From NCBI RefSeq assembly GCF_026319365.1, contig NZ_JAPDMS010000001.1, forward strand, positions 932,456 through 996,455: a DNA stretch of 64,000 bases, read 5' to 3'. How positions within the stretch are numbered: position 1 is the stretch's first letter; each line of letters opens with the position of its first letter. Under the pieces are notes generated by a model. It did no database searches. It was not told where the DNA came from and saw nothing but the letters and a program-made list of their open reading frames with translations. This document shows positions 1 to 64,000 of this stretch, piece after piece. This stretch comes from Methylophaga sp. OBS1. Lineage in GTDB: Bacteria > Pseudomonadota > Gammaproteobacteria > Nitrosococcales > Methylophagaceae. Both the position numbers and the translations under genes were made by a program.

Positions 1-13
1 AGGGGTAATCCTG

Positions 14-1255
14 ATGTCTAAAAGACATGTTGTGGCGACTGGTCTGGGTGCCGCCACACCTGTTGGCCTGACAGTCAAAGAAAGCTGGGAAAATATTGTG
101 GCTGGTAAACGCGGTGTCGCACCACTGACGTTGTTTGACGTGTCGGATTTCAGTGTCCATTTCGGTGCCAGCGTCAAAAATTTTGACGTCACCAGCGTCA
201 TTCCTAAAAAAGATGCCAAGAAAATGGATACCTTCATCCATTACGGCATTGCCGCCGCCAAAGAGGCCATTGAAGATGCCGGTCTGGAGGTCACAGAAGA
301 CAATGCGGAACGTATTGGTGTAGTCATTGGCTCGGGCATTGGTGGCTTGCCAGGTATTGAAGCCGGTTATGACAATTATCTCAGTGGTGGTCCACGCAAA
401 ATTTCTCCGTTCTTTGTCCCCAGCAATATCATCAACATGATCTCCGGTAACCTGTCGATCATGTATGGTTTGAAAGGGCCCAACACCGCTATCGTTACTG
501 CCTGTTCGACGGGCACCCACTGTATTTCTGCTGCAGGTCGCATGATTCAGTACGGCGAAGCCGATGTGATGATCGCCGGTGGTGCGGAAATGGCGACTTC
601 TAAAACCGGTCTGGGTGGCTTTGCTGCTGCTCGCGCCTTGTCGACCCGCAATGATGACCCACAGGCAGCCAGCCGTCCCTGGGATAAAGACCGTGATGGC
701 TTTGTGCTGGGTGATGGTGCCGGTGTGCTGGTTCTGGAAGAATACGAGCATGCGGTTAAACGTGGGGCGAATATTTATGCCGAACTCATCGGCTCCGGGA
801 TGAGCAGTGATGCCTATCATATGACCATGCCGTCTCAGGGTGGTGAAGGTGCGGCCCGTTGCATGAAAAATGCGATGAAAGATGCTGGACTGAATGCAGA
901 TGAAATTGACTACATCAATGCGCATGGTACTTCGACGCCGGCAGGTGACGTCGCAGAAACCATGGCTATTAAACAGGCGCTGGGTGATGCTGCATCCAAA
1001 ACCGCTGTTAGCTCGACCAAGTCGATGATTGGACATCTGTTAGGTGCTGCCGGTGGTGTCGAAGCTGTCTTCAGTGTCTTGTCGATTCGTGATCAGGTGG
1101 CGCCTCCCACCATCAATCTGGATAATCCTGACGAAGCCTGTGACCTCGATTATGTCCCGCATACAGCGAGACAAATGCCGATCAATGTCGCCATGTCGAA
1201 CTCATTCGGTTTCGGTGGCACCAATGGTACCGTTATCTTCAAAAAGCTGAACTGA
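14..1255 (+). CDS. fabF: Beta-ketoacyl-ACP synthase II (FabF)
   Basis: Elongating condensing enzyme of type II fatty acid synthesis: it condenses acyl groups with malonyl-ACP in the cytoplasm. The 413-residue length is normal for FabF. The Cys-His-His triad is visible: Cys164 in TACSTG, His304 in NAHGTST and His341 in [10 protein letters not shown]. The C-terminal NSFGFGGTN glycine-rich segment is intact. ATG at 14 follows an AGGGG ribosome site at the window edge. It is the first complete gene of a packed plus-strand operon; acpP usually precedes fabF but would lie outside the window. Identification is secure. Confidence 0.97.
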
Positions 1256-1272
1256 ATCCAGAGTAGCGTTCA

Positions 1273-2091
1273 GTGATTCTGATAAACGGCCAACCCGATA
1301 ACAGAATCCCTGTGACAGACCGTGGCCTGCAATATGGCGACGGTCTGTTTGAAACACTGGCTTTTCGCCGGGGCAAGCTGGAGTTTCTCAACGCGCATCT
1401 GCAGCGCCTGATGTGGGGCTGTGAGCGGCTGGGGATTAATTTTGCCGACAAGGATAAGCTTGAGGTTGAACTGGCCACAGTCTGTGCCCAGACAGCCGAA
1501 GACAGTGTGATTAAAATCATGGTCACCCGCGGCAGTGGTGGTCGCGGTTACAAGGCCCCAGAAGAAGCGGAACCGCTTCGAATCATTTCCTCTCATCCCA
1601 TGCCGGACTATCCGGAAAGCTGCCAGCAGGGCATCACAGTCCGACTGTGCCAGCATCGTCTGGGAATCAACCCGGCACTGGCCGGCATTAAACACCTCAA
1701 TCGTCTTGAGCAGGTGCTGGCGCGCAGTGAATGGGATGATCACACTATTCGTGAAGGCCTGATGCTGGATATCAACGACAAGCTGGTAGAAGGCACGATG
1801 AGTAACCTGTTTATGATTCAAAACGGGCAGTTAGTGACACCAACTATCGCAGAAAATGGCATTGCCGGAATTATGCGCGGCGAAGTCATCAAGTTGGCTT
1901 CAAAATTGGATATCCCTGTTACTGAAAAAAACATGAGCCTCAATGATCTGGAACAGGCTGATGAAGTCTTTCTCACCAACAGCATTATTGAAATCTGGCC
2001 AATAACACATCTTTGGAACACCGATCTGAAATGGCCTTACGGCATGCTGACCCGTCGTTTTCAAGCCGAGCTGAAACAAGCCGAACGTTAA
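1273..2091 (+). CDS. pabC: Aminodeoxychorismate lyase (PabC)
   Basis: PLP-dependent fold-type IV enzyme that releases pyruvate from 4-amino-4-deoxychorismate to give p-aminobenzoate for folate. The 272-residue length is typical. The PLP lysine is probably Lys140 in the GIKHLNRLEQVLAR motif, and the DRGLQYGDGLFET N-terminal signature and the EGTMSNLF phosphate-binding segment are present. The start is GTG, 17 bases after fabF; no in-frame ATG fits the conserved N terminus. It is the usual neighbour between fabF and mltG. A branched-chain aminotransferase is the main alternative in this fold, but the context favours PabC. Confidence 0.94.
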   Translation: MILINGQPDNRIPVTDRGLQYGDGLFETLAFRRGKLEFLNAHLQRLMWGCERLGINFADKDKLEVELATVCAQTAEDSVIKIMVTRGSGGRGYKAPEEAEPLRIISSHPMPDYPESCQQGITVRLCQHRLGINPALAGIKHLNRLEQVLARSEWDDHTIREGLMLDINDKLVEGTMSNLFMIQNGQLVTPTIAENGIAGIMRGEVIKLASKLDIPVTEKNMSLNDLEQADEVFLTNSIIEIWPITHLWNTDLKWPYGMLTRRFQAELKQAER

Positions 2092-2092
2092 T

Positions 2093-3100
2093 ATGACAAA
2101 GACCCTGTTATTTAAGGTTTTATTACCTGCGGCTATCGTGGCCGCTGTCTGCACTTATTTTGCACTGCAGTATCAACGTTTTCTCAATGAACCATTGGCG
2201 CTCGATAATGATATGAGCTACACCGTTGAACCCGGCACGAACCTGAAAAAAATCAGCGAGGATTTGAAGCAACTGGGGCTGACGGATTTACCACCGATCT
2301 ATTTACAGGTTTATGGCCGTCTCACTGATCAGGCGCATAAAATCAAAGCTGGTGAGTATCAGATAGAAGCTGAGACTACGCTACCTGCGTTTCTCGATAA
2401 ACTGGTATCAGGCAAAGTTGTGATGAATGCCTTCACCATCATCGAGGGTATGACTGCCCGGGAGATGATCACGAGCCTGCACGCGCACCCGAAGATTGTT
2501 AAAACGCTGGATACCCATAGTCTGGACAAGGTTATGGCTGAACTGCGCGCTCCGGAGAAAAATGGTGAAGGTTGGTTCATGCCGGAAACTTATCATTTCC
2601 CCTCAGGTACCACTGATATCGCCTTCCTTCGTCGTGCCTATCAGCAAATGCAGGAGAGCTTGGAGCAGGCCTGGCAGAACCGTGCTGAAGACCTGCCCTA
2701 TGACACGCCCTACGAAGCGTTGATTATGGCGTCAATTATCGAGAAAGAAACCGGTATTGCTGAGGAAAGACCGCAAATTGCCGGGGTTTTTGTTCGCCGT
2801 TTGCAGAAAGGTATGCGGCTGCAAACTGATCCGACGGTGATTTATGGCCTTGGAGAAACGTTTGATGGTAATCTGCGTAGAAAAGATTTACGCAGTGACA
2901 CGCCCTACAACACATACACGCGTGGTGGACTGCCGCCATCACCGATCTGTCTCCCGAGTATCGAGTCGATTGAGGCTGCATTGCATCCGGCCGATGGTGA
3001 CAGCTTGTATTTTGTTGCTACCGGTGAAGACGGTCGACACAAGTTTTCTGCGACCTTAAAAGAACATAACCAGGCAGTCAGACGCTATCAACTCAGGTAA
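2093..3100 (+). CDS. mltG: Endolytic murein transglycosylase (MltG/YceG)
   Basis: Inner-membrane lytic transglycosylase that cuts nascent glycan strands and is thought to set glycan length. It has one N-terminal membrane segment (about residues 6-26), a LysM-like region (about 40-110), then the YceG catalytic domain. The catalytic Glu lies in the ASIIEKETG motif near residues 217-219, followed by GMRLQTDPTVIYG and TPYNTY, both family hallmarks. It starts one base after the pabC stop and ends two bases before tmk, so it is translationally coupled in the operon. Confidence 0.96.
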   Translation: MTKTLLFKVLLPAAIVAAVCTYFALQYQRFLNEPLALDNDMSYTVEPGTNLKKISEDLKQLGLTDLPPIYLQVYGRLTDQAHKIKAGEYQIEAETTLPAFLDKLVSGKVVMNAFTIIEGMTAREMITSLHAHPKIVKTLDTHSLDKVMAELRAPEKNGEGWFMPETYHFPSGTTDIAFLRRAYQQMQESLEQAWQNRAEDLPYDTPYEALIMASIIEKETGIAEERPQIAGVFVRRLQKGMRLQTDPTVIYGLGETFDGNLRRKDLRSDTPYNTYTRGGLPPSPICLPSIESIEAALHPADGDSLYFVATGEDGRHKFSATLKEHNQAVRRYQLR

Positions 3101-3102
3101 TC

Positions 3103-3729
3103 ATGAACGGAAAATTCATCAGTGTTGAAGGTATTGAGGGCGCAGGTAAATCCACTCAAATCAGCTTTATCCGTGACTTTCTGGAAGCAAATGGCAAAAC
3201 AGTGATCGTGAGTCGTGAGCCTGGTGGTACTGACCTGGGCGAACAGATTCGTGAATTATTGCTGGCCCCGCGCGAGTCTGGCATGAGCGAAGATACCGAA
3301 TTGCTGTTGATGTTTGCCGCCAGAGCAGAGCATCTGCATCAGAAAATCAAGCCAGCACTGGAACGCGGCGACTGGGTATTATGCGACCGTTTTGTTGACG
3401 CGACCTTTGCCTATCAGGGAGGGGGCCGTGGCATAGATCGCAAGCGAATTCAGACTATCTCTGACTGGACATTACAAGGCCTTCAAACGGATCTGACGCT
3501 GTTATTTGATCTGCCTGTCTCGGTCGGTCAATCCCGGGTTATCCAGCGTCAACAGCAGAAAGATCGTTTCGAGCAGGAGAAGTCGGCTTTCTTCGAAAAA
3601 ATCCGTGACTGCTATCTGCAACGTGCTGAAACAGAGCCGGATAGAATCAAACGGATTGACGCCAGTCAGGATATTGAAGCCATTCAGGCACAACTCACCA
3701 CCATCCTAACGACCCTTTTGTCATCATGA
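3103..3729 (+). CDS. tmk: Thymidylate kinase
   Basis: Phosphorylates dTMP to dTDP in the cytoplasm. The 208-residue protein has the P-loop EGIEGAGKST near residues 8-17, the DR(F/Y) motif in LCDRFVDATFAYQGGGRG, and the LID-region arginines near residues 145-155 (RQQQKDRFE). The stop codon overlaps the holB start by 4 bases (ATGA), so the two are translationally coupled. Both are DNA replication functions. Confidence 0.97.
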   Translation: MNGKFISVEGIEGAGKSTQISFIRDFLEANGKTVIVSREPGGTDLGEQIRELLLAPRESGMSEDTELLLMFAARAEHLHQKIKPALERGDWVLCDRFVDATFAYQGGGRGIDRKRIQTISDWTLQGLQTDLTLLFDLPVSVGQSRVIQRQQQKDRFEQEKSAFFEKIRDCYLQRAETEPDRIKRIDASQDIEAIQAQLTTILTTLLSS

Positions 3730-4709
3730 TGGCTAATGTTGATTACAGCTGGCACCAAAAGCCCTGGCAGCATCTGCAGGCGATGCAGCAGCAGGGGAGG
3801 ATGCCGCATGCACTGCTGATTTCAGGTATTGCCGGTGTGGGAAAGCGCGCTTTTGCAGACAGGCTGATAGCCAGTTTGTTATGCAGCCAGACCAACAGTG
3901 GGTTTGATGCCTGTGGGCACTGCCATAGCTGTCAGCTTCTGGCTGCCGGTTCCCATCCGGATTATAAAGCGGTGAGTCCCGAAGAGCCCGGCAAACAGAT
4001 CAAAGTCGATCAAATACGTGATTTGAAACAGAGTCAGACATTGATGCCCAAGGTGTCCCGCGGCAAGGTGGTGCTCATTAGCGCGGCGGACCAGATGAAT
4101 ATCTCTGCCTTCAACAGCCTGCTCAAGCTACTGGAAGAACCTCAGCCGGAATCTGTGCTGATATTGCTCTCGGAAAACCGTCAGCAGCTGCCAATCACCA
4201 TAAAAAGCCGTTGTCAGACATTGGCTATCCCGACCCCTGACAAGGAAGCGGCACTGGCGTGGTTGCAGCACACGGATATGTCGTTCTCAGAGGATGAATG
4301 GTTGTCATTGTTGAGAGTGAGTCATGGCGCACCGCTCGCTGCCATGGCTGCCGGCGAAGCGGGCCTGCAGCAAAGCCGGCAGGTGACTCACGACATTGCT
4401 CTGCTGATGCAGGCGAAAGCGAACCCGGTGCAAATGGCTGCTGATTGGCAACAATTCGATTTGAAATCAGTGCTGTATCAGATTCAGCAGATGATGCAGA
4501 CTAAAATCAGCAATCTGCTCATTCGCGATGAGCCGGTGCCGGGCGTGATCCTGCGTCAGTACTGGGCTATCATGGATTGCATCAGCAACACAATAAAGTT
4601 AATATCATCTCAAAATAATCTGAACAAGATATTGTTAATAGAGGATTTTATGGTGACGGTTATGCAGCACGCTGATCAGCTTCATCAGCTCAAGGAAACC
4701 CAAAGGTAA
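3726..4709 (+). CDS. holB: DNA polymerase III delta' subunit (HolB)
   Basis: AAA+ clamp-loader subunit. The 327-residue protein has a P-loop-like segment (ISGIAGVGKRAFA), a zinc-binding module with the spacing CGHCHSCQLL plus an upstream Cys, and the sensor-1 region ending in IKSRCQTL. The C-terminal half is less conserved, as usual for delta'. Two consecutive ATG codons are present at 3726 and 3729; either could be used. The position between tmk and pilZ is the standard order in gammaproteobacteria. Confidence 0.95.
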   Translation: MMANVDYSWHQKPWQHLQAMQQQGRMPHALLISGIAGVGKRAFADRLIASLLCSQTNSGFDACGHCHSCQLLAAGSHPDYKAVSPEEPGKQIKVDQIRDLKQSQTLMPKVSRGKVVLISAADQMNISAFNSLLKLLEEPQPESVLILLSENRQQLPITIKSRCQTLAIPTPDKEAALAWLQHTDMSFSEDEWLSLLRVSHGAPLAAMAAGEAGLQQSRQVTHDIALLMQAKANPVQMAADWQQFDLKSVLYQIQQMMQTKISNLLIRDEPVPGVILRQYWAIMDCISNTIKLISSQNNLNKILLIEDFMVTVMQHADQLHQLKETQR

Positions 4710-4714
4710 CAGCC

Positions 4715-5068
4715 ATGGCAATGAATCCACGCAAGGGCATTCTGTCACTGAAAATCACCGATCAGAATATGCTCTATCATTCTTACATGCCGTTTCTGAA
4801 AAATGGTGGCCTGTTTATACCGACCAACAAGAGCTATCAGATCGGTGAAGAGGTTTTTATCCTGTTGACCCTGATGGATGAGGCTGAAAAGCTTCCCGTG
4901 GCCGGCAATATTGTCTGGATTACACCCCGCGGGGCACAGGGCAACCAAGCGGCGGGGATTGGTGTCCATTTCAGTGATATCGACGGGGGCGCTTCCGTTG
5001 TTCGGGGTAAAATCGAAAATTATCTGGTGGATAAGCTCAAATCCGATAAAGCCACCTACACCATGTAA
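4715..5068 (+). CDS. pilZ: PilZ-domain protein (type IV pilus type)
   Basis: A 117-residue single-domain PilZ protein. The family signature is seen in GGLFIPTN, the basic strand GNIVWITPRG and GIGVHFSD. It lacks the RxxxR motif that c-di-GMP-binding PilZ proteins carry, so it probably belongs to the original PilZ group that works with PilB/FimX in type IV pilus assembly rather than binding the nucleotide. The holB-pilZ-tatD order is the conserved chromosomal context for this group. No pilus gene lies in the window. Confidence 0.9.
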   Translation: MAMNPRKGILSLKITDQNMLYHSYMPFLKNGGLFIPTNKSYQIGEEVFILLTLMDEAEKLPVAGNIVWITPRGAQGNQAAGIGVHFSDIDGGASVVRGKIENYLVDKLKSDKATYTM

Positions 5069-5107
5069 CGCACACGCGTTACGCAATCAAGCTTTCAAGA
5101 ATTTTTT

Positions 5108-5881
5108 ATGTATATTGACTCTCATTGTCACCTCAACATGCTGGCAGATGAGCCGGGCGGTATTGACGCCATGGTGAGTGAAGCCAGCGATAACGGTATT
5201 GAACACATTCTCTGTATTGCGATTGATAAAGCCAGTTGCGCAGAAGTGAAATCGATTGCAGACAGCTTCCCGCAAGTCACTGCCAGTGTCGGCATTCATC
5301 CTAATGTCGATGAGCAGGAACAATTCACTGTTGAAGAGCTTGTGGCACAGGCTGCTCACCCCAAAGTCATCGCGATTGGCGAGACCGGCCTTGATTATTT
5401 TCGCAGTGAAGGTGATCTGGAGTGGCAGCGTGATCGTTTCCGTGTTCATATTGAAGCCGCTAAAAAAACCCAGAAACCATTAATTATTCATACCCGTGAA
5501 GCGCGCGAAGATACGATGAGTATTCTCGAGAACGAAGACGCTGAAAAAGCCGGCGGCATCATTCACTGCTTCACTGAAAACTGGGAAACCGCCAAACGCG
5601 CTCTGGACATCGGTTTCTATATTTCGCTGTCTGGCATTGTCACTTTCAAGAGTGCGAGAGAACTGCAGGACGTGGCTAAGAAGTTGCCGCTGGACCGGAT
5701 GCTGATCGAAACAGATTCCCCTTACCTGGCGCCCGTACCACACCGAGGTAAAACCAATAAACCGGTTTTCGTCAAACATGTGGCTGAGTTTCTGGCCGAG
5801 TTGCGCGGGGATACAGTCGAAAACATTGCAGCAACCACGACGGCTAATTTCCAGCGCCTGTTCCCTTCTACGGTTCAGTAA
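5108..5881 (+). CDS. tatD: TatD family metal-dependent deoxyribonuclease
   Basis: TIM-barrel metal-dependent hydrolase of the TatD/YcfH type, with reported 3'-5' exonuclease activity. The 257-residue length is typical. Metal ligands are visible in order: SHCHL near residues 4-8, GETGLDY (Glu) near 97, IIHTREA (His) near 128, IIHCFTEN (His) near 153 and the TDSPYLAP Asp near 203. It is separated from pilZ by 39 bases. The YcfH subfamily is the one usually found at this locus. Confidence 0.93.
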   Translation: MYIDSHCHLNMLADEPGGIDAMVSEASDNGIEHILCIAIDKASCAEVKSIADSFPQVTASVGIHPNVDEQEQFTVEELVAQAAHPKVIAIGETGLDYFRSEGDLEWQRDRFRVHIEAAKKTQKPLIIHTREAREDTMSILENEDAEKAGGIIHCFTENWETAKRALDIGFYISLSGIVTFKSARELQDVAKKLPLDRMLIETDSPYLAPVPHRGKTNKPVFVKHVAEFLAELRGDTVENIAATTTANFQRLFPSTVQ

Positions 5882-5883
5882 GC

Positions 5884-6510
5884 ATGCGGCTGAGACATCT
5901 GCTGACCAGCTGGCTGCTGATCCTCAACCTGTCTTTGCTTGCTGCCTGTGGCGACAGTAGCCAGGCATCGCTCCGCACGCTATCCGAAGAAGCGGTTATT
6001 CTGGCTTTTGGTGACAGCCTGACCTATGGAACCGGTGCAGAACACCAGACGGAGAGCTATCCCGCCATATTGGCTGAGCTCAGCGGGCGAACAGTGATTA
6101 ATGCTGGCGTGCCGGGAGAGGTCAGTCGCGAAGGCCTGGCCAGGATTGAAACCTTACTGACACAACACCAACCAGAACTGGTTCTGCTCTGTCATGGTGG
6201 CAATGACCTGCTTCGCAAACTGAGCGAAGTCGAGCTCAAACAAAACCTCACTCAGATGATACAACTTATCCGTCAGCAGGGTGCTGAGGTGGTGATGTTA
6301 TCCGTACCCAAACCAGGCTTGTTTCTGAAGCCGTCACCAATTTACCGGGAAGTCGCGCAGTCGCTGCAGGTCCCCCTGGAAGACAATATCATTGTTGAGA
6401 TTGAATCTGAAAACACGTTGAAATCCGACCCCATTCATCCGAATGCCAGCGGTTATCGACTGCTCGCTGAACGGATTCATCAATTGCTCAGCCAGTCAGG
6501 CGCCTTGTAA
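5884..6510 (+). CDS. SGNH/GDSL hydrolase lipoprotein (TesA-like)
   Basis: Predicted lipoprotein esterase or acylhydrolase of 208 residues. The N terminus has a hydrophobic stretch and a lipobox LLAAC (Cys about residue 22), so the mature protein is probably membrane-anchored and periplasmic. The SGNH blocks are present: AFGDSLTYG (Ser), the Gly of INAGVPGE, HGGNDLLR (Asn) and DPIHPNASGY (Asp/His). The fold matches E. coli TesA, an acyl-CoA thioesterase and lysophospholipase, but the substrate is not known. It starts two bases after tatD and is the last gene of the operon by spacing. Confidence 0.88.
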   Translation: MRLRHLLTSWLLILNLSLLAACGDSSQASLRTLSEEAVILAFGDSLTYGTGAEHQTESYPAILAELSGRTVINAGVPGEVSREGLARIETLLTQHQPELVLLCHGGNDLLRKLSEVELKQNLTQMIQLIRQQGAEVVMLSVPKPGLFLKPSPIYREVAQSLQVPLEDNIIVEIESENTLKSDPIHPNASGYRLLAERIHQLLSQSGAL

Positions 6511-6574
6511 CGCTCCATAAGGAACTTCAGTCATTGCGTTTGAGTCCGTTGATGAAACACGGAGACAGCGACTG

Positions 6575-6943
6575 ATGAGACATCTTTTCCTGATAGCCAG
6601 CATGCCCATGCTAATGACTATGCCGCTCAGTGCGGAACCTGCCTTTGGCTCGCTTGCTAACGATTGCTATAACGAGTGGAAGACCCGTGGCTGGGTGCTT
6701 GGTGAGGACAATACCCCGGCGCACGATGTAGAACGCTTTGCCAACGGTATCAGGAAAATCTGTGAAATTCGCTCACAGATGTTTGTCGAAGACACCGAAA
6801 TATCACCTTATATTCAAGGCCGTTTGGCCGAGCTGGCTCCCTATGTGTTTTCAGGTGACGAGCAGGCTATCCGGATGCTGATTACCAAGCTGAATCAGCG
6901 TCGACCGGGTCATCAGTTCTCTGGTAGCTTTATGCATGACTAG
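6575..6943 (+). CDS. Small exported protein of unknown function
   Basis: A 122-residue protein with a signal peptide (cleavage probably after ...PLSA near residue 20). The mature part has two cysteines (in NDCYNEW and KICEIR), which could form a disulfide in the periplasm. I recognise no family. ATG at 6575 follows GGAGACAG. Its last 14 bases overlap the end of the convergent chelatase gene. The upstream gap of 64 bases leaves room for its own promoter or for readthrough from the operon. Confidence 0.7.
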   Translation: MRHLFLIASMPMLMTMPLSAEPAFGSLANDCYNEWKTRGWVLGEDNTPAHDVERFANGIRKICEIRSQMFVEDTEISPYIQGRLAELAPYVFSGDEQAIRMLITKLNQRRPGHQFSGSFMHD

Positions 6944-7298
6944 TCGCGGTCTGCAATACCAGTTCGGGCATGGCGGGAGATGCGCCAATGTGCTGACTGA
7001 GAACAATGCAGACAGAGGGATGCCGGGTGCGTACTTCATCGAGAATACCCGGTATATCCTCAGTGACATGTCGACCTGAATTGAGGAAATAGGGGAACAC
7101 GATCACTTCATTTGCACCCTCGCTGATGCAATGGGCGACGCCATCTGGGATCGATGGGTCGGCGAGTTCCAGAAAAGCGGCCTCCACCAAATCAAACTCT
7201 GGCTGCTGACTGGAACGCAATTGTTCTGCCAGGGCGAATACTTCCTGATTTGAAGCTTGCCTGCGGCTACCGTGAGCGACAATAAGTAGGGCTTTCAT
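6930..7298 (-). CDS. Sirohydrochlorin chelatase (SirB/CbiX-type)
   Basis: Short chelatase of about 122 residues. The N-terminal LLIVAHGSRRQ motif and the internal FPYFLNSGRHVTEDI motif supply the two metal-binding histidines of the CbiX/SirB family. The family inserts Fe2+ or Co2+ into sirohydrochlorin. With sulfite reductase (a siroheme enzyme) about 3 kb away, siroheme synthesis is the likely role. I place the start at ATG 7298 because AGGA lies 6-9 bases upstream and the conserved N terminus begins there; an in-frame ATG at 7316 would add six residues. Confidence 0.87.
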   Translation of the reverse strand: MKALLIVAHGSRRQASNQEVFALAEQLRSSQQPEFDLVEAAFLELADPSIPDGVAHCISEGANEVIVFPYFLNSGRHVTEDIPGILDEVRTRHPSVCIVLSQHIGASPAMPELVLQTATSHA

Positions 7299-7393
7299 CT
7301 TGTTTCCTTCAGTCATTTAAATTTAGCTCGGATATTAATGGACATTATCGCAGTCTAGTTGCGAACGATACGTGAAAAAAACGGGGAAATCTC

Positions 7394-7705
7394 ATGCTTA
7401 GCAAATTGACCTGGATGTGGATGGCGCTGTTTATGACGGGTTTTTTCTCTTCATCCGTCATGGCGCAGGATGAACATAAACAATGCGCTATGATTGCCTC
7501 ATTGACCGGCGATTATTACGCTCAGCGGCTGGAAGGAAAGTCTAAAGCGGACATGCAGCAGAGCACGCCACCTGAATTTATTAACAGTGATTTTTTCCGC
7601 ATCGTAGATTTGGCAATAAACCTAGCTTTTAACTTTGATGATTCACTTAACGAAGATCAAGTGGAAACCCAGGTCTACGACAGTTGTATGCGTAATAAAC
7701 CCTGA
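7394..7705 (+). CDS. Small exported protein with a cysteine pair
   Basis: A 103-residue protein with a clear signal peptide ending ...SSVMAQ (cleavage near residue 24). The mature chain is about 79 residues with only two cysteines, one near each end (KQCAM and DSCMRN), suggesting a single disulfide. I recognise no family. The stop codon abuts the end of the convergent gene at 7706. It resembles the 6575-6943 product in size, export and Cys content but not clearly in sequence. Confidence 0.68.
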   Translation: MLSKLTWMWMALFMTGFFSSSVMAQDEHKQCAMIASLTGDYYAQRLEGKSKADMQQSTPPEFINSDFFRIVDLAINLAFNFDDSLNEDQVETQVYDSCMRNKP

Positions 7706-8083
7706 TTAGAGAGAAAATTGAGAGCGATGCCGATGGCAACAAGTGATGAGGTGCCCGCCTCTTCGAAACTGATGGGCTTCTTCGCCACAATACATACACA
7801 GCTGTACTGAACGCATCTGAGCTTTCTTGATAATCTCGCTGATATCCCTGTTGCGGTTAATCACCTCGCAAGTCAGTTTGCCCATATGCTCCTCGATGAA
7901 AAGTATACGCGGGAGAAACATGCGTTGCCGGCGTTTCAGATTGACTTGCTGAACTACGTCTTCAATACTCGCGCACATCCCGTAAACCAGATCGAACCAG
8001 CCATCAGGTACTGTAATTTGATGGTTTCTCCCCAGAGAGATGGGACAGCGAAGTTTGAGGCGGGCTTTTTGAGACGCTTTCAT
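7706..8083 (-). CDS. Conserved hypothetical protein with a Cys/His-rich tail
   Basis: About 125 residues, no signal peptide or membrane segment. The N terminus is basic (KASQKARLKLR); the C terminus has a cluster CMYCGEE...CCHRHR that looks like a small metal-binding knuckle. I recognise no named family. I choose ATG 8083 because residues upstream of it in the longer frame are encoded by a terminator-like hairpin. That leaves only 8-10 bases between the hairpin's T-run and the start, so the hairpin probably lies in this gene's leader. Confidence 0.6.
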   Translation of the reverse strand: MKASQKARLKLRCPISLGRNHQITVPDGWFDLVYGMCASIEDVVQQVNLKRRQRMFLPRILFIEEHMGKLTCEVINRNRDISEIIKKAQMRSVQLCMYCGEEAHQFRRGGHLITCCHRHRSQFSL

Positions 8084-8092
8084 AGTCAGGTT

Positions 8093-8124
8093 TAAAAAAA
8101 TGGATGGCACGAAAGGTGCCATCC
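8093..8124 (-). terminator. Rho-independent terminator or attenuator hairpin
   Basis: A perfect 9-bp stem (8102-8110 with 8116-8124, GGATGGCAC/GTGCCATCC) with a 5-base loop is followed on the minus strand by a T-rich run at 8093-8101. It ends transcription from the EAL gene (8233-9909) and stands directly in front of the ATG at 8083. Confidence 0.75.
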
Positions 8125-8156
8125 AAAGTCAACCAAGATATAGCAAGGATAAAGAT

Positions 8157-8174
8157 GCTGCTTTGGCAAGCAGC
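8157..8174 (-). other. Second hairpin in the 8125-8232 spacer
   Basis: Perfect 7-bp stem GCTGCTT/AAGCAGC (8157-8163 with 8168-8174) and a 4-base loop, between the EAL gene stop and the terminator-like hairpin. It has no T-run of its own. It may be part of a structured leader for the gene at 8083. Confidence 0.4.
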
Positions 8175-8232
8175 AATATTAAAGACAAATGCAAAGGCAA
8201 AAAATTCACTCAGCTGAAAAAATAATTTTGGC

Positions 8233-9909
8233 TTAGTGTTGCCAGTTGATTGCTCCCTGATGCTGCTTGTACCAGTCGATGAAATCGTTCTCCGGCACCG
8301 GCCTGGAAATATAAAAGCCTTGTGCCATATCACAGCCAATATCGCCAAGGAATTGCATTACGGCAGCATTTTCAACGCCCTCGGCAATTGTTGTCAGGTC
8401 GATCTTGTGGGCAAGGCTGACAGCAGCCTCGATGATATGTATGGCATCCTGGCCTCGGGGCAAACGCCTCACAAATGACTGATCAATTTTCAAGTGAGTT
8501 ATCGGCAAACGATGGAGGTATTGCAGAGAGGAATATCCCGTACCAAAATCATCGACCGCAATCTGAATGCCGGCGTCAGCAAGCTTAGTAAGCTCGTGAA
8601 TCGTGTGGTTCATATCTTTGATAAGCGCACTTTCGGTCAATTCCAATTCCAGCACTGTACCTTCAAGGCCGAACTCAGCCAGTAGTTTAAATATATTCTC
8701 GGCGAAATCAGGCTGACAGAGGTTATGGGCAGAGATATTGACTGCGATAGGTACGGAGATGGATTGCTCCTGGAAGTGGAGCGCGGTATGCATCGTTTGA
8801 GTGAGAACAAATTCGGTGAGCGGGTGAATTAAGCTACTTCTTTCAGCGCAGGGAATAAAAGTGCCTGGTGGAATATTACCGCGGCTTGGGTGAGTCCAGC
8901 GAAGTAGTGCTTCTACACCAAGGAGCTTGCCGGAGTGGATATCGATTTTTGGCTGATAATGGAGTTTGAGCTGATTCTGTTCAATCGCTCTCATTAACTC
9001 GCCCAGCAAGGACACGTTCTCTCTGGTAGCCAGTTTGATAGAGGGTTGATATTCTACAAATTCCAGTAATGAGTCATTGGCTGCACTAAGCGCAGCCTCC
9101 GCTTGTTGTAGATAGAGTCCCGGATTGCTATGAACATCAGTGATAGTGACATAGCCCATTCGGGAATCGACATGTACCGGTATGCCTTCAAACTGGTAAG
9201 GCAGACGTGATGTACGATTTAAATCCAGCAAAATTTCATTCATATCCTGTATGTCTATGAGTTCAATCAACGCGCTAACTTCTTCAGTATCGGCACGGTA
9301 TACCTGTCCTCGATTAATCAGAATATGATTGAAACGATGCGCTGTCTGCGTGATGATGCTTTCTATCACCTCATGCCCAAAAGCCGCTTTGAGCTCTACT
9401 GTGCTATTGACTGACAGCACGAGCAATATTCTGTTTTGAACAGCCGAACGTTTACGACGAGGTATCAAGCTAAGGTCATCCATCAGCGCCAGCCTGTTAG
9501 GTAATTGTGTTGCCACGTCATGACGTGAGACCCAGTGCAGGTGTCGAATGTAGTTTCGTACAGTGGCGCTGACGGCACCACTCAAAGAACCGAGGAGAAC
9601 AAAAAAACCCGTTCGATAGAGCCAGTTAACCGTGGGCTGCATTTCACCGGTGACGATATCCAACGGCATATTGGGTCCAAGAATCAGACCACCAATCAAG
9701 GCAATAGTCACGCCCCCAGTCACGCCGTAAATCATACCGGACAGCACGATAGGAACATACATAGAATGGGAATAGACATATTTAATACCGCCGGTGTAGT
9801 AGACAAGTAAACCGACAGCAATCGTCAACAATACCAGCATCGGTGCAGCAGAATAGTTGATCACCTGCTTGTGGCGGTTAAACCACTGAAAAACACTTAC
9901 GGTGTGCAT
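8233..9909 (-). CDS. Membrane EAL-domain c-di-GMP phosphodiesterase with degenerate GGDEF
   Basis: A 558-residue protein with an N-terminal membrane sensor of several helices (about residues 15-120), a GGDEF-like domain (about 130-290) and an EAL domain (about 300-555). The EAL catalytic set looks complete: GVEALLRW at 331-338, the ELTES Glu, DDFGTGYSS from about 453 and AEGVEN. The GGDEF motif is replaced by a RADTEEVSALI segment, so cyclase activity is unlikely and the domain may be regulatory. The predicted net role is to lower c-di-GMP. It is monocistronic between the cysJ promoter region and a terminator hairpin. Confidence 0.9.
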   Translation of the reverse strand: MHTVSVFQWFNRHKQVINYSAAPMLVLLTIAVGLLVYYTGGIKYVYSHSMYVPIVLSGMIYGVTGGVTIALIGGLILGPNMPLDIVTGEMQPTVNWLYRTGFFVLLGSLSGAVSATVRNYIRHLHWVSRHDVATQLPNRLALMDDLSLIPRRKRSAVQNRILLVLSVNSTVELKAAFGHEVIESIITQTAHRFNHILINRGQVYRADTEEVSALIELIDIQDMNEILLDLNRTSRLPYQFEGIPVHVDSRMGYVTITDVHSNPGLYLQQAEAALSAANDSLLEFVEYQPSIKLATRENVSLLGELMRAIEQNQLKLHYQPKIDIHSGKLLGVEALLRWTHPSRGNIPPGTFIPCAERSSLIHPLTEFVLTQTMHTALHFQEQSISVPIAVNISAHNLCQPDFAENIFKLLAEFGLEGTVLELELTESALIKDMNHTIHELTKLADAGIQIAVDDFGTGYSSLQYLHRLPITHLKIDQSFVRRLPRGQDAIHIIEAAVSLAHKIDLTTIAEGVENAAVMQFLGDIGCDMAQGFYISRPVPENDFIDWYKQHQGAINWQH

Positions 9910-10233
9910 CGCCCAATCTACTCCCTGTTAATAACCACTCTGTATTTGGCAGCCCAAAACGGCGCGCCATCCCTAACACGTTAAATTTGTATAACCCGCG
10001 AAGTCTGAAAAAGCAATTTTTTATATAACGGTTTCAACGCATGGGCAGAAGAAGCATCACGCCGCATTCACAACATTTAGATTGTTATGGGTGGACAAAA
10101 AGTAGAAAAGAAAGCGCTGTCAAAACAGCTATATTTAATTTTAAAATATACAAAGAGATAATATATATTTTATATTTATAAGTGATTTTGGTATTTTCTC
10201 AACATAGACATCAACTTTTGAGACGAATCAGGA
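9910..10233. promoter_or_regulatory. Divergent intergenic region between the EAL gene and cysJ
   Basis: A 324-base gene-free region. Positions about 10130-10190 are extremely A/T-rich, with runs such as TATATTTAATTTTAAAATATA, which suits an UP element or activator (CysB-like) region in front of cysJ. A short GCTGT/ACAGC hairpin lies near 10115-10128. I cannot assign a specific operator. It presumably carries both divergent promoters. Confidence 0.5.
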
Positions 10234-12033
10234 ATGAATATCAGGTTGGATAATGCGCCATTGACTGACGAGCAGTTAGCGCAACTCAATAATCTACTGC
10301 AGGATCTGGAAAGCTGGCAGGTCGAATGGCTGTCTGGCTACCTGTCAGGCTTTCGTGCTGCACAGGAGGCAATGCAGGGACAAGCTGTTTCCGTGCCTGA
10401 TGCTCAGCAGCCCAGTTCAGTGGCACTGACTATTCTGTATGGCTCGCAGACCGGCAATACTGAAGATGTCGCCAATTTGCTGGCTGAGAAGGCACTGGCA
10501 GGCGGTATTGAAGCCAAGGTGGTGGATATGGCCGAGTACAAGCCCAAACAGCTGAAAAATGAAGAATATCTTGCCATTCTCTCTTCTACGCATGGGGAGG
10601 GCGATCCACCGGATAATGCGCTTGATCTGTATGAGTTCTTACACAGCCGCAAGGCGCCGGAATTAAAGCAGCTGCAGTACAGCGTTCTGTCGCTGGGTGA
10701 CTCCAGCTATGAATTTTTTTGCCAGACCGGCAAGGATTTTGATGCCAGACTCACTGCTCTGGGAGCGACGGCGATTGTGCCACGGGTGGATTGTGACGTG
10801 GATTATGACGAAGCTGCTGATGCCTGGATTAACGAGCTGATTGAGGCCTTGTCAGCGACCGCTGCTATTAGCAACACGCCGAGTTTTAATCTACCTGCTC
10901 AAACAGCAGCCAAAACTACGTATGACCGTAAAAATCCGTTTCCAGCCGAGGTATTGGAAAAGCAGGTTCTGAGTGGACGCGGCTCCAGCAAAGAGGTCTT
11001 GCATCTGGAATTGTCTCTGGACGGTTCGGGCCTGCAATATCAGCCTGGTGACGCACTGGGCGTGTATGCCCAGAATGATCCTGCTTTGGTAGCGGCTGTG
11101 ATTGAAACACTTGGCTTTGACCCTGAAACTTTGATTGATAACGACACAGAGCAACAAAAACTGAGCGAGTTGTTGCTGTATCAACGCGAGATTACGGTTC
11201 TGACCCGGCCGATGCTGGAACAGTGGGCCGAATTGGCTGGCTCTGATGCACTTAATTCACTGGTCGCTGATAAAGCTGCATTAAATGAATGGCTGCAGGG
11301 CAGAGATGTGCTCGACCTGATCCAGGCTTATCCGATCAAGAACCTGGATGCGACTACTTTTGTAAACCTACTCCGCAAGCTGCCGCCCAGAATGTATTCG
11401 ATTGCATCCAGCCAGGCCGCGGTCGAGGATGAAGTCCATATTACTGTGGCTGCAGTGCGCTATTCGGCACATGAACGTGAGCGTAGTGGTGTGGCCTCAA
11501 CCTGGCTGGCTGATAGACTGACAGAAGACAGTAAGGTCCCAGTCTACATAGACAGCAATAAAAACTTCAAACTGCCGGATGATGACAATACGCCCATCAT
11601 TATGATTGGTCCCGGTACCGGTGTTGCGCCATTTCGCAGCTTTATGCAGGAACGTGAGGAACGTGATGCGACAGGAAGAAACTGGCTGTTTTTCGGTGAT
11701 CAGCACTTTTTAAGTGATTTTCTCTACCAGGTCGAATGGCTGGCCTGGCGTAAATCCGGCTTGCTGACGCGTCTTGATGTCGCTTTCTCACGTGATCAGG
11801 CTGAGAAAGTTTATGTGCAACACCGTCTCAGACAGAATGCGGTTGATATCTGGAACTGGCTGCAGGAAGGGGCGCACATTTATGTCTGCGGTGATGCCGA
11901 CAACATGGCACCGGACGTGAATGAAGCCTTACTGGACATCATCAGCCAGCAGGGTGGAAAAACCCGTGATGAAGCCAGCGACTATCTGCGACAGCTTACC
12001 AGAGACAAGCGTTACCAGCGCGATGTCTATTAA
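10234..12033 (+). CDS. cysJ: Sulfite reductase flavoprotein alpha subunit (CysJ)
   Basis: NADPH-dependent diflavin reductase that feeds electrons to CysI for assimilatory reduction of sulfite to sulfide. 599 residues. Domains in order: flavodoxin/FMN (about 66-205, with YGSQTGNTEDVA), an FAD-binding domain with connecting insert (about 230-450, with RMYSIASS and GVASTWL), and an NADPH-binding domain (about 450-599, GPGTGVAPFRSFMQER). It ends in the typical RYQRDVY with the conserved terminal Tyr. It is followed after 36 bases by cysI. Confidence 0.97.
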   Translation: MNIRLDNAPLTDEQLAQLNNLLQDLESWQVEWLSGYLSGFRAAQEAMQGQAVSVPDAQQPSSVALTILYGSQTGNTEDVANLLAEKALAGGIEAKVVDMAEYKPKQLKNEEYLAILSSTHGEGDPPDNALDLYEFLHSRKAPELKQLQYSVLSLGDSSYEFFCQTGKDFDARLTALGATAIVPRVDCDVDYDEAADAWINELIEALSATAAISNTPSFNLPAQTAAKTTYDRKNPFPAEVLEKQVLSGRGSSKEVLHLELSLDGSGLQYQPGDALGVYAQNDPALVAAVIETLGFDPETLIDNDTEQQKLSELLLYQREITVLTRPMLEQWAELAGSDALNSLVADKAALNEWLQGRDVLDLIQAYPIKNLDATTFVNLLRKLPPRMYSIASSQAAVEDEVHITVAAVRYSAHERERSGVASTWLADRLTEDSKVPVYIDSNKNFKLPDDDNTPIIMIGPGTGVAPFRSFMQEREERDATGRNWLFFGDQHFLSDFLYQVEWLAWRKSGLLTRLDVAFSRDQAEKVYVQHRLRQNAVDIWNWLQEGAHIYVCGDADNMAPDVNEALLDIISQQGGKTRDEASDYLRQLTRDKRYQRDVY

Positions 12034-12069
12034 TGCGATACGCAGACCTTAAAACCCTTTTAGGTGATT

Positions 12070-13776
12070 ATGAACGATAAGTTACCCGAAGCAGAGCTGC
12101 TTAAACTCAACAGTCAATTTTTGCGTGGTCATATTGAAGAGGGCCTTGCCGATATGGCAACAGGGGCCATCTCCGATGATGATAATAAACTGCTTAAATT
12201 CCACGGCAGTTATATGCAGGATCATCGGGATCTGCGTGATGAACGCCGTCATCAGAAACTGGAGCCGCTGTATTCCTTTATGGTGCGTCTGCGCCTGCCG
12301 GGTGGGGTGTTGAGTCCGCAGCAATGGCTGGGCCTGGATGCGATCGCCGATGACTGCTCCAACGGCACTTTGCGTCTGACGACACGGCAGACCTTTCAAT
12401 TTCACGAAATCCTGAAAAAAGATCTGAAATCTTTTATGCAGCAGATCAATCAGCTGCTGCTGGACAGCAAAGGCGCCTGCGGTGATGTAAACCGTAATGT
12501 CGTCACCAGTATCAACCCGCAGCAGTCATCGGTGCATGCCGAGGTGTACCAGATTGCACAGGATATCAGCGAACATCTCTGCTGGCAGTCAGGTGCCTAT
12601 GGCGAAATCTGGTTGGGTGAGGACAAGGTCTTTCAGAGCGGTGAACCGGAAGAACCGTTTTATGGCGATGTCTATCTGCCGCGTAAGTTTAAAATCGCGA
12701 TTGCGGTACCGCCCCGTAATGATTGTGATGTGCTTGCCAACGATATCGGTCTGATTGCGATTGTCGATAATGGTCAGTTGCAGGGCTTTAACATTGCTGT
12801 CGGTGGTGGTTTCGGTATGTCATATGGCGAACCAGCCACTTATCCGCGGCTGGCTTCAGTAGTCGGCTTTGTGCCTGCTGATCAGGCAGTGAAGGCCTGT
12901 GAAGCCATCGCCGCTATCCAGCGTGATTTCGGTGACCGCAGCAATCGTGCTCATGCCCGTTTTAAATACACGATTGATGATAACGGGCTGGACTGGTTTA
13001 AAGACAAGTTCGCCGAGTATCACGGTCAGCCGCTGGAGGCGGTCAGGGAATTCGAGCTAGAAGAAAATGGCGATAAGTTCGGCTGGACTGAAGCTGAAAA
13101 CGGTCAGTCTCACCTGACTTTATTCATACCCGGTGGTCGCGTTGCCGATACTGAAAAACAGTTAACCCGGACCGGCTTGAGGGAGATTGCGAAAATGCTT
13201 CAGGGTGAGTTTCGTGTCACCTGTAATCAGAACCTGATGATTGCCGATATCAGTCCGGAGCAACGCAAAGAGATTGAAGCCATCGTTACAAAATATCAGC
13301 TCGATGATGGTAGTCAGGGTTCAGCCTTGCGTTTGAATGCGATGGCCTGTGTTGCATTACCGACCTGTGGTCTTGCCATGGCTGAAGCCGAGCGATATCT
13401 ACCGGAGTTTATCGAGAAGCTGGAAAAGATCGTGGTCGATGCCGGTCTGCCGGATCAGTTGATCAATATTCGGATGACCGGCTGCCCCAATGGTTGTGCC
13501 CGGCCGTACCTGGGTGAAATCGGCCTGACGGGTAAGGCGATGGGTAAATATAACCTCTATTTGGGGGCTGATTTCAGTGGCCAGCGGCTGAACCGACTGT
13601 ATTTAGAAAATGTAGATGAGAAAACGATACTCGATACGCTGAAACCGATGATTGAGCAATTTGCTGCCGAGCGACATGAGAATGAATATTTCGGTGATTT
13701 TCTGGTGCGTCAGGGCATTGTCGGTGAAGAGCGGACCCCGCAGATGATGCATGAACCGCTTATCAACCAGAAGTAG
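12070..13776 (+). CDS. cysI: Sulfite reductase hemoprotein beta subunit (CysI)
   Basis: Siroheme and 4Fe-4S enzyme that performs the six-electron reduction of sulfite to sulfide. About 568 residues from ATG 12070; a GTG at 12064 would add two residues. The cofactor cysteines are seen as CVALPTCGLA and, 40 residues later, TGCPNGCARP, and the nitrite/sulfite reductase ferredoxin-like repeats flank them. The siroheme-binding basic residues of the RLTTRQTFQFH segment are present. It forms an operon with cysJ; no cysH is adjacent. Confidence 0.96.
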   Translation: MNDKLPEAELLKLNSQFLRGHIEEGLADMATGAISDDDNKLLKFHGSYMQDHRDLRDERRHQKLEPLYSFMVRLRLPGGVLSPQQWLGLDAIADDCSNGTLRLTTRQTFQFHEILKKDLKSFMQQINQLLLDSKGACGDVNRNVVTSINPQQSSVHAEVYQIAQDISEHLCWQSGAYGEIWLGEDKVFQSGEPEEPFYGDVYLPRKFKIAIAVPPRNDCDVLANDIGLIAIVDNGQLQGFNIAVGGGFGMSYGEPATYPRLASVVGFVPADQAVKACEAIAAIQRDFGDRSNRAHARFKYTIDDNGLDWFKDKFAEYHGQPLEAVREFELEENGDKFGWTEAENGQSHLTLFIPGGRVADTEKQLTRTGLREIAKMLQGEFRVTCNQNLMIADISPEQRKEIEAIVTKYQLDDGSQGSALRLNAMACVALPTCGLAMAEAERYLPEFIEKLEKIVVDAGLPDQLINIRMTGCPNGCARPYLGEIGLTGKAMGKYNLYLGADFSGQRLNRLYLENVDEKTILDTLKPMIEQFAAERHENEYFGDFLVRQGIVGEERTPQMMHEPLINQK

Positions 13777-13778
13777 AC

Positions 13779-13890
13779 AAACATTTATCCGCTGATTTCG
13801 CAGATTTTCACAGATTCAGGAGGACAGCTAAGGCTCTAAAAGCTGCGATCAAAAATCTGTGTCCATCTGCGTCATCTGCGGATGAGTTTA
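13779..13890. repeat. Imperfect long inverted repeat after cysI
   Basis: Two arms of about 36 bases, 13779-13815 and 13852-13889, are imperfect reverse complements: both contain ATCCGC, CGCAGAT and CACAGATT in order. The spacer is about 37 bases. It lies between the convergent cysI and ettA genes. Its sequence resembles the dispersed palindromes of the type ATCCGCAGATGACGCAGAT seen in many proteobacterial intergenic regions. It may act as a bidirectional terminator or be a small mobile palindrome. No second copy was noticed in the window. Confidence 0.65.
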
Positions 13891-13897
13891 TGCTTTA

Positions 13898-15556
13898 TCA
13901 GCTGATACGACGGTATTTAATCCGCTCCGGCTGGTGATCCTTACCGAAACGTTTGAAGTAGTCTTCGGCATAGTCACTGTAGTTGCCTTCGAAGAAGACC
14001 ACATTGGACTCGCCTTCGTAGGCGATGATGTGGGTACAAATCCGGTCAAGGAACCAGCGATCATGCGAAATCACCACGGCTGAACCCGGGAAGGCGAGCA
14101 GCGCTTCTTCCAAGGCCCTCAGCGTTTCGATGTCCAGATCATTGGTCGGTTCGTCGAGCAGCAAAACGTTGCCACCTTCTTTCAGCAGCTTGGCCATGTG
14201 CAAACGGTTACGTTCACCACCGGACAGATCTTTCACGTATTTCTGTTGATCCGAGCCTTTGAAGTTAAAACGGCCGCAATAGGCGCGTGACGGAGTCTGA
14301 TAGTTGCCGACAGTAATCATATCGGCACCGTCAGAGATTTCCTCGAACACGGTTTTCTTGCCATCCAGCTCGCGTGATTGATTCACATAAGCCAGTTTAA
14401 CAGTACTGCCAATCTCGATTTCACCGCTATCGGGTTGCTCTTCACCGGCAATCATCCGGAACAGGGTTGACTTACCGGCACCGTTGGGACCGACGATACC
14501 GACGATGGCACCCGCTGGAATCGAGAAGTTCAGGTTTTCAAACAGCAGTTTTTCACCGTAGGATTTGGTCACATTGTGCAGTTCAATGACCTTGTCACCC
14601 AGGCGTGGGCCGGGTGGAATATAGATTTCCTGGGTCTCGTTTCGCTTCTGAAATTCGCGAGAGTTCATTTCTTCGAATTGTTTCAGACGGGCTTTGGATT
14701 TGGCCTGACGACCTTTGGCGCCCTGACGGACCCATTCCAGCTCGGCTTCAATCGCCTTGCGATGTGAGGCTTCTTCCTTGGCTTCCTGTTCCAGACGTTT
14801 TTCTTTCTGTTCCAGCCATGAAGAGTAGTTGCCTTCATAAGGAATACCACGACCACGATCCAGCTCCAGGATCCAGCCAGCGGCATTATCAAGGAAGTAG
14901 CGATCATGGGTAATAGCGACCACGGTACCCGGGTATTCCTGCAGGAAACGCTCAATCCAGGCAATCGATTCGGCGTCCAGGTGGTTGGTGGGCTCATCCA
15001 GCAGCAGCATGTCAGGATGATCCAGCAGCAGGCGGCATAAAGCGACACGGCGGCGCTCACCACCGGACAAGGTGCCGACTTTGGCATCCCAGGGTGGCAG
15101 ACGCAGGGCATCGGCCGCACGCTCCAGCGCGTTTTCCAGGTTATGGCCATCTTTGGCCTGAATCAGATTCTCGAGATTGGCCTGTTTTTTAGCCAGCTCA
15201 TCGAAATCGGCATCCGGTTCTGCATAGGCGGCATATACGGCATCGAGTTCAGCCAGTGCCTCTTTGACATCAGAAACCGCTTCCTCGACAACTTCCAGAA
15301 CGGTTTTGTTGTCGTCCAGTTCCGGTTCCTGCGGCAGGTAACCGACATTAATGCCGGGCATGGGTCTGGCTTCACCAATATAGTCCTGATCCAGGCCGGC
15401 CATGATTTTCAGTAATGTGGATTTACCGGCACCGTTGAGACCCAGCACACCAATCTTGGCACCGGGAAAGAATGAGAGGGAAATATCTTTGAGAATTTCG
15501 CGTTTCGGCGGAACGACTTTGCCAACGCGATTCATACTGTAAACGTATTGCGCCAT
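13898..15556 (-). CDS. ettA: Energy-dependent translational throttle EttA (ABC-F)
   Basis: Soluble ABC-F ATPase that binds the ribosomal E site and gates the first elongation step according to ATP/ADP level. 552 residues with two ATPase domains: Walker A GLNGAGKST and GPNGAGKST, signatures LSGGERRR and LSGGERNR, Walker B LLLDEPTNHLD and LLLDEPTNDLD. The linker after the first domain (about 240-310, KRLEQEAKEEASHRK) is the P-site tRNA interaction motif. The N terminus MAQYVYSMNRVGKVVPPK is typical of EttA rather than Uup or YbiT. Confidence 0.95.
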   Translation of the reverse strand: MAQYVYSMNRVGKVVPPKREILKDISLSFFPGAKIGVLGLNGAGKSTLLKIMAGLDQDYIGEARPMPGINVGYLPQEPELDDNKTVLEVVEEAVSDVKEALAELDAVYAAYAEPDADFDELAKKQANLENLIQAKDGHNLENALERAADALRLPPWDAKVGTLSGGERRRVALCRLLLDHPDMLLLDEPTNHLDAESIAWIERFLQEYPGTVVAITHDRYFLDNAAGWILELDRGRGIPYEGNYSSWLEQKEKRLEQEAKEEASHRKAIEAELEWVRQGAKGRQAKSKARLKQFEEMNSREFQKRNETQEIYIPPGPRLGDKVIELHNVTKSYGEKLLFENLNFSIPAGAIVGIVGPNGAGKSTLFRMIAGEEQPDSGEIEIGSTVKLAYVNQSRELDGKKTVFEEISDGADMITVGNYQTPSRAYCGRFNFKGSDQQKYVKDLSGGERNRLHMAKLLKEGGNVLLLDEPTNDLDIETLRALEEALLAFPGSAVVISHDRWFLDRICTHIIAYEGESNVVFFEGNYSDYAEDYFKRFGKDHQPERIKYRRIS

Positions 15557-15603
15557 GTTTAAATTCCAAAATTCCTGAATTGCCAGAAGCGCTGAATTTT
15601 ACA

Positions 15604-15641
15604 TCTCCGGCGACAGGATTGCGAATCCCGGACGCCGGAGA
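15604..15641 (-). terminator. Hairpin between dacB and ettA
   Basis: Perfect 9-bp stem TCTCCGGCG/CGCCGGAGA (15604-15612 with 15633-15641) with a nested GGATT/AATCC stem in its loop. It lies just past the dacB stop on the minus strand. No clear T-run follows, so it may be a weak terminator or an RNA-processing structure. Confidence 0.45.
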
Positions 15642-15647
15642 AACGGC

Positions 15648-17045
15648 TTATTTCATCGAATACAGTGACTGATAAAACTTTTTCTCGAAGTTTCTGATTT
15701 CCCGCTTTTCATGACGGTGGTAATCCGGGTGATGATAGTTGGTGACTATCTGAACGAACAGCAGGGGTGTGCCGGTAGCCGTGGTCATCATGCCGGCAAT
15801 ATTAAAAGTGCCATAGAGTGTGCCGGTTTTGCCTTTCACTTTGCCTTTGAACGTGTCACCACGCAGGCTGTAGCGGTAACGCAGCGTGCCACTTTTACCG
15901 GCTTCAGCCATGGCTTGCCAAAGTTCGAGCTCAGGATGAGCATGAATATATTGCAATACCGACATGATCTGAGAGGCGGACATCCGGTTATTGCGAGACA
16001 GGCCAGAGCCATCGGCCAGCGCCGCGCTGGCTAAATCAATACCGGCTTTATCTTTGAGTACCGCTTTAGTAGCCGAAACACCGTTATCAAAGCTACCGGG
16101 CTCCTGATAGTAACTACGGCCCACGGCTTTCAGGAGATTGTCGGCAATCAGATTATCGGAGTCCTTGAGCATTTCATCCAGCAGTACCGGTAACGCTTCT
16201 GATTCATGGCGGGCAATAATGCGTCCTGAAGCTCGGTCATTGCGGATGACATTACCCTGTAACTCAATGCCAGCGTGTTTGAGTTCGCGGCGGATCATTT
16301 CAGCAGCGTAAAGCTCGGTGTTCTGAACCGCAAAGCTGAGAAAGCGGGGTATTTCATGACGGCCGAGACAGCCGCCCAGCGTGTACTGATTGGTATTGTC
16401 GGCCATTAATCTGAATTTGCAGTAGCGCTTTTCCAGACCATCAGTCAGGTCGAGTTTGTTAATGATATTAATGGGGGCATCGCGCGAAATCTGAAAGTCG
16501 ATCTGGGTCTTGTTTTCATCAGTGAACAGCATCTTGGCGACCGCGCAGTTATTATCCAGTGAAATACTGCTGGAAGGGGCGCTGTAACAGATACCCAAAT
16601 TGTCCCAGGGCAGACCGTCTGCCAGTTCAAAATCGTCGAAGGCAGCGCCGTTGAGATAGACATTCCCCCGGATAATCGACGTCTCGCGTTTCAATGACGC
16701 CACCAGGCGACGAATGTCATCGCGTCGCAATGACGGGTCGCCACTGAAACGGAAAATAACATCATTGTCTTTGACTTCGATATCGGTGTGAAAGCGAAAC
16801 TCCTTGCCCAGTTGCAGGCGCGCGGCAAGGGCGGTAATGACTTTCTGTACACTGGCGGGCGGTCTCAGCGTTTCGGCATCATGGCTGAATAGGGTTTGAC
16901 CGGTGTTTGCATCAGCAACCAGCAGACTGGCCTCGGCACCGGCCGGTAATTCAGCGAGATATTTCCCCGGACCTGAAGCAGGAGTTTGGGCATTGGCAAA
17001 GCATGAAAAAAACAGGGCGAAGAGAAAATAGGTGTATTTCAACAT
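15648..17045 (-). CDS. dacB: D-alanyl-D-alanine carboxypeptidase/endopeptidase (PBP4, DacB)
   Basis: Exported class C penicillin-binding protein of 465 residues that trims and cleaves peptide cross-links in murein. Signal peptide about residues 1-19 (ending CFANAQ). Active-site motifs: SVQK (the SxxK Ser, about residue 65), SDN (SxN, in KDSDNLIADNLLK) and KTG (in VKGKTGTLYGT). The insert between SxxK and SxN is large, as in PBP4. It is separated from ettA by a hairpin. Confidence 0.94.
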   Translation of the reverse strand: MLKYTYFLFALFFSCFANAQTPASGPGKYLAELPAGAEASLLVADANTGQTLFSHDAETLRPPASVQKVITALAARLQLGKEFRFHTDIEVKDNDVIFRFSGDPSLRRDDIRRLVASLKRETSIIRGNVYLNGAAFDDFELADGLPWDNLGICYSAPSSSISLDNNCAVAKMLFTDENKTQIDFQISRDAPINIINKLDLTDGLEKRYCKFRLMADNTNQYTLGGCLGRHEIPRFLSFAVQNTELYAAEMIRRELKHAGIELQGNVIRNDRASGRIIARHESEALPVLLDEMLKDSDNLIADNLLKAVGRSYYQEPGSFDNGVSATKAVLKDKAGIDLASAALADGSGLSRNNRMSASQIMSVLQYIHAHPELELWQAMAEAGKSGTLRYRYSLRGDTFKGKVKGKTGTLYGTFNIAGMMTTATGTPLLFVQIVTNYHHPDYHRHEKREIRNFEKKFYQSLYSMK

Positions 17046-17158
17046 AATCCGGTTTGCAAAACGTTGAACAAAATCATCAGGACCGCCCTCATGGGCTTAG
17101 GCATTATCCGCCAGAGTCTCCTAGTATTAGGTGGGAATGTAAAGTGGCTTAATGAGGA

Positions 17159-17202
17159 GCAAATCAGAACGGATACCGGATCAATTGCTTAGCCTGATTT
17201 GC
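17159..17202. other. Long-loop inverted repeat in the 17046-17332 spacer
   Basis: The 287-base spacer between dacB and the gene at 17333 contains a perfect 9-bp inverted repeat GCAAATCAG/CTGATTTGC (17159-17167 with 17194-17202, 26-base loop). It could be an operator or a leader structure. Nothing else in the spacer is recognisable. Confidence 0.3.
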
Positions 17203-17332
17203 GTTGTCTGAGGATAAATCTGGAAGCGACTCTGTGCGCAATACCACGAGACTATCCACCAGGCGTCAACAAACTTTACAATGGATCCCAGCTCTAATAC
17301 TCAAGACAAACACTTGAGGGAGGTAGCGAATT

Positions 17333-17791
17333 TTGTTGGAAAAGAGCATCATCATCCTCGCCCGGCATCGTCTGAAATGGCTCAAAGTCCTGGTTGCTGA
17401 CAGGCAGGCACCTTCAGTTAAAGTTCAGAATGCCTTCTACGAGCTGACCGGTCTGACCAGTCTGCGCTTTGTGCAGGATAACGGTCTCTCAGAAAAAACC
17501 CGTTACGAACTGGTACTGATTGATAATCTGGCGATTCTTACGGTCAAACACACTCATCCAGAGGTGTTGAAGTTCTTTTCCAAGGAAACTCAGAATCTTG
17601 CTGCTTATCTGGATATGCCGGCACGTGAACTGGTTGACTTGATTTTCAAGGATGGTGCTCGCTTCAATAATCAGGAAGCGGTATCGGTCGCCATTCACCG
17701 CGGTCTGGTTGAAAATATCCATAATGAGTCTCAGGCCTACGAGAAGGTGGCCTCGATCGAGCGGCGGCTGGAAGGCAAGCAGAAACCCTAG
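17333..17791 (+). CDS. Hypothetical cytoplasmic protein, TTG start
   Basis: A 152-residue protein without signal peptide or membrane helix; I do not recognise the family. It is rich in Leu/Glu/Arg helices and ends in a charged tail (ASIERRLEGKQKP). The start is TTG at 17333, supported by GGGAGG at 17318-17323, 9 bases upstream; a second TTG follows directly. No in-frame ATG gives a sensible start. The stop overlaps the end of the convergent GGDEF-EAL gene by 4 bases. Confidence 0.65.
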   Translation: MLEKSIIILARHRLKWLKVLVADRQAPSVKVQNAFYELTGLTSLRFVQDNGLSEKTRYELVLIDNLAILTVKHTHPEVLKFFSKETQNLAAYLDMPARELVDLIFKDGARFNNQEAVSVAIHRGLVENIHNESQAYEKVASIERRLEGKQKP

Positions 17792-20700
17792 AGGTAGCCT
17801 CTTGAGTAACTGGCGACGATTTTATCGGCATTCAGTTCTTCAGCCTGACAGGCGACAATGGCAGACAACATTCTTTCGTAGGCCTGATTAAGACTGCTAA
17901 CCCCATGCTGGGCTCTCGCATGCTCAGCACGCTGATATAAAGCATAAATTTCACGGGCATTAGCATGGTATGCATCATGTGCCAGGCTCAGCTCCGACAG
18001 GTGACTGGCTTTGAATAACTGCTCTTTCTGTCCGGCTTCAATCCACACCCCAGAGTGGCATCGGCTTGTGTTCATGATTGGCCACTCCAGACTCGAATCC
18101 GCGGCAGCATTGATTCTGGCTAAAAAGCGGGCGTGCCATTGTTTGAACGTCAAGCTCAGTAAAGTGGATTTGTTATCGGCCAGTGACCGGGGTTTGGCAG
18201 CATAATTGAGCCAGCTTTGTTCAGGCCGGTATCGTTTCAGCCAGGAAGAAAAGTCTCCGGCCGGCATGGGGCGGGCAATACCAAAGCCCTGTGCAAGATG
18301 GCAGCCCATGGCCAGCAGCATAAGACCGTGTTCTCTGGACTCGACGCCTTCAGCGATTACCTTGCGGCTGAAAGACTCGGCCAGGCCAATGACACCATCC
18401 ACGATCACATAATCATTGGGATCATCGAGCATATCCTGAATAAAGCTTTTATCAATCTTGACTGTATCGGCAGAGAAAGAGCGTAAATGGGTCAGTGACG
18501 AATAGCCGGTACCAAAATCATCCAAAGCGACGCTGACGCCCAGTCTGTTGCGACAAGCATCAATCGTTTCACGAATTTTCTTCAGATCAGCGAGCACACT
18601 GCTTTCCAATACTTCCAGCTGCAGTTGCTGAGGGTTAAGATCCGGGTACTCATTGAGCGCGTATGCGAGTCTGGAGACAAAGGAGGATTGCTGCAGATGG
18701 TGAGAGGCGATATTAACGCTGATCTCCAGCTCGATATCCTGCTTAGACCATTCATGCAGTTGACGGATCGCCTGGTTGATCACCCACTCACCGACTTCGA
18801 CTTCCAGCTCAGTATTGGAGATTTGTGGCAGAAAACTGAGTGGCGGGATCAGGCCTTGTTCCGGATGTTGCCAGCGTAGCAGGGCTTCGACACCATAAAC
18901 TTCACCTGTTCCCATAATAATTTTAGGCTGGTAAAACAAGGTTAATTCATCAGCATAGAGCGCTTTTTTAACCTGATCCTGAACCAGCTGTTTTTCGCTA
19001 ACGACTTTGTCGTGATAACTATCAAACACATTGTAACGATGTTTGCCGGCGATTTTTGCCTGATACATGGCCTGGTCGGCATGACGGAGCAGGGTGTCGA
19101 CATCCTCATCATCACGTGGATACAGCGTCGTGCCAATCGATGCGGAAATATAGTGCGAGTAACCGTTGATCAGGAAGGGCATTTCCAGGTTGTGAAGAAT
19201 GCGATCCAGGGTCCGCATACACTCTTTTTCAGAGTTGATATCATTCAGTAACAGGGCAAACTCATCACCGCCCAGGCGGGATACTGTATCTTCTCCCCGC
19301 ACACTGTCCAGCAGTCTTTGGGCCACTTCGACCAGCAACTGATCCCCGGTTTCATGACCATAGTTATCGTTAACCGGTTTAAAGTTATCCAAATCAATAA
19401 AGCAGACAGCCAGTAATGTCTGATTCCGCTTACTATGCAGGATCGCCTGGTTGAAGCGATCAGCAAACAGCGCGCGGTTAGGCAGAGAGGTAAGCACATC
19501 GTAATGTGCCATCATGCTCAATTGTTCTTGTTGTTCCTTACTACGGGTAATATCAGAGAATATCCCGACGAAAAATTCAATCTTGCCATGTTTGTCTTTC
19601 AGGGAAGAGATAGAAAGCTGCTCTGCATAGATTTCCCCATTTTTATTCCGGTTCCAAACCTCACCTTTCCAGAATCCCACCGTTTGCAGTTGTTGCCACA
19701 TTTCTTCATAGAAAGTCTGAGACTGACGTCCTGAGTTCAGTATTGAAGGACTCTGTCCCAGTACATCATGACGTTCATAACCGGTGATTTTGTTAAAAGC
19801 CGGGTTGACGTCAACGATCAGGCCTTCCCGATCCGTCACCATGATGCCTTCCAGAATGTTCTCAAACACCTCGCGTGAAAGGCGCAGTGCTTCTTCAGCA
19901 CGCTTACGGCTGGTAATGTCACGACCAATGCCCAGCATACCGATAATATCGTTGCTGGCATCGAGTATCGGGGTTTTGATGATTTCGAGCACTTCTTCAT
20001 GACCATCGGATTTAAAGCAATACTTTTCTTCCTCAATACTGGGCATGCGGAGTTGCAATACCTGTTGATCATCAAGCTCAATCTGACTGGCCTGTGAAGC
20101 AGGCATATGCGCGTGGTCGGTCTGTCCCAGAATATCCTCCCGGGTTTTGCCCATAAAGCGCTCATAGCGACTGTTGCAGTCTAAATAAATACCAGTCGGG
20201 TCCTTAATCCAGACCAGGTCGGGAATCGCTGTGAAAGTACTGCGGAGAAACTGGTGACGTTTTTCAATTTCTTTCAGATATTGAGTCACCTTAGTTTCAC
20301 TGATCCTGAGCGAGTAGTTCTGCCTGGCAATGACCAGTAACAACAGCAGAATCAGGCTGGATGCGACAACCAGCGCGATAATAAGCTCATGATGCTGATG
20401 CCAGATCTGCACCAGGCTGACATCGGCTTCGACATCAAATGGTGGCAACCCCAACTCTCGCATGGATAGTTCCACCGGCAGATAATCGGCAGGCACAGTA
20501 AAGCCGGAAATACCGATTTGCTGACTGACCGGGTGGCTGGGCTCCAGCGCCAGAATAGCCGAAGCTACACGTCGGGCAGTCGACTCCCGTACTTTCGGCA
20601 GTGCGATAAAGGGCCACTCAGGAAACAGACGGGTGCTGGTCACGAACGGGTAGTCTGACAGTGCTTGACGATTGATGATATTAATTTCATCCAGCGACAG

Positions 20701-21324
20701 TAATCCTTCGGCCGCCATCTGTTCCAATGCACTGGTTCTGACAAAACCCACATCCGCCTCGCCATCACGTAATGCCTGCAACACTCTGTCGTGAGGCGAT
20801 CCGGTAAAGACTAAATCAAGCGCATTGATATTGATGCCGGCCTGATGTAGTTCATACAGTGGCGCCTGATAACCGCCCAGAAAACCATCACCGGGGGCGG
20901 CAATGGTGTGCGCCTTAACATCTGCCAGCGTTTTTATTTCAGCACTATCTTTCAGACTAAAAATCACACCACCCAGCGCCGAAACCGGGTGACCGTTTTC
21001 CAACCTGACGAGGGTACCAAGAGCGCCTGATAATGGGTATTTGGTCCGCATCTGGATGAAGTGACGGGGGTTAGTAAAAACAAAATCAAAGCGGTTTTGC
21101 TGAACCCCTTGTTCCAGCTCATCCAACTCCAGAATATGCAGTACAAAGTCAGCATCAGCGACCTGTTCTTCGAGATAGGACTCAAGGTATTGCCAGCGTT
21201 GTTCAATAACCTCGACGGGGCGATAGGCAAAAATACCGAGATGAAAGGTTTCTGCTGCCTGACTCAGACCGGGCAGCCATAATAATAAAAATAAGAGAGC
21301 GACGCTCAAACGCTCTTTAGTCAT
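17788..21324 (-). CDS. PhnD-like sensor with PAS-PAS-GGDEF-EAL-CZB domains
   Basis: A 1178-residue transmembrane c-di-GMP enzyme. Order: signal peptide (about 1-23), periplasmic PhnD-type binding domain (about 25-290), one membrane helix (about 315-335), two PAS domains (about 350-470 and 480-600), GGDEF at 685-689 with an inhibitory RxxD site (RGED) at 676-679, EAL with GVEALLRW at 811-818 and DDFGTG near 935. The C-terminal extension (about 1055-1130) matches a CZB zinc-binding domain: His near 1064, CxxGxW from Cys1089, HxxxH at 1116/1120. Both enzymatic motifs look intact. Its start overlaps the upstream lipoprotein gene by 4 bases, so the two are co-translated. Confidence 0.9.
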   Translation of the reverse strand: MTKERLSVALLFLLLWLPGLSQAAETFHLGIFAYRPVEVIEQRWQYLESYLEEQVADADFVLHILELDELEQGVQQNRFDFVFTNPRHFIQMRTKYPLSGALGTLVRLENGHPVSALGGVIFSLKDSAEIKTLADVKAHTIAAPGDGFLGGYQAPLYELHQAGININALDLVFTGSPHDRVLQALRDGEADVGFVRTSALEQMAAEGLLSLDEINIINRQALSDYPFVTSTRLFPEWPFIALPKVRESTARRVASAILALEPSHPVSQQIGISGFTVPADYLPVELSMRELGLPPFDVEADVSLVQIWHQHHELIIALVVASSLILLLLLVIARQNYSLRISETKVTQYLKEIEKRHQFLRSTFTAIPDLVWIKDPTGIYLDCNSRYERFMGKTREDILGQTDHAHMPASQASQIELDDQQVLQLRMPSIEEEKYCFKSDGHEEVLEIIKTPILDASNDIIGMLGIGRDITSRKRAEEALRLSREVFENILEGIMVTDREGLIVDVNPAFNKITGYERHDVLGQSPSILNSGRQSQTFYEEMWQQLQTVGFWKGEVWNRNKNGEIYAEQLSISSLKDKHGKIEFFVGIFSDITRSKEQQEQLSMMAHYDVLTSLPNRALFADRFNQAILHSKRNQTLLAVCFIDLDNFKPVNDNYGHETGDQLLVEVAQRLLDSVRGEDTVSRLGGDEFALLLNDINSEKECMRTLDRILHNLEMPFLINGYSHYISASIGTTLYPRDDEDVDTLLRHADQAMYQAKIAGKHRYNVFDSYHDKVVSEKQLVQDQVKKALYADELTLFYQPKIIMGTGEVYGVEALLRWQHPEQGLIPPLSFLPQISNTELEVEVGEWVINQAIRQLHEWSKQDIELEISVNIASHHLQQSSFVSRLAYALNEYPDLNPQQLQLEVLESSVLADLKKIRETIDACRNRLGVSVALDDFGTGYSSLTHLRSFSADTVKIDKSFIQDMLDDPNDYVIVDGVIGLAESFSRKVIAEGVESREHGLMLLAMGCHLAQGFGIARPMPAGDFSSWLKRYRPEQSWLNYAAKPRSLADNKSTLLSLTFKQWHARFLARINAAADSSLEWPIMNTSRCHSGVWIEAGQKEQLFKASHLSELSLAHDAYHANAREIYALYQRAEHARAQHGVSSLNQAYERMLSAIVACQAEELNADKIVASYSRGYL

Positions 21325-22280
21325 GGCAGGAATTCGTCACTAAAAAGTTGTTGGGTCCGCTTTGCATCCTGATGATAAGGAAATAACCCCAGTCGTAATA
21401 TATTCTCAGCGACCTGAGTCAGCTGAGGGTTGTCTGGTGATAGCAATTTTTTATTGTGTTCGATGTTGGGTAATCCCAAACCCTGATAGAGATACATCAC
21501 TTCACCGCTGGGAACATCAAGCCTGCTGGACATTCGATACGAGGCATCCTGAGGATTGGTAAGAAAGTGTTTCTGGGCCTTGAAAAAACCGGACACCAAA
21601 AGATGAAGCATGGCCGACTGCTCCTCAACCAGATCGGATCTTACAGCTAATACATCGACAATGGTGTCCGGAACTTGACTGCTGTCGAAAAGAACACGGC
21701 CTCCCTGGCGTAGTATCTGGCTGGCTGCCGGCTCATAGGTCACAATTGCATCCACATTTCCTTCCCGCCACAAATCAACATGCTGATCAATGGTGGCAGG
21801 TAAGAGGGTGAATGCATCCGTTTTTATGCCTGCACTTTCAGTGGCTTTTGCAAATAGCAGTCTGCCCACCGCCGTCTCTTCCAGCGCGATGGTTTTCCCT
21901 TTAAGTTGCGCCAGAGAATCAATGTTCATCCTGGCTATCAATTGATCAGCCCCCACAGAAATATCCATGATGAGAATAATGGTTAAATCAAGCCCCTGAT
22001 TCCTTGCAACTAACACTTCATCCAGCGTTAAGGTGGCAGCGTCGGCCTGGTTTTGTTTTAACTTTTCAATTGATTGAGTCGCAGAACCGGTATCGACTAA
22101 AGTCACATGCTCTTGGGGTATGTAACCCAGTTGTTGGCCCAAATAGAGGAACTCGTAGCCAGGCCAGACATGTGTAGCAACCCGCAGCGCTGATTCCTTG
22201 TCACTGCAGGCCGTGATAAAAGCGGATAAAACGAATAAAAACAAAACTCGCAGAAAGCGGTAAACAGGGTTCAGAGTCAT
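21321..22280 (-). CDS. Substrate-binding lipoprotein, NMT1/SsuA-like
   Basis: A 319-residue periplasmic binding protein of the NMT1/TauA/SsuA fold with a lipobox (FITAC, Cys about residue 25). The N-terminal lobe begins with LRVATHVWPGYEFLYLGQQLGY, and a SATQSIEKLKQNQADAATLTLDEV segment is typical of the family (nitrate, sulfonate, taurine or thiamine-precursor ligands). No ABC permease or ATPase lies nearby. Its stop overlaps the start of the PhnD-GGDEF-EAL gene, so it probably serves as a ligand presenter for that sensor rather than for import. The ligand is unknown. Confidence 0.85.
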   Translation of the reverse strand: MTLNPVYRFLRVLFLFVLSAFITACSDKESALRVATHVWPGYEFLYLGQQLGYIPQEHVTLVDTGSATQSIEKLKQNQADAATLTLDEVLVARNQGLDLTIILIMDISVGADQLIARMNIDSLAQLKGKTIALEETAVGRLLFAKATESAGIKTDAFTLLPATIDQHVDLWREGNVDAIVTYEPAASQILRQGGRVLFDSSQVPDTIVDVLAVRSDLVEEQSAMLHLLVSGFFKAQKHFLTNPQDASYRMSSRLDVPSGEVMYLYQGLGLPNIEHNKKLLSPDNPQLTQVAENILRLGLFPYHQDAKRTQQLFSDEFLP

Positions 22281-22434
22281 TCCTCGTTGTGAAGATAAAA
22301 AAATTAGCTGACTAATAGTTTGGCATCAGTAAAAAATTATTGCATTGATCCAGCACAAAATGCAGCAAGAATTCAGCCAAAGCGACAAAAGAAATAGCTG
22401 TGACAATGAATAGGTATTTATTTTGCCTGTTTAT

Positions 22435-23484
22435 ATGGTAATACCGGGTCTGGATCGTTATGATAACGCACCATTATTGTGCAATCTGAGTGAGTTGATG
22501 CGCTTCAAAACCAATCGAGACGCCGTGGCCCAATGGCTTGGCATTGAACGCAACCAGACCAGTCATACTGAAAAAGTGATTTCGGCTTTCGGCGCCGGGA
22601 CCGGTATTGCGATGACAGTGCTGTTTTCAATGTGGTTGATTACACAGACGGATATCGGCGCTACAGGAAGCTTGCTGATTATCAGCTCAATGGGGGCTTC
22701 GGCGGTGTTGTTATTTGCTGTGCCACATGGGGCATTATCGCAGCCCTGGCCGGTTTTTGGCGGCCATATGACTGCCGCTTTTATCGGTATAACTTGTCAA
22801 CGGTGGTTGCCATCTAGCTTTGTTACCGCGGGCATTGCTGTCGGGGTGGCAGTGGGGGTGATGTACTATTTACGCTGCATCCATCCCCCGGGTGGCGCCA
22901 GCGCCCTGACAACTCTAATAGGTGGCAGTGAAGTTGTTGATATGGGTTATCAGTTTCTGTTTTATCCGCTACTGCTTAATGTCATCGTCATACTGGGCAT
23001 TGCGATGAGCTTTAATTTTTTCTTTCCCTGGCGGCGCTATCCGGCCCATATCAACACACGGCATCTGACTGAAAACACTGGTCAATTATCGACATCGGAT
23101 TATGTCCTTACCACGGAGGATTTCAATGCGGCGATCCATAAACTGGACTCCTTCGTTGATATTACTGAGGAAGGATTGACTGAACTGCTGGAGCAGGCCA
23201 GGCAGCATGCACAATACAGTGTGAATCACCCTGATGAGATTAAGCGAGGCCACTATTACAGCAACGGTAATATCGGTAATCTGTGGGGCGTCCGCCAAGT
23301 CATCGATGAGGCTGACAATCAATCCCCGGGAAAGGACAAAGTCATCTATAAAACAGTGGCCGGACAAAACTTGTATGAAACCGGTTACTGTGAACGCGAA
23401 ACCTTCCGCCAGTGGGCTCGCTACGAAGTGGTGGAAACCCGGGGCTTATGGGTAAAAGCGGATAAGCCTGAACAGATCAGCTGA
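22435..23484 (+). CDS. HPP-family membrane protein
   Basis: About 349 residues. The first half holds several membrane helices (about 50-190) with the family signature CIHPPGGASALTTLIGG. The C-terminal half (about 215-349) is a soluble extension with charged helices of unknown role. HPP proteins have been linked to nitrite transport in plants and cyanobacteria, but a general function is not established. The start is uncertain: TTG 22423, ATG 22435 and ATG 22498 are all in frame, and the HPP domain would be complete from any of them. Confidence 0.8.
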   Translation: MVIPGLDRYDNAPLLCNLSELMRFKTNRDAVAQWLGIERNQTSHTEKVISAFGAGTGIAMTVLFSMWLITQTDIGATGSLLIISSMGASAVLLFAVPHGALSQPWPVFGGHMTAAFIGITCQRWLPSSFVTAGIAVGVAVGVMYYLRCIHPPGGASALTTLIGGSEVVDMGYQFLFYPLLLNVIVILGIAMSFNFFFPWRRYPAHINTRHLTENTGQLSTSDYVLTTEDFNAAIHKLDSFVDITEEGLTELLEQARQHAQYSVNHPDEIKRGHYYSNGNIGNLWGVRQVIDEADNQSPGKDKVIYKTVAGQNLYETGYCERETFRQWARYEVVETRGLWVKADKPEQIS

Positions 23485-23563
23485 CTGTTGTCATCCTGTC
23501 TTTTATTTCAACGACGACAGTCGCTATGATGAGCACAAAAACCTGACCTGAAAGAGCCTGAAC

Positions 23564-24739
23564 ATTAATTCTCCAGATTTAAGCAGACGAAAAGTCATTA
23601 TCGCCGGTATCAGTGCCCTGATTCTGACCGTTGGCATTGCGCGGTTTACCTATACACCGTTTCTGCCATTAATGCTGGAACAGGCAGGGCTGTCGACCCT
23701 GGCCGGTGGTTGGCTGGCTACTTTTAATTACAGTGGTTATCTGCTCGGTGTCATCCTGATTGCCTGGATCAGTGATCTGGAGCTTAAATTCAAACTCTAC
23801 AGGCTCAATTTGATCCTGGCTGTGCTCAGCACCATCGCTATGGGCATGACTACCCATGTGGTTTTATGGAGCCTGTTCAGGCTGATTGCCGGCTTATCCA
23901 GCACCGCCGGCATCATTCTCGCAGCGGGATTTGTGATGAGTTGGCTGAAACGTCATCAGTTCCGAGGTAATCTGGGCCTGCACTTCTCCGGTCTGGGGCT
24001 GGGTATAGCGATTCCGGGCATGGCCATTGTCTGGATGAACCATCACCTTGACTGGGCGCTGCAATGGGTTGTGATGGGTATATTCGGTCTGGTGTTTTTT
24101 ATACCAGCCTGGCGTTGGATGCCAGCGCCGGTCAAACAAGCTGAGCAGCATGACAGCCAGTTCAAACCACCATCCAGAAGCTGGATGAATCTGATGATTG
24201 CGGCGTATTTCTGTGCCGGTGTCGGCTACGTAGTCAGCGCCACCTTTATTGTAGCGATTCTTGAACATATGCCGGCGCTGGCGGGCTGGGGAGACTGGAT
24301 CTGGGTAATCCTGGGCCTGACCGCGGTACCGTCCTGTGTGGTCTGGGACAAAATTTCCCACCGTCTGGGGGAGACCAGCGCTTTAATCGCGAGTTACAGC
24401 ATTCTGCTGATATCGATCATTATTCCGGCCCTGACTAACAGCCTCTGGCTCAATGTACTGGGGGCGATACTGTTCGGCGGGACATTTGCCGGTGTTGTCA
24501 GCCTGATGCTGGTATTCATCGGTCATAAGTTTCCCCATAACCCGGCTAAGGCGATGGCGAAACTGACCATCAGCTATGGCATCGCGCAGATTACCGCACC
24601 GGCGATTGCCGGTTATATCGCAACACTGACCGGTAGTTATAGCGGAGCGCTGTGGCTGGCTGCAGCCTGCATGGCGGTCGGTATTGCATGTTTATGGCAG
24701 ATTCACCGCATTAGTCGCGACGGGGAAAATGCAGTGTAA
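23564..24739 (+). CDS. MFS transporter, YbfB/YjiJ family, non-AUG start
   Basis: Twelve-helix major facilitator of about 391 residues, inner membrane, substrate unknown. From the first ATG (23672) the protein would begin in the middle of helix 1. In the same open frame upstream the codons read ...SRRKVIIAGISALILTVGIARFTYTPFLP, the conserved first helix of this family. The frame is open only from the TGA at 23549, so translation must begin at a rare codon: ATT 23564 (with AAAGAG 7 bases upstream) or CTG 23558. The last 29 bases overlap the convergent histidine kinase gene. Confidence 0.75.
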   Translation: MNSPDLSRRKVIIAGISALILTVGIARFTYTPFLPLMLEQAGLSTLAGGWLATFNYSGYLLGVILIAWISDLELKFKLYRLNLILAVLSTIAMGMTTHVVLWSLFRLIAGLSSTAGIILAAGFVMSWLKRHQFRGNLGLHFSGLGLGIAIPGMAIVWMNHHLDWALQWVVMGIFGLVFFIPAWRWMPAPVKQAEQHDSQFKPPSRSWMNLMIAAYFCAGVGYVVSATFIVAILEHMPALAGWGDWIWVILGLTAVPSCVVWDKISHRLGETSALIASYSILLISIIIPALTNSLWLNVLGAILFGGTFAGVVSLMLVFIGHKFPHNPAKAMAKLTISYGIAQITAPAIAGYIATLTGSYSGALWLAAACMAVGIACLWQIHRISRDGENAV

Positions 24740-26090
24740 AGCAGGTCTGCTCCTCGTCAGATTCCAGCGAGATGCTGCCACCATGTGCCGTAACAATCGA
24801 TTTGACCAGTGCCAGTCCCAAGCCCGTGCCTTTGTTCTCCGTACCCCGGGAACGATAGAAGCGGTCAAACAATTTGTCTCTGTCCGATTCTGGTATCGGC
24901 CCGCCTGCATTTGATACTGTGATTTGCACTTCGTCCGGCAAAGACGCCATGTGCAGTTTGACCCAACTTCCCTTGGGACTGTGACGAATAGCATTGGTGA
25001 GCAGATTGCCGACAGCGCGTCTTATCATCAAACGGTTAGCCTGCAGCGTCGCCTCGCCCCCAGCAGACAGATTCATTGCCTTATCTTCAGCCAGAATGGA
25101 ATAAAACTCTAATAAGTTATTGATTTCATTGCTCAGATTAATTGTCTCAATATCTGGTAATTGCTGAGTGTTGTCAGTCTGTGCCAGAAACAGCATATCG
25201 GCGATCATCTGACTCATGCGCTGTAACTCTTCCATGCTGGAATAGAGCACCTCACGATATTCATCGGACCTTCTGTCAGCACTCAGCGCCACCTGAGTCT
25301 GGGTCATTAAGGAAGTCACCGGTGTCCGCAGTTCATGAGCGATATCTGAGGAATAATCGGCCAGATGCTGAAAAGCGTCATCAATGCGTCTCATCATGGC
25401 ATTCAGAGAGTTTGATAGCTGAGCCAGTTCTCTGGGGACCTGGTTGGTGTCGAGCGGATCATTCAATTGCGATACGGACAGATTACGAATCTTTTTCACG
25501 ATGGCCGAGAGCGGTCGTAATGAATAGCGAATCGCCAACCAGCCCAGCACGGTGGACATGACAATCGCGGCTAACAGAATCAGCCACAGACTCTGATTGA
25601 ACTGCTGTAGGAAGCTGAGGTGGTAATCAATCGCGATGGCTGCAGTAATGTGAAATGACTGTCCGCTTGTGGTTTCAAAACCTTGATAGCGAAGCCGATA
25701 ATGTCGTTTATCCGCCGTTTCCAGCGTGACGGGCTGCTCCGCGACCTCAGCCTGCCAGCGCAATAACTCAGCAGCGTCCGGATCACTCAGGTAAACCCTG
25801 TGCCCCTTAGCCTCACTTACCAGCAGAAGAGGATGATGATGCCCAATAAGAATATCTTCGAAACGCTGAGGCAGATTGTCACCTCCCTGTTCCAGGGTGA
25901 TTTCAACCCGCTTGATAATCGCCTCTAACTCGGCATTGTCACCGACTTTGAAATGGTGGCGAATAGCCGTTTCAACAAACACGCCCAGACCGCTGATTAC
26001 AATCAACATAATCAACGCAAACAACAGGGTTTGTCTGGCAGCCAGCGATAAGGATTTGAATTTAGTCCTGGCTTGTTGCATCACAGACAT
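24711..26090 (-). CDS. copS: Copper-responsive sensor histidine kinase (CopS/CusS-like)
   Basis: Inner-membrane kinase of 459 residues: membrane helix (about 18-38), periplasmic sensor loop (about 40-165), second helix (about 167-190), HAMP, HisKA with the phospho-accepting His in DIAHELRTPVTS (near 255), and HATPase with NLLTNAIRHSPKG and GTGLGLALVK. It overlaps the response-regulator gene by 29 bases. Its position divergent from copAB supports copper sensing; the periplasmic loop contains several His. The metal specificity is inferred. Confidence 0.88.
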   Translation of the reverse strand: MSVMQQARTKFKSLSLAARQTLLFALIMLIVISGLGVFVETAIRHHFKVGDNAELEAIIKRVEITLEQGGDNLPQRFEDILIGHHHPLLLVSEAKGHRVYLSDPDAAELLRWQAEVAEQPVTLETADKRHYRLRYQGFETTSGQSFHITAAIAIDYHLSFLQQFNQSLWLILLAAIVMSTVLGWLAIRYSLRPLSAIVKKIRNLSVSQLNDPLDTNQVPRELAQLSNSLNAMMRRIDDAFQHLADYSSDIAHELRTPVTSLMTQTQVALSADRRSDEYREVLYSSMEELQRMSQMIADMLFLAQTDNTQQLPDIETINLSNEINNLLEFYSILAEDKAMNLSAGGEATLQANRLMIRRAVGNLLTNAIRHSPKGSWVKLHMASLPDEVQITVSNAGGPIPESDRDKLFDRFYRSRGTENKGTGLGLALVKSIVTAHGGSISLESDEEQTCFTLHFPRRD

Positions 26091-26745
26091 AGCCCATGCC
26101 CCGAACAGTATGAATTAATTTCAGTTCATAGCCTTCATCGACCTTGGAACGTAAGCGACGAATTGCCACATCAATGACATTGGTGTCACTGTCAAAGTTA
26201 ATATCCCACACCATGGAGGCAATCATGGAGCGGGGCAGGACCTGGCCCTGATGCCTGACCAGCAATTCCAGCAAGGCAAATTCTTTGACGGTGAGCCGGA
26301 TTTGTTGACCGCCGCGATAGACCCGGCGTCCGATTAGATCGATTTCCAGATCAGCGAGTGTCAAAACTGACTCTGCAATCGGCTGCTGGCCGCGCCTAAG
26401 TAATGTTCTGATACGGGCAAGCAGTTCGGCAAAAGCAAAGGGTTTCACCAGGTAATCATCAGCACCGGCTTCCAGCCCGGTAACCCGGTCCTCGATGCTG
26501 GCTTTGGCAGTCAGTAACAACACGGGCGGTGCCGTTCCCTGCGCCTGTATCTGCTTAAGTACCTGCAAGCCATCCATGTCCGGCAGCATTCTGTCTAGAA
26601 TCACCAAATCAAAAGGGGTACTGGCCTGTTCGTGTAACCCATCGATGCCATGACGAACCCAGCTCACGACAAAAGAAGCCTCGGTCAGACCCTGCGTCAG
26701 ATATCGACCAGTTTTCTCGTCATCTTCAATGATCAACAGGCGCAT
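26062..26745 (-). CDS. copR: OmpR-family response regulator (CopR/CusR-like)
   Basis: A 227-residue regulator with a receiver domain (about 1-115; acidic pocket IEDDE, phospho-acceptor Asp in LVILDRMLPDMDG, Lys in YLVKPFAFAEL) and a winged-helix DNA-binding domain (about 130-225; NVIDVAIRRLRSKVD, HTVRGMGYVCD). I start it at ATG 26745, where the conserved MRLLIIEDDE begins; an upstream ATG at 26802 would add an unconserved 19-residue tail. It is divergent from copA across a palindromic operator. Confidence 0.92.
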   Translation of the reverse strand: MRLLIIEDDEKTGRYLTQGLTEASFVVSWVRHGIDGLHEQASTPFDLVILDRMLPDMDGLQVLKQIQAQGTAPPVLLLTAKASIEDRVTGLEAGADDYLVKPFAFAELLARIRTLLRRGQQPIAESVLTLADLEIDLIGRRVYRGGQQIRLTVKEFALLELLVRHQGQVLPRSMIASMVWDINFDSDTNVIDVAIRRLRSKVDEGYELKLIHTVRGMGYVCDATSQD

Positions 26746-26803
26746 AAAGGTTCCAAATCCAGTTAGCCTGCCAGTGCGAGTCTGACAGCTTGATGAAGCC
26801 AAG

Positions 26804-26819
26804 ATGACATTTTTGTCAT
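26804..26819. promoter_or_regulatory. CusR/CopR-type palindromic operator
   Basis: A perfect ATGACA-TTTT-TGTCAT palindrome in the copR/copA intergenic region, 68 bases upstream of the copA ATG. It matches the core of the known CusR/CopR boxes (TGACA and TGTCA half-sites separated by 4-6 bases). It can serve both divergent units. Confidence 0.75.
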
Positions 26820-26886
26820 GTTGGCGTCACCTTGCTGAAAGCTGTTGTTTGCTAGCTTGGCGTTATCAACATAAAAGCACATCACT

Positions 26887-28647
26887 ATGACACAGCATCA
26901 TAACAAGCAAAGACGGCAAATATTACAGGCACTGGCATCTGCAGGATTGTTGAGTGCTGTTTATCCTCTAATGCCGGCCATGGCCAAACAGTCGCTCACG
27001 CCTTTGGTTCCGGGGCGGGCAGAGGGTAATGCTGATATTTTTGACTTTAATATTGCCCGAACACCACTGGAGATTGACGGTCAGTTCAGCGCACAGGCGA
27101 TCACCATCAACGGCACTATCCCGGCGCCGCTGCTCAAGCTCAAAGAAGGTAGAGAAGCCGTTTTACGGGTCAAAAACGAGCTCGATGTCGATACTTCGAT
27201 TCACTGGCACGGTATTTTACTGCCTTATCAGATGGATGGTGTGCCCGGTATTTCCTTTGCTGGGATCAAACCCGGTGAAACCTTTGAGTATCGGTTTCCG
27301 GTCGTGCAAAACGGCACTTACTGGTATCACAGTCATTCCGGTATGCAGGAACAATTAGGTCATTACGGACCCCTGATCATCGAGCCGGAACAGGATGATG
27401 ACATCAGCGTTGATCGTGATTATGTGATTCTGCTTTCCGACTGGACTTTCGATAGCCCGGCCGATGTGATGCGCAAGCTGAAAGTGGCGGAGGGGTACTA
27501 CAACTACAATCACCGTACCGTTGCTGACTTTTTTAATGATGTTGAAAAAATGGGCTGGCAGGCAGCCTGGCAGAAATCGGCGATGTGGGGACAGATGCGC
27601 ATGAGCCCGCGCGATATCCTGGATGTGACCGGCAGTGAATACGCCTATTTGATTAACGGTAAGGCGACTGCGGGTAACTGGACCGGGCTATTTAGTCCGG
27701 GTGAGAAAGTCCGATTGAGGGTGATCAATGCCTCAGCCATGACATTTTTTGACCTGAAAATACCCGGCCTCGAAATGACGGTTGTCGCTGCTGATGGGCA
27801 ACCGGTTCAGCCAGTAAAAACCGATGAGTTTCGTATCGGCGTGGCCGAAACCTATGATGTGATTGTAGAGCCTGTGGATGAGGCCTACACCCTCTTTGCC
27901 CAGTCACAGGACCGCAGTGGTTTTGTCAGCGCCACGCTGGCGTCGCGTCCCGGTCTGACAGCACCGATTCCTGACCTGTATCCCCGAGTTGAAAGGGGCA
28001 TGGAAGCAATGGGAGCCGGTCATGATATGCATGGTCAAATGGCGATGGACAGCAGTGAAGATGACATGCAGATGGATCATGGAGAACACCATGCACATCA
28101 GATGGCTGCTGAGGACACAGTAGAAACCGTTTCCCACGGGCCTGATAATCATGGACCCGGCGCCGCCATGGTAGTGGATAGACCTACCTCCAGGCTCGAT
28201 GATCCCGGTGTCGGTTTTGAGCATGTGGATCATCGGGTGCTGACCTATTCGCAATTGAAAAGCCATGATGGCTGGCCCGATAAAAGACCGCCGGCGCGGG
28301 AAATTGAACTGCATCTGACTGGTAGCATGGAACGCTACATGTGGTCTTTTGACGGCAAAAAGTTCTCGGAAGTGGATGGCCCCATTCGATTCTATAAAGA
28401 CGAGCGCCTGAGACTGACTTTGGTGAATGACACCATGATGGATCATCCGATCCACCTGCACGGGATGTGGATGGAACTGGAAAACGGTCATGGTGACCTG
28501 AGGCCCAGAAAACACACCATTATCGTCAAACCAGGTGAGCGGGTGTCGTCCCTGATTACCGCCGATGCCTTCGGAGACTGGGCATTCCACTGTCATCTGA
28601 TGTATCACATGAAAGCCGGCATGTTCCGTGTCGTTTCGGTGGCCTAG
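26887..28647 (+). CDS. copA: Multicopper oxidase, copper resistance protein CopA
   Basis: Periplasmic multicopper oxidase of 586 residues, thought to oxidise Cu(I) and bind copper. A twin-arginine-type signal (KQRRQILQALASAG) starts the protein. Copper ligands: HWHGILLP, WYHSHSGMQEQLG, HPIHLHGMWMEL and the type 1 site HCHLMYHMKAGMF. A Met/His-rich segment at about residues 375-420 (MHGQMAMD, MQMDHGEHHAHQM) is typical of the CopA group and binds extra copper. copB follows after 9 bases. Confidence 0.95.
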   Translation: MTQHHNKQRRQILQALASAGLLSAVYPLMPAMAKQSLTPLVPGRAEGNADIFDFNIARTPLEIDGQFSAQAITINGTIPAPLLKLKEGREAVLRVKNELDVDTSIHWHGILLPYQMDGVPGISFAGIKPGETFEYRFPVVQNGTYWYHSHSGMQEQLGHYGPLIIEPEQDDDISVDRDYVILLSDWTFDSPADVMRKLKVAEGYYNYNHRTVADFFNDVEKMGWQAAWQKSAMWGQMRMSPRDILDVTGSEYAYLINGKATAGNWTGLFSPGEKVRLRVINASAMTFFDLKIPGLEMTVVAADGQPVQPVKTDEFRIGVAETYDVIVEPVDEAYTLFAQSQDRSGFVSATLASRPGLTAPIPDLYPRVERGMEAMGAGHDMHGQMAMDSSEDDMQMDHGEHHAHQMAAEDTVETVSHGPDNHGPGAAMVVDRPTSRLDDPGVGFEHVDHRVLTYSQLKSHDGWPDKRPPAREIELHLTGSMERYMWSFDGKKFSEVDGPIRFYKDERLRLTLVNDTMMDHPIHLHGMWMELENGHGDLRPRKHTIIVKPGERVSSLITADAFGDWAFHCHLMYHMKAGMFRVVSVA

Positions 28648-28656
28648 GAGTCATTC

Positions 28657-29424
28657 ATGCCATTATCCAGAACCTTAACAACGATGTTTTCGCTGGCCCT
28701 GATAGTGGGGACAAACCAGACGCTGGCTGACGGCATCGGCCTGCAGGCCGATCCCAGCTGGCCTAAACCCATTCATGATGATATGGCCTATGGCCTGCTC
28801 CTGTTCGACCGTTTCGAAATACAAAGTATCGAGGGCAAAGAACAACTGCTCTGGGATGCGCAGGCCTGGTATGGCAAGGATTTGAATCGCTTCTGGCTGG
28901 AAACGGAAGGCAAATATGATGATGAGCACAGTGGTGAAATAGAAAATCTCGACTTACAGTACAGCCGTCGAATCAGTCCTTTCTGGGACCTGCAAACCGG
29001 TATCGGTACCCAGACCAGTTTCGGCGCCGGTGACAAGCACGAGCGTTACTACGGCATCATTGGTTTTCAGGGACTGGCACCTTACTGGTTCGAAATCGAC
29101 ACTAATCTTCGTCTCAGTGATGAAGGTGACACCTGGCTTGATCTGGAAGCAGAATATAACTGGCGCCTGACACAAAAGCTGATCCTGCAGGCGAGGGGAG
29201 AGACCAGTTTTGCTTTTTCCGACGCAGAGGAATTCGAGCAGGCAGAAGGACTGACAGGCATCACCGCCGGGCTACGCTTGCGTTATCACCTGAGTCGTGA
29301 GTTTGCCCCCTACATCGGCGTTACAGCCACACAATTATTTGGTGACACCAGAGATCTGGCTGAGAGTGAAGGCGGTGAAGACAGCACAACAAGCTTTGTT
29401 GCCGGGGTACGGTTCTGGTTCTGA
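28657..29424 (+). CDS. copB: Outer-membrane copper resistance protein CopB
   Basis: Outer-membrane beta-barrel of 255 residues with a signal peptide (cleavage near LADG, residue 25). The CopB family start of the mature region is visible (MAYGLLLFDRFE...), followed by amphipathic strands such as LNRFWLETEGKYDD and PYWFEIDTNLRLSDEGD, and a C-terminal aromatic residue (VRFWF). The His/Met-rich N-terminal region seen in some CopB proteins is absent. It is co-transcribed with copA. Confidence 0.92.
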   Translation: MPLSRTLTTMFSLALIVGTNQTLADGIGLQADPSWPKPIHDDMAYGLLLFDRFEIQSIEGKEQLLWDAQAWYGKDLNRFWLETEGKYDDEHSGEIENLDLQYSRRISPFWDLQTGIGTQTSFGAGDKHERYYGIIGFQGLAPYWFEIDTNLRLSDEGDTWLDLEAEYNWRLTQKLILQARGETSFAFSDAEEFEQAEGLTGITAGLRLRYHLSREFAPYIGVTATQLFGDTRDLAESEGGEDSTTSFVAGVRFWF

Positions 29425-29536
29425 TTTATCTCGATTAAAAGCCGGTCATCACAGGCAGAAAAATGACGCTGGTCATGAATTAAATCCTGTATATTAGCAA
29501 TACGCAGATGACTGCGGTTTCCTTCAGAGAACTTGG

Positions 29537-29917
29537 ATGTATCTCCAGCAACAGAGATTGTTAACTCATCACATAGCTGCCCGGCTGTGGATCCTGAGTT
29601 TTGCCTTTTTGATGGCTTTATTGCCGGTTGCTGCCTATTTCAACTCGGCCAATAATCATTCTGACACGGGCCTTGTATCCCATCTCGATACTCAGATAGC
29701 ACTGCATGATAATGGTCTGAGGCTGGGGCTTAAAACAGAGCAGTCCGGGCAGTCGTCCGTGGATATTGACCCACCGGACTGGCAGGCGCTGGTTTCTGTC
29801 TGGCTTTCACTTTTCTATTTTCATTCATCACTGTCTTCACTGACTCGGCATTTATCTGCTAAAGCCAGTGCCAGTCGTTTTCTTCGCCCCCATCTAAGAG
29901 CACCACCTCTGCGCTAA
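29537..29917 (+). CDS. Candidate secretion-monitor arrest peptide upstream of secDF (RAPP-type)
   Basis: A 126-residue protein with one hydrophobic segment (about 17-36, ARLWILSFAFLMALLPVAAYF) that fits a signal or signal-anchor, then a low-complexity mature part, ending PHLRAPPLR. RAPP occupies residues 121-124 (codons 29897-29908). RAPP-containing arrest peptides upstream of secDF or yidC genes are known in other bacterial phyla (ApdA, ApdP), and VemP and SecM play the same role before secDF2 and secA. Here the secDF start lies 68 bases after the stop, and a hairpin can mask it (next entry). I infer a regulatory nascent chain; the protein itself may have no other function. A short copper-associated membrane protein is the alternative. 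Confidence 0.78.
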   Translation: MYLQQQRLLTHHIAARLWILSFAFLMALLPVAAYFNSANNHSDTGLVSHLDTQIALHDNGLRLGLKTEQSGQSSVDIDPPDWQALVSVWLSLFYFHSSLSSLTRHLSAKASASRFLRPHLRAPPLR

Positions 29918-29985
29918 TCCCGAAATCCATGGCGCCGCCAGATTCTACTGGCTTCGCACATATTCACTCTATTTTGAGGATTAGC
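29913..29985 (+). promoter_or_regulatory. RNA hairpin masking the secDF ribosome-binding site
   Basis: GCTAATCC at 29913-29920, spanning the last sense codon and stop of the upstream ORF, is the exact complement of GGATTAGC at 29978-29985, which contains part of the secDF Shine-Dalgarno (GAGGA, 29976-29980) and ends at its ATG. After a 2x2 internal mismatch three more A-T pairs follow (29923-29925 with 29973-29975). An inner stem GCCAG/CTGGC (29937-29941 with 29948-29952), extended by GCG/CGC, fills the loop. A ribosome paused at RAPP would cover the left arm and open the site. Confidence 0.75.
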
Positions 29986-32505
29986 ATGAAATCTTTATCT
30001 ATGCGGGCCATTGTTTATGGCCTATTAATCGTGCTCGGTTTAATGAGCGCGCTCCCCAATCTTTTGCCTGATAGAATCGCCGGTGAATTACCGGCCTGGT
30101 ACAGCAAGAACAGTGTGGCTCTGGGACTCGATCTTCAGGGCGGTTCCCATCTTTTGCTGGAAGCGGACAGTCAGGCACTTATCAACGAGCAATACCAGTC
30201 AGTCGCCGATGAACTGACCGATCGACTTCGTGAAGCGGGTATCTATTACAAGCAACCTGTCATTACACCTGACGGTCTGGATTTAACATTAAGAAGTCAG
30301 GACTCCGTACAGCAAGCTCAGGCCATTGCCGAATCTTTAGCCCGTGACAGTCAAACCGGTAGCCGACGTTTTAATGTTAAAAACCAGCTTACTGGTATTC
30401 AAGTCACTCTAGACAAAGGCTGGACTGAAGCCGTGTTGGCTGATGCCGTTGAGCGTAGTCTGGAAGTGGTCAGGAAGCGTCTGGATGAGAGCGGTCTGGT
30501 CGATCCCAGTATTACCCGTCAAGGCGATGCTGGCATCCTGGTTCAAATGCCCGGGGTCGCCGATCCCACTGAGATTCGTCAGCTGCTCGGCACCACAGCC
30601 AAGATGAGCTTTCATTGGGATGCTCAGGGTGGCGTGGAAGAGGGCACCCTGTCTCTTCCGGCACAGGACGGCCAACAACAGTTCAGACTGGAAAAACGGA
30701 TTGCAATGGAAGGCCAGCATATCCGTGATGCGCAGGCCAGCTTTAATCCGGACAGTGGTGAACCGGTGGTGACTTTCAAACTCGATAATGAGGGCGCCAA
30801 ACTGTTTGGCAAGATGACGCGTGACAATATCGGTCGGCCACTTGCTATCGTACTTGATGACAAAGTCATTACTGCGCCGGTCATTCGAAATGAAATTGCT
30901 GCCGGTAGTGGCGAAATCAGCGGAAGCTTCACTACTCAGGAAGCAGCCGAATTGGCCTTGCTGCTTCGCGCCGGCGCTTTGCCGGTGCCACTCCTGGTAA
31001 TGGAAGAGCGTAGTGTCGGCCCCGATCTCGGCAGTGATGCCATTGCCATGGGGCTGGCCACCGGTCTATTTGGCGCGGCCCTGGTTATTTTATTCATGAT
31101 GAGTATTTACGGCCGCTGGGGCTTCATCGCCTGCGTCAGTCTTGCTATCAATATGGGGCTGGTGTTTGGCATATTGAGTCTGCTGGGTGCCACCTTAACC
31201 CTGCCGGGCATTGCCGGCATCATTCTGACCCTGGGGATGGCGGTTGATGCCAATATTCTGATTAACGAGCGGATCCGCGAGGAATCCAGAAATGGTAAAT
31301 CAGCCTGGAAAGCCCTTCATCAAGGCTTTGACAAAGCTTACACCACAATTCTAGATTCTAACCTGACGACGCTGATTGCGGTCAGTCTGCTGTTCATGTT
31401 TGGCAGCGGGCCGGTACAGGGATTTGCGGTGACGATTGGTATCGGTCTGTTGACCTCGATGTTTACCGCGATTGCCGTCACCCGTTTGTTGATGGAGTGG
31501 TCAATCAAAGGCCGTGAGAAAAAACCTCTGGAGATTAATGGTTTTGCTTTGCTTGATAAACTGAGCAGCCGCTCGCTGGATTTCCTGCGGGGACGGTTTG
31601 TGGGGCTCACTGTATCGGCTTTATTGTCGCTCGCTGCCATTATGCTGTTTTTTCAGCCGGGTTTGAAATACGGTGTTGATTTTACCGGTGGCACGCTGGT
31701 TGAAGTTCACGCCAGTCAGCTTTCAGTGGAAGACTTACGCGCTACGCTGCAAAACCATGCTATGGCGCAGGCCTCGATTCAGGAGTCGGCAGAGCTGGGT
31801 GAGCTTCTGGTCCGATTGCCGGCCGAAAATCAGGCCCCGGCAGCGACAGCGGCACAAGTCGATGCCTTGAAAACAGCGGTTCAGAGCGTGCAGCCTGATG
31901 CTGCGTTTCCCAAAGTGGATATGGTCGGACCCAAGGTCAGCAGCGGCTTTGCCGATGATACGATTCTGGCCATTTTGCTGGCTGGATTCGGCATGCTGGC
32001 TTATCTGGCGATTCGCTTTGAATCGCATTTTGCCATTGCGGCAACGCTAACGATTGCGCTGGATTTAACCAAAACCATTGGCTTTTTTGCCCTGACCGGG
32101 GTGGAGTTTAATCTGACAGCAGTCGCGGCCTTGCTTGCTTTGATTGGTTATTCGGTCAACGACAAGGTGGTGGTGTTCGATCGCATCCGGGAGAATCTGC
32201 GTGCCAACCCGGATAAGCCAATGATGACGCTGATGAACGAATCCATTTCATCCACGCTGACAAGGACGGTATTCACCTCAGTCACGACTTTCTTGGCTTT
32301 ATTACCGATGGGGATCGCCGGCGGTTCGGCGGTGGCCAGTTTTGCCTTGCCGATGTTATTTGGCATCGTGATTGGTACCAGTTCATCGGTCTTTATTGCT
32401 GCGCCAATCCTGTATTTTCTGGGACAGCGTCGTAAGCAGAAAGGGCTGCCTCAGTTGCGTCCAACTGCAGAGGAGATGCAGCAGCGATTGGCTGAAATCC
32501 CTTAA
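29986..32505 (+). CDS. secDF: Fused protein translocase subunit SecDF
   Basis: One polypeptide of 839 residues carrying both SecD and SecF, the RND-like proton- or sodium-driven partners of SecYEG. SecD half: GLDLQGGSHLLLEAD near residue 40, P1 periplasmic domain, then helices with GMAVDANILINERIREE. SecF half: YGVDFTGGTLVEV near 560 and ALIGYSVNDKVVVFDRIREN near 730. ATG 29986 is preceded by GAGGA. Most gammaproteobacteria have separate secD and secF genes next to yajC; a fused copy without yajC suggests an accessory or regulated translocation motor. Expression is probably controlled by the upstream arrest-peptide candidate. Confidence 0.95.
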   Translation: MKSLSMRAIVYGLLIVLGLMSALPNLLPDRIAGELPAWYSKNSVALGLDLQGGSHLLLEADSQALINEQYQSVADELTDRLREAGIYYKQPVITPDGLDLTLRSQDSVQQAQAIAESLARDSQTGSRRFNVKNQLTGIQVTLDKGWTEAVLADAVERSLEVVRKRLDESGLVDPSITRQGDAGILVQMPGVADPTEIRQLLGTTAKMSFHWDAQGGVEEGTLSLPAQDGQQQFRLEKRIAMEGQHIRDAQASFNPDSGEPVVTFKLDNEGAKLFGKMTRDNIGRPLAIVLDDKVITAPVIRNEIAAGSGEISGSFTTQEAAELALLLRAGALPVPLLVMEERSVGPDLGSDAIAMGLATGLFGAALVILFMMSIYGRWGFIACVSLAINMGLVFGILSLLGATLTLPGIAGIILTLGMAVDANILINERIREESRNGKSAWKALHQGFDKAYTTILDSNLTTLIAVSLLFMFGSGPVQGFAVTIGIGLLTSMFTAIAVTRLLMEWSIKGREKKPLEINGFALLDKLSSRSLDFLRGRFVGLTVSALLSLAAIMLFFQPGLKYGVDFTGGTLVEVHASQLSVEDLRATLQNHAMAQASIQESAELGELLVRLPAENQAPAATAAQVDALKTAVQSVQPDAAFPKVDMVGPKVSSGFADDTILAILLAGFGMLAYLAIRFESHFAIAATLTIALDLTKTIGFFALTGVEFNLTAVAALLALIGYSVNDKVVVFDRIRENLRANPDKPMMTLMNESISSTLTRTVFTSVTTFLALLPMGIAGGSAVASFALPMLFGIVIGTSSSVFIAAPILYFLGQRRKQKGLPQLRPTAEEMQQRLAEIP

Positions 32506-32520
32506 ATTAGCTAATCAAGA

Positions 32521-32543
32521 GGAACCGGACTTTGTCCGGTTCC
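32521..32543. terminator. Bidirectional hairpin between secDF and nnrS
   Basis: Perfect 9-bp stem GGAACCGGA/TCCGGTTCC (32521-32529 with 32535-32543) with loop CTTTG, placed directly after the secDF stop and directly at the stop of the convergent NnrS gene. No long T-run, so efficiency is uncertain, but position and strength suggest a shared terminator. Confidence 0.65.
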
Positions 32544-32544
32544 A

Positions 32545-33723
32545 CTAGCTATCTGCTCTGGGTGCGATCAGAATTGGGGTATAGCGATACAGGAAAATGC
32601 CGTAAGCCAGACTCCAGAATGCCATGCTCAGCCACCAGGCCCAGAGACTGAGCGAGGGCGCTAATATCACCAGCCCGACACGCGTTAATGCGGCCAGCAG
32701 TACCAATCCCAGCGCCAGCCTGATCACCGGCACAGCAGTTATAGGCCGGCCGGTATGACCCAGCGAAACGCGGGATATCATACTCAGAATCAGTCCGCCC
32801 ATCGCGCCCACAGTGAGTGCGTGTAAAGCGGTGCTCAAGCTGATTGCCAGGCCGGCATGGTGACAGGCAATTAAAAACAGACCCAGTGGGATAAACCAGT
32901 AACTCAGATGCAGTGACCATAACAGGGCATGTCTGAAAGTCGATAAGGGCCGCCAGAGGGCGCAGCGGGCAGCGATAAAGAGTGCTGTAATCGCAAACAA
33001 TACTGCCAGCAGACTGTCAGCCAGATAAGCCTGTAACTGGAAAATGTAAATCGCAACCAGAGCCCATAAAAGACCAAGACCGGCTTTATCCAGCACCTCG
33101 ATCCGTGATCTCGGGGGAATCTGGGTGGTATTACCGGTAAACATCGGAATCACCCGGCCACCGATGACTGTCATTAACAGGGTAATCAGTAAAATCACAC
33201 TGTGCAGCGACTGAGTCGCTACCTGGAAATGACCGGCTGCAACAGCGAAATGAAATACCAGATTATCCGCAGTCAGTAACAACAACGCGCCAACGGCAAA
33301 ATAGTTACGACGCTGCTGCTTTTTAATTAAAAGTCGCGCTAACAGCCAGGCAGCAATCAGCAAAAAGCTGCTGTCAACGACAATAATCAGCCACCACGGC
33401 AACATTGCGGCGAACCAGATCGTAAATCGGCCCAGTAACCATAAGCTAATCAATAAAATGAGGACTTTGCCATGAGCAGAGCGCAGGCCGGTCCAGTTCT
33501 GTACCGCTGTCAGCAGGAAACCGACGAGTATGGCCGCTACAAAACCAAACAGCATTTCATGACCATGCCAGAGTTGGCTGTATCCATGGTATGCATGACT
33601 TACCCAGCCATGCAGGTTCGCTCCCCAGAGCCATAATGCAATCATGCTGAACGTTGCGCCAAGCAGGAAAAAAGGTCTGAAAGCCAGATCCAGCAGCGCA
33701 TGTTGTGATTCTTTATTTGTCAT
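32545..33723 (-). CDS. nnrS: NnrS family membrane protein
   Basis: Polytopic inner-membrane protein of 392 residues with about 12 predicted helices. The NnrS signature is recognisable in ALLDLAFRPFFLLGA, WHGHEMLFGFVAAILVGFLLTAVQNWTG and GGRVIPMFTGNT. NnrS proteins bind heme and copper and are tied to nitric oxide stress. No NO reductase or NnrR gene is adjacent here. A small exported protein gene lies 67 bases upstream on the same strand, with a strong hairpin between. Confidence 0.93.
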   Translation of the reverse strand: MTNKESQHALLDLAFRPFFLLGATFSMIALWLWGANLHGWVSHAYHGYSQLWHGHEMLFGFVAAILVGFLLTAVQNWTGLRSAHGKVLILLISLWLLGRFTIWFAAMLPWWLIIVVDSSFLLIAAWLLARLLIKKQQRRNYFAVGALLLLTADNLVFHFAVAAGHFQVATQSLHSVILLITLLMTVIGGRVIPMFTGNTTQIPPRSRIEVLDKAGLGLLWALVAIYIFQLQAYLADSLLAVLFAITALFIAARCALWRPLSTFRHALLWSLHLSYWFIPLGLFLIACHHAGLAISLSTALHALTVGAMGGLILSMISRVSLGHTGRPITAVPVIRLALGLVLLAALTRVGLVILAPSLSLWAWWLSMAFWSLAYGIFLYRYTPILIAPRADS

Positions 33724-33747
33724 TGCTTCAACCCGGTGAAAGCGTGG

Positions 33748-33783
33748 CTCCGGGCAGGTTGCTGATAGCTACCGTGCCCGGAG
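33748..33783 (-). terminator. Strong hairpin between a small exported-protein gene and nnrS
   Basis: Perfect 9-bp stem CTCCGGGCA/TGCCCGGAG (33748-33756 with 33775-33783) in the 67-base gap upstream of nnrS. No T-run follows on the minus strand, so this could attenuate readthrough into nnrS or stabilise the upstream transcript. Confidence 0.45.
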
Positions 33784-33790
33784 AAAGCCA

Positions 33791-34099
33791 TTAATCGCGC
33801 CAGTAATCATTGGCGATAGCGATAGTCTTGAATTCAATTGCCACCAGCTCAGCAGCGTTCATCAACAGTGCCGGATCTTCAGCGTATTTCGCTCTGACCC
33901 GGTGCTTGGCAGCGCTGTCTGTCTGAATGGTGCCGATAGTTTTGCGTACTATCTTGATCGCAAGCTGACGACCTTCATAGGGGGTGTCGGTAATCAGTGA
34001 AGGCATATAGTCGTCACTGGCTTTCATCTCTTCAGCACTCGCGGTGACTGGCAACCAAAAAGCCATTAACAGAGGAAACAGATAAATTATTGATTTCAT
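33791..34099 (-). CDS. Small exported protein of unknown function
   Basis: A 102-residue protein with a clear signal peptide (ending ...VTASA, about residue 22) and a mature region of about 80 residues that is charged and probably helical, with no cysteine. I recognise no family. It is divergent from the MarR regulator gene at 34165 and may share a regulatory region with it, and it lies upstream of nnrS on the same strand. Confidence 0.68.
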   Translation of the reverse strand: MKSIIYLFPLLMAFWLPVTASAEEMKASDDYMPSLITDTPYEGRQLAIKIVRKTIGTIQTDSAAKHRVRAKYAEDPALLMNAAELVAIEFKTIAIANDYWRD

Positions 34100-34164
34100 G
34101 GTACTATCTCCTTATGTTCGCAAACCAACTGTTCGCAGCCTAACGTTATGCTGGATAAATATGC

Positions 34165-34620
34165 ATGTCAAGTACCTCTTTAAGTAGCCCTGGCACGCCG
34201 GGCCCGAAATTAGCAGAGCAAGTCTGCTATGCGTTGTATTCAACCAGCGGGATTGTTACGCAGGCTTATGCTCAGTTGCTCAAGCCACATCAGCTCACCT
34301 ATTCACAGTTTGTGGTGTTGATGGGGCTATGGCAGGGAGAGGGTGTTTCAGTCACCGAACTGGGCGCTAACATCGGGCTGAGCAAAGCCACTTTAACGCC
34401 CATGCTGAGAAGCCTCGAAAACCATGGTTATCTTCAACGCAAAAGGGTGCCCGGCAATGAACGAACGATGGCCATCACACTGAGCCGGCAAGGTCGTGAG
34501 TTTGCCCTCAAGGCTGAAGCTATAGCTCAGCAGGCATTGTGTGCCACAGGGCTGTCATCAGCCGAAGCATCGCAACTGATTGCGCTATGCAACAAAATTA
34601 AAAGCAAACTGGGTAAGTAA
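34165..34620 (+). CDS. MarR-family regulator, OhrR-like
   Basis: Winged-helix regulator of 151 residues. The N-terminal block VCYALYSTSG with Cys21 and the following YAQLLKPHQLTYSQFVVLMGLW closely resemble the OhrR subgroup, in which this Cys senses organic hydroperoxides. The recognition-helix region LSKATLTPMLRSLENHGYLQRKR is complete. No ohr gene is adjacent, so the target is not evident; the divergent small exported-protein gene is one candidate. An alternative ATG at 34161 is out of frame. Confidence 0.85.
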   Translation: MSSTSLSSPGTPGPKLAEQVCYALYSTSGIVTQAYAQLLKPHQLTYSQFVVLMGLWQGEGVSVTELGANIGLSKATLTPMLRSLENHGYLQRKRVPGNERTMAITLSRQGREFALKAEAIAQQALCATGLSSAEASQLIALCNKIKSKLGK

Positions 34621-34632
34621 ATAGCTAAAAGA

Positions 34633-34656
34633 CAGGGGAGAGCAAACTCCCCCCTG
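34633..34656. terminator. G/C hairpin between convergent marR-type and CBS genes
   Basis: CAGGGGAG (34633-34640) can pair with CTCCCCCCTG (34647-34656) with two unpaired C. It sits between two convergent stops (34620 and 34673). No T-run; a weak terminator candidate. Confidence 0.35.
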
Positions 34657-34672
34657 AATAAAGGCAATGATT

Positions 34673-35128
34673 TCAATGTGGCCGTTGTCTGAGTTCCTCG
34701 CATGCCTGCTCTCTGGTAATCAACGCAGACATATCCCGCAGAATATTGGATGAGACTTCAATCAGGTCATCCATACTCAATATCCCACAGAGGCTCCCAT
34801 CTGAGGCAACAACCGGCGCCCGCCTTACCCCGCGCCGACTCATTTCTTTCATGGTATCCGCGATATCCGCATTGTCTCTCACCGTCATCAGGTCATCGCT
34901 CATACAATCACCTACTGTGATGGCGCTTAGGTCGGCATCATCGGCGACTAAATTAATGACGATATCGCGATCAGTCAGGATACCCAAAGGTCTGTTCTGA
35001 CCGTTTTCCTTACTGACAACAATCACATCACCGACGTGATGTATTTTCATCTGTCTGGCGGCTTCCTGAACTTTCTCATTTTTTTCCAACATGGCTACTT
35101 TGTGCTGACAAACATCCAGAATATTCAT
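34673..35128 (-). CDS. Tandem CBS-domain protein
   Basis: About 151 residues composed of two CBS repeats (about 10-65 and 75-130; GILTDRDIVINLV and GILSMDDLIEV are the conserved strand-turn segments). CBS pairs bind adenosine ligands and signal energy state or act as regulatory modules. I start at ATG 35128, which has GAGGTG 6-7 bases upstream; an ATG at 35137 is in frame. It stands alone, with no partner domain, and its target is unknown. Confidence 0.87.
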   Translation of the reverse strand: MNILDVCQHKVAMLEKNEKVQEAARQMKIHHVGDVIVVSKENGQNRPLGILTDRDIVINLVADDADLSAITVGDCMSDDLMTVRDNADIADTMKEMSRRGVRRAPVVASDGSLCGILSMDDLIEVSSNILRDMSALITREQACEELRQRPH

Positions 35129-35477
35129 GGTGAACACCTCTCTGTTGTTTGATAAGACGAGTTTCGTCTGACGAGCTTACAAAGAGTCCGAACGATACAT
35201 TACAAGCCAACAAATTTTTCGGGACAATTCTGGCTAAGGCTCAGCCAGGGCAGGATGTTGCTTTCTCTGCTGACCTTAATCCAGTCATACGTCTCTTTGA
35301 AAGCAGATTTTGTGAACATGGCGCGTGTATGAGTGTCTTAGTATGTAAACGCCACAAACCAACCGTAACAAATAAAAGCGACTCATCCAAATCATCTGTG
35401 TTTGCAGTCTGATTTTGAGTTCCCTGCACAAAACAGGGTGTTGGGTGAAATAGCGGTTTCAGAGAAAGGAGGCAAAA
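35129..35477. other. Intergenic region upstream of the DJ-1 gene
   Basis: About 350 bases without a supported gene. A TTG-initiated open frame of 87 codons (35149-35412) has no ribosome site, recognisable domain or plausible composition, so I do not call it. A short GACGA/TCGTC hairpin lies near 35155-35170. A very strong AAAGGAGG ribosome site at 35466-35473 serves the DJ-1 gene. Confidence 0.4.
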
Positions 35478-35990
35478 ATGAAAGCCATCATTCTCAGTGC
35501 TGATCACTTTGAAGACAGCGAGGTGACCGAGCCGCTCAAGCAACTGGAGCAGGCCGGTGTTGAATATGATATCGCCTCACTGCAAACCGGCATTATTAAA
35601 GGCAAGAAGGGCACTGAAGTAGTTGCCGGGATGACACTCAATGAAGTCAATACGGCTGATTATGCACTGTTACTATTACCCGGCGGTGAGGCTCCGGCTA
35701 ACTTGAGAAAGTCAGAACGGGCGCTGGATATCGCCAAACATTTCTTCGCCGAAAGCAAGCTTGTCGCTGCAATTTGTCACGGGCCACAGATTCTGGTCAC
35801 AGCTGACTTGTTGAAGGGGCGCAAGGCGACTTGTGTTGAAAAAATTGCCAATGAATTGATAGATGCAGGGGCGGAATATCTTGATGCCCCCGTGGTGATT
35901 GATGAGAACCTGATAACATCAAGGCACCCCGGTGACCTGGATGCTTTCAACAAAGCAATACTGACTAAACTACAACCGGTCAACAGCTGA
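35478..35990 (+). CDS. DJ-1/PfpI family protein (YhbO/YraA-like)
   Basis: A 170-residue cytoplasmic protein of the class I glutaminase-like fold. The nucleophile elbow AAICHGPQIL holds the reactive Cys (about 104) followed by His, and LLLPGGEAP carries the partner Glu region. The YhbO/GSP18 group is linked to stress resistance and to glyoxal/methylglyoxal detoxification. The ribosome site AAAGGAGG is near-perfect, suggesting high expression. A YeaO-like gene follows after 6 bases, apparently in the same operon. Confidence 0.92.
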   Translation: MKAIILSADHFEDSEVTEPLKQLEQAGVEYDIASLQTGIIKGKKGTEVVAGMTLNEVNTADYALLLLPGGEAPANLRKSERALDIAKHFFAESKLVAAICHGPQILVTADLLKGRKATCVEKIANELIDAGAEYLDAPVVIDENLITSRHPGDLDAFNKAILTKLQPVNS

Positions 35991-35996
35991 TTCGTC

Positions 35997-36362
35997 ATGA
36001 CAAACCCAAGCACAATCAAACTGAAGAGAGTCTATGACAAGTCGGCCAAGTCAGATGGTGTCAGGCTGCTTGCTGACCGTCTCTGGCCGCGTGGCATTAA
36101 AAAGACCGAGCTGGACTATGACGACTGGATTAAAGCTTTATGTCCACCCAACGATCTAAGAAAAGCCTGGCATCAGGATGAAATCAGTGATGCCCAGTTC
36201 AAAAGGCAATATATCCAGTCACTCCAGTCAGCGCCTGAGGCAATGGCAGCAGTCGCTCAATTAGCAGAAAAAAAGCCGATTACCTTGCTCTCTGTGGTCA
36301 AAGACCTTGAGCAATCGCATCTGCCGATACTGAAACAGGCCATCATAAACGCGATGAAATAG
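35997..36362 (+). CDS. DUF488 family protein (YeaO-like)
   Basis: A 121-residue protein with the family start IKLKRVYDKSAKSDGVRLLADRLWPRGIKK and the central LRKAWHQD segment. Function is not established for this family. It sits six bases after the DJ-1 gene, so the two are probably co-expressed as a small stress operon. Confidence 0.88.
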   Translation: MTNPSTIKLKRVYDKSAKSDGVRLLADRLWPRGIKKTELDYDDWIKALCPPNDLRKAWHQDEISDAQFKRQYIQSLQSAPEAMAAVAQLAEKKPITLLSVVKDLEQSHLPILKQAIINAMK

Positions 36363-36486
36363 CACTTGCTTATAGCTCGTAAAACAATAGAAGCCACTGA
36401 GGGGTGATGGTTATCTATACAGGTTCACACCACATAAAGCCTTACCCATCAAGCGGGCGTTCCGCCCTGAGGTCATCCTGGATCAG

Positions 36487-36762
36487 GTGAATATGATGAA
36501 TGCGACAATACAACAACTCCAGCAGGACGCGTCCTATATCAGCATCGCTCAAAGATATCCTCATATTGCGAAAAAGCTGGTGATATTCTGGGGCAGTGAA
36601 TTCTGTGAACCCTACCTTGACTCACTGTTTACAGAGACCCGCAACAACACCCGCAGCGGCTTTCCTCCAGACGATATGATGGCGCTATTGAAATTACGTT
36701 TGTTGCATGAAACGCTGTTCAAGTTCGAACGCAAACAGGATGTTTGGACCTTTCCTCATTGA
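36487..36762 (+). CDS. Small conserved-looking hypothetical protein
   Basis: A 91-residue soluble protein with no signal or membrane segment and no motif I recognise. It is rich in aromatic residues (LVIFWGSEFCEPYLDSLF, RSGFPPDDMMALLKLRLLHETLFKFERK) and looks like a compact helical fold. It may start at ATG 36487 or at the ATG codons 36493/36496. It is isolated between the YeaO-like gene and a histidine kinase. Confidence 0.6.
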   Translation: MNMMNATIQQLQQDASYISIAQRYPHIAKKLVIFWGSEFCEPYLDSLFTETRNNTRSGFPPDDMMALLKLRLLHETLFKFERKQDVWTFPH

Positions 36763-36937
36763 GCGCCTAGTTGAATAACATCAGCTTGAACTGATTCTGG
36801 TCAGTAGACCTTGACAGCATAGAGGCAACATAGAACACTCTGTCTGGTACATTTAGCAGCATGACAACCTCAACGGAGAGGTAGAGGTGCAGGACCGATA
36901 AAGCCTCCGCTGCTTCGAAAACAGGTCAGGTTGTTAA

Positions 36938-38563
36938 ATGAAAATGCTATTGCTGTTGCTGTCGCTCTGTTCTTTGTCGCTGTCTACAGGCAGCAGTGCG
37001 GTCTTGGCAGCACAAGCGTCTAATCAAATCCTTCTCACCGAAGCTGAACAAGCCTGGCTCAAACAGAACCCTGAAGTCACTGTGGCCGTCAGCCATGGTT
37101 GGGCACCAGTCGAATTTCTCGATAAGGATCACCAGTTCAAAGGTATTTCTGTTGATTATCTTAAACAGATCGAACAGAAACTACCTATCCACTTTCGTTT
37201 TGTCCGATCTGCCGAAGATCCCGACAACGAAACGGCAGACATGCTGTCAGCGGTAGCTGCGCCGGATAAACTCAATGAGTCTCACTACTCAGTGATTGAC
37301 ACACCTTTCCTGGCGATGCCTTTCGTTATTTTCACGAGGGAAGAAAACAGCATTATCCATGACATAGATGACCTCAATCATAAAAAAGTGGCGGTTTTCC
37401 AGGACGGTGCCGCCGCGCGTGCTCTCGAAAAATATCACCCTCAAATTGAGTTATATCGGGTGGATATCGCTGATGAGGCACTTGTAGCGTTAAATGCCGG
37501 TCAGGTTGACGCATATATCGGTAACCTGGTGGTCATCAACTATGTCGCCAGAAATCTGGGCTTTGCGAACGTCAAAATAGCCGCTGATACGCCTTATGGC
37601 ACAAACCTCTACATGGCAGTCAAAGATAGTATGCCGATGCTGCAGGCGATTTTGACTAAAGGGCTCAACGCGATCACCGAGCAGGAGCGAAACGTCATCT
37701 CAAGAAACTGGGTTGCCGTCACCTATGAACACAAAACGGACCTGACATTACTGATCAGCATCGCCGGATCGGCGGCCTGTTTGATTTTGATCTTCGCGCT
37801 TTGGAGCTGGAAACTGTCCAGTGAAATCCGTTGGCGTAAGGAGATTGAGGCTGAACTCAAGCTTTCCAGGGAAAAAGCAGAATCAGCCAACAAAACGAAA
37901 TCGCGCTTCCTGGCCAATATGAGCCACGAGCTCAGAACACCGCTCAATGCTGTTACGGGGTACAGCCAGCTCATTGAGAGTAATCCGCAAGGGCACTGGG
38001 AAGATAAGAAATATGCCGCTGAAATTTTGAAATCAGGAAAGCACTTACTATATTTAATCAATGAATTACTGGATCTATCTAAAGTCGAATCTGGAAAGGT
38101 GTCATTGCAGATCAAAGCCGTGGATCTGAATGAAACTGTTGAAGAAAGTCTTCTTTTGATAGCCCAGGCAGCCAAAGAAAAACAAATTCATCTGAAGCAT
38201 CACAATCAGCACCCCGTTATCGCCCTCGCTGATCAAAGCAGACTGAAGCAGGTGCTGTTGAACCTGCTCAGCAATGCCATTAAATATAACCAGGCTGGCG
38301 GTCACGTCTCGGTTGAGGTCACTTCGAATGACGGTCATGCCGTTATTCTGATTGCTGATAGTGGACGGGGGATTGCTGAAGAACACCTGGAATTGTTGTT
38401 TGAACCATTTGAGCGGCTCGAAGCAGAAAATAGCCATGTCGAGGGAACCGGTATTGGTCTCACGATATCCCGTCAACTTATTGAGCTGATGCGCGGTTCT
38501 ATCTCGGTTGAGAGCCAGCTGGGGACAGGCAGCCTGTTTGAGGTAAGGCTCCCAATTATCTGA
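36938..38563 (+). CDS. Histidine kinase with periplasmic SBP_bac_3 sensor domain
   Basis: A 541-residue membrane kinase. Signal peptide (about 1-24), one bacterial extracellular solute-binding (family 3) domain (about 30-260, starting EAEQAWLKQNPEVTVAVSHGWAPVEF), one membrane helix (about 270-290), a short coiled segment, HisKA with FLANMSHELRTPLNAVTGYS (His near 334), and HATPase with NLLSNAIKYNQAGG, DSGRGI and GTGIGLTISRQLIE. It resembles the sensor half of BvgS/EvgS but lacks receiver and HPt domains. No response regulator is adjacent, so it is an orphan. The ligand is unknown. Confidence 0.88.
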   Translation: MKMLLLLLSLCSLSLSTGSSAVLAAQASNQILLTEAEQAWLKQNPEVTVAVSHGWAPVEFLDKDHQFKGISVDYLKQIEQKLPIHFRFVRSAEDPDNETADMLSAVAAPDKLNESHYSVIDTPFLAMPFVIFTREENSIIHDIDDLNHKKVAVFQDGAAARALEKYHPQIELYRVDIADEALVALNAGQVDAYIGNLVVINYVARNLGFANVKIAADTPYGTNLYMAVKDSMPMLQAILTKGLNAITEQERNVISRNWVAVTYEHKTDLTLLISIAGSAACLILIFALWSWKLSSEIRWRKEIEAELKLSREKAESANKTKSRFLANMSHELRTPLNAVTGYSQLIESNPQGHWEDKKYAAEILKSGKHLLYLINELLDLSKVESGKVSLQIKAVDLNETVEESLLLIAQAAKEKQIHLKHHNQHPVIALADQSRLKQVLLNLLSNAIKYNQAGGHVSVEVTSNDGHAVILIADSGRGIAEEHLELLFEPFERLEAENSHVEGTGIGLTISRQLIELMRGSISVESQLGTGSLFEVRLPII

Positions 38564-38646
38564 TTATTCAGTATTTATTTTCCTATCTCGGGATTCAATT
38601 TGACAGCCTAACTCATCTTATTGGGTAATAACTGATTGAATTATTA

Positions 38647-38665
38647 GATAATAATAATTATCATT
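38647..38665. promoter_or_regulatory. Fur-box-like site upstream of fecI
   Basis: GATAATAATAATTATCATT, 50 bases upstream of the sigma-factor ATG, is a close match to the 19-base Fur consensus (GATAATGATAATCATTATC). It predicts iron repression of the sigma factor and, through it, of the downstream receptor. Confidence 0.75.
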
Positions 38666-38714
38666 TACAGTGCTTTGCGTTTCTTAGTAACCCGTTCAGG
38701 CACATACCGCATTC

Positions 38715-39248
38715 ATGAGTGATTCTTCCGTTTATTCTCTTGCCAGCTTTGTGGAGCTGTATTACCAGGAGTTGTTGATGCACATCAGACAGCGAACTGG
38801 TTCTCACAGTCTGGCTGAAGAGGTATTACAGGAGACGTGGATCCGTGCTAATTCAAATAACAAATTAATCCCCGACAATCCCCGCGCCTATCTCTATCGT
38901 ATGGCCAACAATTTAGCCATTGACCTGATACGTCGTGAGACTAATAAAAACGCCTATTCCCCCCCGGACAACCCGGTAGACAGCAGCGATGAGAGTCAGC
39001 AGATCTCTTTGGTGCCGTCACCGGAAGAGTCGGTTATCTCCAGACAGGAGTTATCAATTCTGCAAACCGCGATTGAAGAACTCCCTGAAAAATGTAGAGA
39101 AGTATTTCTTCTCTATCGTGGGGAAGGGCTAACGATGCGGCAAATCGCATCCAGTCTCAGCATTTCAGCCAAAACGGTTGAAAAGCATATTGCCCGTGCC
39201 ATGCTGCATTGCCGCAAGCGTTTGCAAGAGGCGGGCCGCCAGATCTGA
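38715..39248 (+). CDS. fecI: ECF sigma factor, FecI-type
   Basis: Iron-starvation sigma factor of 177 residues. Region 2 spans about 8-75 (LASFVELYYQELLMHIRQRTGSHSLAEEVLQETWIR, then PRAYLYRMANNLAIDLIRRE) and region 4 about 115-170 (AIEELPEKCREVFLLYRGEGLTMRQIASSLSISAKTVEKHI). It is followed by fecR and a TonB-dependent receptor, the standard cell-surface signalling set. Its own promoter carries a Fur-like box. Confidence 0.94.
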   Translation: MSDSSVYSLASFVELYYQELLMHIRQRTGSHSLAEEVLQETWIRANSNNKLIPDNPRAYLYRMANNLAIDLIRRETNKNAYSPPDNPVDSSDESQQISLVPSPEESVISRQELSILQTAIEELPEKCREVFLLYRGEGLTMRQIASSLSISAKTVEKHIARAMLHCRKRLQEAGRQI

Positions 39249-39312
39249 TTTATAATTGCTGATTGTTTTCTTACACCCCGTCTATTACACGACAAACTAG
39301 AGCCTCAAGGCT

Positions 39313-39345
39313 GAGTGGGGGAAAACCACTCAACATATCGTCTTA
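39313..39345 (+). promoter_or_regulatory. ECF-sigma-type promoter of fecR
   Basis: GAGTGGGGG (39313-39321), 17 bases, CGTCTTA (39339-39345), 60 bases before the fecR ATG. The same two blocks with the same 17-base spacer occur before the receptor gene at 40501-40533. Here GAGTGG also pairs with CCACTC at 39326-39331. Confidence 0.75.
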
Positions 39346-39405
39346 ATTTTATGAACAATGAGATTATTCTACTCACATATCAAAGCGTAAAGGCAGTGAG
39401 ACAGC

Positions 39406-40422
39406 ATGGATGACCCAAACCGGACTGGCTGGAACGCAATACCAGACGAAATACTGGAACAGGCTGCAGTTTGGCATGCTAATCTGAGGGAATATGATCC
39501 TGAATCGTCTCAGGCCAAGCAGACCCTGCAGCAGTTTGAAATCTGGTTAGCCGCCGATCCAAAACATCAACAGGCTTTTGATGAAATTGTTTTGCTTTGG
39601 GGGCTACTGGATTTACCCGTCAAAGCTTTCGACTCAGAAGCGATTTTGCAATCGTCCGGTAGTCTGCTACAGACAGACCGGCCACGTCACGATCACCAGC
39701 AGAAATCGACACGGTTTGTCCACTTTGCCATTGCTGCCTGTCTGATGCTGTTTATGGTCAGCGGTCTGGGTTGGCAGCTTGGCTGGATAACTCAATGGCG
39801 TAGTGATTACGTGACGATTGTGGGAGAAAAGCTGCCAGTGAGTCTCGTCGACGGCAGTGAAGTCACTTTAAACTCGGAAACCGCCCTGTCCATCGACTTT
39901 TCTGACCGTGAACGGCGTGTTGAGCTGTTTGAAGGTGAGGCCTGGTTTAATGTCAGTCATGACAGAAACCGCCCTTTTATTATTCAAACACCTCACGGTG
40001 AGGTTAAGGTCACCGGCACTCAATTTAATCTTCGGCTTGATCGACGAGGAACCACAGTGAGTCTCACAGAGGGCAGTGTGCGGCTAAATACCGATACTGA
40101 CTCAGCTGCCCTTCATGCCGGTCAGCAAGCCAACCTGGCGAACAGTCGAATTAGTGCCCCCAAAGAATTTGATCAAACTGCGGTCACAGCCTGGCGTCGT
40201 GATCAGTTCGTGTTCTATAACGCTGCGCTTGTTGATGTCGTTGATCAGCTCAACCGCCATCGTCAGGGTCATATCATCATTACCAGTAAAGCGCTGAACT
40301 CACTCAAAGTCAGTGGTGTTTTTTCCACCAAAGCACCTGACGAAGCACTGGCGTTGATACTGGAAACGCTACCGGTTCAACAAACCCGGGTCAGTGACTA
40401 TCTGGTTTTTTTACATTTGTAA
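39406..40422 (+). CDS. fecR: FecR-family anti-sigma/sigma regulator
   Basis: Inner-membrane regulator of 338 residues that relays receptor occupancy to FecI. Cytoplasmic N-terminal domain (about 1-100, with FEIWLAADPKHQQAFDEI typical of DUF4880), one membrane helix (about 107-127), periplasmic FecR domain (about 130-240, DGSEVTLNSETALSIDFSDRERRVELFEGEAWF) and a C-terminal STN-like segment (about 265-338). The promoter carries the ECF pattern rather than relying on readthrough from fecI. Confidence 0.93.
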   Translation: MDDPNRTGWNAIPDEILEQAAVWHANLREYDPESSQAKQTLQQFEIWLAADPKHQQAFDEIVLLWGLLDLPVKAFDSEAILQSSGSLLQTDRPRHDHQQKSTRFVHFAIAACLMLFMVSGLGWQLGWITQWRSDYVTIVGEKLPVSLVDGSEVTLNSETALSIDFSDRERRVELFEGEAWFNVSHDRNRPFIIQTPHGEVKVTGTQFNLRLDRRGTTVSLTEGSVRLNTDTDSAALHAGQQANLANSRISAPKEFDQTAVTAWRRDQFVFYNAALVDVVDQLNRHRQGHIIITSKALNSLKVSGVFSTKAPDEALALILETLPVQQTRVSDYLVFLHL

Positions 40423-40500
40423 CTTCTTTCCCAGATAAAAATAAATAAAAACAGTTACTTGATATATTTTTTGCTACAAAAGTAAATTTTTTAACATTTT

Positions 40501-40533
40501 GAGTGGGGGAAAGTTCAGAATCAACTCGTCTTA
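40501..40533 (+). promoter_or_regulatory. ECF-sigma-type promoter of the TonB-dependent receptor
   Basis: GAGTGGGGG (40501-40509), 17 bases, CGTCTTA (40527-40533), 47 bases before the receptor ATG. Block sequence and spacing are identical to those before fecR, defining the likely -35 and -10 elements of the local FecI sigma factor. Confidence 0.78.
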
Positions 40534-40580
40534 GATGTATTTGGTAATCAATCGTATTAGCAACTACAAGAGAAGCATCT

Positions 40581-42992
40581 ATGACTTACACTGAACATTT
40601 CCTGAGAAATTCCAAACGTCGTGTTCTTGCCGCGGCCATCACAGTGGCATTATCGCCAATGGCGCAAGTTGTTGCAGCCGAGACCGCACCCAATCCGGAC
40701 AGCAGTAGTCAGAGATTACAAACCTGGGATTTAAATATTCCGGCAAAACCTTTACCCCAGGCTATCGCCGATCTCTCAGCGCAAACCGGTATCCAGGTAC
40801 TCTACACAGAACAAAGTGCGTTTGATCAACAAAGCCAGGTATTGAACGGCAGTTATACCCTGCAAGCTGCTTTGGATCAGTTACTGGCAGGCAGCGGCCT
40901 GACAGCAAGGTTTACCGCTGATAATGCCGTTACGGTTGAAAAGGCAGCATCTACTCGGAATCCAGATAATTATGCATTACCTGCGATCCAGGTTCAGGAA
41001 ACGCACCTCGGCCTCAACACAGAGGCTACTGATTCTTATGCTACTGGTGCCGTCAGCCTTGGAAAGGGTGTTGAAGATTTGCGGGAGATCCCGCAATCGG
41101 TCAGTGTGATTACCAGTCAATTAATTAAGGATAAAAATCTGTTAACGCTGAAAGACGCAATGCAAAATACTACGGGTGTCAGCGTTAAGACTTATGGTAC
41201 TGGTACCGCCAACTATATTATGCGGGGTTTTGAGATCAACACCATCAATATTGACGGTATTGAAAGTTCAGCTACTGGTACAGGGACACATGGGCATGGT
41301 GCGCCTGATCTGGCCGCGTATGAACGTGTTGAAGTTTTACGTGGCCCAGCAGGGCTACTACAAGGCTCGGGGGAGCCGGGTGGTTTTATCAACCTGGTTC
41401 GTAAACGCGCGCTGGCTGAGCACAAGGTGGCTTTTCGTGGCTCTGCTAATTCCTGGCCCGGTTACCGCACTGATCTGGATGTGACGGGATCTTTAAACGA
41501 TGCCGGCACATTGCGGGGGCGTGCTGTCGCTGCCTATGAAGATGGTGACTCACATATTGACGACGTCGAGATGGAGAAAAAAGTGTTCTATGGCACGCTG
41601 GAACTGGACCTGAGCAGTGACACTACAATCTCCGTTGGTGCCAGCTTGGAAGATACCGATGACACACCTTATGTGGGGGTGCCTTTGTACGCTGATGGTT
41701 CGTTTGCCCCCATCTCTCGCGATTTATATACCGGTACCAGCTTTAACTACAAAGAAAGTCGCCTGCGTCGGCAGTTTGTTGAGCTTGAGCATCGCTTTGA
41801 TTCCGGTGCTGAAGCCGTGGTGACAATGAATCACTCTGATCGTGATATGAAATATTTGCTCAACTACACCACCTCGCCAATTGATCCGGTCACAGGTAAT
41901 GTTGATCGCTGGTCGCTGTCGGCAGATCAGGAACTGGCAGAGAACAGTTTTGATGCTCATATCAACTTGCCCGTCAACATCCTGGGCATGAAACACAAAG
42001 TACTGCTGGGCGCTAACGGAAGCCATTCAGAAAACAATAACAAAGGCTACATGCGTGACGTGGCCTATCCATCCATCAATGTGTTTGATCCGGGCTCAGT
42101 CAGCAATCCAGTGCCTAACCTGGTACCAGCCTACTCACGGGGTAAAACGGATACCCGTGAGCGGGGGCTTTACTTCAAAACCACTTCCAATCTGACCGAA
42201 GCAACCAAGTTGATTTTGGGGGGGCGAGTTACCGATTGGAAAACCGATGCTATGGGGTCGGTGTCCGAGTTTGATAATGAATTCACACCATACGGTGGCC
42301 TGGTTTATGATTTGAATGACACGACCACGCTGTATGTCAGTGCGGCCGAATCCTTCGTCCCGCAAACCAATCTGGATGCCAATGAAAAACTGCTCGACCC
42401 GAGAACCGGCACCCAGTATGAGATCGGTATGAAAGGCATCCTTAATAACGGCGCTGCCAACTACCAAATGGCCGTGTTCGAGTTGACTGATAAGAACCGT
42501 GCTATCAATGACCCCAATAACCCGACTTTTTCTATTGCCGGCGGCAAGGTTCGCGCCCGTGGTTTTGAAGCCGAGATTTCCGGCAGCCTGTTTGACAAGC
42601 TGGACGTTTTGGCCGGCTATGCCTATACCGATACCGAGCAACTCGAAGCCGCTGATCCGGATGCAGAAGGCAATATCTTTAATCCCGATGCGCCGGAACA
42701 CAGCCTGAGACTGTGGGGTAAATATAACTTTAACCAGCAGTGGGCTGCGGGTCTGGGCGCCGAGTACAACAGCGGTACCTTCTATGAGTCAGGCAATGTT
42801 AAATGGGAGCAGGGCGGTTACACAACGTTGTCTGCGATGGTGGCTTACCAACTCAGTAATGACAGCCGTTTCATTCTAAATGGCACTAACTTGACTGATA
42901 AACGCTATTACAGCCGGGTGTCTGGACCTACCCGTCAAAGTTATTTCGGTGAGCCATTGAAAGTTACCCTGACTTTTGAAACGCAATTCTGA
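40581..42992 (+). CDS. TonB-dependent siderophore receptor with STN signalling domain
   Basis: Outer-membrane receptor of 803 residues (FecA/FpvA/FoxA class). Signal peptide about 1-33 (AQVVAAE), STN signalling domain about 48-115 (LNIPAKPLPQAIADLSAQTGIQVLY), plug about 150-280 with the siderophore-receptor signature DLREIPQSVSVITSQLI, then a 22-strand barrel ending in TLTFETQF with the terminal Phe. The STN domain fits signalling through FecR. Which siderophore it takes cannot be told; no synthesis genes are near, so a xenosiderophore is possible. Confidence 0.95.
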   Translation: MTYTEHFLRNSKRRVLAAAITVALSPMAQVVAAETAPNPDSSSQRLQTWDLNIPAKPLPQAIADLSAQTGIQVLYTEQSAFDQQSQVLNGSYTLQAALDQLLAGSGLTARFTADNAVTVEKAASTRNPDNYALPAIQVQETHLGLNTEATDSYATGAVSLGKGVEDLREIPQSVSVITSQLIKDKNLLTLKDAMQNTTGVSVKTYGTGTANYIMRGFEINTINIDGIESSATGTGTHGHGAPDLAAYERVEVLRGPAGLLQGSGEPGGFINLVRKRALAEHKVAFRGSANSWPGYRTDLDVTGSLNDAGTLRGRAVAAYEDGDSHIDDVEMEKKVFYGTLELDLSSDTTISVGASLEDTDDTPYVGVPLYADGSFAPISRDLYTGTSFNYKESRLRRQFVELEHRFDSGAEAVVTMNHSDRDMKYLLNYTTSPIDPVTGNVDRWSLSADQELAENSFDAHINLPVNILGMKHKVLLGANGSHSENNNKGYMRDVAYPSINVFDPGSVSNPVPNLVPAYSRGKTDTRERGLYFKTTSNLTEATKLILGGRVTDWKTDAMGSVSEFDNEFTPYGGLVYDLNDTTTLYVSAAESFVPQTNLDANEKLLDPRTGTQYEIGMKGILNNGAANYQMAVFELTDKNRAINDPNNPTFSIAGGKVRARGFEAEISGSLFDKLDVLAGYAYTDTEQLEAADPDAEGNIFNPDAPEHSLRLWGKYNFNQQWAAGLGAEYNSGTFYESGNVKWEQGGYTTLSAMVAYQLSNDSRFILNGTNLTDKRYYSRVSGPTRQSYFGEPLKVTLTFETQF

Positions 42993-43008
42993 GAGCACTT
43001 GCCAATAC

Positions 43009-43036
43009 AGCGCTTCCGGCACTACCCGGAAGCGCT
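43009..43036 (+). terminator. Hairpin after the TonB-dependent receptor gene
   Basis: Perfect 11-bp stem AGCGCTTCCGG/CCGGAAGCGCT (43009-43019 with 43026-43036) and a 6-base loop, 17 bases after the receptor stop. The tail is A/T-rich but lacks a clean T-run. Probable terminator of the iron operon. Confidence 0.6.
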
Positions 43037-43141
43037 AATCTATAAACCATACTCAAATCAATCCCATGAGCATATGGCAGGCATTGCTATGACGCTGGCC
43101 GCTACTTTATACGTCATCTGCTCAGCTGTATTACTGGTAAC

Positions 43142-43741
43142 TTAGACATCAGTTATATCATTGACGGTGTCGATATCCCGATAAATACCCTCGTCAGGGC
43201 TGTTGATAAGCAAGATTTGGCCGGCATAGACAGACAGAATGTCTCGTGCGCCCTTATCACCGTTTAAAGCCAGTAGTTGCGGCAAAAATGCAGCCGCAAA
43301 GCCGACCGGGTGACCACGACGACCGTTATATTCAGGCTGGGTTATCGCCGCGCCTTCTTGTAGAAGTGCTTGTGACTCTGCAATCACAGGGGATTGAATA
43401 AAAGGCATATCAGCCAGTCCAACCAGCCAGCCATCGGCCTGCTGATTGGCTTTGATGCCCCTGACCAGTGAGGCGGCCATCCCCTTGTGCGCATTCTCGG
43501 CGGTTATCAGTGTTAAGCGGGATGAAAATGGTGACTGACTAAGCAGATTGAGCAGGGCGGTATTATCAGCCCGGATAACCACATTGACTTGAGGAAACAC
43601 TTCAAGCCAGGGATTTAAAGCATGCAAAATCAGTGGCTTGGCCTCACTCTGATAAGACATGACATGAAGCAGCTTATCACTGCCAAAGCGGCGTGATTGA
43701 CCGGCTGCCAGCAGAATAGGGCAGATGGATCGTGCTGTCAT
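43142..43741 (-). CDS. Molybdenum cofactor nucleotidyltransferase (MocA/MobA-like)
   Basis: A 199-residue NTP-transferase with the nucleotide-binding start PILLAAGQSRRFGSDKLL and the DMPFI motif (GLADMPFIQSP). The MocA type adds CMP to molybdopterin for xanthine-oxidase-family enzymes, which suits the adjacent molybdenum hydroxylase genes; MobA would give the GMP form. It abuts the XdhC-like gene with no spacer and is last in the operon. Confidence 0.87.
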   Translation of the reverse strand: MTARSICPILLAAGQSRRFGSDKLLHVMSYQSEAKPLILHALNPWLEVFPQVNVVIRADNTALLNLLSQSPFSSRLTLITAENAHKGMAASLVRGIKANQQADGWLVGLADMPFIQSPVIAESQALLQEGAAITQPEYNGRRGHPVGFAAAFLPQLLALNGDKGARDILSVYAGQILLINSPDEGIYRDIDTVNDITDV

Positions 43742-44728
43742 TCAACCGTTACTGACTGCACGGACAACGGGTTGCTGCTGTGATTGCTGGCTTTTGCGTC
43801 TCAGCTTAATCAGCTGTGCCAGGATGGAAACGGCAATCTCAGCCGGGGTTTTGCTGCCGATATCCAGGCCCACCGGACCATGCAGGCGGTCAATCTGTTC
43901 TGGCGTCAGATCAAACATGGCCAGTCGTTCCCGACGTTTGGCATTGGTACGGCTGGAACCTAAAGCACCAATAAAAAACGCCTCTGATTTCAGTGCTTCC
44001 AGTAAAGCCATGTCGTCGAGCTTGGGATCATGGGTCAGGGTAATAATGGCGGTATGCTGATCCGGTGCGATTTTGACCACTGCGTCATCGGGCATCATCG
44101 GCAGTAACTCGCCATCTTCAGCCAACCAGGTTTGTTGCATGTCCTCACGTGGCTCGGCAACCAGCACCTGGTAATCCAGTGCCGAGGCCATTTTGGCTAA
44201 ATAACCGGAAGTTTCACCGGCACCGATCACCAACAGGCGGGCACGTGGACCATAGCTGAAAGTCAGCTCTGTAGCTTTTTCCTGAACCAGATGTTCACTG
44301 TCTGCCAGCTCAATAAAGCTTTTTGCCTGAACGAGATCAAGCCGGCGCTGAATAGTCCGGCGCTGTTCAATCGTTTCCAGCACTTGTTTCACCCAGCTGA
44401 TGTCTGTCACTTTCTCCAAAGAAAGGCGCAAAGTGCCGCCGCAGGGGAGACGAAACCGGTCACGTTCCTCAACCGATTCACCATAAGTCAACAGCCTCAG
44501 TTTTGTTCCGGCCAGTTCTCCCGACAGAACCTTGTCTTTGAGATCTTCTTCTATGCAGCCACCCGAGACTGAGCCGATAAGGGCGCCATCCTGCCGGATG
44601 GCGCACATCGCACCGGGTTGTCTGGGGCTGGAGCCATAGGTTTTTATCACCGTGCTCAGCCAGACAACGTGACCAGCTTCGTGCCAACTTAGTACCTGCC
44701 GCAAAACCGTGATATCGGTGCTTTGCAT
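43742..44728 (-). CDS. XdhC/CoxI family molybdenum-enzyme maturation factor
   Basis: A 328-residue cytoplasmic protein. The N-terminal XdhC/CoxI domain has the conserved TYGSSPRQPGAMCAIRQDG and GSVSGGCIEEDL, and the C-terminal Rossmann domain has VIGAGETSGYLAKMASALDY. Members bind and sulfurate molybdenum cofactor before insertion into xanthine-dehydrogenase-type enzymes. It follows the catalytic-subunit gene directly and precedes the MocA-like gene, giving a complete maturation set. Confidence 0.9.
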   Translation of the reverse strand: MQSTDITVLRQVLSWHEAGHVVWLSTVIKTYGSSPRQPGAMCAIRQDGALIGSVSGGCIEEDLKDKVLSGELAGTKLRLLTYGESVEERDRFRLPCGGTLRLSLEKVTDISWVKQVLETIEQRRTIQRRLDLVQAKSFIELADSEHLVQEKATELTFSYGPRARLLVIGAGETSGYLAKMASALDYQVLVAEPREDMQQTWLAEDGELLPMMPDDAVVKIAPDQHTAIITLTHDPKLDDMALLEALKSEAFFIGALGSSRTNAKRRERLAMFDLTPEQIDRLHGPVGLDIGSKTPAEIAVSILAQLIKLRRKSQQSQQQPVVRAVSNG

Positions 44729-47014
44729 CTAGGCCTCCAGTTGATAACGGATGGGCAGGTTACGGATGCGCTTCTTGGTCGCGTTGAAAATGGCATTACA
44801 CAAGGCCGGCGCAATTGGTGGCATGCCGGGTTCACCAACACCGCCAAGCGGCTGGTTGTAATCTTTGGCTGGTACAAAGTGGACATTGATTCTGCCCGGT
44901 GCGCCATCCATTCGGGTGACCTGGTAACCATCAAAGTTATCCTGTTCTGCCACACCGTCCTTGAAGCTGATTTCTCCCAGCATGGCAAAGCTGATCCCCA
45001 TCACACAGGCACCCTCCAGCTGTGAACGGATACGCTCAGGATTCACCTGCGGCCCGCAGTCGATAGCAATATCGACCTGGGGTATCGTGACTTCACCGTC
45101 ATCATTGACCTCAACCTCGACCACAGCGGCGACATAGGAAACAAAGCTGTAGTGAGCAGCCAGACCCTGACCTTTACCGGACGGTAATGACTTGCCCCAA
45201 CTGGCTTTGTCTGTGACAAGCTCAACAACCCGGCGCAGGCGACCCGTGTCGATGGGGTAAATCTCCGGTGACTGACCATAATTCCAATCATCCTGTAGGG
45301 TGCGCGGGTCAATCTGACGATCATCACCAATCAGTTCCAGCAGCAGTTCCTTGTGATCACGTTGCTGTTGATGCGCCATTTCTGCGATAAACGATTGCAC
45401 GGCAAAGGCATGAGGCAGATTGGAGACCGAACGGAACCAGCCAATTCGGGTATGGTTTTTAGCAGCTGGGTTTTCCAGCTGAATATTAGGAATGGCATAA
45501 GGGATATTCACCACGCCCATACCGATTTCGATCGGCATTTGATGCTCAGAGCTGGCATCAAAAGTCGATGAGATCGAAGGCGCGACGGTACGATGCAACC
45601 AGGCCTGGGTTTTACCGTTCTCATCAAATGCGGCTTCCAGGTGTTCGTAAGACACCGTGTGATAGTAGGCATGCTGGATATCGTCTTCACGTGTCCAGAC
45701 CAGTTTGACCGGTTTGCCATCCATCGCTTTGGAGGTCAGGGCCGCCTCAACCAGATAGTCAGGCTTGGATTTACGTCCGAAACCGCCGCCAAGCAAGGTG
45801 ACATTCACGGTGACCTGTTCTGGTTTGAGTTCCAGCCACTTGGCCACGGTATCCACGCTGGCCTGGGGGTTTTGTGTCGAAGCCCAAAGCTCACAGGCAT
45901 TGCCCTTGAAATGGGCTGTCGCTACAGGCGGCTCCATCGGTGCCTGTGCCAGGTGCGGAATGTAGTAGCCGGCACTGAGGGTCGATTCAGCATTTTCCAG
46001 TGTCTTGTATGCATCACCGAGCTGTCTCAGGACTTTGCCACCTTTTTGTTTGGCTGACTGTTCCAGCGTTTGACGAAAAGCCTTTGAGTCATAGTCGCTG
46101 TTCGGGCCTTTGTTCCACTCGATCTTGAGTTTTTTACGGCCTTCCATCGCTGCCCAGGTATTCTCGGCAACCACGACCACCCCACCCAACGGGTTGAATA
46201 CCGCAGGCGGCGGGGAAGAGGGCAGAGTCAGCGTTTTAATCACGCCCGGGACTTTCAATGCTTCACTATCATCAAAGGATTTTAGCGTGTCGCCATAAGC
46301 GGGCGGATGAGCAACGACGGCATAGACCATGTCATTGAGGCGAACATCCATGCCATATTCGGCTTGGCCGGTGGCGATGGCGTGACCGTCGATATTCTTA
46401 CTGCTGTTTTTGCCGATGTAGCGAAAATCTTCAGCTGATTTATATTGCAGACTGGAGCGTTCCGGCACGTCTAACTGGGCAGCTGCCTGAGCCAGTTCGC
46501 CATAGCCCATTTTGCGGCCTGAAGGCGGGTGGATCACTTCATGATTCAGCGCTTTCACTTCTGAGACCGGTACTGCCATCATCGCCGCCGCTGCTGTTTC
46601 CAGCATCATGCGGGCGGCTGAGCCCACATTGCGCATCGGCATGAAGAAGTGGCGAACACTGCGGGATCCATCGGTGTTCTGATTGCCATATTTTTGCTCA
46701 TGACCCGGCGCCTGAACGACTTTGACCCGCTCCCAGTCAGCCTCCATTTCATCGGCCACCACCATAGGCAGGCTGGTACGTACCCCCTGACCCATTTCTG
46801 CACGGTGGGCAACGATGGTGACAGTGCCGTCCTCAGCAATCGACACGAACACTAGTGGATTATCAACCCAGCCGTTAGGCATGGCATCTCGGCCATATTT
46901 GGGCTTTTCTTCTTCGGCGGACAGCCCCGGCAGACCGACGGCCAATACCAGACCACTCAGCGCAAAACCTTTGACAAAACCGCGGCGGCTGATGTTAACG
47001 ATGTTATCCTTCAT
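44729..47014 (-). CDS. Molybdopterin-binding subunit of an IorB-type hydroxylase
   Basis: Catalytic subunit of about 761 residues of the xanthine oxidase superfamily, IorB/aldehyde-dehydrogenase-like group. A twin-arginine signal ([20 protein letters not shown]) is present, so the complex is exported folded to the periplasm. Cofactor-binding segments include [16 protein letters not shown] and [20 protein letters not shown]; a C-terminal [17 protein letters not shown] block carries the catalytic-Glu region. I start at ATG 47014, where the Tat signal begins; it overlaps the iron-sulfur subunit by 11 bases. The substrate (aldehyde or N-heterocycle) cannot be read from the sequence. Confidence 0.9.
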
Positions 47015-47474
47015 GACCGGCCCCCAGTTTGTTGGCTGCCTGTTTGATGGCATCACGAATGCGGGTATAGGTGCCGCAGCGACAGATATTGCCGCTCATG
47101 GCGTTGTTGATATCCTCATCACTGGGTTTGGGATTGGTGTTGAGCAGCGCGGTGGCAGAAACTATCTGACCGGACTGACAGTAACCACATTGGGGCACAT
47201 TCTTTTCCAGCCAGGCAGCCTGAATGGCGCGACCCGCGGGTTGCTCAGAGATTGCCTCAATCGTAGTCAGTTTTTTGTTTTCGGCCTGTTTGATCGGGGT
47301 CACACAGGAGCGGATGGGCTGACCATCAAGCATCACAGTGCAGGCGCCGCACAGTGACTGCCCGCAACCGAATTTGGTGCCGGTCATGCCTAAAACATCA
47401 CGAAGCGCCCACAGGATGGGCATATCCTCAGGCACATCAACCTGATGGACCTGCTCATTGATAGTGATTTTCAT
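47004..47474 (-). CDS. 2Fe-2S subunit of an IorA-type hydroxylase
   Basis: A 156-residue small subunit with two 2Fe-2S centres: a plant-type ferredoxin motif near residues 38-60 ([15 protein letters not shown]) and a helical-domain motif (CGYCQSGQI and CRCGTYTRI). It passes electrons from the molybdenum site. No FAD subunit is encoded nearby, as in IorAB, where a cytochrome is the probable acceptor. I choose ATG 47474 with AAGGGA upstream. It precedes the catalytic gene in the operon and lies downstream of the AraC regulator. Confidence 0.92.
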
Positions 47475-47518
47475 ACACAATCCCTTAAATTTGAAAACGC
47501 GTTTGATTTTTTATTGTG

Positions 47519-48463
47519 TTAACTGGCTGTCAGGTGTGACCGGGCATCTTTGCTGGGCGGCACCCCGAATAAACGACTGTACTCACGGCTGAATTGAGAC
47601 ACGCTGGAATAGCCGACATGCATGCAGGCGGTGCTGACATCCATCATTCTTGTCAGCATGATTTGCTTGGCTTCGTGCAGTCGCAACTCTTTCTGAAACT
47701 GCAGTGGCGTCATGCGCGTGACATTTTTGAAGTGGGTGTGAAACGCAGACACACTCATATTGCTGAGCGTGGCCAGTTCCTCCACTTTCATCGGTTCTTT
47801 AAAATGTTCGCGGATCCAGCTGATGGCTTTGGATATTCTTTGCAGACTGGAATCGGTGGACGCAATCTGTGCCACCAGGGTACCGATATCACTACGCAGC
47901 AGTCGGATGAAGATTTCATCGATAATCAGTGGCTGCAGAAACTCGGCATCTTCAGGTTGTGCCAGCAGCTCAAGCAGACGAGTGCCGGCTTCGACAATCT
48001 TCGGATTAGCCTTACCGATAAACAAAGCTCGTGGATGCTGCACCCGGGGCACTCCGTGGGGGAAAGCTTTTAAAGTGAGCTCGGCCAGCTTCTGCGGTTC
48101 AATATCGACAATCAGACATAGATAAGGCTCGGCTTCACTGGCTCTTAAAATTTTGGCCGAGACCGGCACCTCGGTGGAGTAGACCGCCATTCGGGAGTTA
48201 TCGTAGTCGTAAACATCCTGTCCGATCAGGACCCGCTTGGCACCCTGCGCAATAATGCACATGCCCGGATTGGTCACCGCCCGGGTCGGGTTGGTGTCGG
48301 TATTGGCGGTGCGGAGCAGGTGCACGCCGGGCAGTGGCAGATCAAACAGACCGTCATGCGGTGCATAGCGACTGATGAGTTTAGCCAGTGCCGCACGGGC
48401 ATCAGCACTGTCATCGCTGCTGGCAGCGTGCGCTTCTTTGTGGTTTAATTCAGTCATGGTCAA
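47519..48463 (-). CDS. AraC-family regulator with AraC_N domain
   Basis: A 314-residue regulator: N-terminal AraC_N/cupin ligand domain (about 30-195, with NPGMCIIAQGAKRVLIG) and a C-terminal double helix-turn-helix (about 210-310, ELATLSNMSVSAFHTHFKNVT and VGYSSVSQFSREYSRLFGVPP). The AraC_N group includes YqhC, an aldehyde-responsive activator. It lies 44 bases upstream of the molybdenum hydroxylase genes on the same strand. Its promoter shares a box with the RND operon promoter, so it may control both. Confidence 0.9.
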   Translation of the reverse strand: MTMTELNHKEAHAASSDDSADARAALAKLISRYAPHDGLFDLPLPGVHLLRTANTDTNPTRAVTNPGMCIIAQGAKRVLIGQDVYDYDNSRMAVYSTEVPVSAKILRASEAEPYLCLIVDIEPQKLAELTLKAFPHGVPRVQHPRALFIGKANPKIVEAGTRLLELLAQPEDAEFLQPLIIDEIFIRLLRSDIGTLVAQIASTDSSLQRISKAISWIREHFKEPMKVEELATLSNMSVSAFHTHFKNVTRMTPLQFQKELRLHEAKQIMLTRMMDVSTACMHVGYSSVSQFSREYSRLFGVPPSKDARSHLTAS

Positions 48464-48506
48464 CCTACCGCTGTGGCCGTGATAGCATGGAAATTATCAA
48501 TCTTTA

Positions 48507-48577
48507 ATTCTAGAGACTGACAGCTTGTCTGACTTGCCTGAAGCTACAGCCTTGTTGACTGATTCTCCAGTAAACCC
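48507..48577 (-). promoter_or_regulatory. araC promoter with upstream activator-type box
   Basis: Minus-strand -10 TAGAAT (48507-48512), then 20 bases, then a box of about 45 bases (48533-48577). The box matches the one at 54560-54602 in 29 of the first 35 positions, in the same orientation and at the same distance from its -10. The likely transcript starts near 48500, giving a leader of about 37 bases before the araC ATG. Confidence 0.65.
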
Positions 48578-48618
48578 GTCCGATATGAATAACTGACCAC
48601 CACGGATAAATTCAGTTC

Positions 48619-50040
48619 TCAGCTTTTTACCTGCCAACCACCACCTAGCGCCTTGTAAATGGCAATCAGGTTCAGCACGGCACTGATTTCACTTCCGGCC
48701 AGAGTATCTTCGGTTTCCAGTAAAGTTCGCTCGGCATCCAGCACATCCAGAAAATCATCATAGCCTTCATCAAAACGTTGTCGTGCCAGCTCGGCAGAAT
48801 GTTGGGCTGACTTTGCCGCCTGTTGCAGGGTCGCCCGGCGTTCCTCTTCGCGGGCAAAATCACTGACCGCAGTCTGTGTTTCTTCCAAAGCCGCCAGTAC
48901 CGTTTTGTCGTAGTTCGCCAGTTGGGCGAGACTGCGGGCATCAGCCTGATCGATACGGGCACGAATGCTGTCACGGTTGAATACCTGCCATTGCAGGGAA
49001 GGACCCAGTGAACCAGCTAGCGCCGAAGTGCCGAAGCTGCTGAGATTGGTGGCGACAAAACCCAGCGAGCCAAGCAGGCTGACTTTCGGGAACAGATCAG
49101 CAACAGCGACATTATAAGCCGCGACACTGGCCGCCAGATTGCGCTCTGCCGCGCGAATATCAGGACGTCGTTTGAGTAATGACTCAGCATCACCCACAGC
49201 CAGCGTCACCGGCAATTCAGGCAGTGGCGCTTTTTCTGATAATCGCTTACGCAAGGCGTCCGGTACCTGTCCTGTCAGCACTGATAAACGATTGATGGCG
49301 GCAGATACCGCTGCCTGCAGCGGGGGGATAGTCGACTTGGTGAGGGTCAACTGGGTTTCAGCTCGGGACACATCCAGCGCTGTAGCGCGACCATTATCCA
49401 GGAGCACTTGCGTCAGTTCATAGGTTTCAGCCTGGTTGCTCTGGTTACGCTCGGCAATATCCAGCCGGTGCTGGGCACCGCGAAGTTCGATGTAGGCTCT
49501 GGCAACCTCTGCAGCAATGGTGACATAAATCTGCTGTAAATCCGCTTCGGCAGATTCCGTCAAAGCCTGCTGTGCTTCAACCCTAGATGATACACGGTTG
49601 AACAGATCCAGTTCCCAACTGGCATCAAAGCCCGCCTGGAAACTGTTATTGGTTCTGGGCAGGTTGGTCCCATTGGAGCTCTCCTGCGAATTCAGGTTAC
49701 GCGAGGCATCGCCGGTGGCATCGACAGCAGGCTGACGGTCATAACCGACTTCACGACGCAAAGCCCGGGCTTCCTGCAGATTGGCGTAGGCGATCCGCAC
49801 ATCCGGATTAGCATTGAGCGCGGTGTTGACCAATTCGGTCAGCAGGGGATCATTAAATTCACGCCACCAGTCGGCAACCGGTTTTTTGTTGGCCTGAACA
49901 CGATCATTACCGGCCTGTTGCAGTTCAGTTTCCGACACCGCCTCGGGCGTTTCCGGTGCCTGATAATCGCGAAATGAGGCGCAGCCGCCGGCTGCCATGA
50001 GAACCCCGATAAGTAGCGCTAGTAAAGGTCGCTTTGTCAT
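48619..50040 (-). CDS. RND efflux outer-membrane lipoprotein (OprM/NodT-type)
   Basis: TolC-like channel of 473 residues, trimeric outer-membrane exit duct. Lipoprotein signal with lipobox AAGGC (Cys about 20). Two outer-membrane-efflux-protein repeats (about 60-250 and 275-460), with the typical RRPDIRAAERNLAASVAAYNVAVADLFP segment. It is the last gene of the three-gene RND operon; its start overlaps the pump gene's stop by one base. Confidence 0.93.
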   Translation of the reverse strand: MTKRPLLALLIGVLMAAGGCASFRDYQAPETPEAVSETELQQAGNDRVQANKKPVADWWREFNDPLLTELVNTALNANPDVRIAYANLQEARALRREVGYDRQPAVDATGDASRNLNSQESSNGTNLPRTNNSFQAGFDASWELDLFNRVSSRVEAQQALTESAEADLQQIYVTIAAEVARAYIELRGAQHRLDIAERNQSNQAETYELTQVLLDNGRATALDVSRAETQLTLTKSTIPPLQAAVSAAINRLSVLTGQVPDALRKRLSEKAPLPELPVTLAVGDAESLLKRRPDIRAAERNLAASVAAYNVAVADLFPKVSLLGSLGFVATNLSSFGTSALAGSLGPSLQWQVFNRDSIRARIDQADARSLAQLANYDKTVLAALEETQTAVSDFAREEERRATLQQAAKSAQHSAELARQRFDEGYDDFLDVLDAERTLLETEDTLAGSEISAVLNLIAIYKALGGGWQVKS

Positions 50041-53000
50041 TAAACAGACTCCGAAGACAGGTTATCCGAGGTCTTTTTGACCCGAATCAGTGCCAGTTTG
50101 CGGCACAACACATAAAACACCGGCGTGAATATCAAGCCGAAGGCGGTCACACCGAGCATGCCGGAGAACACGGCCACCCCCAGCGCCTGGCGCATTTCCG
50201 CACCGGCACCGGTGGCAATCACCATCGGCACCACGCCCAGAATGAAGGCGAAGGAGGTCATCAGAATCGGGCGCAGGCGAAGCCGCGCCGCTTCCACCGC
50301 CGCCTGCCACATATCACGACCCTGATCTTCCAGTTCGCGGGCAAACTCGACAATAAGAATGGCGTTTTTAGAGGCCAGCCCCACCAGGACCACCAGACCG
50401 ATCTGGGTCAGGATGTTGTTATCCATACCGGCCATATAGACGCCGGTAATGGCCGACAGCAGACACATCGGCACAATCAGAATAATGGACAGTGGCAGCG
50501 TCCAACTCTCGTACTGGGCGGCCAGCAGCAGAAAGACAAACACCACCGCCAGCACAAAGGCGAGGACCGCCGTATCGCCGGTCGATTTCTGCTGATAGGC
50601 AATCTCTGTCCACTCATAACCAATGCCGTCAGGCAGGATCTGCGCGGCCAGATCTTCCATCGCGTTCAGCGCTTCACCCGAGCTGTAGCCGGGACTGGCA
50701 CTGCCCATTACACCGGCCGCCGGATACAGATTGTATCGCGGCACACGGGAGGGGCCAGAGGTGTTTTCCACTGTGGCAAAAGAGCCAATCGGCACCATAT
50801 CACCGTTGTTATTGCGCACCCGGATTCGCAATGCATCATCAATGCTGAGGCGTTCTTCGGCTTCCGCCTGCGCTGTGACCCGGAAAGTTCTGCCCAGGTA
50901 ATTAAAGTCATTGATATAGACCGACCCGATAAAGACTTCCAGCGCTTCAAACACGTTATCCACCGGTACGCCCAGACGCTCAGCCTTATTGCGGTCAATA
51001 TCCAGGTAAAGCTGTGGATTATTGGTATTGAAGAAAGTAAACGCTGCTGTCGTGGCCGGACTGTCAGGGCTGTTGGCAGCCGCTGCCATATCTTTGGCTG
51101 CCTGTTCCAGCACAGCCAGACCGCGCCCACCCTGGTCCTGTAACATCATTTTAAAACCACCGGCATTCCCGATACCGGGAACAGGCGGTCGCTCAAACAC
51201 GGCAATCTGAGCATTTTTGAACGAGCCCGCAACAGCACGCATATTGTCCAGAATGCTTTGATATTCAATGCCTTCAGCGAGCCGCTTATCAAATGACTCG
51301 AGTGGCGTGAAGATGACCGCGGCATTGGATTGCAGCGTACGGGTCGCGCCGGAGAAACCGGTAAAACCCACCGTATTGGCAAGGCCCGGCACCTTCAACA
51401 TTTCGCTACTAACGGCCTGGACTACCTCATCGGTTTCAGTTAGAGACGCACCTTCCGGCAGCGTAATCGCAACAATCAGCGAGCCCTGGTCCTGTGATGG
51501 AATAAAGCCTGTCGGCACACGGTCGAACTGAAACGCGGTCAGCGTCATCAGACCGCCGTAAATCAGCAGCATGATAAAGCCCATGCGAATGGTTTTGCCG
51601 ACAAACCAGCCATAACGATTCGACAGCCCGTTCATGCCTTTATTGAAACCATTAAAGAAGGCTTTGACCGGTGACTTGTACCATTTGACCGGTTTGTGGT
51701 CATGCGGCTCCACCTTCATCAGTATGGCGGCCAAAGCAGGGGACAGGGTCAGCGATACTGCCACCGAAATCATCGTGGCCACGGCCACGGTGAGACCGAA
51801 AGCCTGGTAGAATTTGCCCGAAATCCCCTCCAGGAACAGGGTTGGCAGGAACACCGCGACCAGGACCAGTCCCATCGCAATCAGCGCGGAACCGACCTCA
51901 TCCATCGTTTTACGGGCGGCATCACGGGGTGAAAGACCATTGCGCAGGTTGCGTTCCATATTTTCTACAATGACGATGGCATCATCGACCACGATACCAA
52001 TCGCCAGCACCAGACCGAACAGGGTCAGGTTATTGAGCGAATAGCCGAGCGCCGACATCACGGCAAAGGTCCCGATCAAAGACACCGGAATCGCCACAAT
52101 CGGAATAATGGCAGCGCGCCAGGTCTGCAGAAACACCAGAATGACGATCACCACCAGGAACACGGCTTCATACACGGTCAGTTCAACCGCTTCAACCGAC
52201 TGTTCAATAAACTCGGTGGGGTTATAAGCAAACTCGTATTCGATTCCGGGCGGGAAATCCTTGGCGATATCGATCATTTCAGCCTTGAGGGCCTGGGTGG
52301 TAGCAATCGCATTGGATCCCGGACGCTGGTAGATAGGCAGCGCCACGGCCGGTTTTTCACCCAGGTAGCCTTTGGTGACATACTCCTGAGCACCGAGTTC
52401 AATACGGGCCACATCTTTCAGGCGAACAATCCGGCCTTCCTCGGCTTTCACGATAACTTCCCCGAACTGTTGCGGGGTTTCCAGCCGGCCCTGAGTCTGC
52501 ACAATGTATTCGTAGTAGTTCTGTTCCTTTTGCGGTGCACTGTTGAGCGTGCCACTGGCAACCTGCACGTTCTGACTCCGGAGGGCATTAATGATGTCGC
52601 CGGCCGCGATATTATAGGATTGCAGCAATGCCGGTTTCAGCCAGATCCGCATCGCATAATCAGCAGCACCAAATACCCGGACCTCACCGACACCTTCAAT
52701 CCGGCGCAGGCGATCACGAACATTAAGCACGCCATAGTTAGCCAGGTAGTTCTGGTCATAAGTGCCATCCGGGGAGGACATATTGACTACCAGCATCAGA
52801 TCCGGGGTGTTTTTACGGGTTGTCACCCCCATGCTACGGACGACTTCCGGCAAGCGCGGTTCAGCAATCGCCACCCGGTTTTGAACCAGCACCTGGGCGG
52901 TATCCAGATCCGTACCCAGTTCAAAGGTGATAGTGAGGGTCATACTGCCGTCGGCTGAAGCCTGTGAATGCATATAGAGCATGCCTTCGACACCGTTCAC

Positions 53001-53210
53001 TTCCTGCTCAATCGGTGTGGCTACCGTTTCTGCCACCGTTTCGGCGGTGGCCCCCGGGTAATTGGCCGAAACCTGGATGGTGGGGGGAGCCACTGAAGGA
53101 TATTGCTCAATCGGCAGGGTAAAAAAGGCCATCGCACCGACGATCACGGTCATGATAGACATCACCGTGGCAAATATCGGTCTGTCGATAAAAAACTTGG
53201 GAAATTGCAT
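50040..53210 (-). CDS. RND multidrug efflux permease (AcrB/MexF-like)
   Basis: Inner-membrane proton-driven pump of 1056 residues with 12 helices and two large periplasmic loops (HAE1 family). Landmarks: N-terminal FFIDRPIFATVMSIMTVIVGAMAFFTLPIEQYPSVAPPTIQVSANYPGA split by helix 1, the proton-relay GIVVDDAIVIVENMER in helix 4, GFIPSQDQGSL and SKNAILIVEFARE. Sequence flavour and gene order suggest the MexF/AcrF branch. Drug specificity cannot be inferred. Confidence 0.96.
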   Translation of the reverse strand: MQFPKFFIDRPIFATVMSIMTVIVGAMAFFTLPIEQYPSVAPPTIQVSANYPGATAETVAETVATPIEQEVNGVEGMLYMHSQASADGSMTLTITFELGTDLDTAQVLVQNRVAIAEPRLPEVVRSMGVTTRKNTPDLMLVVNMSSPDGTYDQNYLANYGVLNVRDRLRRIEGVGEVRVFGAADYAMRIWLKPALLQSYNIAAGDIINALRSQNVQVASGTLNSAPQKEQNYYEYIVQTQGRLETPQQFGEVIVKAEEGRIVRLKDVARIELGAQEYVTKGYLGEKPAVALPIYQRPGSNAIATTQALKAEMIDIAKDFPPGIEYEFAYNPTEFIEQSVEAVELTVYEAVFLVVIVILVFLQTWRAAIIPIVAIPVSLIGTFAVMSALGYSLNNLTLFGLVLAIGIVVDDAIVIVENMERNLRNGLSPRDAARKTMDEVGSALIAMGLVLVAVFLPTLFLEGISGKFYQAFGLTVAVATMISVAVSLTLSPALAAILMKVEPHDHKPVKWYKSPVKAFFNGFNKGMNGLSNRYGWFVGKTIRMGFIMLLIYGGLMTLTAFQFDRVPTGFIPSQDQGSLIVAITLPEGASLTETDEVVQAVSSEMLKVPGLANTVGFTGFSGATRTLQSNAAVIFTPLESFDKRLAEGIEYQSILDNMRAVAGSFKNAQIAVFERPPVPGIGNAGGFKMMLQDQGGRGLAVLEQAAKDMAAAANSPDSPATTAAFTFFNTNNPQLYLDIDRNKAERLGVPVDNVFEALEVFIGSVYINDFNYLGRTFRVTAQAEAEERLSIDDALRIRVRNNNGDMVPIGSFATVENTSGPSRVPRYNLYPAAGVMGSASPGYSSGEALNAMEDLAAQILPDGIGYEWTEIAYQQKSTGDTAVLAFVLAVVFVFLLLAAQYESWTLPLSIILIVPMCLLSAITGVYMAGMDNNILTQIGLVVLVGLASKNAILIVEFARELEDQGRDMWQAAVEAARLRLRPILMTSFAFILGVVPMVIATGAGAEMRQALGVAVFSGMLGVTAFGLIFTPVFYVLCRKLALIRVKKTSDNLSSESV

Positions 53211-53219
53211 AAAAATTCC

Positions 53220-54386
53220 TTATTCCTGATCCGTCCGTTGCTCAGAACCTGTACCTTCCGCCTGCACCAGGGTATCGGGCTCTTGCCACGCTAACTCAAC
53301 AGGATTAGGAGTGACGGGCTGGTCCGCCTGACGGATCCGCTGAATGCCGTTAATCACCACGCGTTCATCGCCGCTCAATCCCTCGCTGACCACAATCAGA
53401 TCGTTATCCAGAAGGTTGCCGATCTGCACATACTGCCGCTGTACGATGTCTTTACTATCAACAACATAGACGAACTTTTTATCCTGGTCGGTATTGATGG
53501 CCTTTTCCGGCAGCAGAATCGCTTCGTAATTGGCCCTGCCCAACAGACGGGCACGGCCGAACAGGCCCGGGTAGATAATGCCGTTGTCATTGTTGACGGT
53601 GGCGGTCGCCTGAATGGTGCCGGTGGAATTATCAACGGCATTGTCGACAAAGTGCATCTTGCCCTGGTGGTAGAATTTATCTTCATCCAGCAGTTTGATG
53701 TAAATGGGATTCGGCGCGGAATCGCTGCTTGGACGTTGACCGGCCCGATCCAGACGCAGATATTTGAGCAGATCAGTCTGCGAGCCTTCAAAGCGGAAAT
53801 GTATCGGATTGGTGCTGACGATGCGGGTTAATACCGTTTCGTTTTCTTCCACCATATTGCCGACATCCACGTAACTGTCACTGACCTTGCCATCAATCGG
53901 CGAGGTGACTTCGGTAAAGGCCATTTGCAAACGTGCGTTGTCCAGCGAAGATTTGGCAATCTGTAACTCCTGAAAGCGCCGATCAGCTTCTTCCTGAGAA
54001 ATCGCCCGGCTCTCACGTAGATTCTGGGCGCGTTCCCATTCTTTCTGTGCCAGTTGGTGCTGTGCTTCTATCCGCTGTAGTTCATAGCTGAATGGGCGCG
54101 GGTCAATGACGTAGAGCACATCGCCTTTTTTGACCATCTGTCCGTCTTTGAATCTTTTTTCCACCAGATAACCGGTGACGCGGGCACGTAATTGCACATC
54201 GTTGATGGCTTCAAAACGCCCTGTGAACTCATCCCAGTCGGTCAGCGTCTGTTTTAAAGGTGTCGCTACATCCACTTCCGGCGGCGGGGGTGGACTTGGG
54301 GCAGCGTCGGCATTCTGTGTGCTATCCGTGCAGGCTGTGGAGGCCAATGTCATTAAAAAGACTAAAGCTGAAAATGAAAGTCGCAT
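53220..54386 (-). CDS. RND periplasmic adaptor lipoprotein (MexE/AcrA-like)
   Basis: Membrane fusion protein of about 388 residues joining pump and outer-membrane channel. From ATG 54386 (GGAG 7 bases upstream) the product starts MRLSFSALVFLMTLASTACTD, with a lipobox Cys; a longer frame from 54428 adds 14 residues. Lipoyl and alpha-hairpin domains are visible (LRARVTGYLVEKRFKDGQMVKKGDVLYVIDPRPF; coiled region about 95-150). It is first in the adaptor-pump-channel operon. Confidence 0.94.
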   Translation of the reverse strand: MRLSFSALVFLMTLASTACTDSTQNADAAPSPPPPPEVDVATPLKQTLTDWDEFTGRFEAINDVQLRARVTGYLVEKRFKDGQMVKKGDVLYVIDPRPFSYELQRIEAQHQLAQKEWERAQNLRESRAISQEEADRRFQELQIAKSSLDNARLQMAFTEVTSPIDGKVSDSYVDVGNMVEENETVLTRIVSTNPIHFRFEGSQTDLLKYLRLDRAGQRPSSDSAPNPIYIKLLDEDKFYHQGKMHFVDNAVDNSTGTIQATATVNNDNGIIYPGLFGRARLLGRANYEAILLPEKAINTDQDKKFVYVVDSKDIVQRQYVQIGNLLDNDLIVVSEGLSGDERVVINGIQRIRQADQPVTPNPVELAWQEPDTLVQAEGTGSEQRTDQE

Positions 54387-54921
54387 GCTTAAACTCCATG
54401 GCAGATTGCGTCTAATGAACGCATACATTTATTAAAATCCGGTTAATTGATTGGCCCTGGCCAGGAAAAACAGACCTGCTGAATGCTGTGCCCGAGGTCT
54501 CAGGCCGTCATTGGGCTGAGGAAAGTGATTAGCATTGTAGGTGGATGCGCAGAGACAAGCTTGCCCAAAACTACAGGCTTATTGATTGATTCTCGTTAAC
54601 CCAGGCTTTTTTTGAAACGGCTTCGCTGCCGGAATGAGGCTGGGCAATGCGCGCTTTTTCAGGCTATTCAGGCGCATTGTATAAGTTGCTTTTAAACAAA
54701 TACGGACTGCCGAATAAGCCAAGTACTGTCAGCAGAAAGGCACCCGCTGAAAGCACGGCAGCGGAGGGATAAATAAAGTCACAAATTGACCGCTGAAATT
54801 TGCTTTGGTGTTACACAATCATATGGCTTAAAAGTGAAATGCTCGGATCAAAGCCTCAAGCCGTTTGCAATCGACGCCACCGTCAGCAACGCCACGTCAA
54901 TGGCGAGGAAGAGCAGCCCGT
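54387..54921. other. RND-operon promoter region with possible decayed membrane-gene fragments
   Basis: A 535-base region without an intact gene. It holds the activator box and -10 (separate entry). On the minus strand two short open frames encode hydrophobic peptides ending in stops: one about 54662-54770 (YPSAAVLSAGAFLLTVLGLF...) and one about 54846-54920 (LNGLLFLAIDVALLTVASI...). They are in different frames, lack start codons and look like remnants of a membrane protein, though chance cannot be excluded. Confidence 0.4.
54534..54602 (-). promoter_or_regulatory. RND operon promoter with upstream activator-type box
   Basis: Minus-strand -10 TACAAT (54534-54539), 20 bases, then a box at 54560-54602 matching the araC-promoter box (48533-48577). 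Shared core words include CTTGCC, CTACAG, TTGATTGATTCTC-like sequence and a terminal AACCC. The predicted leader to the adaptor ATG is about 140 bases. Confidence 0.65.
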
Positions 54922-55899
54922 TCAGCGTTGCTCACGCCCATGCGGCTGATTCAGATCCAGTACCGGCCCGGCAGGCACAATCCCGGTGGGATTAATTGTG
55001 CCGTGGCTGCGGTAGTAATGCTGTTTGATATGGGCCATATTGACGGTGTCGGCGACACCCGGCCATTGATATAACTCACGTAGGTAGCCTGACAGGTGGG
55101 GATAATCCGCAATCCGCCGCAGATTGCATTTGAAGTGGCCAACATAGACCGGATCAAACCGGAGCAGGGTGGTGAATAGGCGCCAGTCGGCTTCCGTCAG
55201 TTGATCGCCGACCAGATAGCGCTGCTGTGACAGACGCTCGTCAATCCTATCCAGGGCTTCGAATAACGGTATGACGGCTTCTTCGTATGCTTCCTGCGTG
55301 GTGGCAAAGCCGGCTTTATAAACGCCATTATTGATCCGGTCATAAACCTCATCATTAATTGCATCAATCTCTGACCGCAGTGCTTCAGGATAATAATCAC
55401 CGGCTTCGGCGCCCAGCCCGTCAAAGGCTGTGTTGAACATACGGATAATCTCGGCAGACTCATTATTCACAATCGTATCCTGCTGCTTGTCCCACAGTAC
55501 CGGCACGGTCACCCGGCCGCTAAAGTCAGGCTGAGCAGCGGTATAGATTTGATGCAGGAAGTCGGCATCGTGGACTGGATCGGCTATCACGCCGTCTCCG
55601 CTTTCAAAAGTCCAGCCATGCTCTCCCATGTACGGATTCACCACCGATAGTGAAATTATTGATTCCAAACCTTTCAATTTACGGAATATCAATGTCCGGT
55701 GGGCCCAGGGGCAGGCCAGTGAGACGTAGAGATGATAACGATCCTTTTCTGCTTTAAAGCCAGCATTGCCGCTGGGGCCGGGCTGACCGTCCGGCGTCAC
55801 CCAATGACGAAACTGGGATTCACTGCGTTTGAATCGGCCCTGATTGGATGCCGTGTCGTACCAGCGGTCATACCACTTCCCGTCAATAAGCAGTCCCAT
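54922..55899 (-). CDS. Glutathionyl-hydroquinone reductase (YqjG/ECM4-type)
   Basis: Omega/Xi-class glutathione transferase of 325 residues that reduces glutathionyl-hydroquinones in the cytoplasm. The catalytic Cys lies in LACPWAHRTLIFRKLKGLE (near residue 60); the family segments TLLRFDPVYVGHFKCNLRRI and LRELYQWPGVADTVNMAHIKQHYY follow. I choose ATG 55899 with AGGAGA 7 bases upstream; the open frame continues 78 codons further with no matching sequence. It is divergent from the MMPL exporter gene. Confidence 0.93.
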   Translation of the reverse strand: MGLLIDGKWYDRWYDTASNQGRFKRSESQFRHWVTPDGQPGPSGNAGFKAEKDRYHLYVSLACPWAHRTLIFRKLKGLESIISLSVVNPYMGEHGWTFESGDGVIADPVHDADFLHQIYTAAQPDFSGRVTVPVLWDKQQDTIVNNESAEIIRMFNTAFDGLGAEAGDYYPEALRSEIDAINDEVYDRINNGVYKAGFATTQEAYEEAVIPLFEALDRIDERLSQQRYLVGDQLTEADWRLFTTLLRFDPVYVGHFKCNLRRIADYPHLSGYLRELYQWPGVADTVNMAHIKQHYYRSHGTINPTGIVPAGPVLDLNQPHGREQR

Positions 55900-56063
55900 G
55901 AAACGTCTCCTGTTGATCAATATAATGGCTAATCTGGCTATTAGTTGCGGCGAAGGTTCCAACAGACCAGTCCAGAACTTTACTGTCATACGAGGATTGG
56001 GCAGAGTGGGCGTGAACTTGTGGACCCGATTTACTTCAAACACACAGCAACACTGGATACCGC

Positions 56064-58517
56064 ATGAAAAAAAGCTTAATTGCGCCACTCTCTCTGATTC
56101 TATTGCTGACAGGCCTTTGCCTGGTCGCGGCATACTACGTTCAGGACTTCCGTTTTGATGCCTCGGAAGACACGCTGGTGGCAGAGGGCGATCCGGAGCT
56201 GGCCTATTACCGTGATGTTAGTGAACAGTTTGGCGGCGAAGGCTTCCTGGTGCTGACCTATACGCCCACAAACCAGCCTTTAATCAGTCCGCAGAGCATT
56301 CAAAACCTGCAGCAGTTGGTCGGTCAACTGGAGGAAATTGATGGCGTCAGTAATGTGGATTCAATGCTGGAAGCGCCGTTACTGCAAAGCCCCCATGTGC
56401 CGGTCTCGGAACTGGCAACAGGCTTTCGCACACTGCTGTCAGATGATGTGGATTTAAGCCTGGCCAGAGAAGAGCTGACGCAAAGCCCGTTATTCCGCAA
56501 TCTGTTGATATCAGAAGAGGGTCAGACTACCGCAATCCGTATTCAGTTAGAACCGGATCACGCACTCGCTGAAATTAGAGAACAGCGTCGTGCGTTACGG
56601 AAGATTGAGAACCCAACAGAGGAACAACAGCTTCAGCTGGCCTCGGTCGAGGAGCGCTATCAAAAAGTCTACAGCCAGCATCTACAGGACAGGGAACAGT
56701 TAATCAGCCAGATTCGGGCGGTACGAGACAACGTAAGTGATGATGTGAAAGCCTATCTCGGCGGGATTCCGATGATTGCCGCCGACATGATCAGCTACGT
56801 GAAGCAGGATGTGGTGATTTTCGGCAGCATTGTGATTGCCCTCATTTCTGCGATGCTGTTCTGGCTATTCCGACAGTTACGCTGGGTGTTATATCCGCTT
56901 GCCAGCACCGGCGTGACCATTTTTCTGACCACAGGTATTCTGGGCTTTTTACAGCAGCCGACCACGGTCGTTTCCTCCAACTATATCTCTCTGCTAACTA
57001 TTTTCAGCATCTCCTTTGCGATTCACCTCATCGTTCGTTACCGCGAGTTGGGAAGCAAGAACCCAGACATGCCGCATCAGGCACTGGTGATCGAGACCAT
57101 GAAAGATAAGCTGGCCCCCTGTGTTTATATGGCGCTGACCACCATGGTGGCATTCGGCTCATTGGTCACCAGTGATATCGTACCGGTGATGGATTTTGGC
57201 TGGATCATGAGTATCGGCATCCTGGTGTCATTTCTGGTGACGTACGCTTTGTTCGCCGGCATTTTACTGCTGCTGCCCAGAGCGGGTGACCATGCCCGCC
57301 TTCATGATGAACCACATCTCACCCATTTCCTGAGCGGTCTTGCCGTGAATCGTACCCGCCTGGTGTTAATCCTGATGCTGATTGTGTTTGTTGTGGCAAC
57401 GCTCGGTATCGGCCGACTGAGCATGGATAATCGCTTTGTCGAATACTTCCGTGATCACACCGAAATTCATAAAGGGCTCGAATTTATTGATAAGAATCTG
57501 GGTGGCACCATGCCGATGGATATCATTCTCCAATTCCCGCCTTATCAAGAACCGGAAGAGGAGGAGACCAGCTTCTTCAGCACTGGTGCAGAAGATAGCA
57601 ACGCCAGACTCTACTGGTTTACCCCCAACAAGATTCAATATTTGCGTGAGATGCATGACTACCTGGAGCGTAAAGAGGCTGTCGGTAAAATCATCTCGTT
57701 GGAAAACCTGGAACAGGTGGCACAGACCTACAATGATGGTGAGCCCCTGGGGCCGGTTGAGCTGGTTACGGCCATCAAAGCCATGCCTGAGCGGGTTTAC
57801 CATGATCTGATTGAACCCTACGCCTCCCCCGAGACTGGCATGATGCGTATCACCCTGCGTCTGCATGAAACGGTGCCTGATTACACGATTGAGGGGCTGA
57901 TTGAAGATATCGAACACCATGCGGTGAACGAACTCGGTTTTGCAGCAGAGGATGTTCGCATCACCGGCATGGCAGTACTGTTCAACGGTATGCTGCAGCA
58001 CCTGTTTGATTCGCAGACATCCACCCTGGTATTTGTGATTATCGCGACATTGATCATGTTCATGCTGTTGCTGCGTTCCCTGACGCTGGCCGTACTGGGT
58101 TTGATTCCCAATGTGCTTGCCGCAGCGACTGCGCTTGGCCTGATGGGCTACCTGGGCATCCCGCTGGATGTGATGACGATTACCATTGCCGCGATTATTA
58201 TCGGTATCGGGGTCGATGATGCGATTCATTATCTGCATCGCTTCCGGAAGGAATATGCGGCCAGCCATAATGTCCGAACTGCTGTCAGCCAGAGCCACCA
58301 GAGTATTGGCAATGCGATTTACTACACCTCGGTGACGGTCATTATCGGTTTTTCAGTGCTGGTGTTTTCCAATTTTATTCCCAGTGTCTATTTTGGTTTG
58401 ATGACGGCACTGGCCATGATGCTGGCGCTGACCGCCAATCTGACCATTCTGCCTGGACTGTTGATTCTCGCTTACCAGTCAAAAGATAAGCAGCGAACTC
58501 AGGCCAGCGAAAACTGA
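56064..58517 (+). CDS. MMPL/RND-family exporter (HpnN-like)
   Basis: Inner-membrane transporter of 817 residues with two repeats of one helix, a large periplasmic loop and five further helices. The second repeat shows GIGVDDAIHYLHRFRKEY, typical of MMPL/SSD proteins. HpnN-type members move hopanoids or other lipids to the outer membrane, and this gene is followed after 44 bases by an MlaC-like gene, the same pairing as hpnN/hpnM. No hopanoid genes are in view, so the cargo is not known. Confidence 0.88.
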   Translation: MKKSLIAPLSLILLLTGLCLVAAYYVQDFRFDASEDTLVAEGDPELAYYRDVSEQFGGEGFLVLTYTPTNQPLISPQSIQNLQQLVGQLEEIDGVSNVDSMLEAPLLQSPHVPVSELATGFRTLLSDDVDLSLAREELTQSPLFRNLLISEEGQTTAIRIQLEPDHALAEIREQRRALRKIENPTEEQQLQLASVEERYQKVYSQHLQDREQLISQIRAVRDNVSDDVKAYLGGIPMIAADMISYVKQDVVIFGSIVIALISAMLFWLFRQLRWVLYPLASTGVTIFLTTGILGFLQQPTTVVSSNYISLLTIFSISFAIHLIVRYRELGSKNPDMPHQALVIETMKDKLAPCVYMALTTMVAFGSLVTSDIVPVMDFGWIMSIGILVSFLVTYALFAGILLLLPRAGDHARLHDEPHLTHFLSGLAVNRTRLVLILMLIVFVVATLGIGRLSMDNRFVEYFRDHTEIHKGLEFIDKNLGGTMPMDIILQFPPYQEPEEEETSFFSTGAEDSNARLYWFTPNKIQYLREMHDYLERKEAVGKIISLENLEQVAQTYNDGEPLGPVELVTAIKAMPERVYHDLIEPYASPETGMMRITLRLHETVPDYTIEGLIEDIEHHAVNELGFAAEDVRITGMAVLFNGMLQHLFDSQTSTLVFVIIATLIMFMLLLRSLTLAVLGLIPNVLAAATALGLMGYLGIPLDVMTITIAAIIIGIGVDDAIHYLHRFRKEYAASHNVRTAVSQSHQSIGNAIYYTSVTVIIGFSVLVFSNFIPSVYFGLMTALAMMLALTANLTILPGLLILAYQSKDKQRTQASEN

Positions 58518-58561
58518 CTCATTCATTGAAATACCAACTACGGAAAAGGGATACCTTACTT

Positions 58562-59212
58562 ATGCAACACAGCACGTTTTTCCATTGGATTTTAGCGACA
58601 TACCTGCTTTTCTTTGCGTTCACTGTCAGCGCAGAGCAGGGTCATAACAACCCGAGAGACATCATCCAGGCATCCACGACTGAAGTACTGGATATTATCA
58701 AAGAGCACCAGACGCTCGACGAAGGCCAGATGACGCAGGAGATGGCGGATGATCTGTTTCAGGTACTGGAACCGATTGTGGATTTTGATGCCATTGCTCG
58801 CGGGGTCATGGGCAAGCACGGCAAAGCAGCGACACAGGAACAGAAGCAAGCCTTTTCGGAGGCCTTTAAGCGCAGCCTGTCAAAGCTCTACATGAAAAGC
58901 TTTCAAACCTTTGAAGTCAAAAGTATCGAAGTCCAGCCCCTGCCGGCGGATTTCAATCCGCAGCGTGATAACCGGACCTATATCAAAATGAAGGCAGAAG
59001 CAGGCAACAACCGAATTTATTCAATTGATTATGCCCTGGGCCGAAAAGACAGCAGCCAAGCCTGGCAGGTGCACAATATTATTCTCGACGGGGTCAACCT
59101 GGGTATGGTGTATATGAACCAGTTTGATGGTGCTGTCAGTCGACATGGCAGCGTCGAAGCAGCGATAAATAACTGGTCAGCGGATGAAATCAAGGGTGTC
59201 GACGAGCTGTAA
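58562..59212 (+). CDS. MlaC/Ttg2D-family periplasmic lipid-binding protein
   Basis: About 216 residues with a signal peptide (cleavage near VSAEQ, residue 22). The MlaC fold is recognisable in VDFDAIARGVMGKHGKAATQEQKQAFSEAFKRSLSKLY and the C-terminal WQVHNIILDGVNLGMVYMNQFD. The family shuttles lipids across the periplasm. I start at ATG 58562 after AAGGGGA; an upstream TTG at 58526 is in frame. It is likely co-transcribed with the MMPL exporter and converges on pqiC. Confidence 0.9.
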   Translation: MQHSTFFHWILATYLLFFAFTVSAEQGHNNPRDIIQASTTEVLDIIKEHQTLDEGQMTQEMADDLFQVLEPIVDFDAIARGVMGKHGKAATQEQKQAFSEAFKRSLSKLYMKSFQTFEVKSIEVQPLPADFNPQRDNRTYIKMKAEAGNNRIYSIDYALGRKDSSQAWQVHNIILDGVNLGMVYMNQFDGAVSRHGSVEAAINNWSADEIKGVDEL

Positions 59213-59244
59213 TAAGGTGCTTAACACGCATATCCTGGCAACCG

Positions 59245-59817
59245 CTAGGGTTGCAGATAGTCTGCAATCTGCTGCGACAGTTTATCGAGATTCTGCCCCA
59301 GCGCTCTGACCAGCGCTGGGTAACCTGACTCCTTGAGTGCTGTCTCCATCTCAAAGCGCTGGATGTGCTGGATTTCACCTTGTTGATTTTTCAGTTGCCA
59401 TTGTCCGCTGGTCAACGCCAGACCATCATAGCGGCCATGAAATCCATGAATATCGATAGATAAACGTAAATCAGCCGGAGTCTGAGGTCTTACCACTGTG
59501 TAGGGCTGTGACTGAAGATTCAGACGTGCCTGCAGACCACGGTTGATTTGCCGGCGTAGATCTTCAGCCCAGACATGGTTTTTTGCCTGATTCAGGGTAA
59601 TGTCGTCCAGTTGCAACACCAGTCCCGATTTATTCAGAAAGTCAGCCAACTGTACGTCACTGATTTGCAGCAATTGCATTTTCCCCGGCTTATCGGCTGA
59701 CTCAATCTCGCCGCTCGGTCCCGGCAGGAAATAATGTTGCTTGTCCATAGTCGGCTTGGCACAGGCCGACAATAGCAGAATGAACAAAACGCTTAGATAA
59801 GTTTTCGGTGTCATCAC
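59245..59817 (-). CDS. pqiC: PqiC-like outer-membrane lipoprotein (YmbA/DUF330)
   Basis: A 190-residue lipoprotein with lipobox LLSAC (Cys about 19), then an ABC-type transport auxiliary domain (HYFLPGPSGE..., NKSGLVLQLDDITLNQAKNHVWAEDLRRQI). PqiC anchors the PqiB tunnel to the outer membrane. It is the last gene of pqiABC, 18 bases after pqiB. Confidence 0.92.
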   Translation of the reverse strand: MMTPKTYLSVLFILLLSACAKPTMDKQHYFLPGPSGEIESADKPGKMQLLQISDVQLADFLNKSGLVLQLDDITLNQAKNHVWAEDLRRQINRGLQARLNLQSQPYTVVRPQTPADLRLSIDIHGFHGRYDGLALTSGQWQLKNQQGEIQHIQRFEMETALKESGYPALVRALGQNLDKLSQQIADYLQP

Positions 59818-59835
59818 AGTAAAATCGATTCCTGA

Positions 59836-61506
59836 TTAGGGTGTGGCTGCCGGTGGCTGTGGGTCATTAGTCGCCGGTGGATTAAAAATCAAGGCATTAG
59901 GCTGCTCACCCAGGGTTCGTGCCAGAGGTTGCAGGTCCCGCAGCAGGGTTTCCAGGGTTTGCAGTGTTTGGTTCAGTTCCTGGTAGGTCTGCGACTCCGG
60001 TGACAGGCCTTCAATGGCTTTTCGCAGCTCAGTCAAAGTCTGATTGATATTGGTCGGGACCTGCTGAATTTCCGGATTATCCAGCAAATCCTTAACGCTG
60101 GCAGTAAGACTGCGGACTTCCCGCAACAGGGATTCGGACTGCTGCATATTATTGTCCATCCCTTTCATGATTGGCTCGATCTGCAGTGCATTGAGTTTAT
60201 CCAGCAGACTGGATACCTTCAGCTCAATTTGCGCCAGCCCTGTCGGGGTAGTGGGGATCACAAGCCGTTTCTCAAAGGTTTCCAGCTTCCTGTTTTCGTC
60301 TTGGTCACGCTGAAAGTTGAGATCAACAAATAAGGCTCCAGTAAGCAAATTGCCGGATTTCAGCGTGGCATGCAGGCCATTCTCCACGATGTTTTTCAAT
60401 CTTTCACGCCAGGACGCCAGGTCGACTTTTTCCTGACCACCAAGACGCTGCGGCTCAATACTGATCAATACCGGGATGGCAAAGTTTTCACGAATACGTC
60501 GTTCCGGTGAGGTAAAGCGCCAGGGTACTTCCTTGACCGTGCCAACACGAAGACCACGAAATTCCACCGGTGCGCCTTCACTGAGACCGCGCACCGTGTC
60601 TTCCACCAGCAGCACATACTCCAGTGAATCGCTGAACAGTCCCTGACGGGCTTTTTCTTCGTCCGGGAATAGTTGAAAAACCTGCTCCTGTTCTACAGGG
60701 CCTGCCGGCAAGTCTTCCAGAATGCCGAAAGTCACGCCACCGCTCAACAGGGCTTCCAGTGAAGCGATATTGACCTCAAATCCGGTGGAGCTCAACTCCA
60801 GGTTGACACCTTTGGCAGACCAGAATCGGGTATTAGCGTTAATCAGGGCATCATAGGGCTGCTCTATAAACAATTGGTGATTGACCTGCAGGGCGGCCTC
60901 ATCAAACTCGGCACTCTCAACACGTCCCACGGTGTAACCCTGATACGTCACCGGGTCGCCCACCCGCAGAGAATTTCCCAGTTGACTGACCAGCTTGATT
61001 CGGATCCCTTCATTGCCATCCAACGCCACCGGTGGCTGCTCAAGTACCTCAAATTTTCGCCGTTGTTTCTGTGACTGGCCGGGATGCAGTTGGATATAAG
61101 CACCGGACAACACGGTGCCGAAACCACTGATGCCCTCACGGCTGATACGGGGTTTCACAACCCAGAAGCGGGTATCTTCAACCAGCACTTCCTCGGCATC
61201 GTGGTTGATGCGGGCCATCACCAGGGCCTGACTGAGATCATCGGATAATTTCACTTCTTCAACCTGGCCGATATCAACATTGCGGGTCTTGATTCGGGTT
61301 TTACCGGCCTCAATGCCTTCAGCGTTGGAGATAGTCAGGGTGATCAACGGACCGGTGTGTAGATAGTTGTCGACAACCAGCCAGGCACCTATCAGGGCTG
61401 CCACAACAGGAATGATCCAGATAGGCGATAATCGTGAGGCCCTGACAGTCGTCGCTTTGTGTAAATCGCTGTTGTGTGGCTGGTCGGTTGAACCGTTTTC
61501 ACTCAT
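59836..61506 (-). CDS. pqiB: PqiB-like MCE-domain protein
   Basis: Membrane-anchored protein of 556 residues with an N-terminal helix (about 28-46) and three MCE (MlaD) domains at about 45-140, 160-225 and 285-395, each starting with a GIEAGKTRIKTRNVDIGQVEEV-like block broken into strand repeats. A long C-terminal helical segment (about 420-530) forms the central needle in PqiB of E. coli. Three MCE domains and the neighbours identify PqiB rather than YebT (seven) or MlaD (one). It overlaps pqiA by 8 bases. Confidence 0.94.
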   Translation of the reverse strand: MSENGSTDQPHNSDLHKATTVRASRLSPIWIIPVVAALIGAWLVVDNYLHTGPLITLTISNAEGIEAGKTRIKTRNVDIGQVEEVKLSDDLSQALVMARINHDAEEVLVEDTRFWVVKPRISREGISGFGTVLSGAYIQLHPGQSQKQRRKFEVLEQPPVALDGNEGIRIKLVSQLGNSLRVGDPVTYQGYTVGRVESAEFDEAALQVNHQLFIEQPYDALINANTRFWSAKGVNLELSSTGFEVNIASLEALLSGGVTFGILEDLPAGPVEQEQVFQLFPDEEKARQGLFSDSLEYVLLVEDTVRGLSEGAPVEFRGLRVGTVKEVPWRFTSPERRIRENFAIPVLISIEPQRLGGQEKVDLASWRERLKNIVENGLHATLKSGNLLTGALFVDLNFQRDQDENRKLETFEKRLVIPTTPTGLAQIELKVSSLLDKLNALQIEPIMKGMDNNMQQSESLLREVRSLTASVKDLLDNPEIQQVPTNINQTLTELRKAIEGLSPESQTYQELNQTLQTLETLLRDLQPLARTLGEQPNALIFNPPATNDPQPPAATP

Positions 61507-62836
61507 GCAGTGGGTCCTTGAAAGCGTGGTTTCTGTGTTCAGTGGATTGATCCCAAATCAGTCTCGGGTCAAAACAAATGGCAGCCAGCATAGTCAATAT
61601 TACCACCAGGGCAAAGGCCAGTGCAGCCGGACCGGGTGTGATGGACATCAGGTTGCCGGCACGAATCAGCGCGACCAGGATGGCGACGACAAACACATCG
61701 ACCATGGACCAGCGACCGATAAACTCCACAACACGGTAGAGTCTGATACGACTGCGATACGTCATCTCACTGCTTTTGCCAACACGAAGACACAGCCAGC
61801 CCAGAGCCAGTATTTTGCCTACCGGGACGATAATACTGGCGGTGAAGATGATCAGGGCAATCGGCCAGGAGCCACCATTGATCAGGTCGACAACACCACC
61901 AATAATCGTCTGTGGCTGCGTCTGTCCCAGCCGGGTACTATGCATAATCGGGTAGACGTTGGCCGGCACATAGAGCACACAGGCGGTGAGCAATAAGGCC
62001 CAGGTGCGCTGCAGGGAGTGGGGGAGCCGGGGGCGTAGTCGCTCACCACAGCGTTCGCAGTGAGCCTGTCCCTGATTCGGCAGTCTCTGCAACAGGCCAC
62101 AGGTGCTGCAGCCGGTCAGCTGTTGTGAGGCCGCTGTTATTCCGGTTTGTGTTCCCTCGGGTGCCGGTGGTTCGCCGGCAATCGAAAACCACAACCAGTC
62201 ATCATCAACCGATCGGGTCGTCATCAGCAGCAAAATGGCAAAGCTGCAAAAGGCCCAGAAGCCAGCCCCGAGCGTCACATCAGCGGACCCAGACAGCTTA
62301 AACAGGCTGACCAGCGCGCCGATGATGAACACATCCGCCATCATCCAAGGATGCAAATGTTTCAAAGATCGGGCAATAACCCGACTCATTGGCTGTGGTT
62401 TCCCCCGCAGCAAACCGCTTTGCAACCAGATCACTGCTAGCAGGTACAACGCCGGCAAAATCACGATAGTCAATGACACCAGAATGGCCATCAATGGCTG
62501 TTCAAAACTCAGTAACTGCGTGGCTGTCTGGCTGAGCTGAATTTTCTGACCGATGCCCAGCGCATGAAAACTGACAAAAGGAAAATAGACCGCCAGCATT
62601 AACGCAATTAAGGCACTGATGGCCAGCGCCATACTGCGTTGCGCCGGGCGGAAATGTCGTCGCGCCAGCGTGTGATGACAACGGGGACATGTGGCAAGCT
62701 GATTGGGCTTGAGTGCCGGTAAGGCCACTACCCAGTCACATTCCTGACAGGCACGTAAACGCCTGCGCCGCCCCCGTGATTCAGGAGAACCAGGCTCGAC
62801 AAATTGAAAGGTCTTAAATCGTTGCGCTCGCTGCAA
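61499..62836 (-). CDS. pqiA: PqiA-like inner-membrane protein
   Basis: A 445-residue protein with two homologous halves, each a zinc-ribbon (CQECDW...CPRCHH near 30-55 and CSTCGLL...CERCGE near 242-262) followed by four membrane helices. This matches PqiA/YebS, which pair with MCE proteins for lipid trafficking. The start is TTG 62836; the next in-frame ATG would remove the first zinc ribbon. It is first gene of pqiABC. In E. coli the locus responds to paraquat; no such operator can be identified here. Confidence 0.92.
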   Translation of the reverse strand: MQRAQRFKTFQFVEPGSPESRGRRRRLRACQECDWVVALPALKPNQLATCPRCHHTLARRHFRPAQRSMALAISALIALMLAVYFPFVSFHALGIGQKIQLSQTATQLLSFEQPLMAILVSLTIVILPALYLLAVIWLQSGLLRGKPQPMSRVIARSLKHLHPWMMADVFIIGALVSLFKLSGSADVTLGAGFWAFCSFAILLLMTTRSVDDDWLWFSIAGEPPAPEGTQTGITAASQQLTGCSTCGLLQRLPNQGQAHCERCGERLRPRLPHSLQRTWALLLTACVLYVPANVYPIMHSTRLGQTQPQTIIGGVVDLINGGSWPIALIIFTASIIVPVGKILALGWLCLRVGKSSEMTYRSRIRLYRVVEFIGRWSMVDVFVVAILVALIRAGNLMSITPGPAALAFALVVILTMLAAICFDPRLIWDQSTEHRNHAFKDPLHE

Positions 62837-62982
62837 ATCAAATGTCCATGCGGCTTATGAGCGAAAGCTCAAGTGTCAGGGATAAGGCTTTATGGATAAG
62901 TACGCTTGTCGTAATGTTATCAGTGGACTATCAATTGTTCATATCCGAAAATTGGGTACGTAATCCACAGCAGGACTGAAAC

Positions 62983-63012
62983 AAAAAATGCGGGCTTTAA
63001 CCCGCATTTTTT
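62983..63012. terminator. Rho-independent terminator, bidirectional
   Basis: AAAAAATGCGGG (62983-62994) pairs with CCCGCATTTTTT (63001-63012) across loop CTTTAA. It lies 20 bases past the stop of the catalase-like gene on the minus strand and has T-runs in both directions. Upstream of it, 62837-62982 holds the pqiA promoter region, with a GAGC-GAAA-GCTC mini-hairpin. Confidence 0.9.
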
Positions 63013-63032
63013 TATCGATGCGGTGCTGGCGT

Positions 63033-63941
63033 TCAGTCTGCCCGTTTTTGAAAACTGAGCGCGTAAGCCGTGGGTCTTGCAAGTAAAACCGGATCATCAG
63101 AAGCCGAGATGCCATCGGTCAATGCCAGCGGATTGAACAGGGTGTTTTTGGCATATTCAGCGCCATTGTCCATGATGTTCTGAATTTCAAGTGTACCCAG
63201 TTCGATGATTTGTCTTTCTTCCGGCCAGACCACGGTAGGATCATTTTTAATATCGTCCTCACTCGCAATCTGTAGCGAGATTGTCATCACGGCTTTGCCT
63301 TGTTCAAGCCGGCTTTTTAATTCAGTGGAGAGATAATCCGGCGCTGCCGATTCGCGTGCGTCTCTATCCAGAAACTGTGAACCATTAACCGGCTCTACCA
63401 GATAACGCCCGTAAACGCGCTCACCATCAGCATTAGTGAAAATAAGGGCATTCAGACCATGATAGTTTTGTGTGGTAAAGCTTTCTGGTGCGGGTTTGTC
63501 CAGTTCAACAAAGCGTTTGGCACTGGGATTGTTTTCAAGAAAGCGGGCAATCGGCGAAGGGGTGGCATCACTGTCACGGGATGCTTTAATCGCTGTCAGT
63601 AACTCAAGAAATTTTTCCGGCGTACTGACCGGGAATCGATTGACGGATAACAACACCATATCAGTCTCATCCCCGTCTTCGAGTAAAAAACGAATAGCCA
63701 TCCCCTTGGGAAAAGCTTCGCCAGACGCATCATGAATTTGCGGGACACCGGTCGCATTTGAAAACCTGACGACAACATCAGTGGGCGTTTTTTGGAAATG
63801 GGGTGCTGTGGTGATCTGGCTGGCCTGAGACGATGGCGTAAAAATGCCTTCAGCCACAATGCCCTCTGCGTGATTAACCCGCTCACCTTCATGGACCACC
63901 TGACAGGGCCACAAAGGTATCGACGATGTTGGCATGGGCAC
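63033..63941 (-). CDS. Catalase-related heme protein (SrpA-like), apparently frameshifted
   Basis: Body of a small catalase of about 300 residues. Seen: the distal His in RVNHAEGIVAEGIF, VVVRFSNATGVPQ, MAIRFLLEDG and the C-terminal RPTAYALSFQKR with the proximal heme Tyr. It lacks the large C-terminal domains of classical catalases, as in the periplasmic SrpA-like group. The open frame has an ATG at 63941, but its first dozen codons are not family-like; the proper N terminus lies in another frame (see next entry). It is either a pseudogene, a sequencing error, or translated from an internal start lacking export. Confidence 0.75.
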   Translation of the reverse strand: MPMPTSSIPLWPCQVVHEGERVNHAEGIVAEGIFTPSSQASQITTAPHFQKTPTDVVVRFSNATGVPQIHDASGEAFPKGMAIRFLLEDGDETDMVLLSVNRFPVSTPEKFLELLTAIKASRDSDATPSPIARFLENNPSAKRFVELDKPAPESFTTQNYHGLNALIFTNADGERVYGRYLVEPVNGSQFLDRDARESAAPDYLSTELKSRLEQGKAVMTISLQIASEDDIKNDPTVVWPEERQIIELGTLEIQNIMDNGAEYAKNTLFNPLALTDGISASDDPVLLARPTAYALSFQKRAD

Positions 63942-64000
63942 TTTCTGCTAATGCCAGTCCCGGCAGAAAAGCCATAAAACAGATACCTATCCAGCCAGAC
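63893..64000 (-). pseudogene. Signal peptide and N terminus of the catalase-like gene in the -1 frame, gene runs off the window
   Basis: Reading the minus strand from 64000 in one frame gives a hydrophobic export signal (...GICFMAFLPGLALAESAHA) and then NIVDTFVALSGGP followed by TGA. Removing one G from the GGTGG near 63897-63901 joins it to the body frame as ALSGVHEGERVNHAEG, the expected catalase N-terminal sequence. The true start codon is probably beyond the window, or at the ATG near 63974. Confidence 0.65.

What the first reader, a model, noticed from the sequence alone, without database searches (positions are those of the whole stretch)
29537..29917. Candidate RAPP-type translation-arrest peptide upstream of secDF
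The 126-residue ORF has an export-type hydrophobic segment near its N terminus and ends in R-A-P-P-L-R just before its stop, directly upstream of a fused secDF gene. Known secretion monitors share this design: SecM before secA, VemP before secDF2, and the RAPP-motif peptides ApdA/ApdP before secDF or yidC. RAPP at residues 121-124 lies far enough from the N terminus (about 85 residues after the hydrophobic segment) for the signal to engage SecYEG while the RAPP codons are decoded. I know of no described example next to a copper-resistance locus in a gammaproteobacterium of this kind.
Basis: partly seen in the sequence, partly recalled or inferred. Interest (0 to 1): 0.95.

Follow-up and report, generated by a model that had tools for sequence, protein, structure and literature searches.

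The report
Ribosome-stalling leader gauging protein export
In front of a second secDF export-motor gene of a Methylophaga-like bacterium lies a small gene whose protein ends in RAPP, likely a leader that stalls its own ribosome to switch the motor on when export fails, and whose relatives in the gammaproteobacteria nearly all carry an acidic patch about 46 residues before that end, where membrane voltage would be able to pull on it.

Summary
ORF 29537-29917 encodes 126 residues with a hydrophobic segment near the N terminus and RAPP at residues 121-124, 68 nt before a fused secDF (secDF2). Leaders with a RAPP-like end precede 60 of 62 secDF2-lineage genes examined, against 1 of 35 SecD(F) genes outside that lineage. 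Beyond hydrophobicity and RAPP they have drifted to 19% mean column identity. In the window RNA the secDF2 ribosome-binding site pairs with the leader's last codons, which a ribosome stalled at RAPP would cover. The copper genes are incidental: they lie in a 4.7-kb segment missing from the next Methylophaga, where leader and secDF2 stay joined.

Three things go beyond the lead. (1) The leader-secDF2 pairs form one clade across alpha- and gammaproteobacteria, against the independent origins favoured in print. (2) The distance from hydrophobic segment to RAPP is narrow (median 92 residues). (3) In 33 of 35 non-redundant gammaproteobacterial leaders an acidic patch lies 38-61 (median about 47) residues before the stall site, where membrane voltage is reported to pull on acidic residues; 3 of 16 SecM leaders have one. 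I propose, untested, that these leaders sense membrane voltage. Arrest itself is untested.

The parts
29537..29917 (+). leader ORF (126 aa), predicted RAPP arrest peptide
   Evidence: dN/dS 0.32-0.37
29591..29635 (+). codons 19-33, hydrophobic export-signal-like segment
   Evidence: mean Kyte-Doolittle 2.41 over 15 residues; no signal-peptide predictor was available
29762..29779 (+). codons 76-81 (D76, D78, D81), acidic patch 47-42 residues before the P-site proline
   Evidence: a patch at 38-61 residues in 33 of 35 non-redundant gammaproteobacterial leaders
29897..29908 (+). RAPP codons 121-124; predicted stall with P123 (29903-29905) in the P site and P124 in the A site
   Evidence: stall geometry from ApdA/ApdP (PMC10951233, passages)
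29913..29920 (+). GCUAAUCC, overlapping the leader stop codon, predicted anti-Shine-Dalgarno strand
   Evidence: minimum-free-energy pairing with 29978-29985
29937..29952 (+). inner hairpin of the intergenic stem (GCCAG...CUGGC)
29976..29985 (+). secDF2 ribosome-binding site (GAGGAUUAGC) held in the predicted stem
29986..32505 (+). fused secDF2, 839 aa, start by homology
24741..29481 (.). copper-resistance segment (sensor kinase and response regulator by their sequence, multicopper oxidase, CopB), not part of the unit
   Evidence: absent from L002 between the same neighbours; Pfam Cu-oxidase and CopB

Best explanation
This is a leader gene that is predicted to monitor Sec export and to control the secDF2 gene behind it by stalling its own ribosome at the C-terminal RAPP codons. 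Inferred steps: the hydrophobic segment brings the nascent chain to SecYEG; [quoted passage not shown] the stalled ribosome covers the RNA to about position 29919 and so opens the stem that hides the secDF2 ribosome-binding site, and SecDF2 is made. When export works, pull on the chain releases the stall, the stem re-forms and secDF2 is shut off. Shown here from sequence: the anatomy, the coding constraint, the linkage to secDF2 across two classes, and the narrow spacing; computed but not measured: the stem, in most gammaproteobacterial loci. Less sure: the acidic patch 42-47 residues from the P site lies where the chain enters SecYEG, so the pull it feels may come largely from the membrane voltage.
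For: Homologues: 15 of 15 fused SecDF2 loci in the family carry the leader; of 28 further loci in another order 26 carry [RQH][AG]PP, one RDPP, one none. In all, 60 of 62 SecDF2-lineage loci have a leader with a RAPP-like end, 49 RAPP and 11 variants. All 61 leaders scored (these 60 plus L072) have a hydrophobic window of at least 1.6; its end lies a median of 92 residues before the P site, quartiles 89-96, 56 of 61 within 80-100. RNA: the window junction folds at -40.9 kcal/mol against a mean of -28 for shuffles, z -3.76; mean unpaired probability of the secDF2 site is 0.12 free and 0.45 once the ribosome-covered stretch is removed. Over 49 gammaproteobacterial loci the means are 0.19 and 0.44, with 0.34 for shuffled footprints; over all 61, 0.24, 0.45 and 0.37, Wilcoxon p about 1e-8. 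Tails pair better with their own site than with the average of relatives in 33 of 35 gammaproteobacterial leaders, p 3.5e-7. A relative, uDF_RQH_Enterobacterales of Alteromonas, was shown to stall and to induce secDF2 through such a stem (PMC10987492); an Alteromonas australica protein is nearly the L037 leader.
Against: No stalling, export or expression was measured. The stem is not general: in 11 of 61 loci removing the covered stretch does not open the site (gammaproteobacterial L023, L024, L082, L087, L091, L103, and five others), only 29 of 61 reach the 5% level against shuffles, own pairing ranks first in only 11 of 35 gammaproteobacterial leaders, and in the 11 alphaproteobacterial leaders (L072 included) it is no better than with others (p 1.0). 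Most RAPP-like sequences of E. coli and B. subtilis that were tested do not stall efficiently (PMC10987492), so the motif alone is not proof. L048 and L094 have secDF2 without such a leader.
Confidence: 0.82

Rival explanations
1. A generic secretion monitor in which the acidic patch is not a voltage grip: it contacts the ribosome exterior or the cytosolic loops of SecY, or simply keeps the chain soluble, and the stall reads any pulling force. This shares the core of the best explanation and differs only on the releasing force.
For: MifM residues at and outside the tunnel exit contribute to arrest, probably through uL23 (PMC6037786, passages); VemP arrest is set by SecY contacts of a short hydrophobic segment and Arg-85 (PMC11470409, passages). 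The patch is about as tightly spaced from the hydrophobic segment (median 44.0, quartiles 40.5-46.0) as from the P site, so its position alone does not single out the P site.
Against: The patch sits a median of 46.8 residues (quartiles 44.8-48.8) from the P site, which matches the SecYEG entrance at about 45 residues (PMC7886326, passages); of 16 SecM leaders read, 3 meet the same criterion (L107 at 48, L119 and L121 at the outer edge, 61).
Confidence: 0.45
2. A copper-sensing leader of the CruR/CutF kind: RAPP stalling is set by copper binding to the nascent chain, in keeping with the copA-copB neighbours.
For: CruR of Bordetella is a DUF2946 leader with a C-terminal RAPP that must be intact (PMC9426467, passages); a multicopper oxidase and copB lie just upstream.
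Against: No DUF2946 match up to E 10; no cysteine in P0001 and no CxxC in any of 61 leaders; the copper segment is absent from L002 while leader and secDF2 remain; the downstream gene is an export motor.
Confidence: 0.03
3. The leader is an ordinary small exported protein with a function of its own in the periplasm, and RAPP is incidental.
For: Protein-level constraint (dN/dS 0.32-0.37) and kept residues in the middle of close relatives.
Against: In 29 diverse leaders mean column identity is 19% and only the RAPP columns and M1 reach 90%; the predicted RNA stem runs through its last codons; the gene stands before secDF2 in 60 of 62 loci.
Confidence: 0.06
4. The ORF is a chance reading frame in a non-coding leader RNA.
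For: No Pfam or NCBIfam match except a weak, sub-threshold VMA21 hit.
Against: Shuffle control 2 of 1940; dN/dS below 1; the frame is kept over classes.
Confidence: 0.01

Closest known systems
uDF_RQH_Enterobacterales (Alteromonas naphthalenivorans; RQH family, Fujiwara et al. 2024, PMC10987492)
   Same: gammaproteobacterial leader before secDF2, RGPP/RAPP near the C terminus, stem that masks the secDF2 ribosome-binding site; an Alteromonas SecDF2 falls in the same clade as the window's
   Different: different order; no overall leader similarity was looked for with its own sequence; stalling and induction measured there, not here
ApdP (alphaproteobacteria, upstream of secDF2)
   Same: RAPP, hydrophobic N terminus, SecDF2 of the same clade; similar spacing
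   Different: no acidic patch (1 of 11) and no own-pairing of tail and ribosome-binding site
VemP (Vibrio, upstream of secD2-secF2)
   Same: works alike: export monitor in front of a second SecDF; the L074 VemP has an acidic stretch about 55-64 residues before residue 156
   Different: other arrest motif; its SecD2 groups with housekeeping gammaproteobacterial SecD, not with this SecDF2
SecM (PF06558) and SecM_small (PF10818), upstream of secA
   Same: RAGP end, signal sequence, and (in E. coli) a stem masking the secA ribosome-binding site (PMC10987492)
   Different: other target gene; 3 of 16 leaders meet the acidic-patch criterion
CruR (DUF2946, Bordetella)
   Same: leader with C-terminal RAPP
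   Different: CxxC copper site, DUF2946 profile, Rho-dependent control of a TonB receptor (PMC9426467); CxxC and DUF2946 are absent here, Rho was not tested

Membership tests
RQH-type RAPP arrest leaders of sec genes (PMC10987492 criteria) | small ORF of no annotated function directly upstream of sec/yidC, same strand | tested here: met
RQH-type RAPP arrest leaders of sec genes (PMC10987492 criteria) | N-terminal export signal or transmembrane segment | tested here: met
   hydrophobic window 2.41; by hydrophobicity only, no signal predictor
RQH-type RAPP arrest leaders of sec genes (PMC10987492 criteria) | C-terminal RAPP-like sequence conserved among homologues | tested here: met
   15 of 15 in the family (14 RAPP, 1 RAAP), 60 of 62 in the lineage
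RQH-type RAPP arrest leaders of sec genes (PMC10987492 criteria) | spacer of more than 30 residues between signal and motif | tested here: met
   90 residues
RQH-type RAPP arrest leaders of sec genes (PMC10987492 criteria) | translation arrest at the motif | not testable with these tools
   needs in vitro translation
[quoted passage not shown]
   stem predicted only
VemP | HRIxGWKETNAMYVxLNxx arrest motif | tested here: not met
   absent from P0001; motif as printed in PMC7897499
SecM | upstream of secA, FxxxxWIxxxxGIRAGP | tested here: not met
   downstream gene is secDF; no Pfam SecM match up to E 10
CruR / DUF2946 | DUF2946 profile with CxxC | tested here: not met
   no match, no cysteine
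ApdP | RAPP leader of secDF2 in alphaproteobacteria | tested here: inconclusive
   same SecDF2 clade, different class, leaders too diverged to compare

The most novel reading that the evidence does not exclude
The gammaproteobacterial secDF2 leaders are built-in voltmeters. RAPP stops the ribosome exactly when an acidic patch, about 46 residues up the chain, stands at the mouth of SecYEG; membrane voltage pulling on that patch releases the stall. When voltage or export falls, the stall holds, the stalled ribosome unmasks the secDF2 ribosome-binding site, and a second ion-driven export motor is made. A peptide would thus read the proton-motive force directly and control a machine that runs on it. 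The leader-secDF2 pair would be one module that arose once in the secDF2 lineage of the Proteobacteria.
Probability: 0.35. Interest if true: 0.88.

Novelty: new variant of a known kind. Interest (0 to 1): 0.73.

Why it matters
Secretion monitors are known to feel pulling force, but which force a given monitor is tuned to read is an open question. A conserved acidic patch at a narrow distance from the stall site makes one answer, membrane voltage, directly testable with charge mutants and an uncoupler. The SecDF2 clade also turns the published question of whether RAPP leaders arose repeatedly or once into something that can be checked lineage by lineage: within the proteobacterial secDF2 genes sampled here the linkage looks old and inherited.

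Tried and rejected
Copper-sensing leader (CruR): rejected, no DUF2946, no cysteine, copper segment absent in L002. Rfam: no match in 29300-30100 up to E 1. Promoter/terminator scan of 29350-30050: one promoter-like site, as many as shuffles; four terminator-like sites against 0.5 expected, not pursued. Viral contigs: no DNA matched the close-relative patterns of secDF2. A hold-out set for the acidic patch was sought with the last protein search: of 11 hits 7 were new, all close to leaders already seen (L037, L039 and L022 types), one (P0129) with a changed frame at the C terminus, so they are no independent test. The patch was thus found and tested on one sample, split into three groups afterwards (7 of 7, 4 of 5, 22 of 23). 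VemP as a member of the same SecDF2 lineage: rejected by the trees. One clade that takes in L072 (Alloyangia plasmid) with the other leader-bearing genes: rejected, p 2e-47 (the group was named after the tree was seen), so that RAPP leader is a second origin or a transfer of the leader alone. Structure prediction was not tried: a mostly unstructured exported leader would not be informative.

Full report
What is there. The window comes from a close relative of Methylophaga: SecDF is 97% identical to a Methylophaga MAG locus (L001) and 89% to a second (L002). ORF 29537-29917 is 126 codons long and ends RAPPLR. The gene behind it is a fused SecDF of the subfamily NF009583 whose start, by homologues and ribosome-binding site, is ATG 29986. 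The genomes of L001 and L002 also hold a separate secD-secF copy, about 39% identical, with a yajC-like ORF in front in L006 (yajC recognised by its sequence, no profile run). So this is a second copy, secDF2. No whole genome is held for the window itself.

Is it a real gene. A detector for an ORF of 105 or more codons with a RAPP-like end close to secDF fired in 2 of 1940 shuffled upstream regions and 0 of 97 reverse complements. Between the window and L001 and L002 the frame shows dN/dS 0.37 and 0.32; secDF2 itself 0.065 against L002.

Relatives in the family. Of 57 genomes of the L002 family, 15 hold a fused SecDF2 at 59-97% identity. All 15 have a leader whose stop lies 29-69 nt before secDF2, with a hydrophobic segment and RAPP (14) or RAAP (1, L022). 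The RAAP form recurs in P0130, so it is not a reading error of one contig. In L002 the copper genes are missing: its sequence runs from the same upstream neighbour (window 20472-24740) to the leader and beyond (29482-36361), so the window carries about 4.7 kb where L002 has about 190 bp.

Relatives beyond. SecDF2 is patchy at strict cut-offs: 2 of 369 genomes sampled from the class, 5 of 394 from one order, 15 of 63 in the order of the L002 genome, and 29 of 390 in a third order. That third order (of G876) lies in the same class as L002, since handle G217 from the class sample recurs in it; genome names are not given. Reading the upstream DNA of SecDF2-lineage loci, 60 of 62 have a leader ending in RAPP (49) or a variant (RGPP 5, HAPP 2, QAPP, HGPP, RDPP, RAAP one each). 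L048 and L094 have none. In a tree of the SecD part (96 rows) the lineage is one clade of 61 rows with SH-aLRT support 99, 59 of them with leader; outside it 1 of 35 rows has one (L072), and 29 of the 35 have a yajC-like ORF in front. The leader label changes 4 times on the tree against 29.1 in shuffles. A mixture-model tree of 55 of these rows gives the clade 100/99. Vibrio SecD2 behind a true VemP (L074) is not in it; it groups with housekeeping gammaproteobacterial SecD. Fujiwara et al. wrote that they favour repeated independent emergence of RAPP leaders (PMC10987492, passage). Within proteobacterial secDF2 my trees argue for one linkage inherited or transferred together. They say nothing on other phyla or on secA leaders, and a second gain is needed for L072.

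Anatomy. All 61 scored leaders have a hydrophobic window of at least 1.6. In 6 of them the strongest window is a second one 23-27 residues before the P site; taking the best window at least 55 residues upstream, the distance from its end to the P-site residue is 80-116 residues, median 92, quartiles 89-96. The published survey reports a wide range of lengths for most Sec leaders (PMC10987492, section 12 read), so the narrowness is of note; part of it may be shared descent. None of the 61 has CxxC.

Acidic patch. Among 35 non-redundant gammaproteobacterial leaders (of 49) acidic residues peak 45 residues before the P site; no shuffle of 2000 reaches the peak. At least three acidic residues in nine, 38-61 residues before the P site, are found in 33 of 35 (shuffles: mean 8.4, maximum 16 in 1000), against 2 of 35 at 14-37 and 6 of 35 at 62-85. 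L038 and L082 miss it. The patch centre has median 46.8 and quartiles 44.8-48.8; 30 of 35 lie in 40-52 against 9.8 in shuffles; the distance to the hydrophobic segment is about as narrow (median 44.0, quartiles 40.5-46.0). In the window it is D76, D78 and D81, 47 to 42 residues before P123. Controls with the same criterion: 1 of 11 alphaproteobacterial leaders, L072 included; 1 of 8 SecM_small (L107, at 48) and 2 of 8 SecM (both at the outer edge, 61; one of the 8, L121, is under the Pfam cut-off); these 16 were not thinned for redundancy. One VemP (L074) has up to five acidic residues in nine, at 60. VemP is described as extremely compacted on the ribosome (PMC5449182, title and start of abstract in a listing), so that may be the same physical place, but this is one sequence.

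Why voltage. A review of Ismail et al. 2015 reports that membrane voltage pulls acidic stretches through SecYEG and releases a SecM stall (PMC6028853, passages); another paper places the chain's meeting with SecYEG about 45 residues from the peptidyl transferase centre (PMC7886326, passages); a third reads the same data as force on the acidic stretch while it is in the cytoplasmic vestibule (PMC12562832, passages). From memory the primary paper puts the maximum at 47-49 residues; it is not held here. The review adds that uncharged and basic stretches also gained release, so voltage is not the whole force. For VemP a voltage effect on the positive Arg-85 has been discussed (PMC11470409, passages). 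I found no paper that proposes an acidic voltage grip in RAPP leaders: searches list none by title or abstract, and in the main text of PMC10987492 the words for negative charge concern MifM and 'acidic' and 'membrane potential' do not occur.

RNA. The window junction folds so that GCUAAUCC (29913-29920, across the leader stop) pairs with GGAUUAGC (29978-29985), burying the ribosome-binding site; z -3.76 against shuffles. A ribosome with P123 in the P site is taken to cover to about 29919. Removing the covered part raises the mean unpaired probability of the site from 0.12 to 0.45; 2% of footprint shuffles hide it as well. Over 49 gammaproteobacterial loci the means are 0.19 free, 0.44 stalled and 0.34 for shuffled footprints, with a rise in 43 of 49 and 27 of 49 at the 5% level; over 12 alphaproteobacterial-type loci 0.43, 0.49 and 0.48, a rise in 7 of 12. 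The tails fit their own site better than the average of others in 33 of 35 gammaproteobacterial leaders (ranking first in 11) and in 5 of 11 alphaproteobacterial ones. L023, L024, L082, L087, L091 and L103 do not show the opening.

Mechanism and likelihood. I put 0.82 on an export-gated RAPP arrest leader that controls secDF2, and 0.35 on membrane voltage as a main release force. What secDF2 adds is open. In Vibrio the second SecDF is a putative proton-driven motor that takes over when sodium is low (PMC11470409); Methylophaga are marine (recalled), so the same division is possible but untested.

Noticed in passing
window 24741-29481 against L002 4308-4495: A copper-resistance segment (two-component system, multicopper oxidase, copB) of about 4.7 kb sits between a transporter gene and the leader and is absent from the next relative.
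   Followed up: partly
SecDF2 of L014, L015, L001, L002 and window against L016-L025: SecDF2 genes of one family fall in two places of the SecDF2 tree; the window's group lies with a gene from another order (L040), which suggests lateral transfer of the leader-secDF2 pair.
   Followed up: partly
L072 (Alloyangia pacifica plasmid): RAPP leader before a fused SecDF outside the SecDF2 clade; forcing it in is rejected, so a second origin or transfer of the leader alone.
   Followed up: partly
leaders of window, L016, L023, L081, L091: A second, weaker hydrophobic stretch about 25-39 residues before RAPP, which would lie inside the ribosome tunnel at the stall.
   Followed up: partly
L013 and L079: The secDF2 reading frame is interrupted by one in-frame stop while the leader is intact.
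   Followed up: no
L074 489-974: A VemP with an acidic stretch about 55-64 residues before residue 156, possibly the counterpart of the acidic patch in a compacted chain.
   Followed up: partly
window 29401-29516: Two of the terminator-like stems lie between the end of copB and the leader; a boundary between the copper genes and the leader unit is possible.
   Followed up: no
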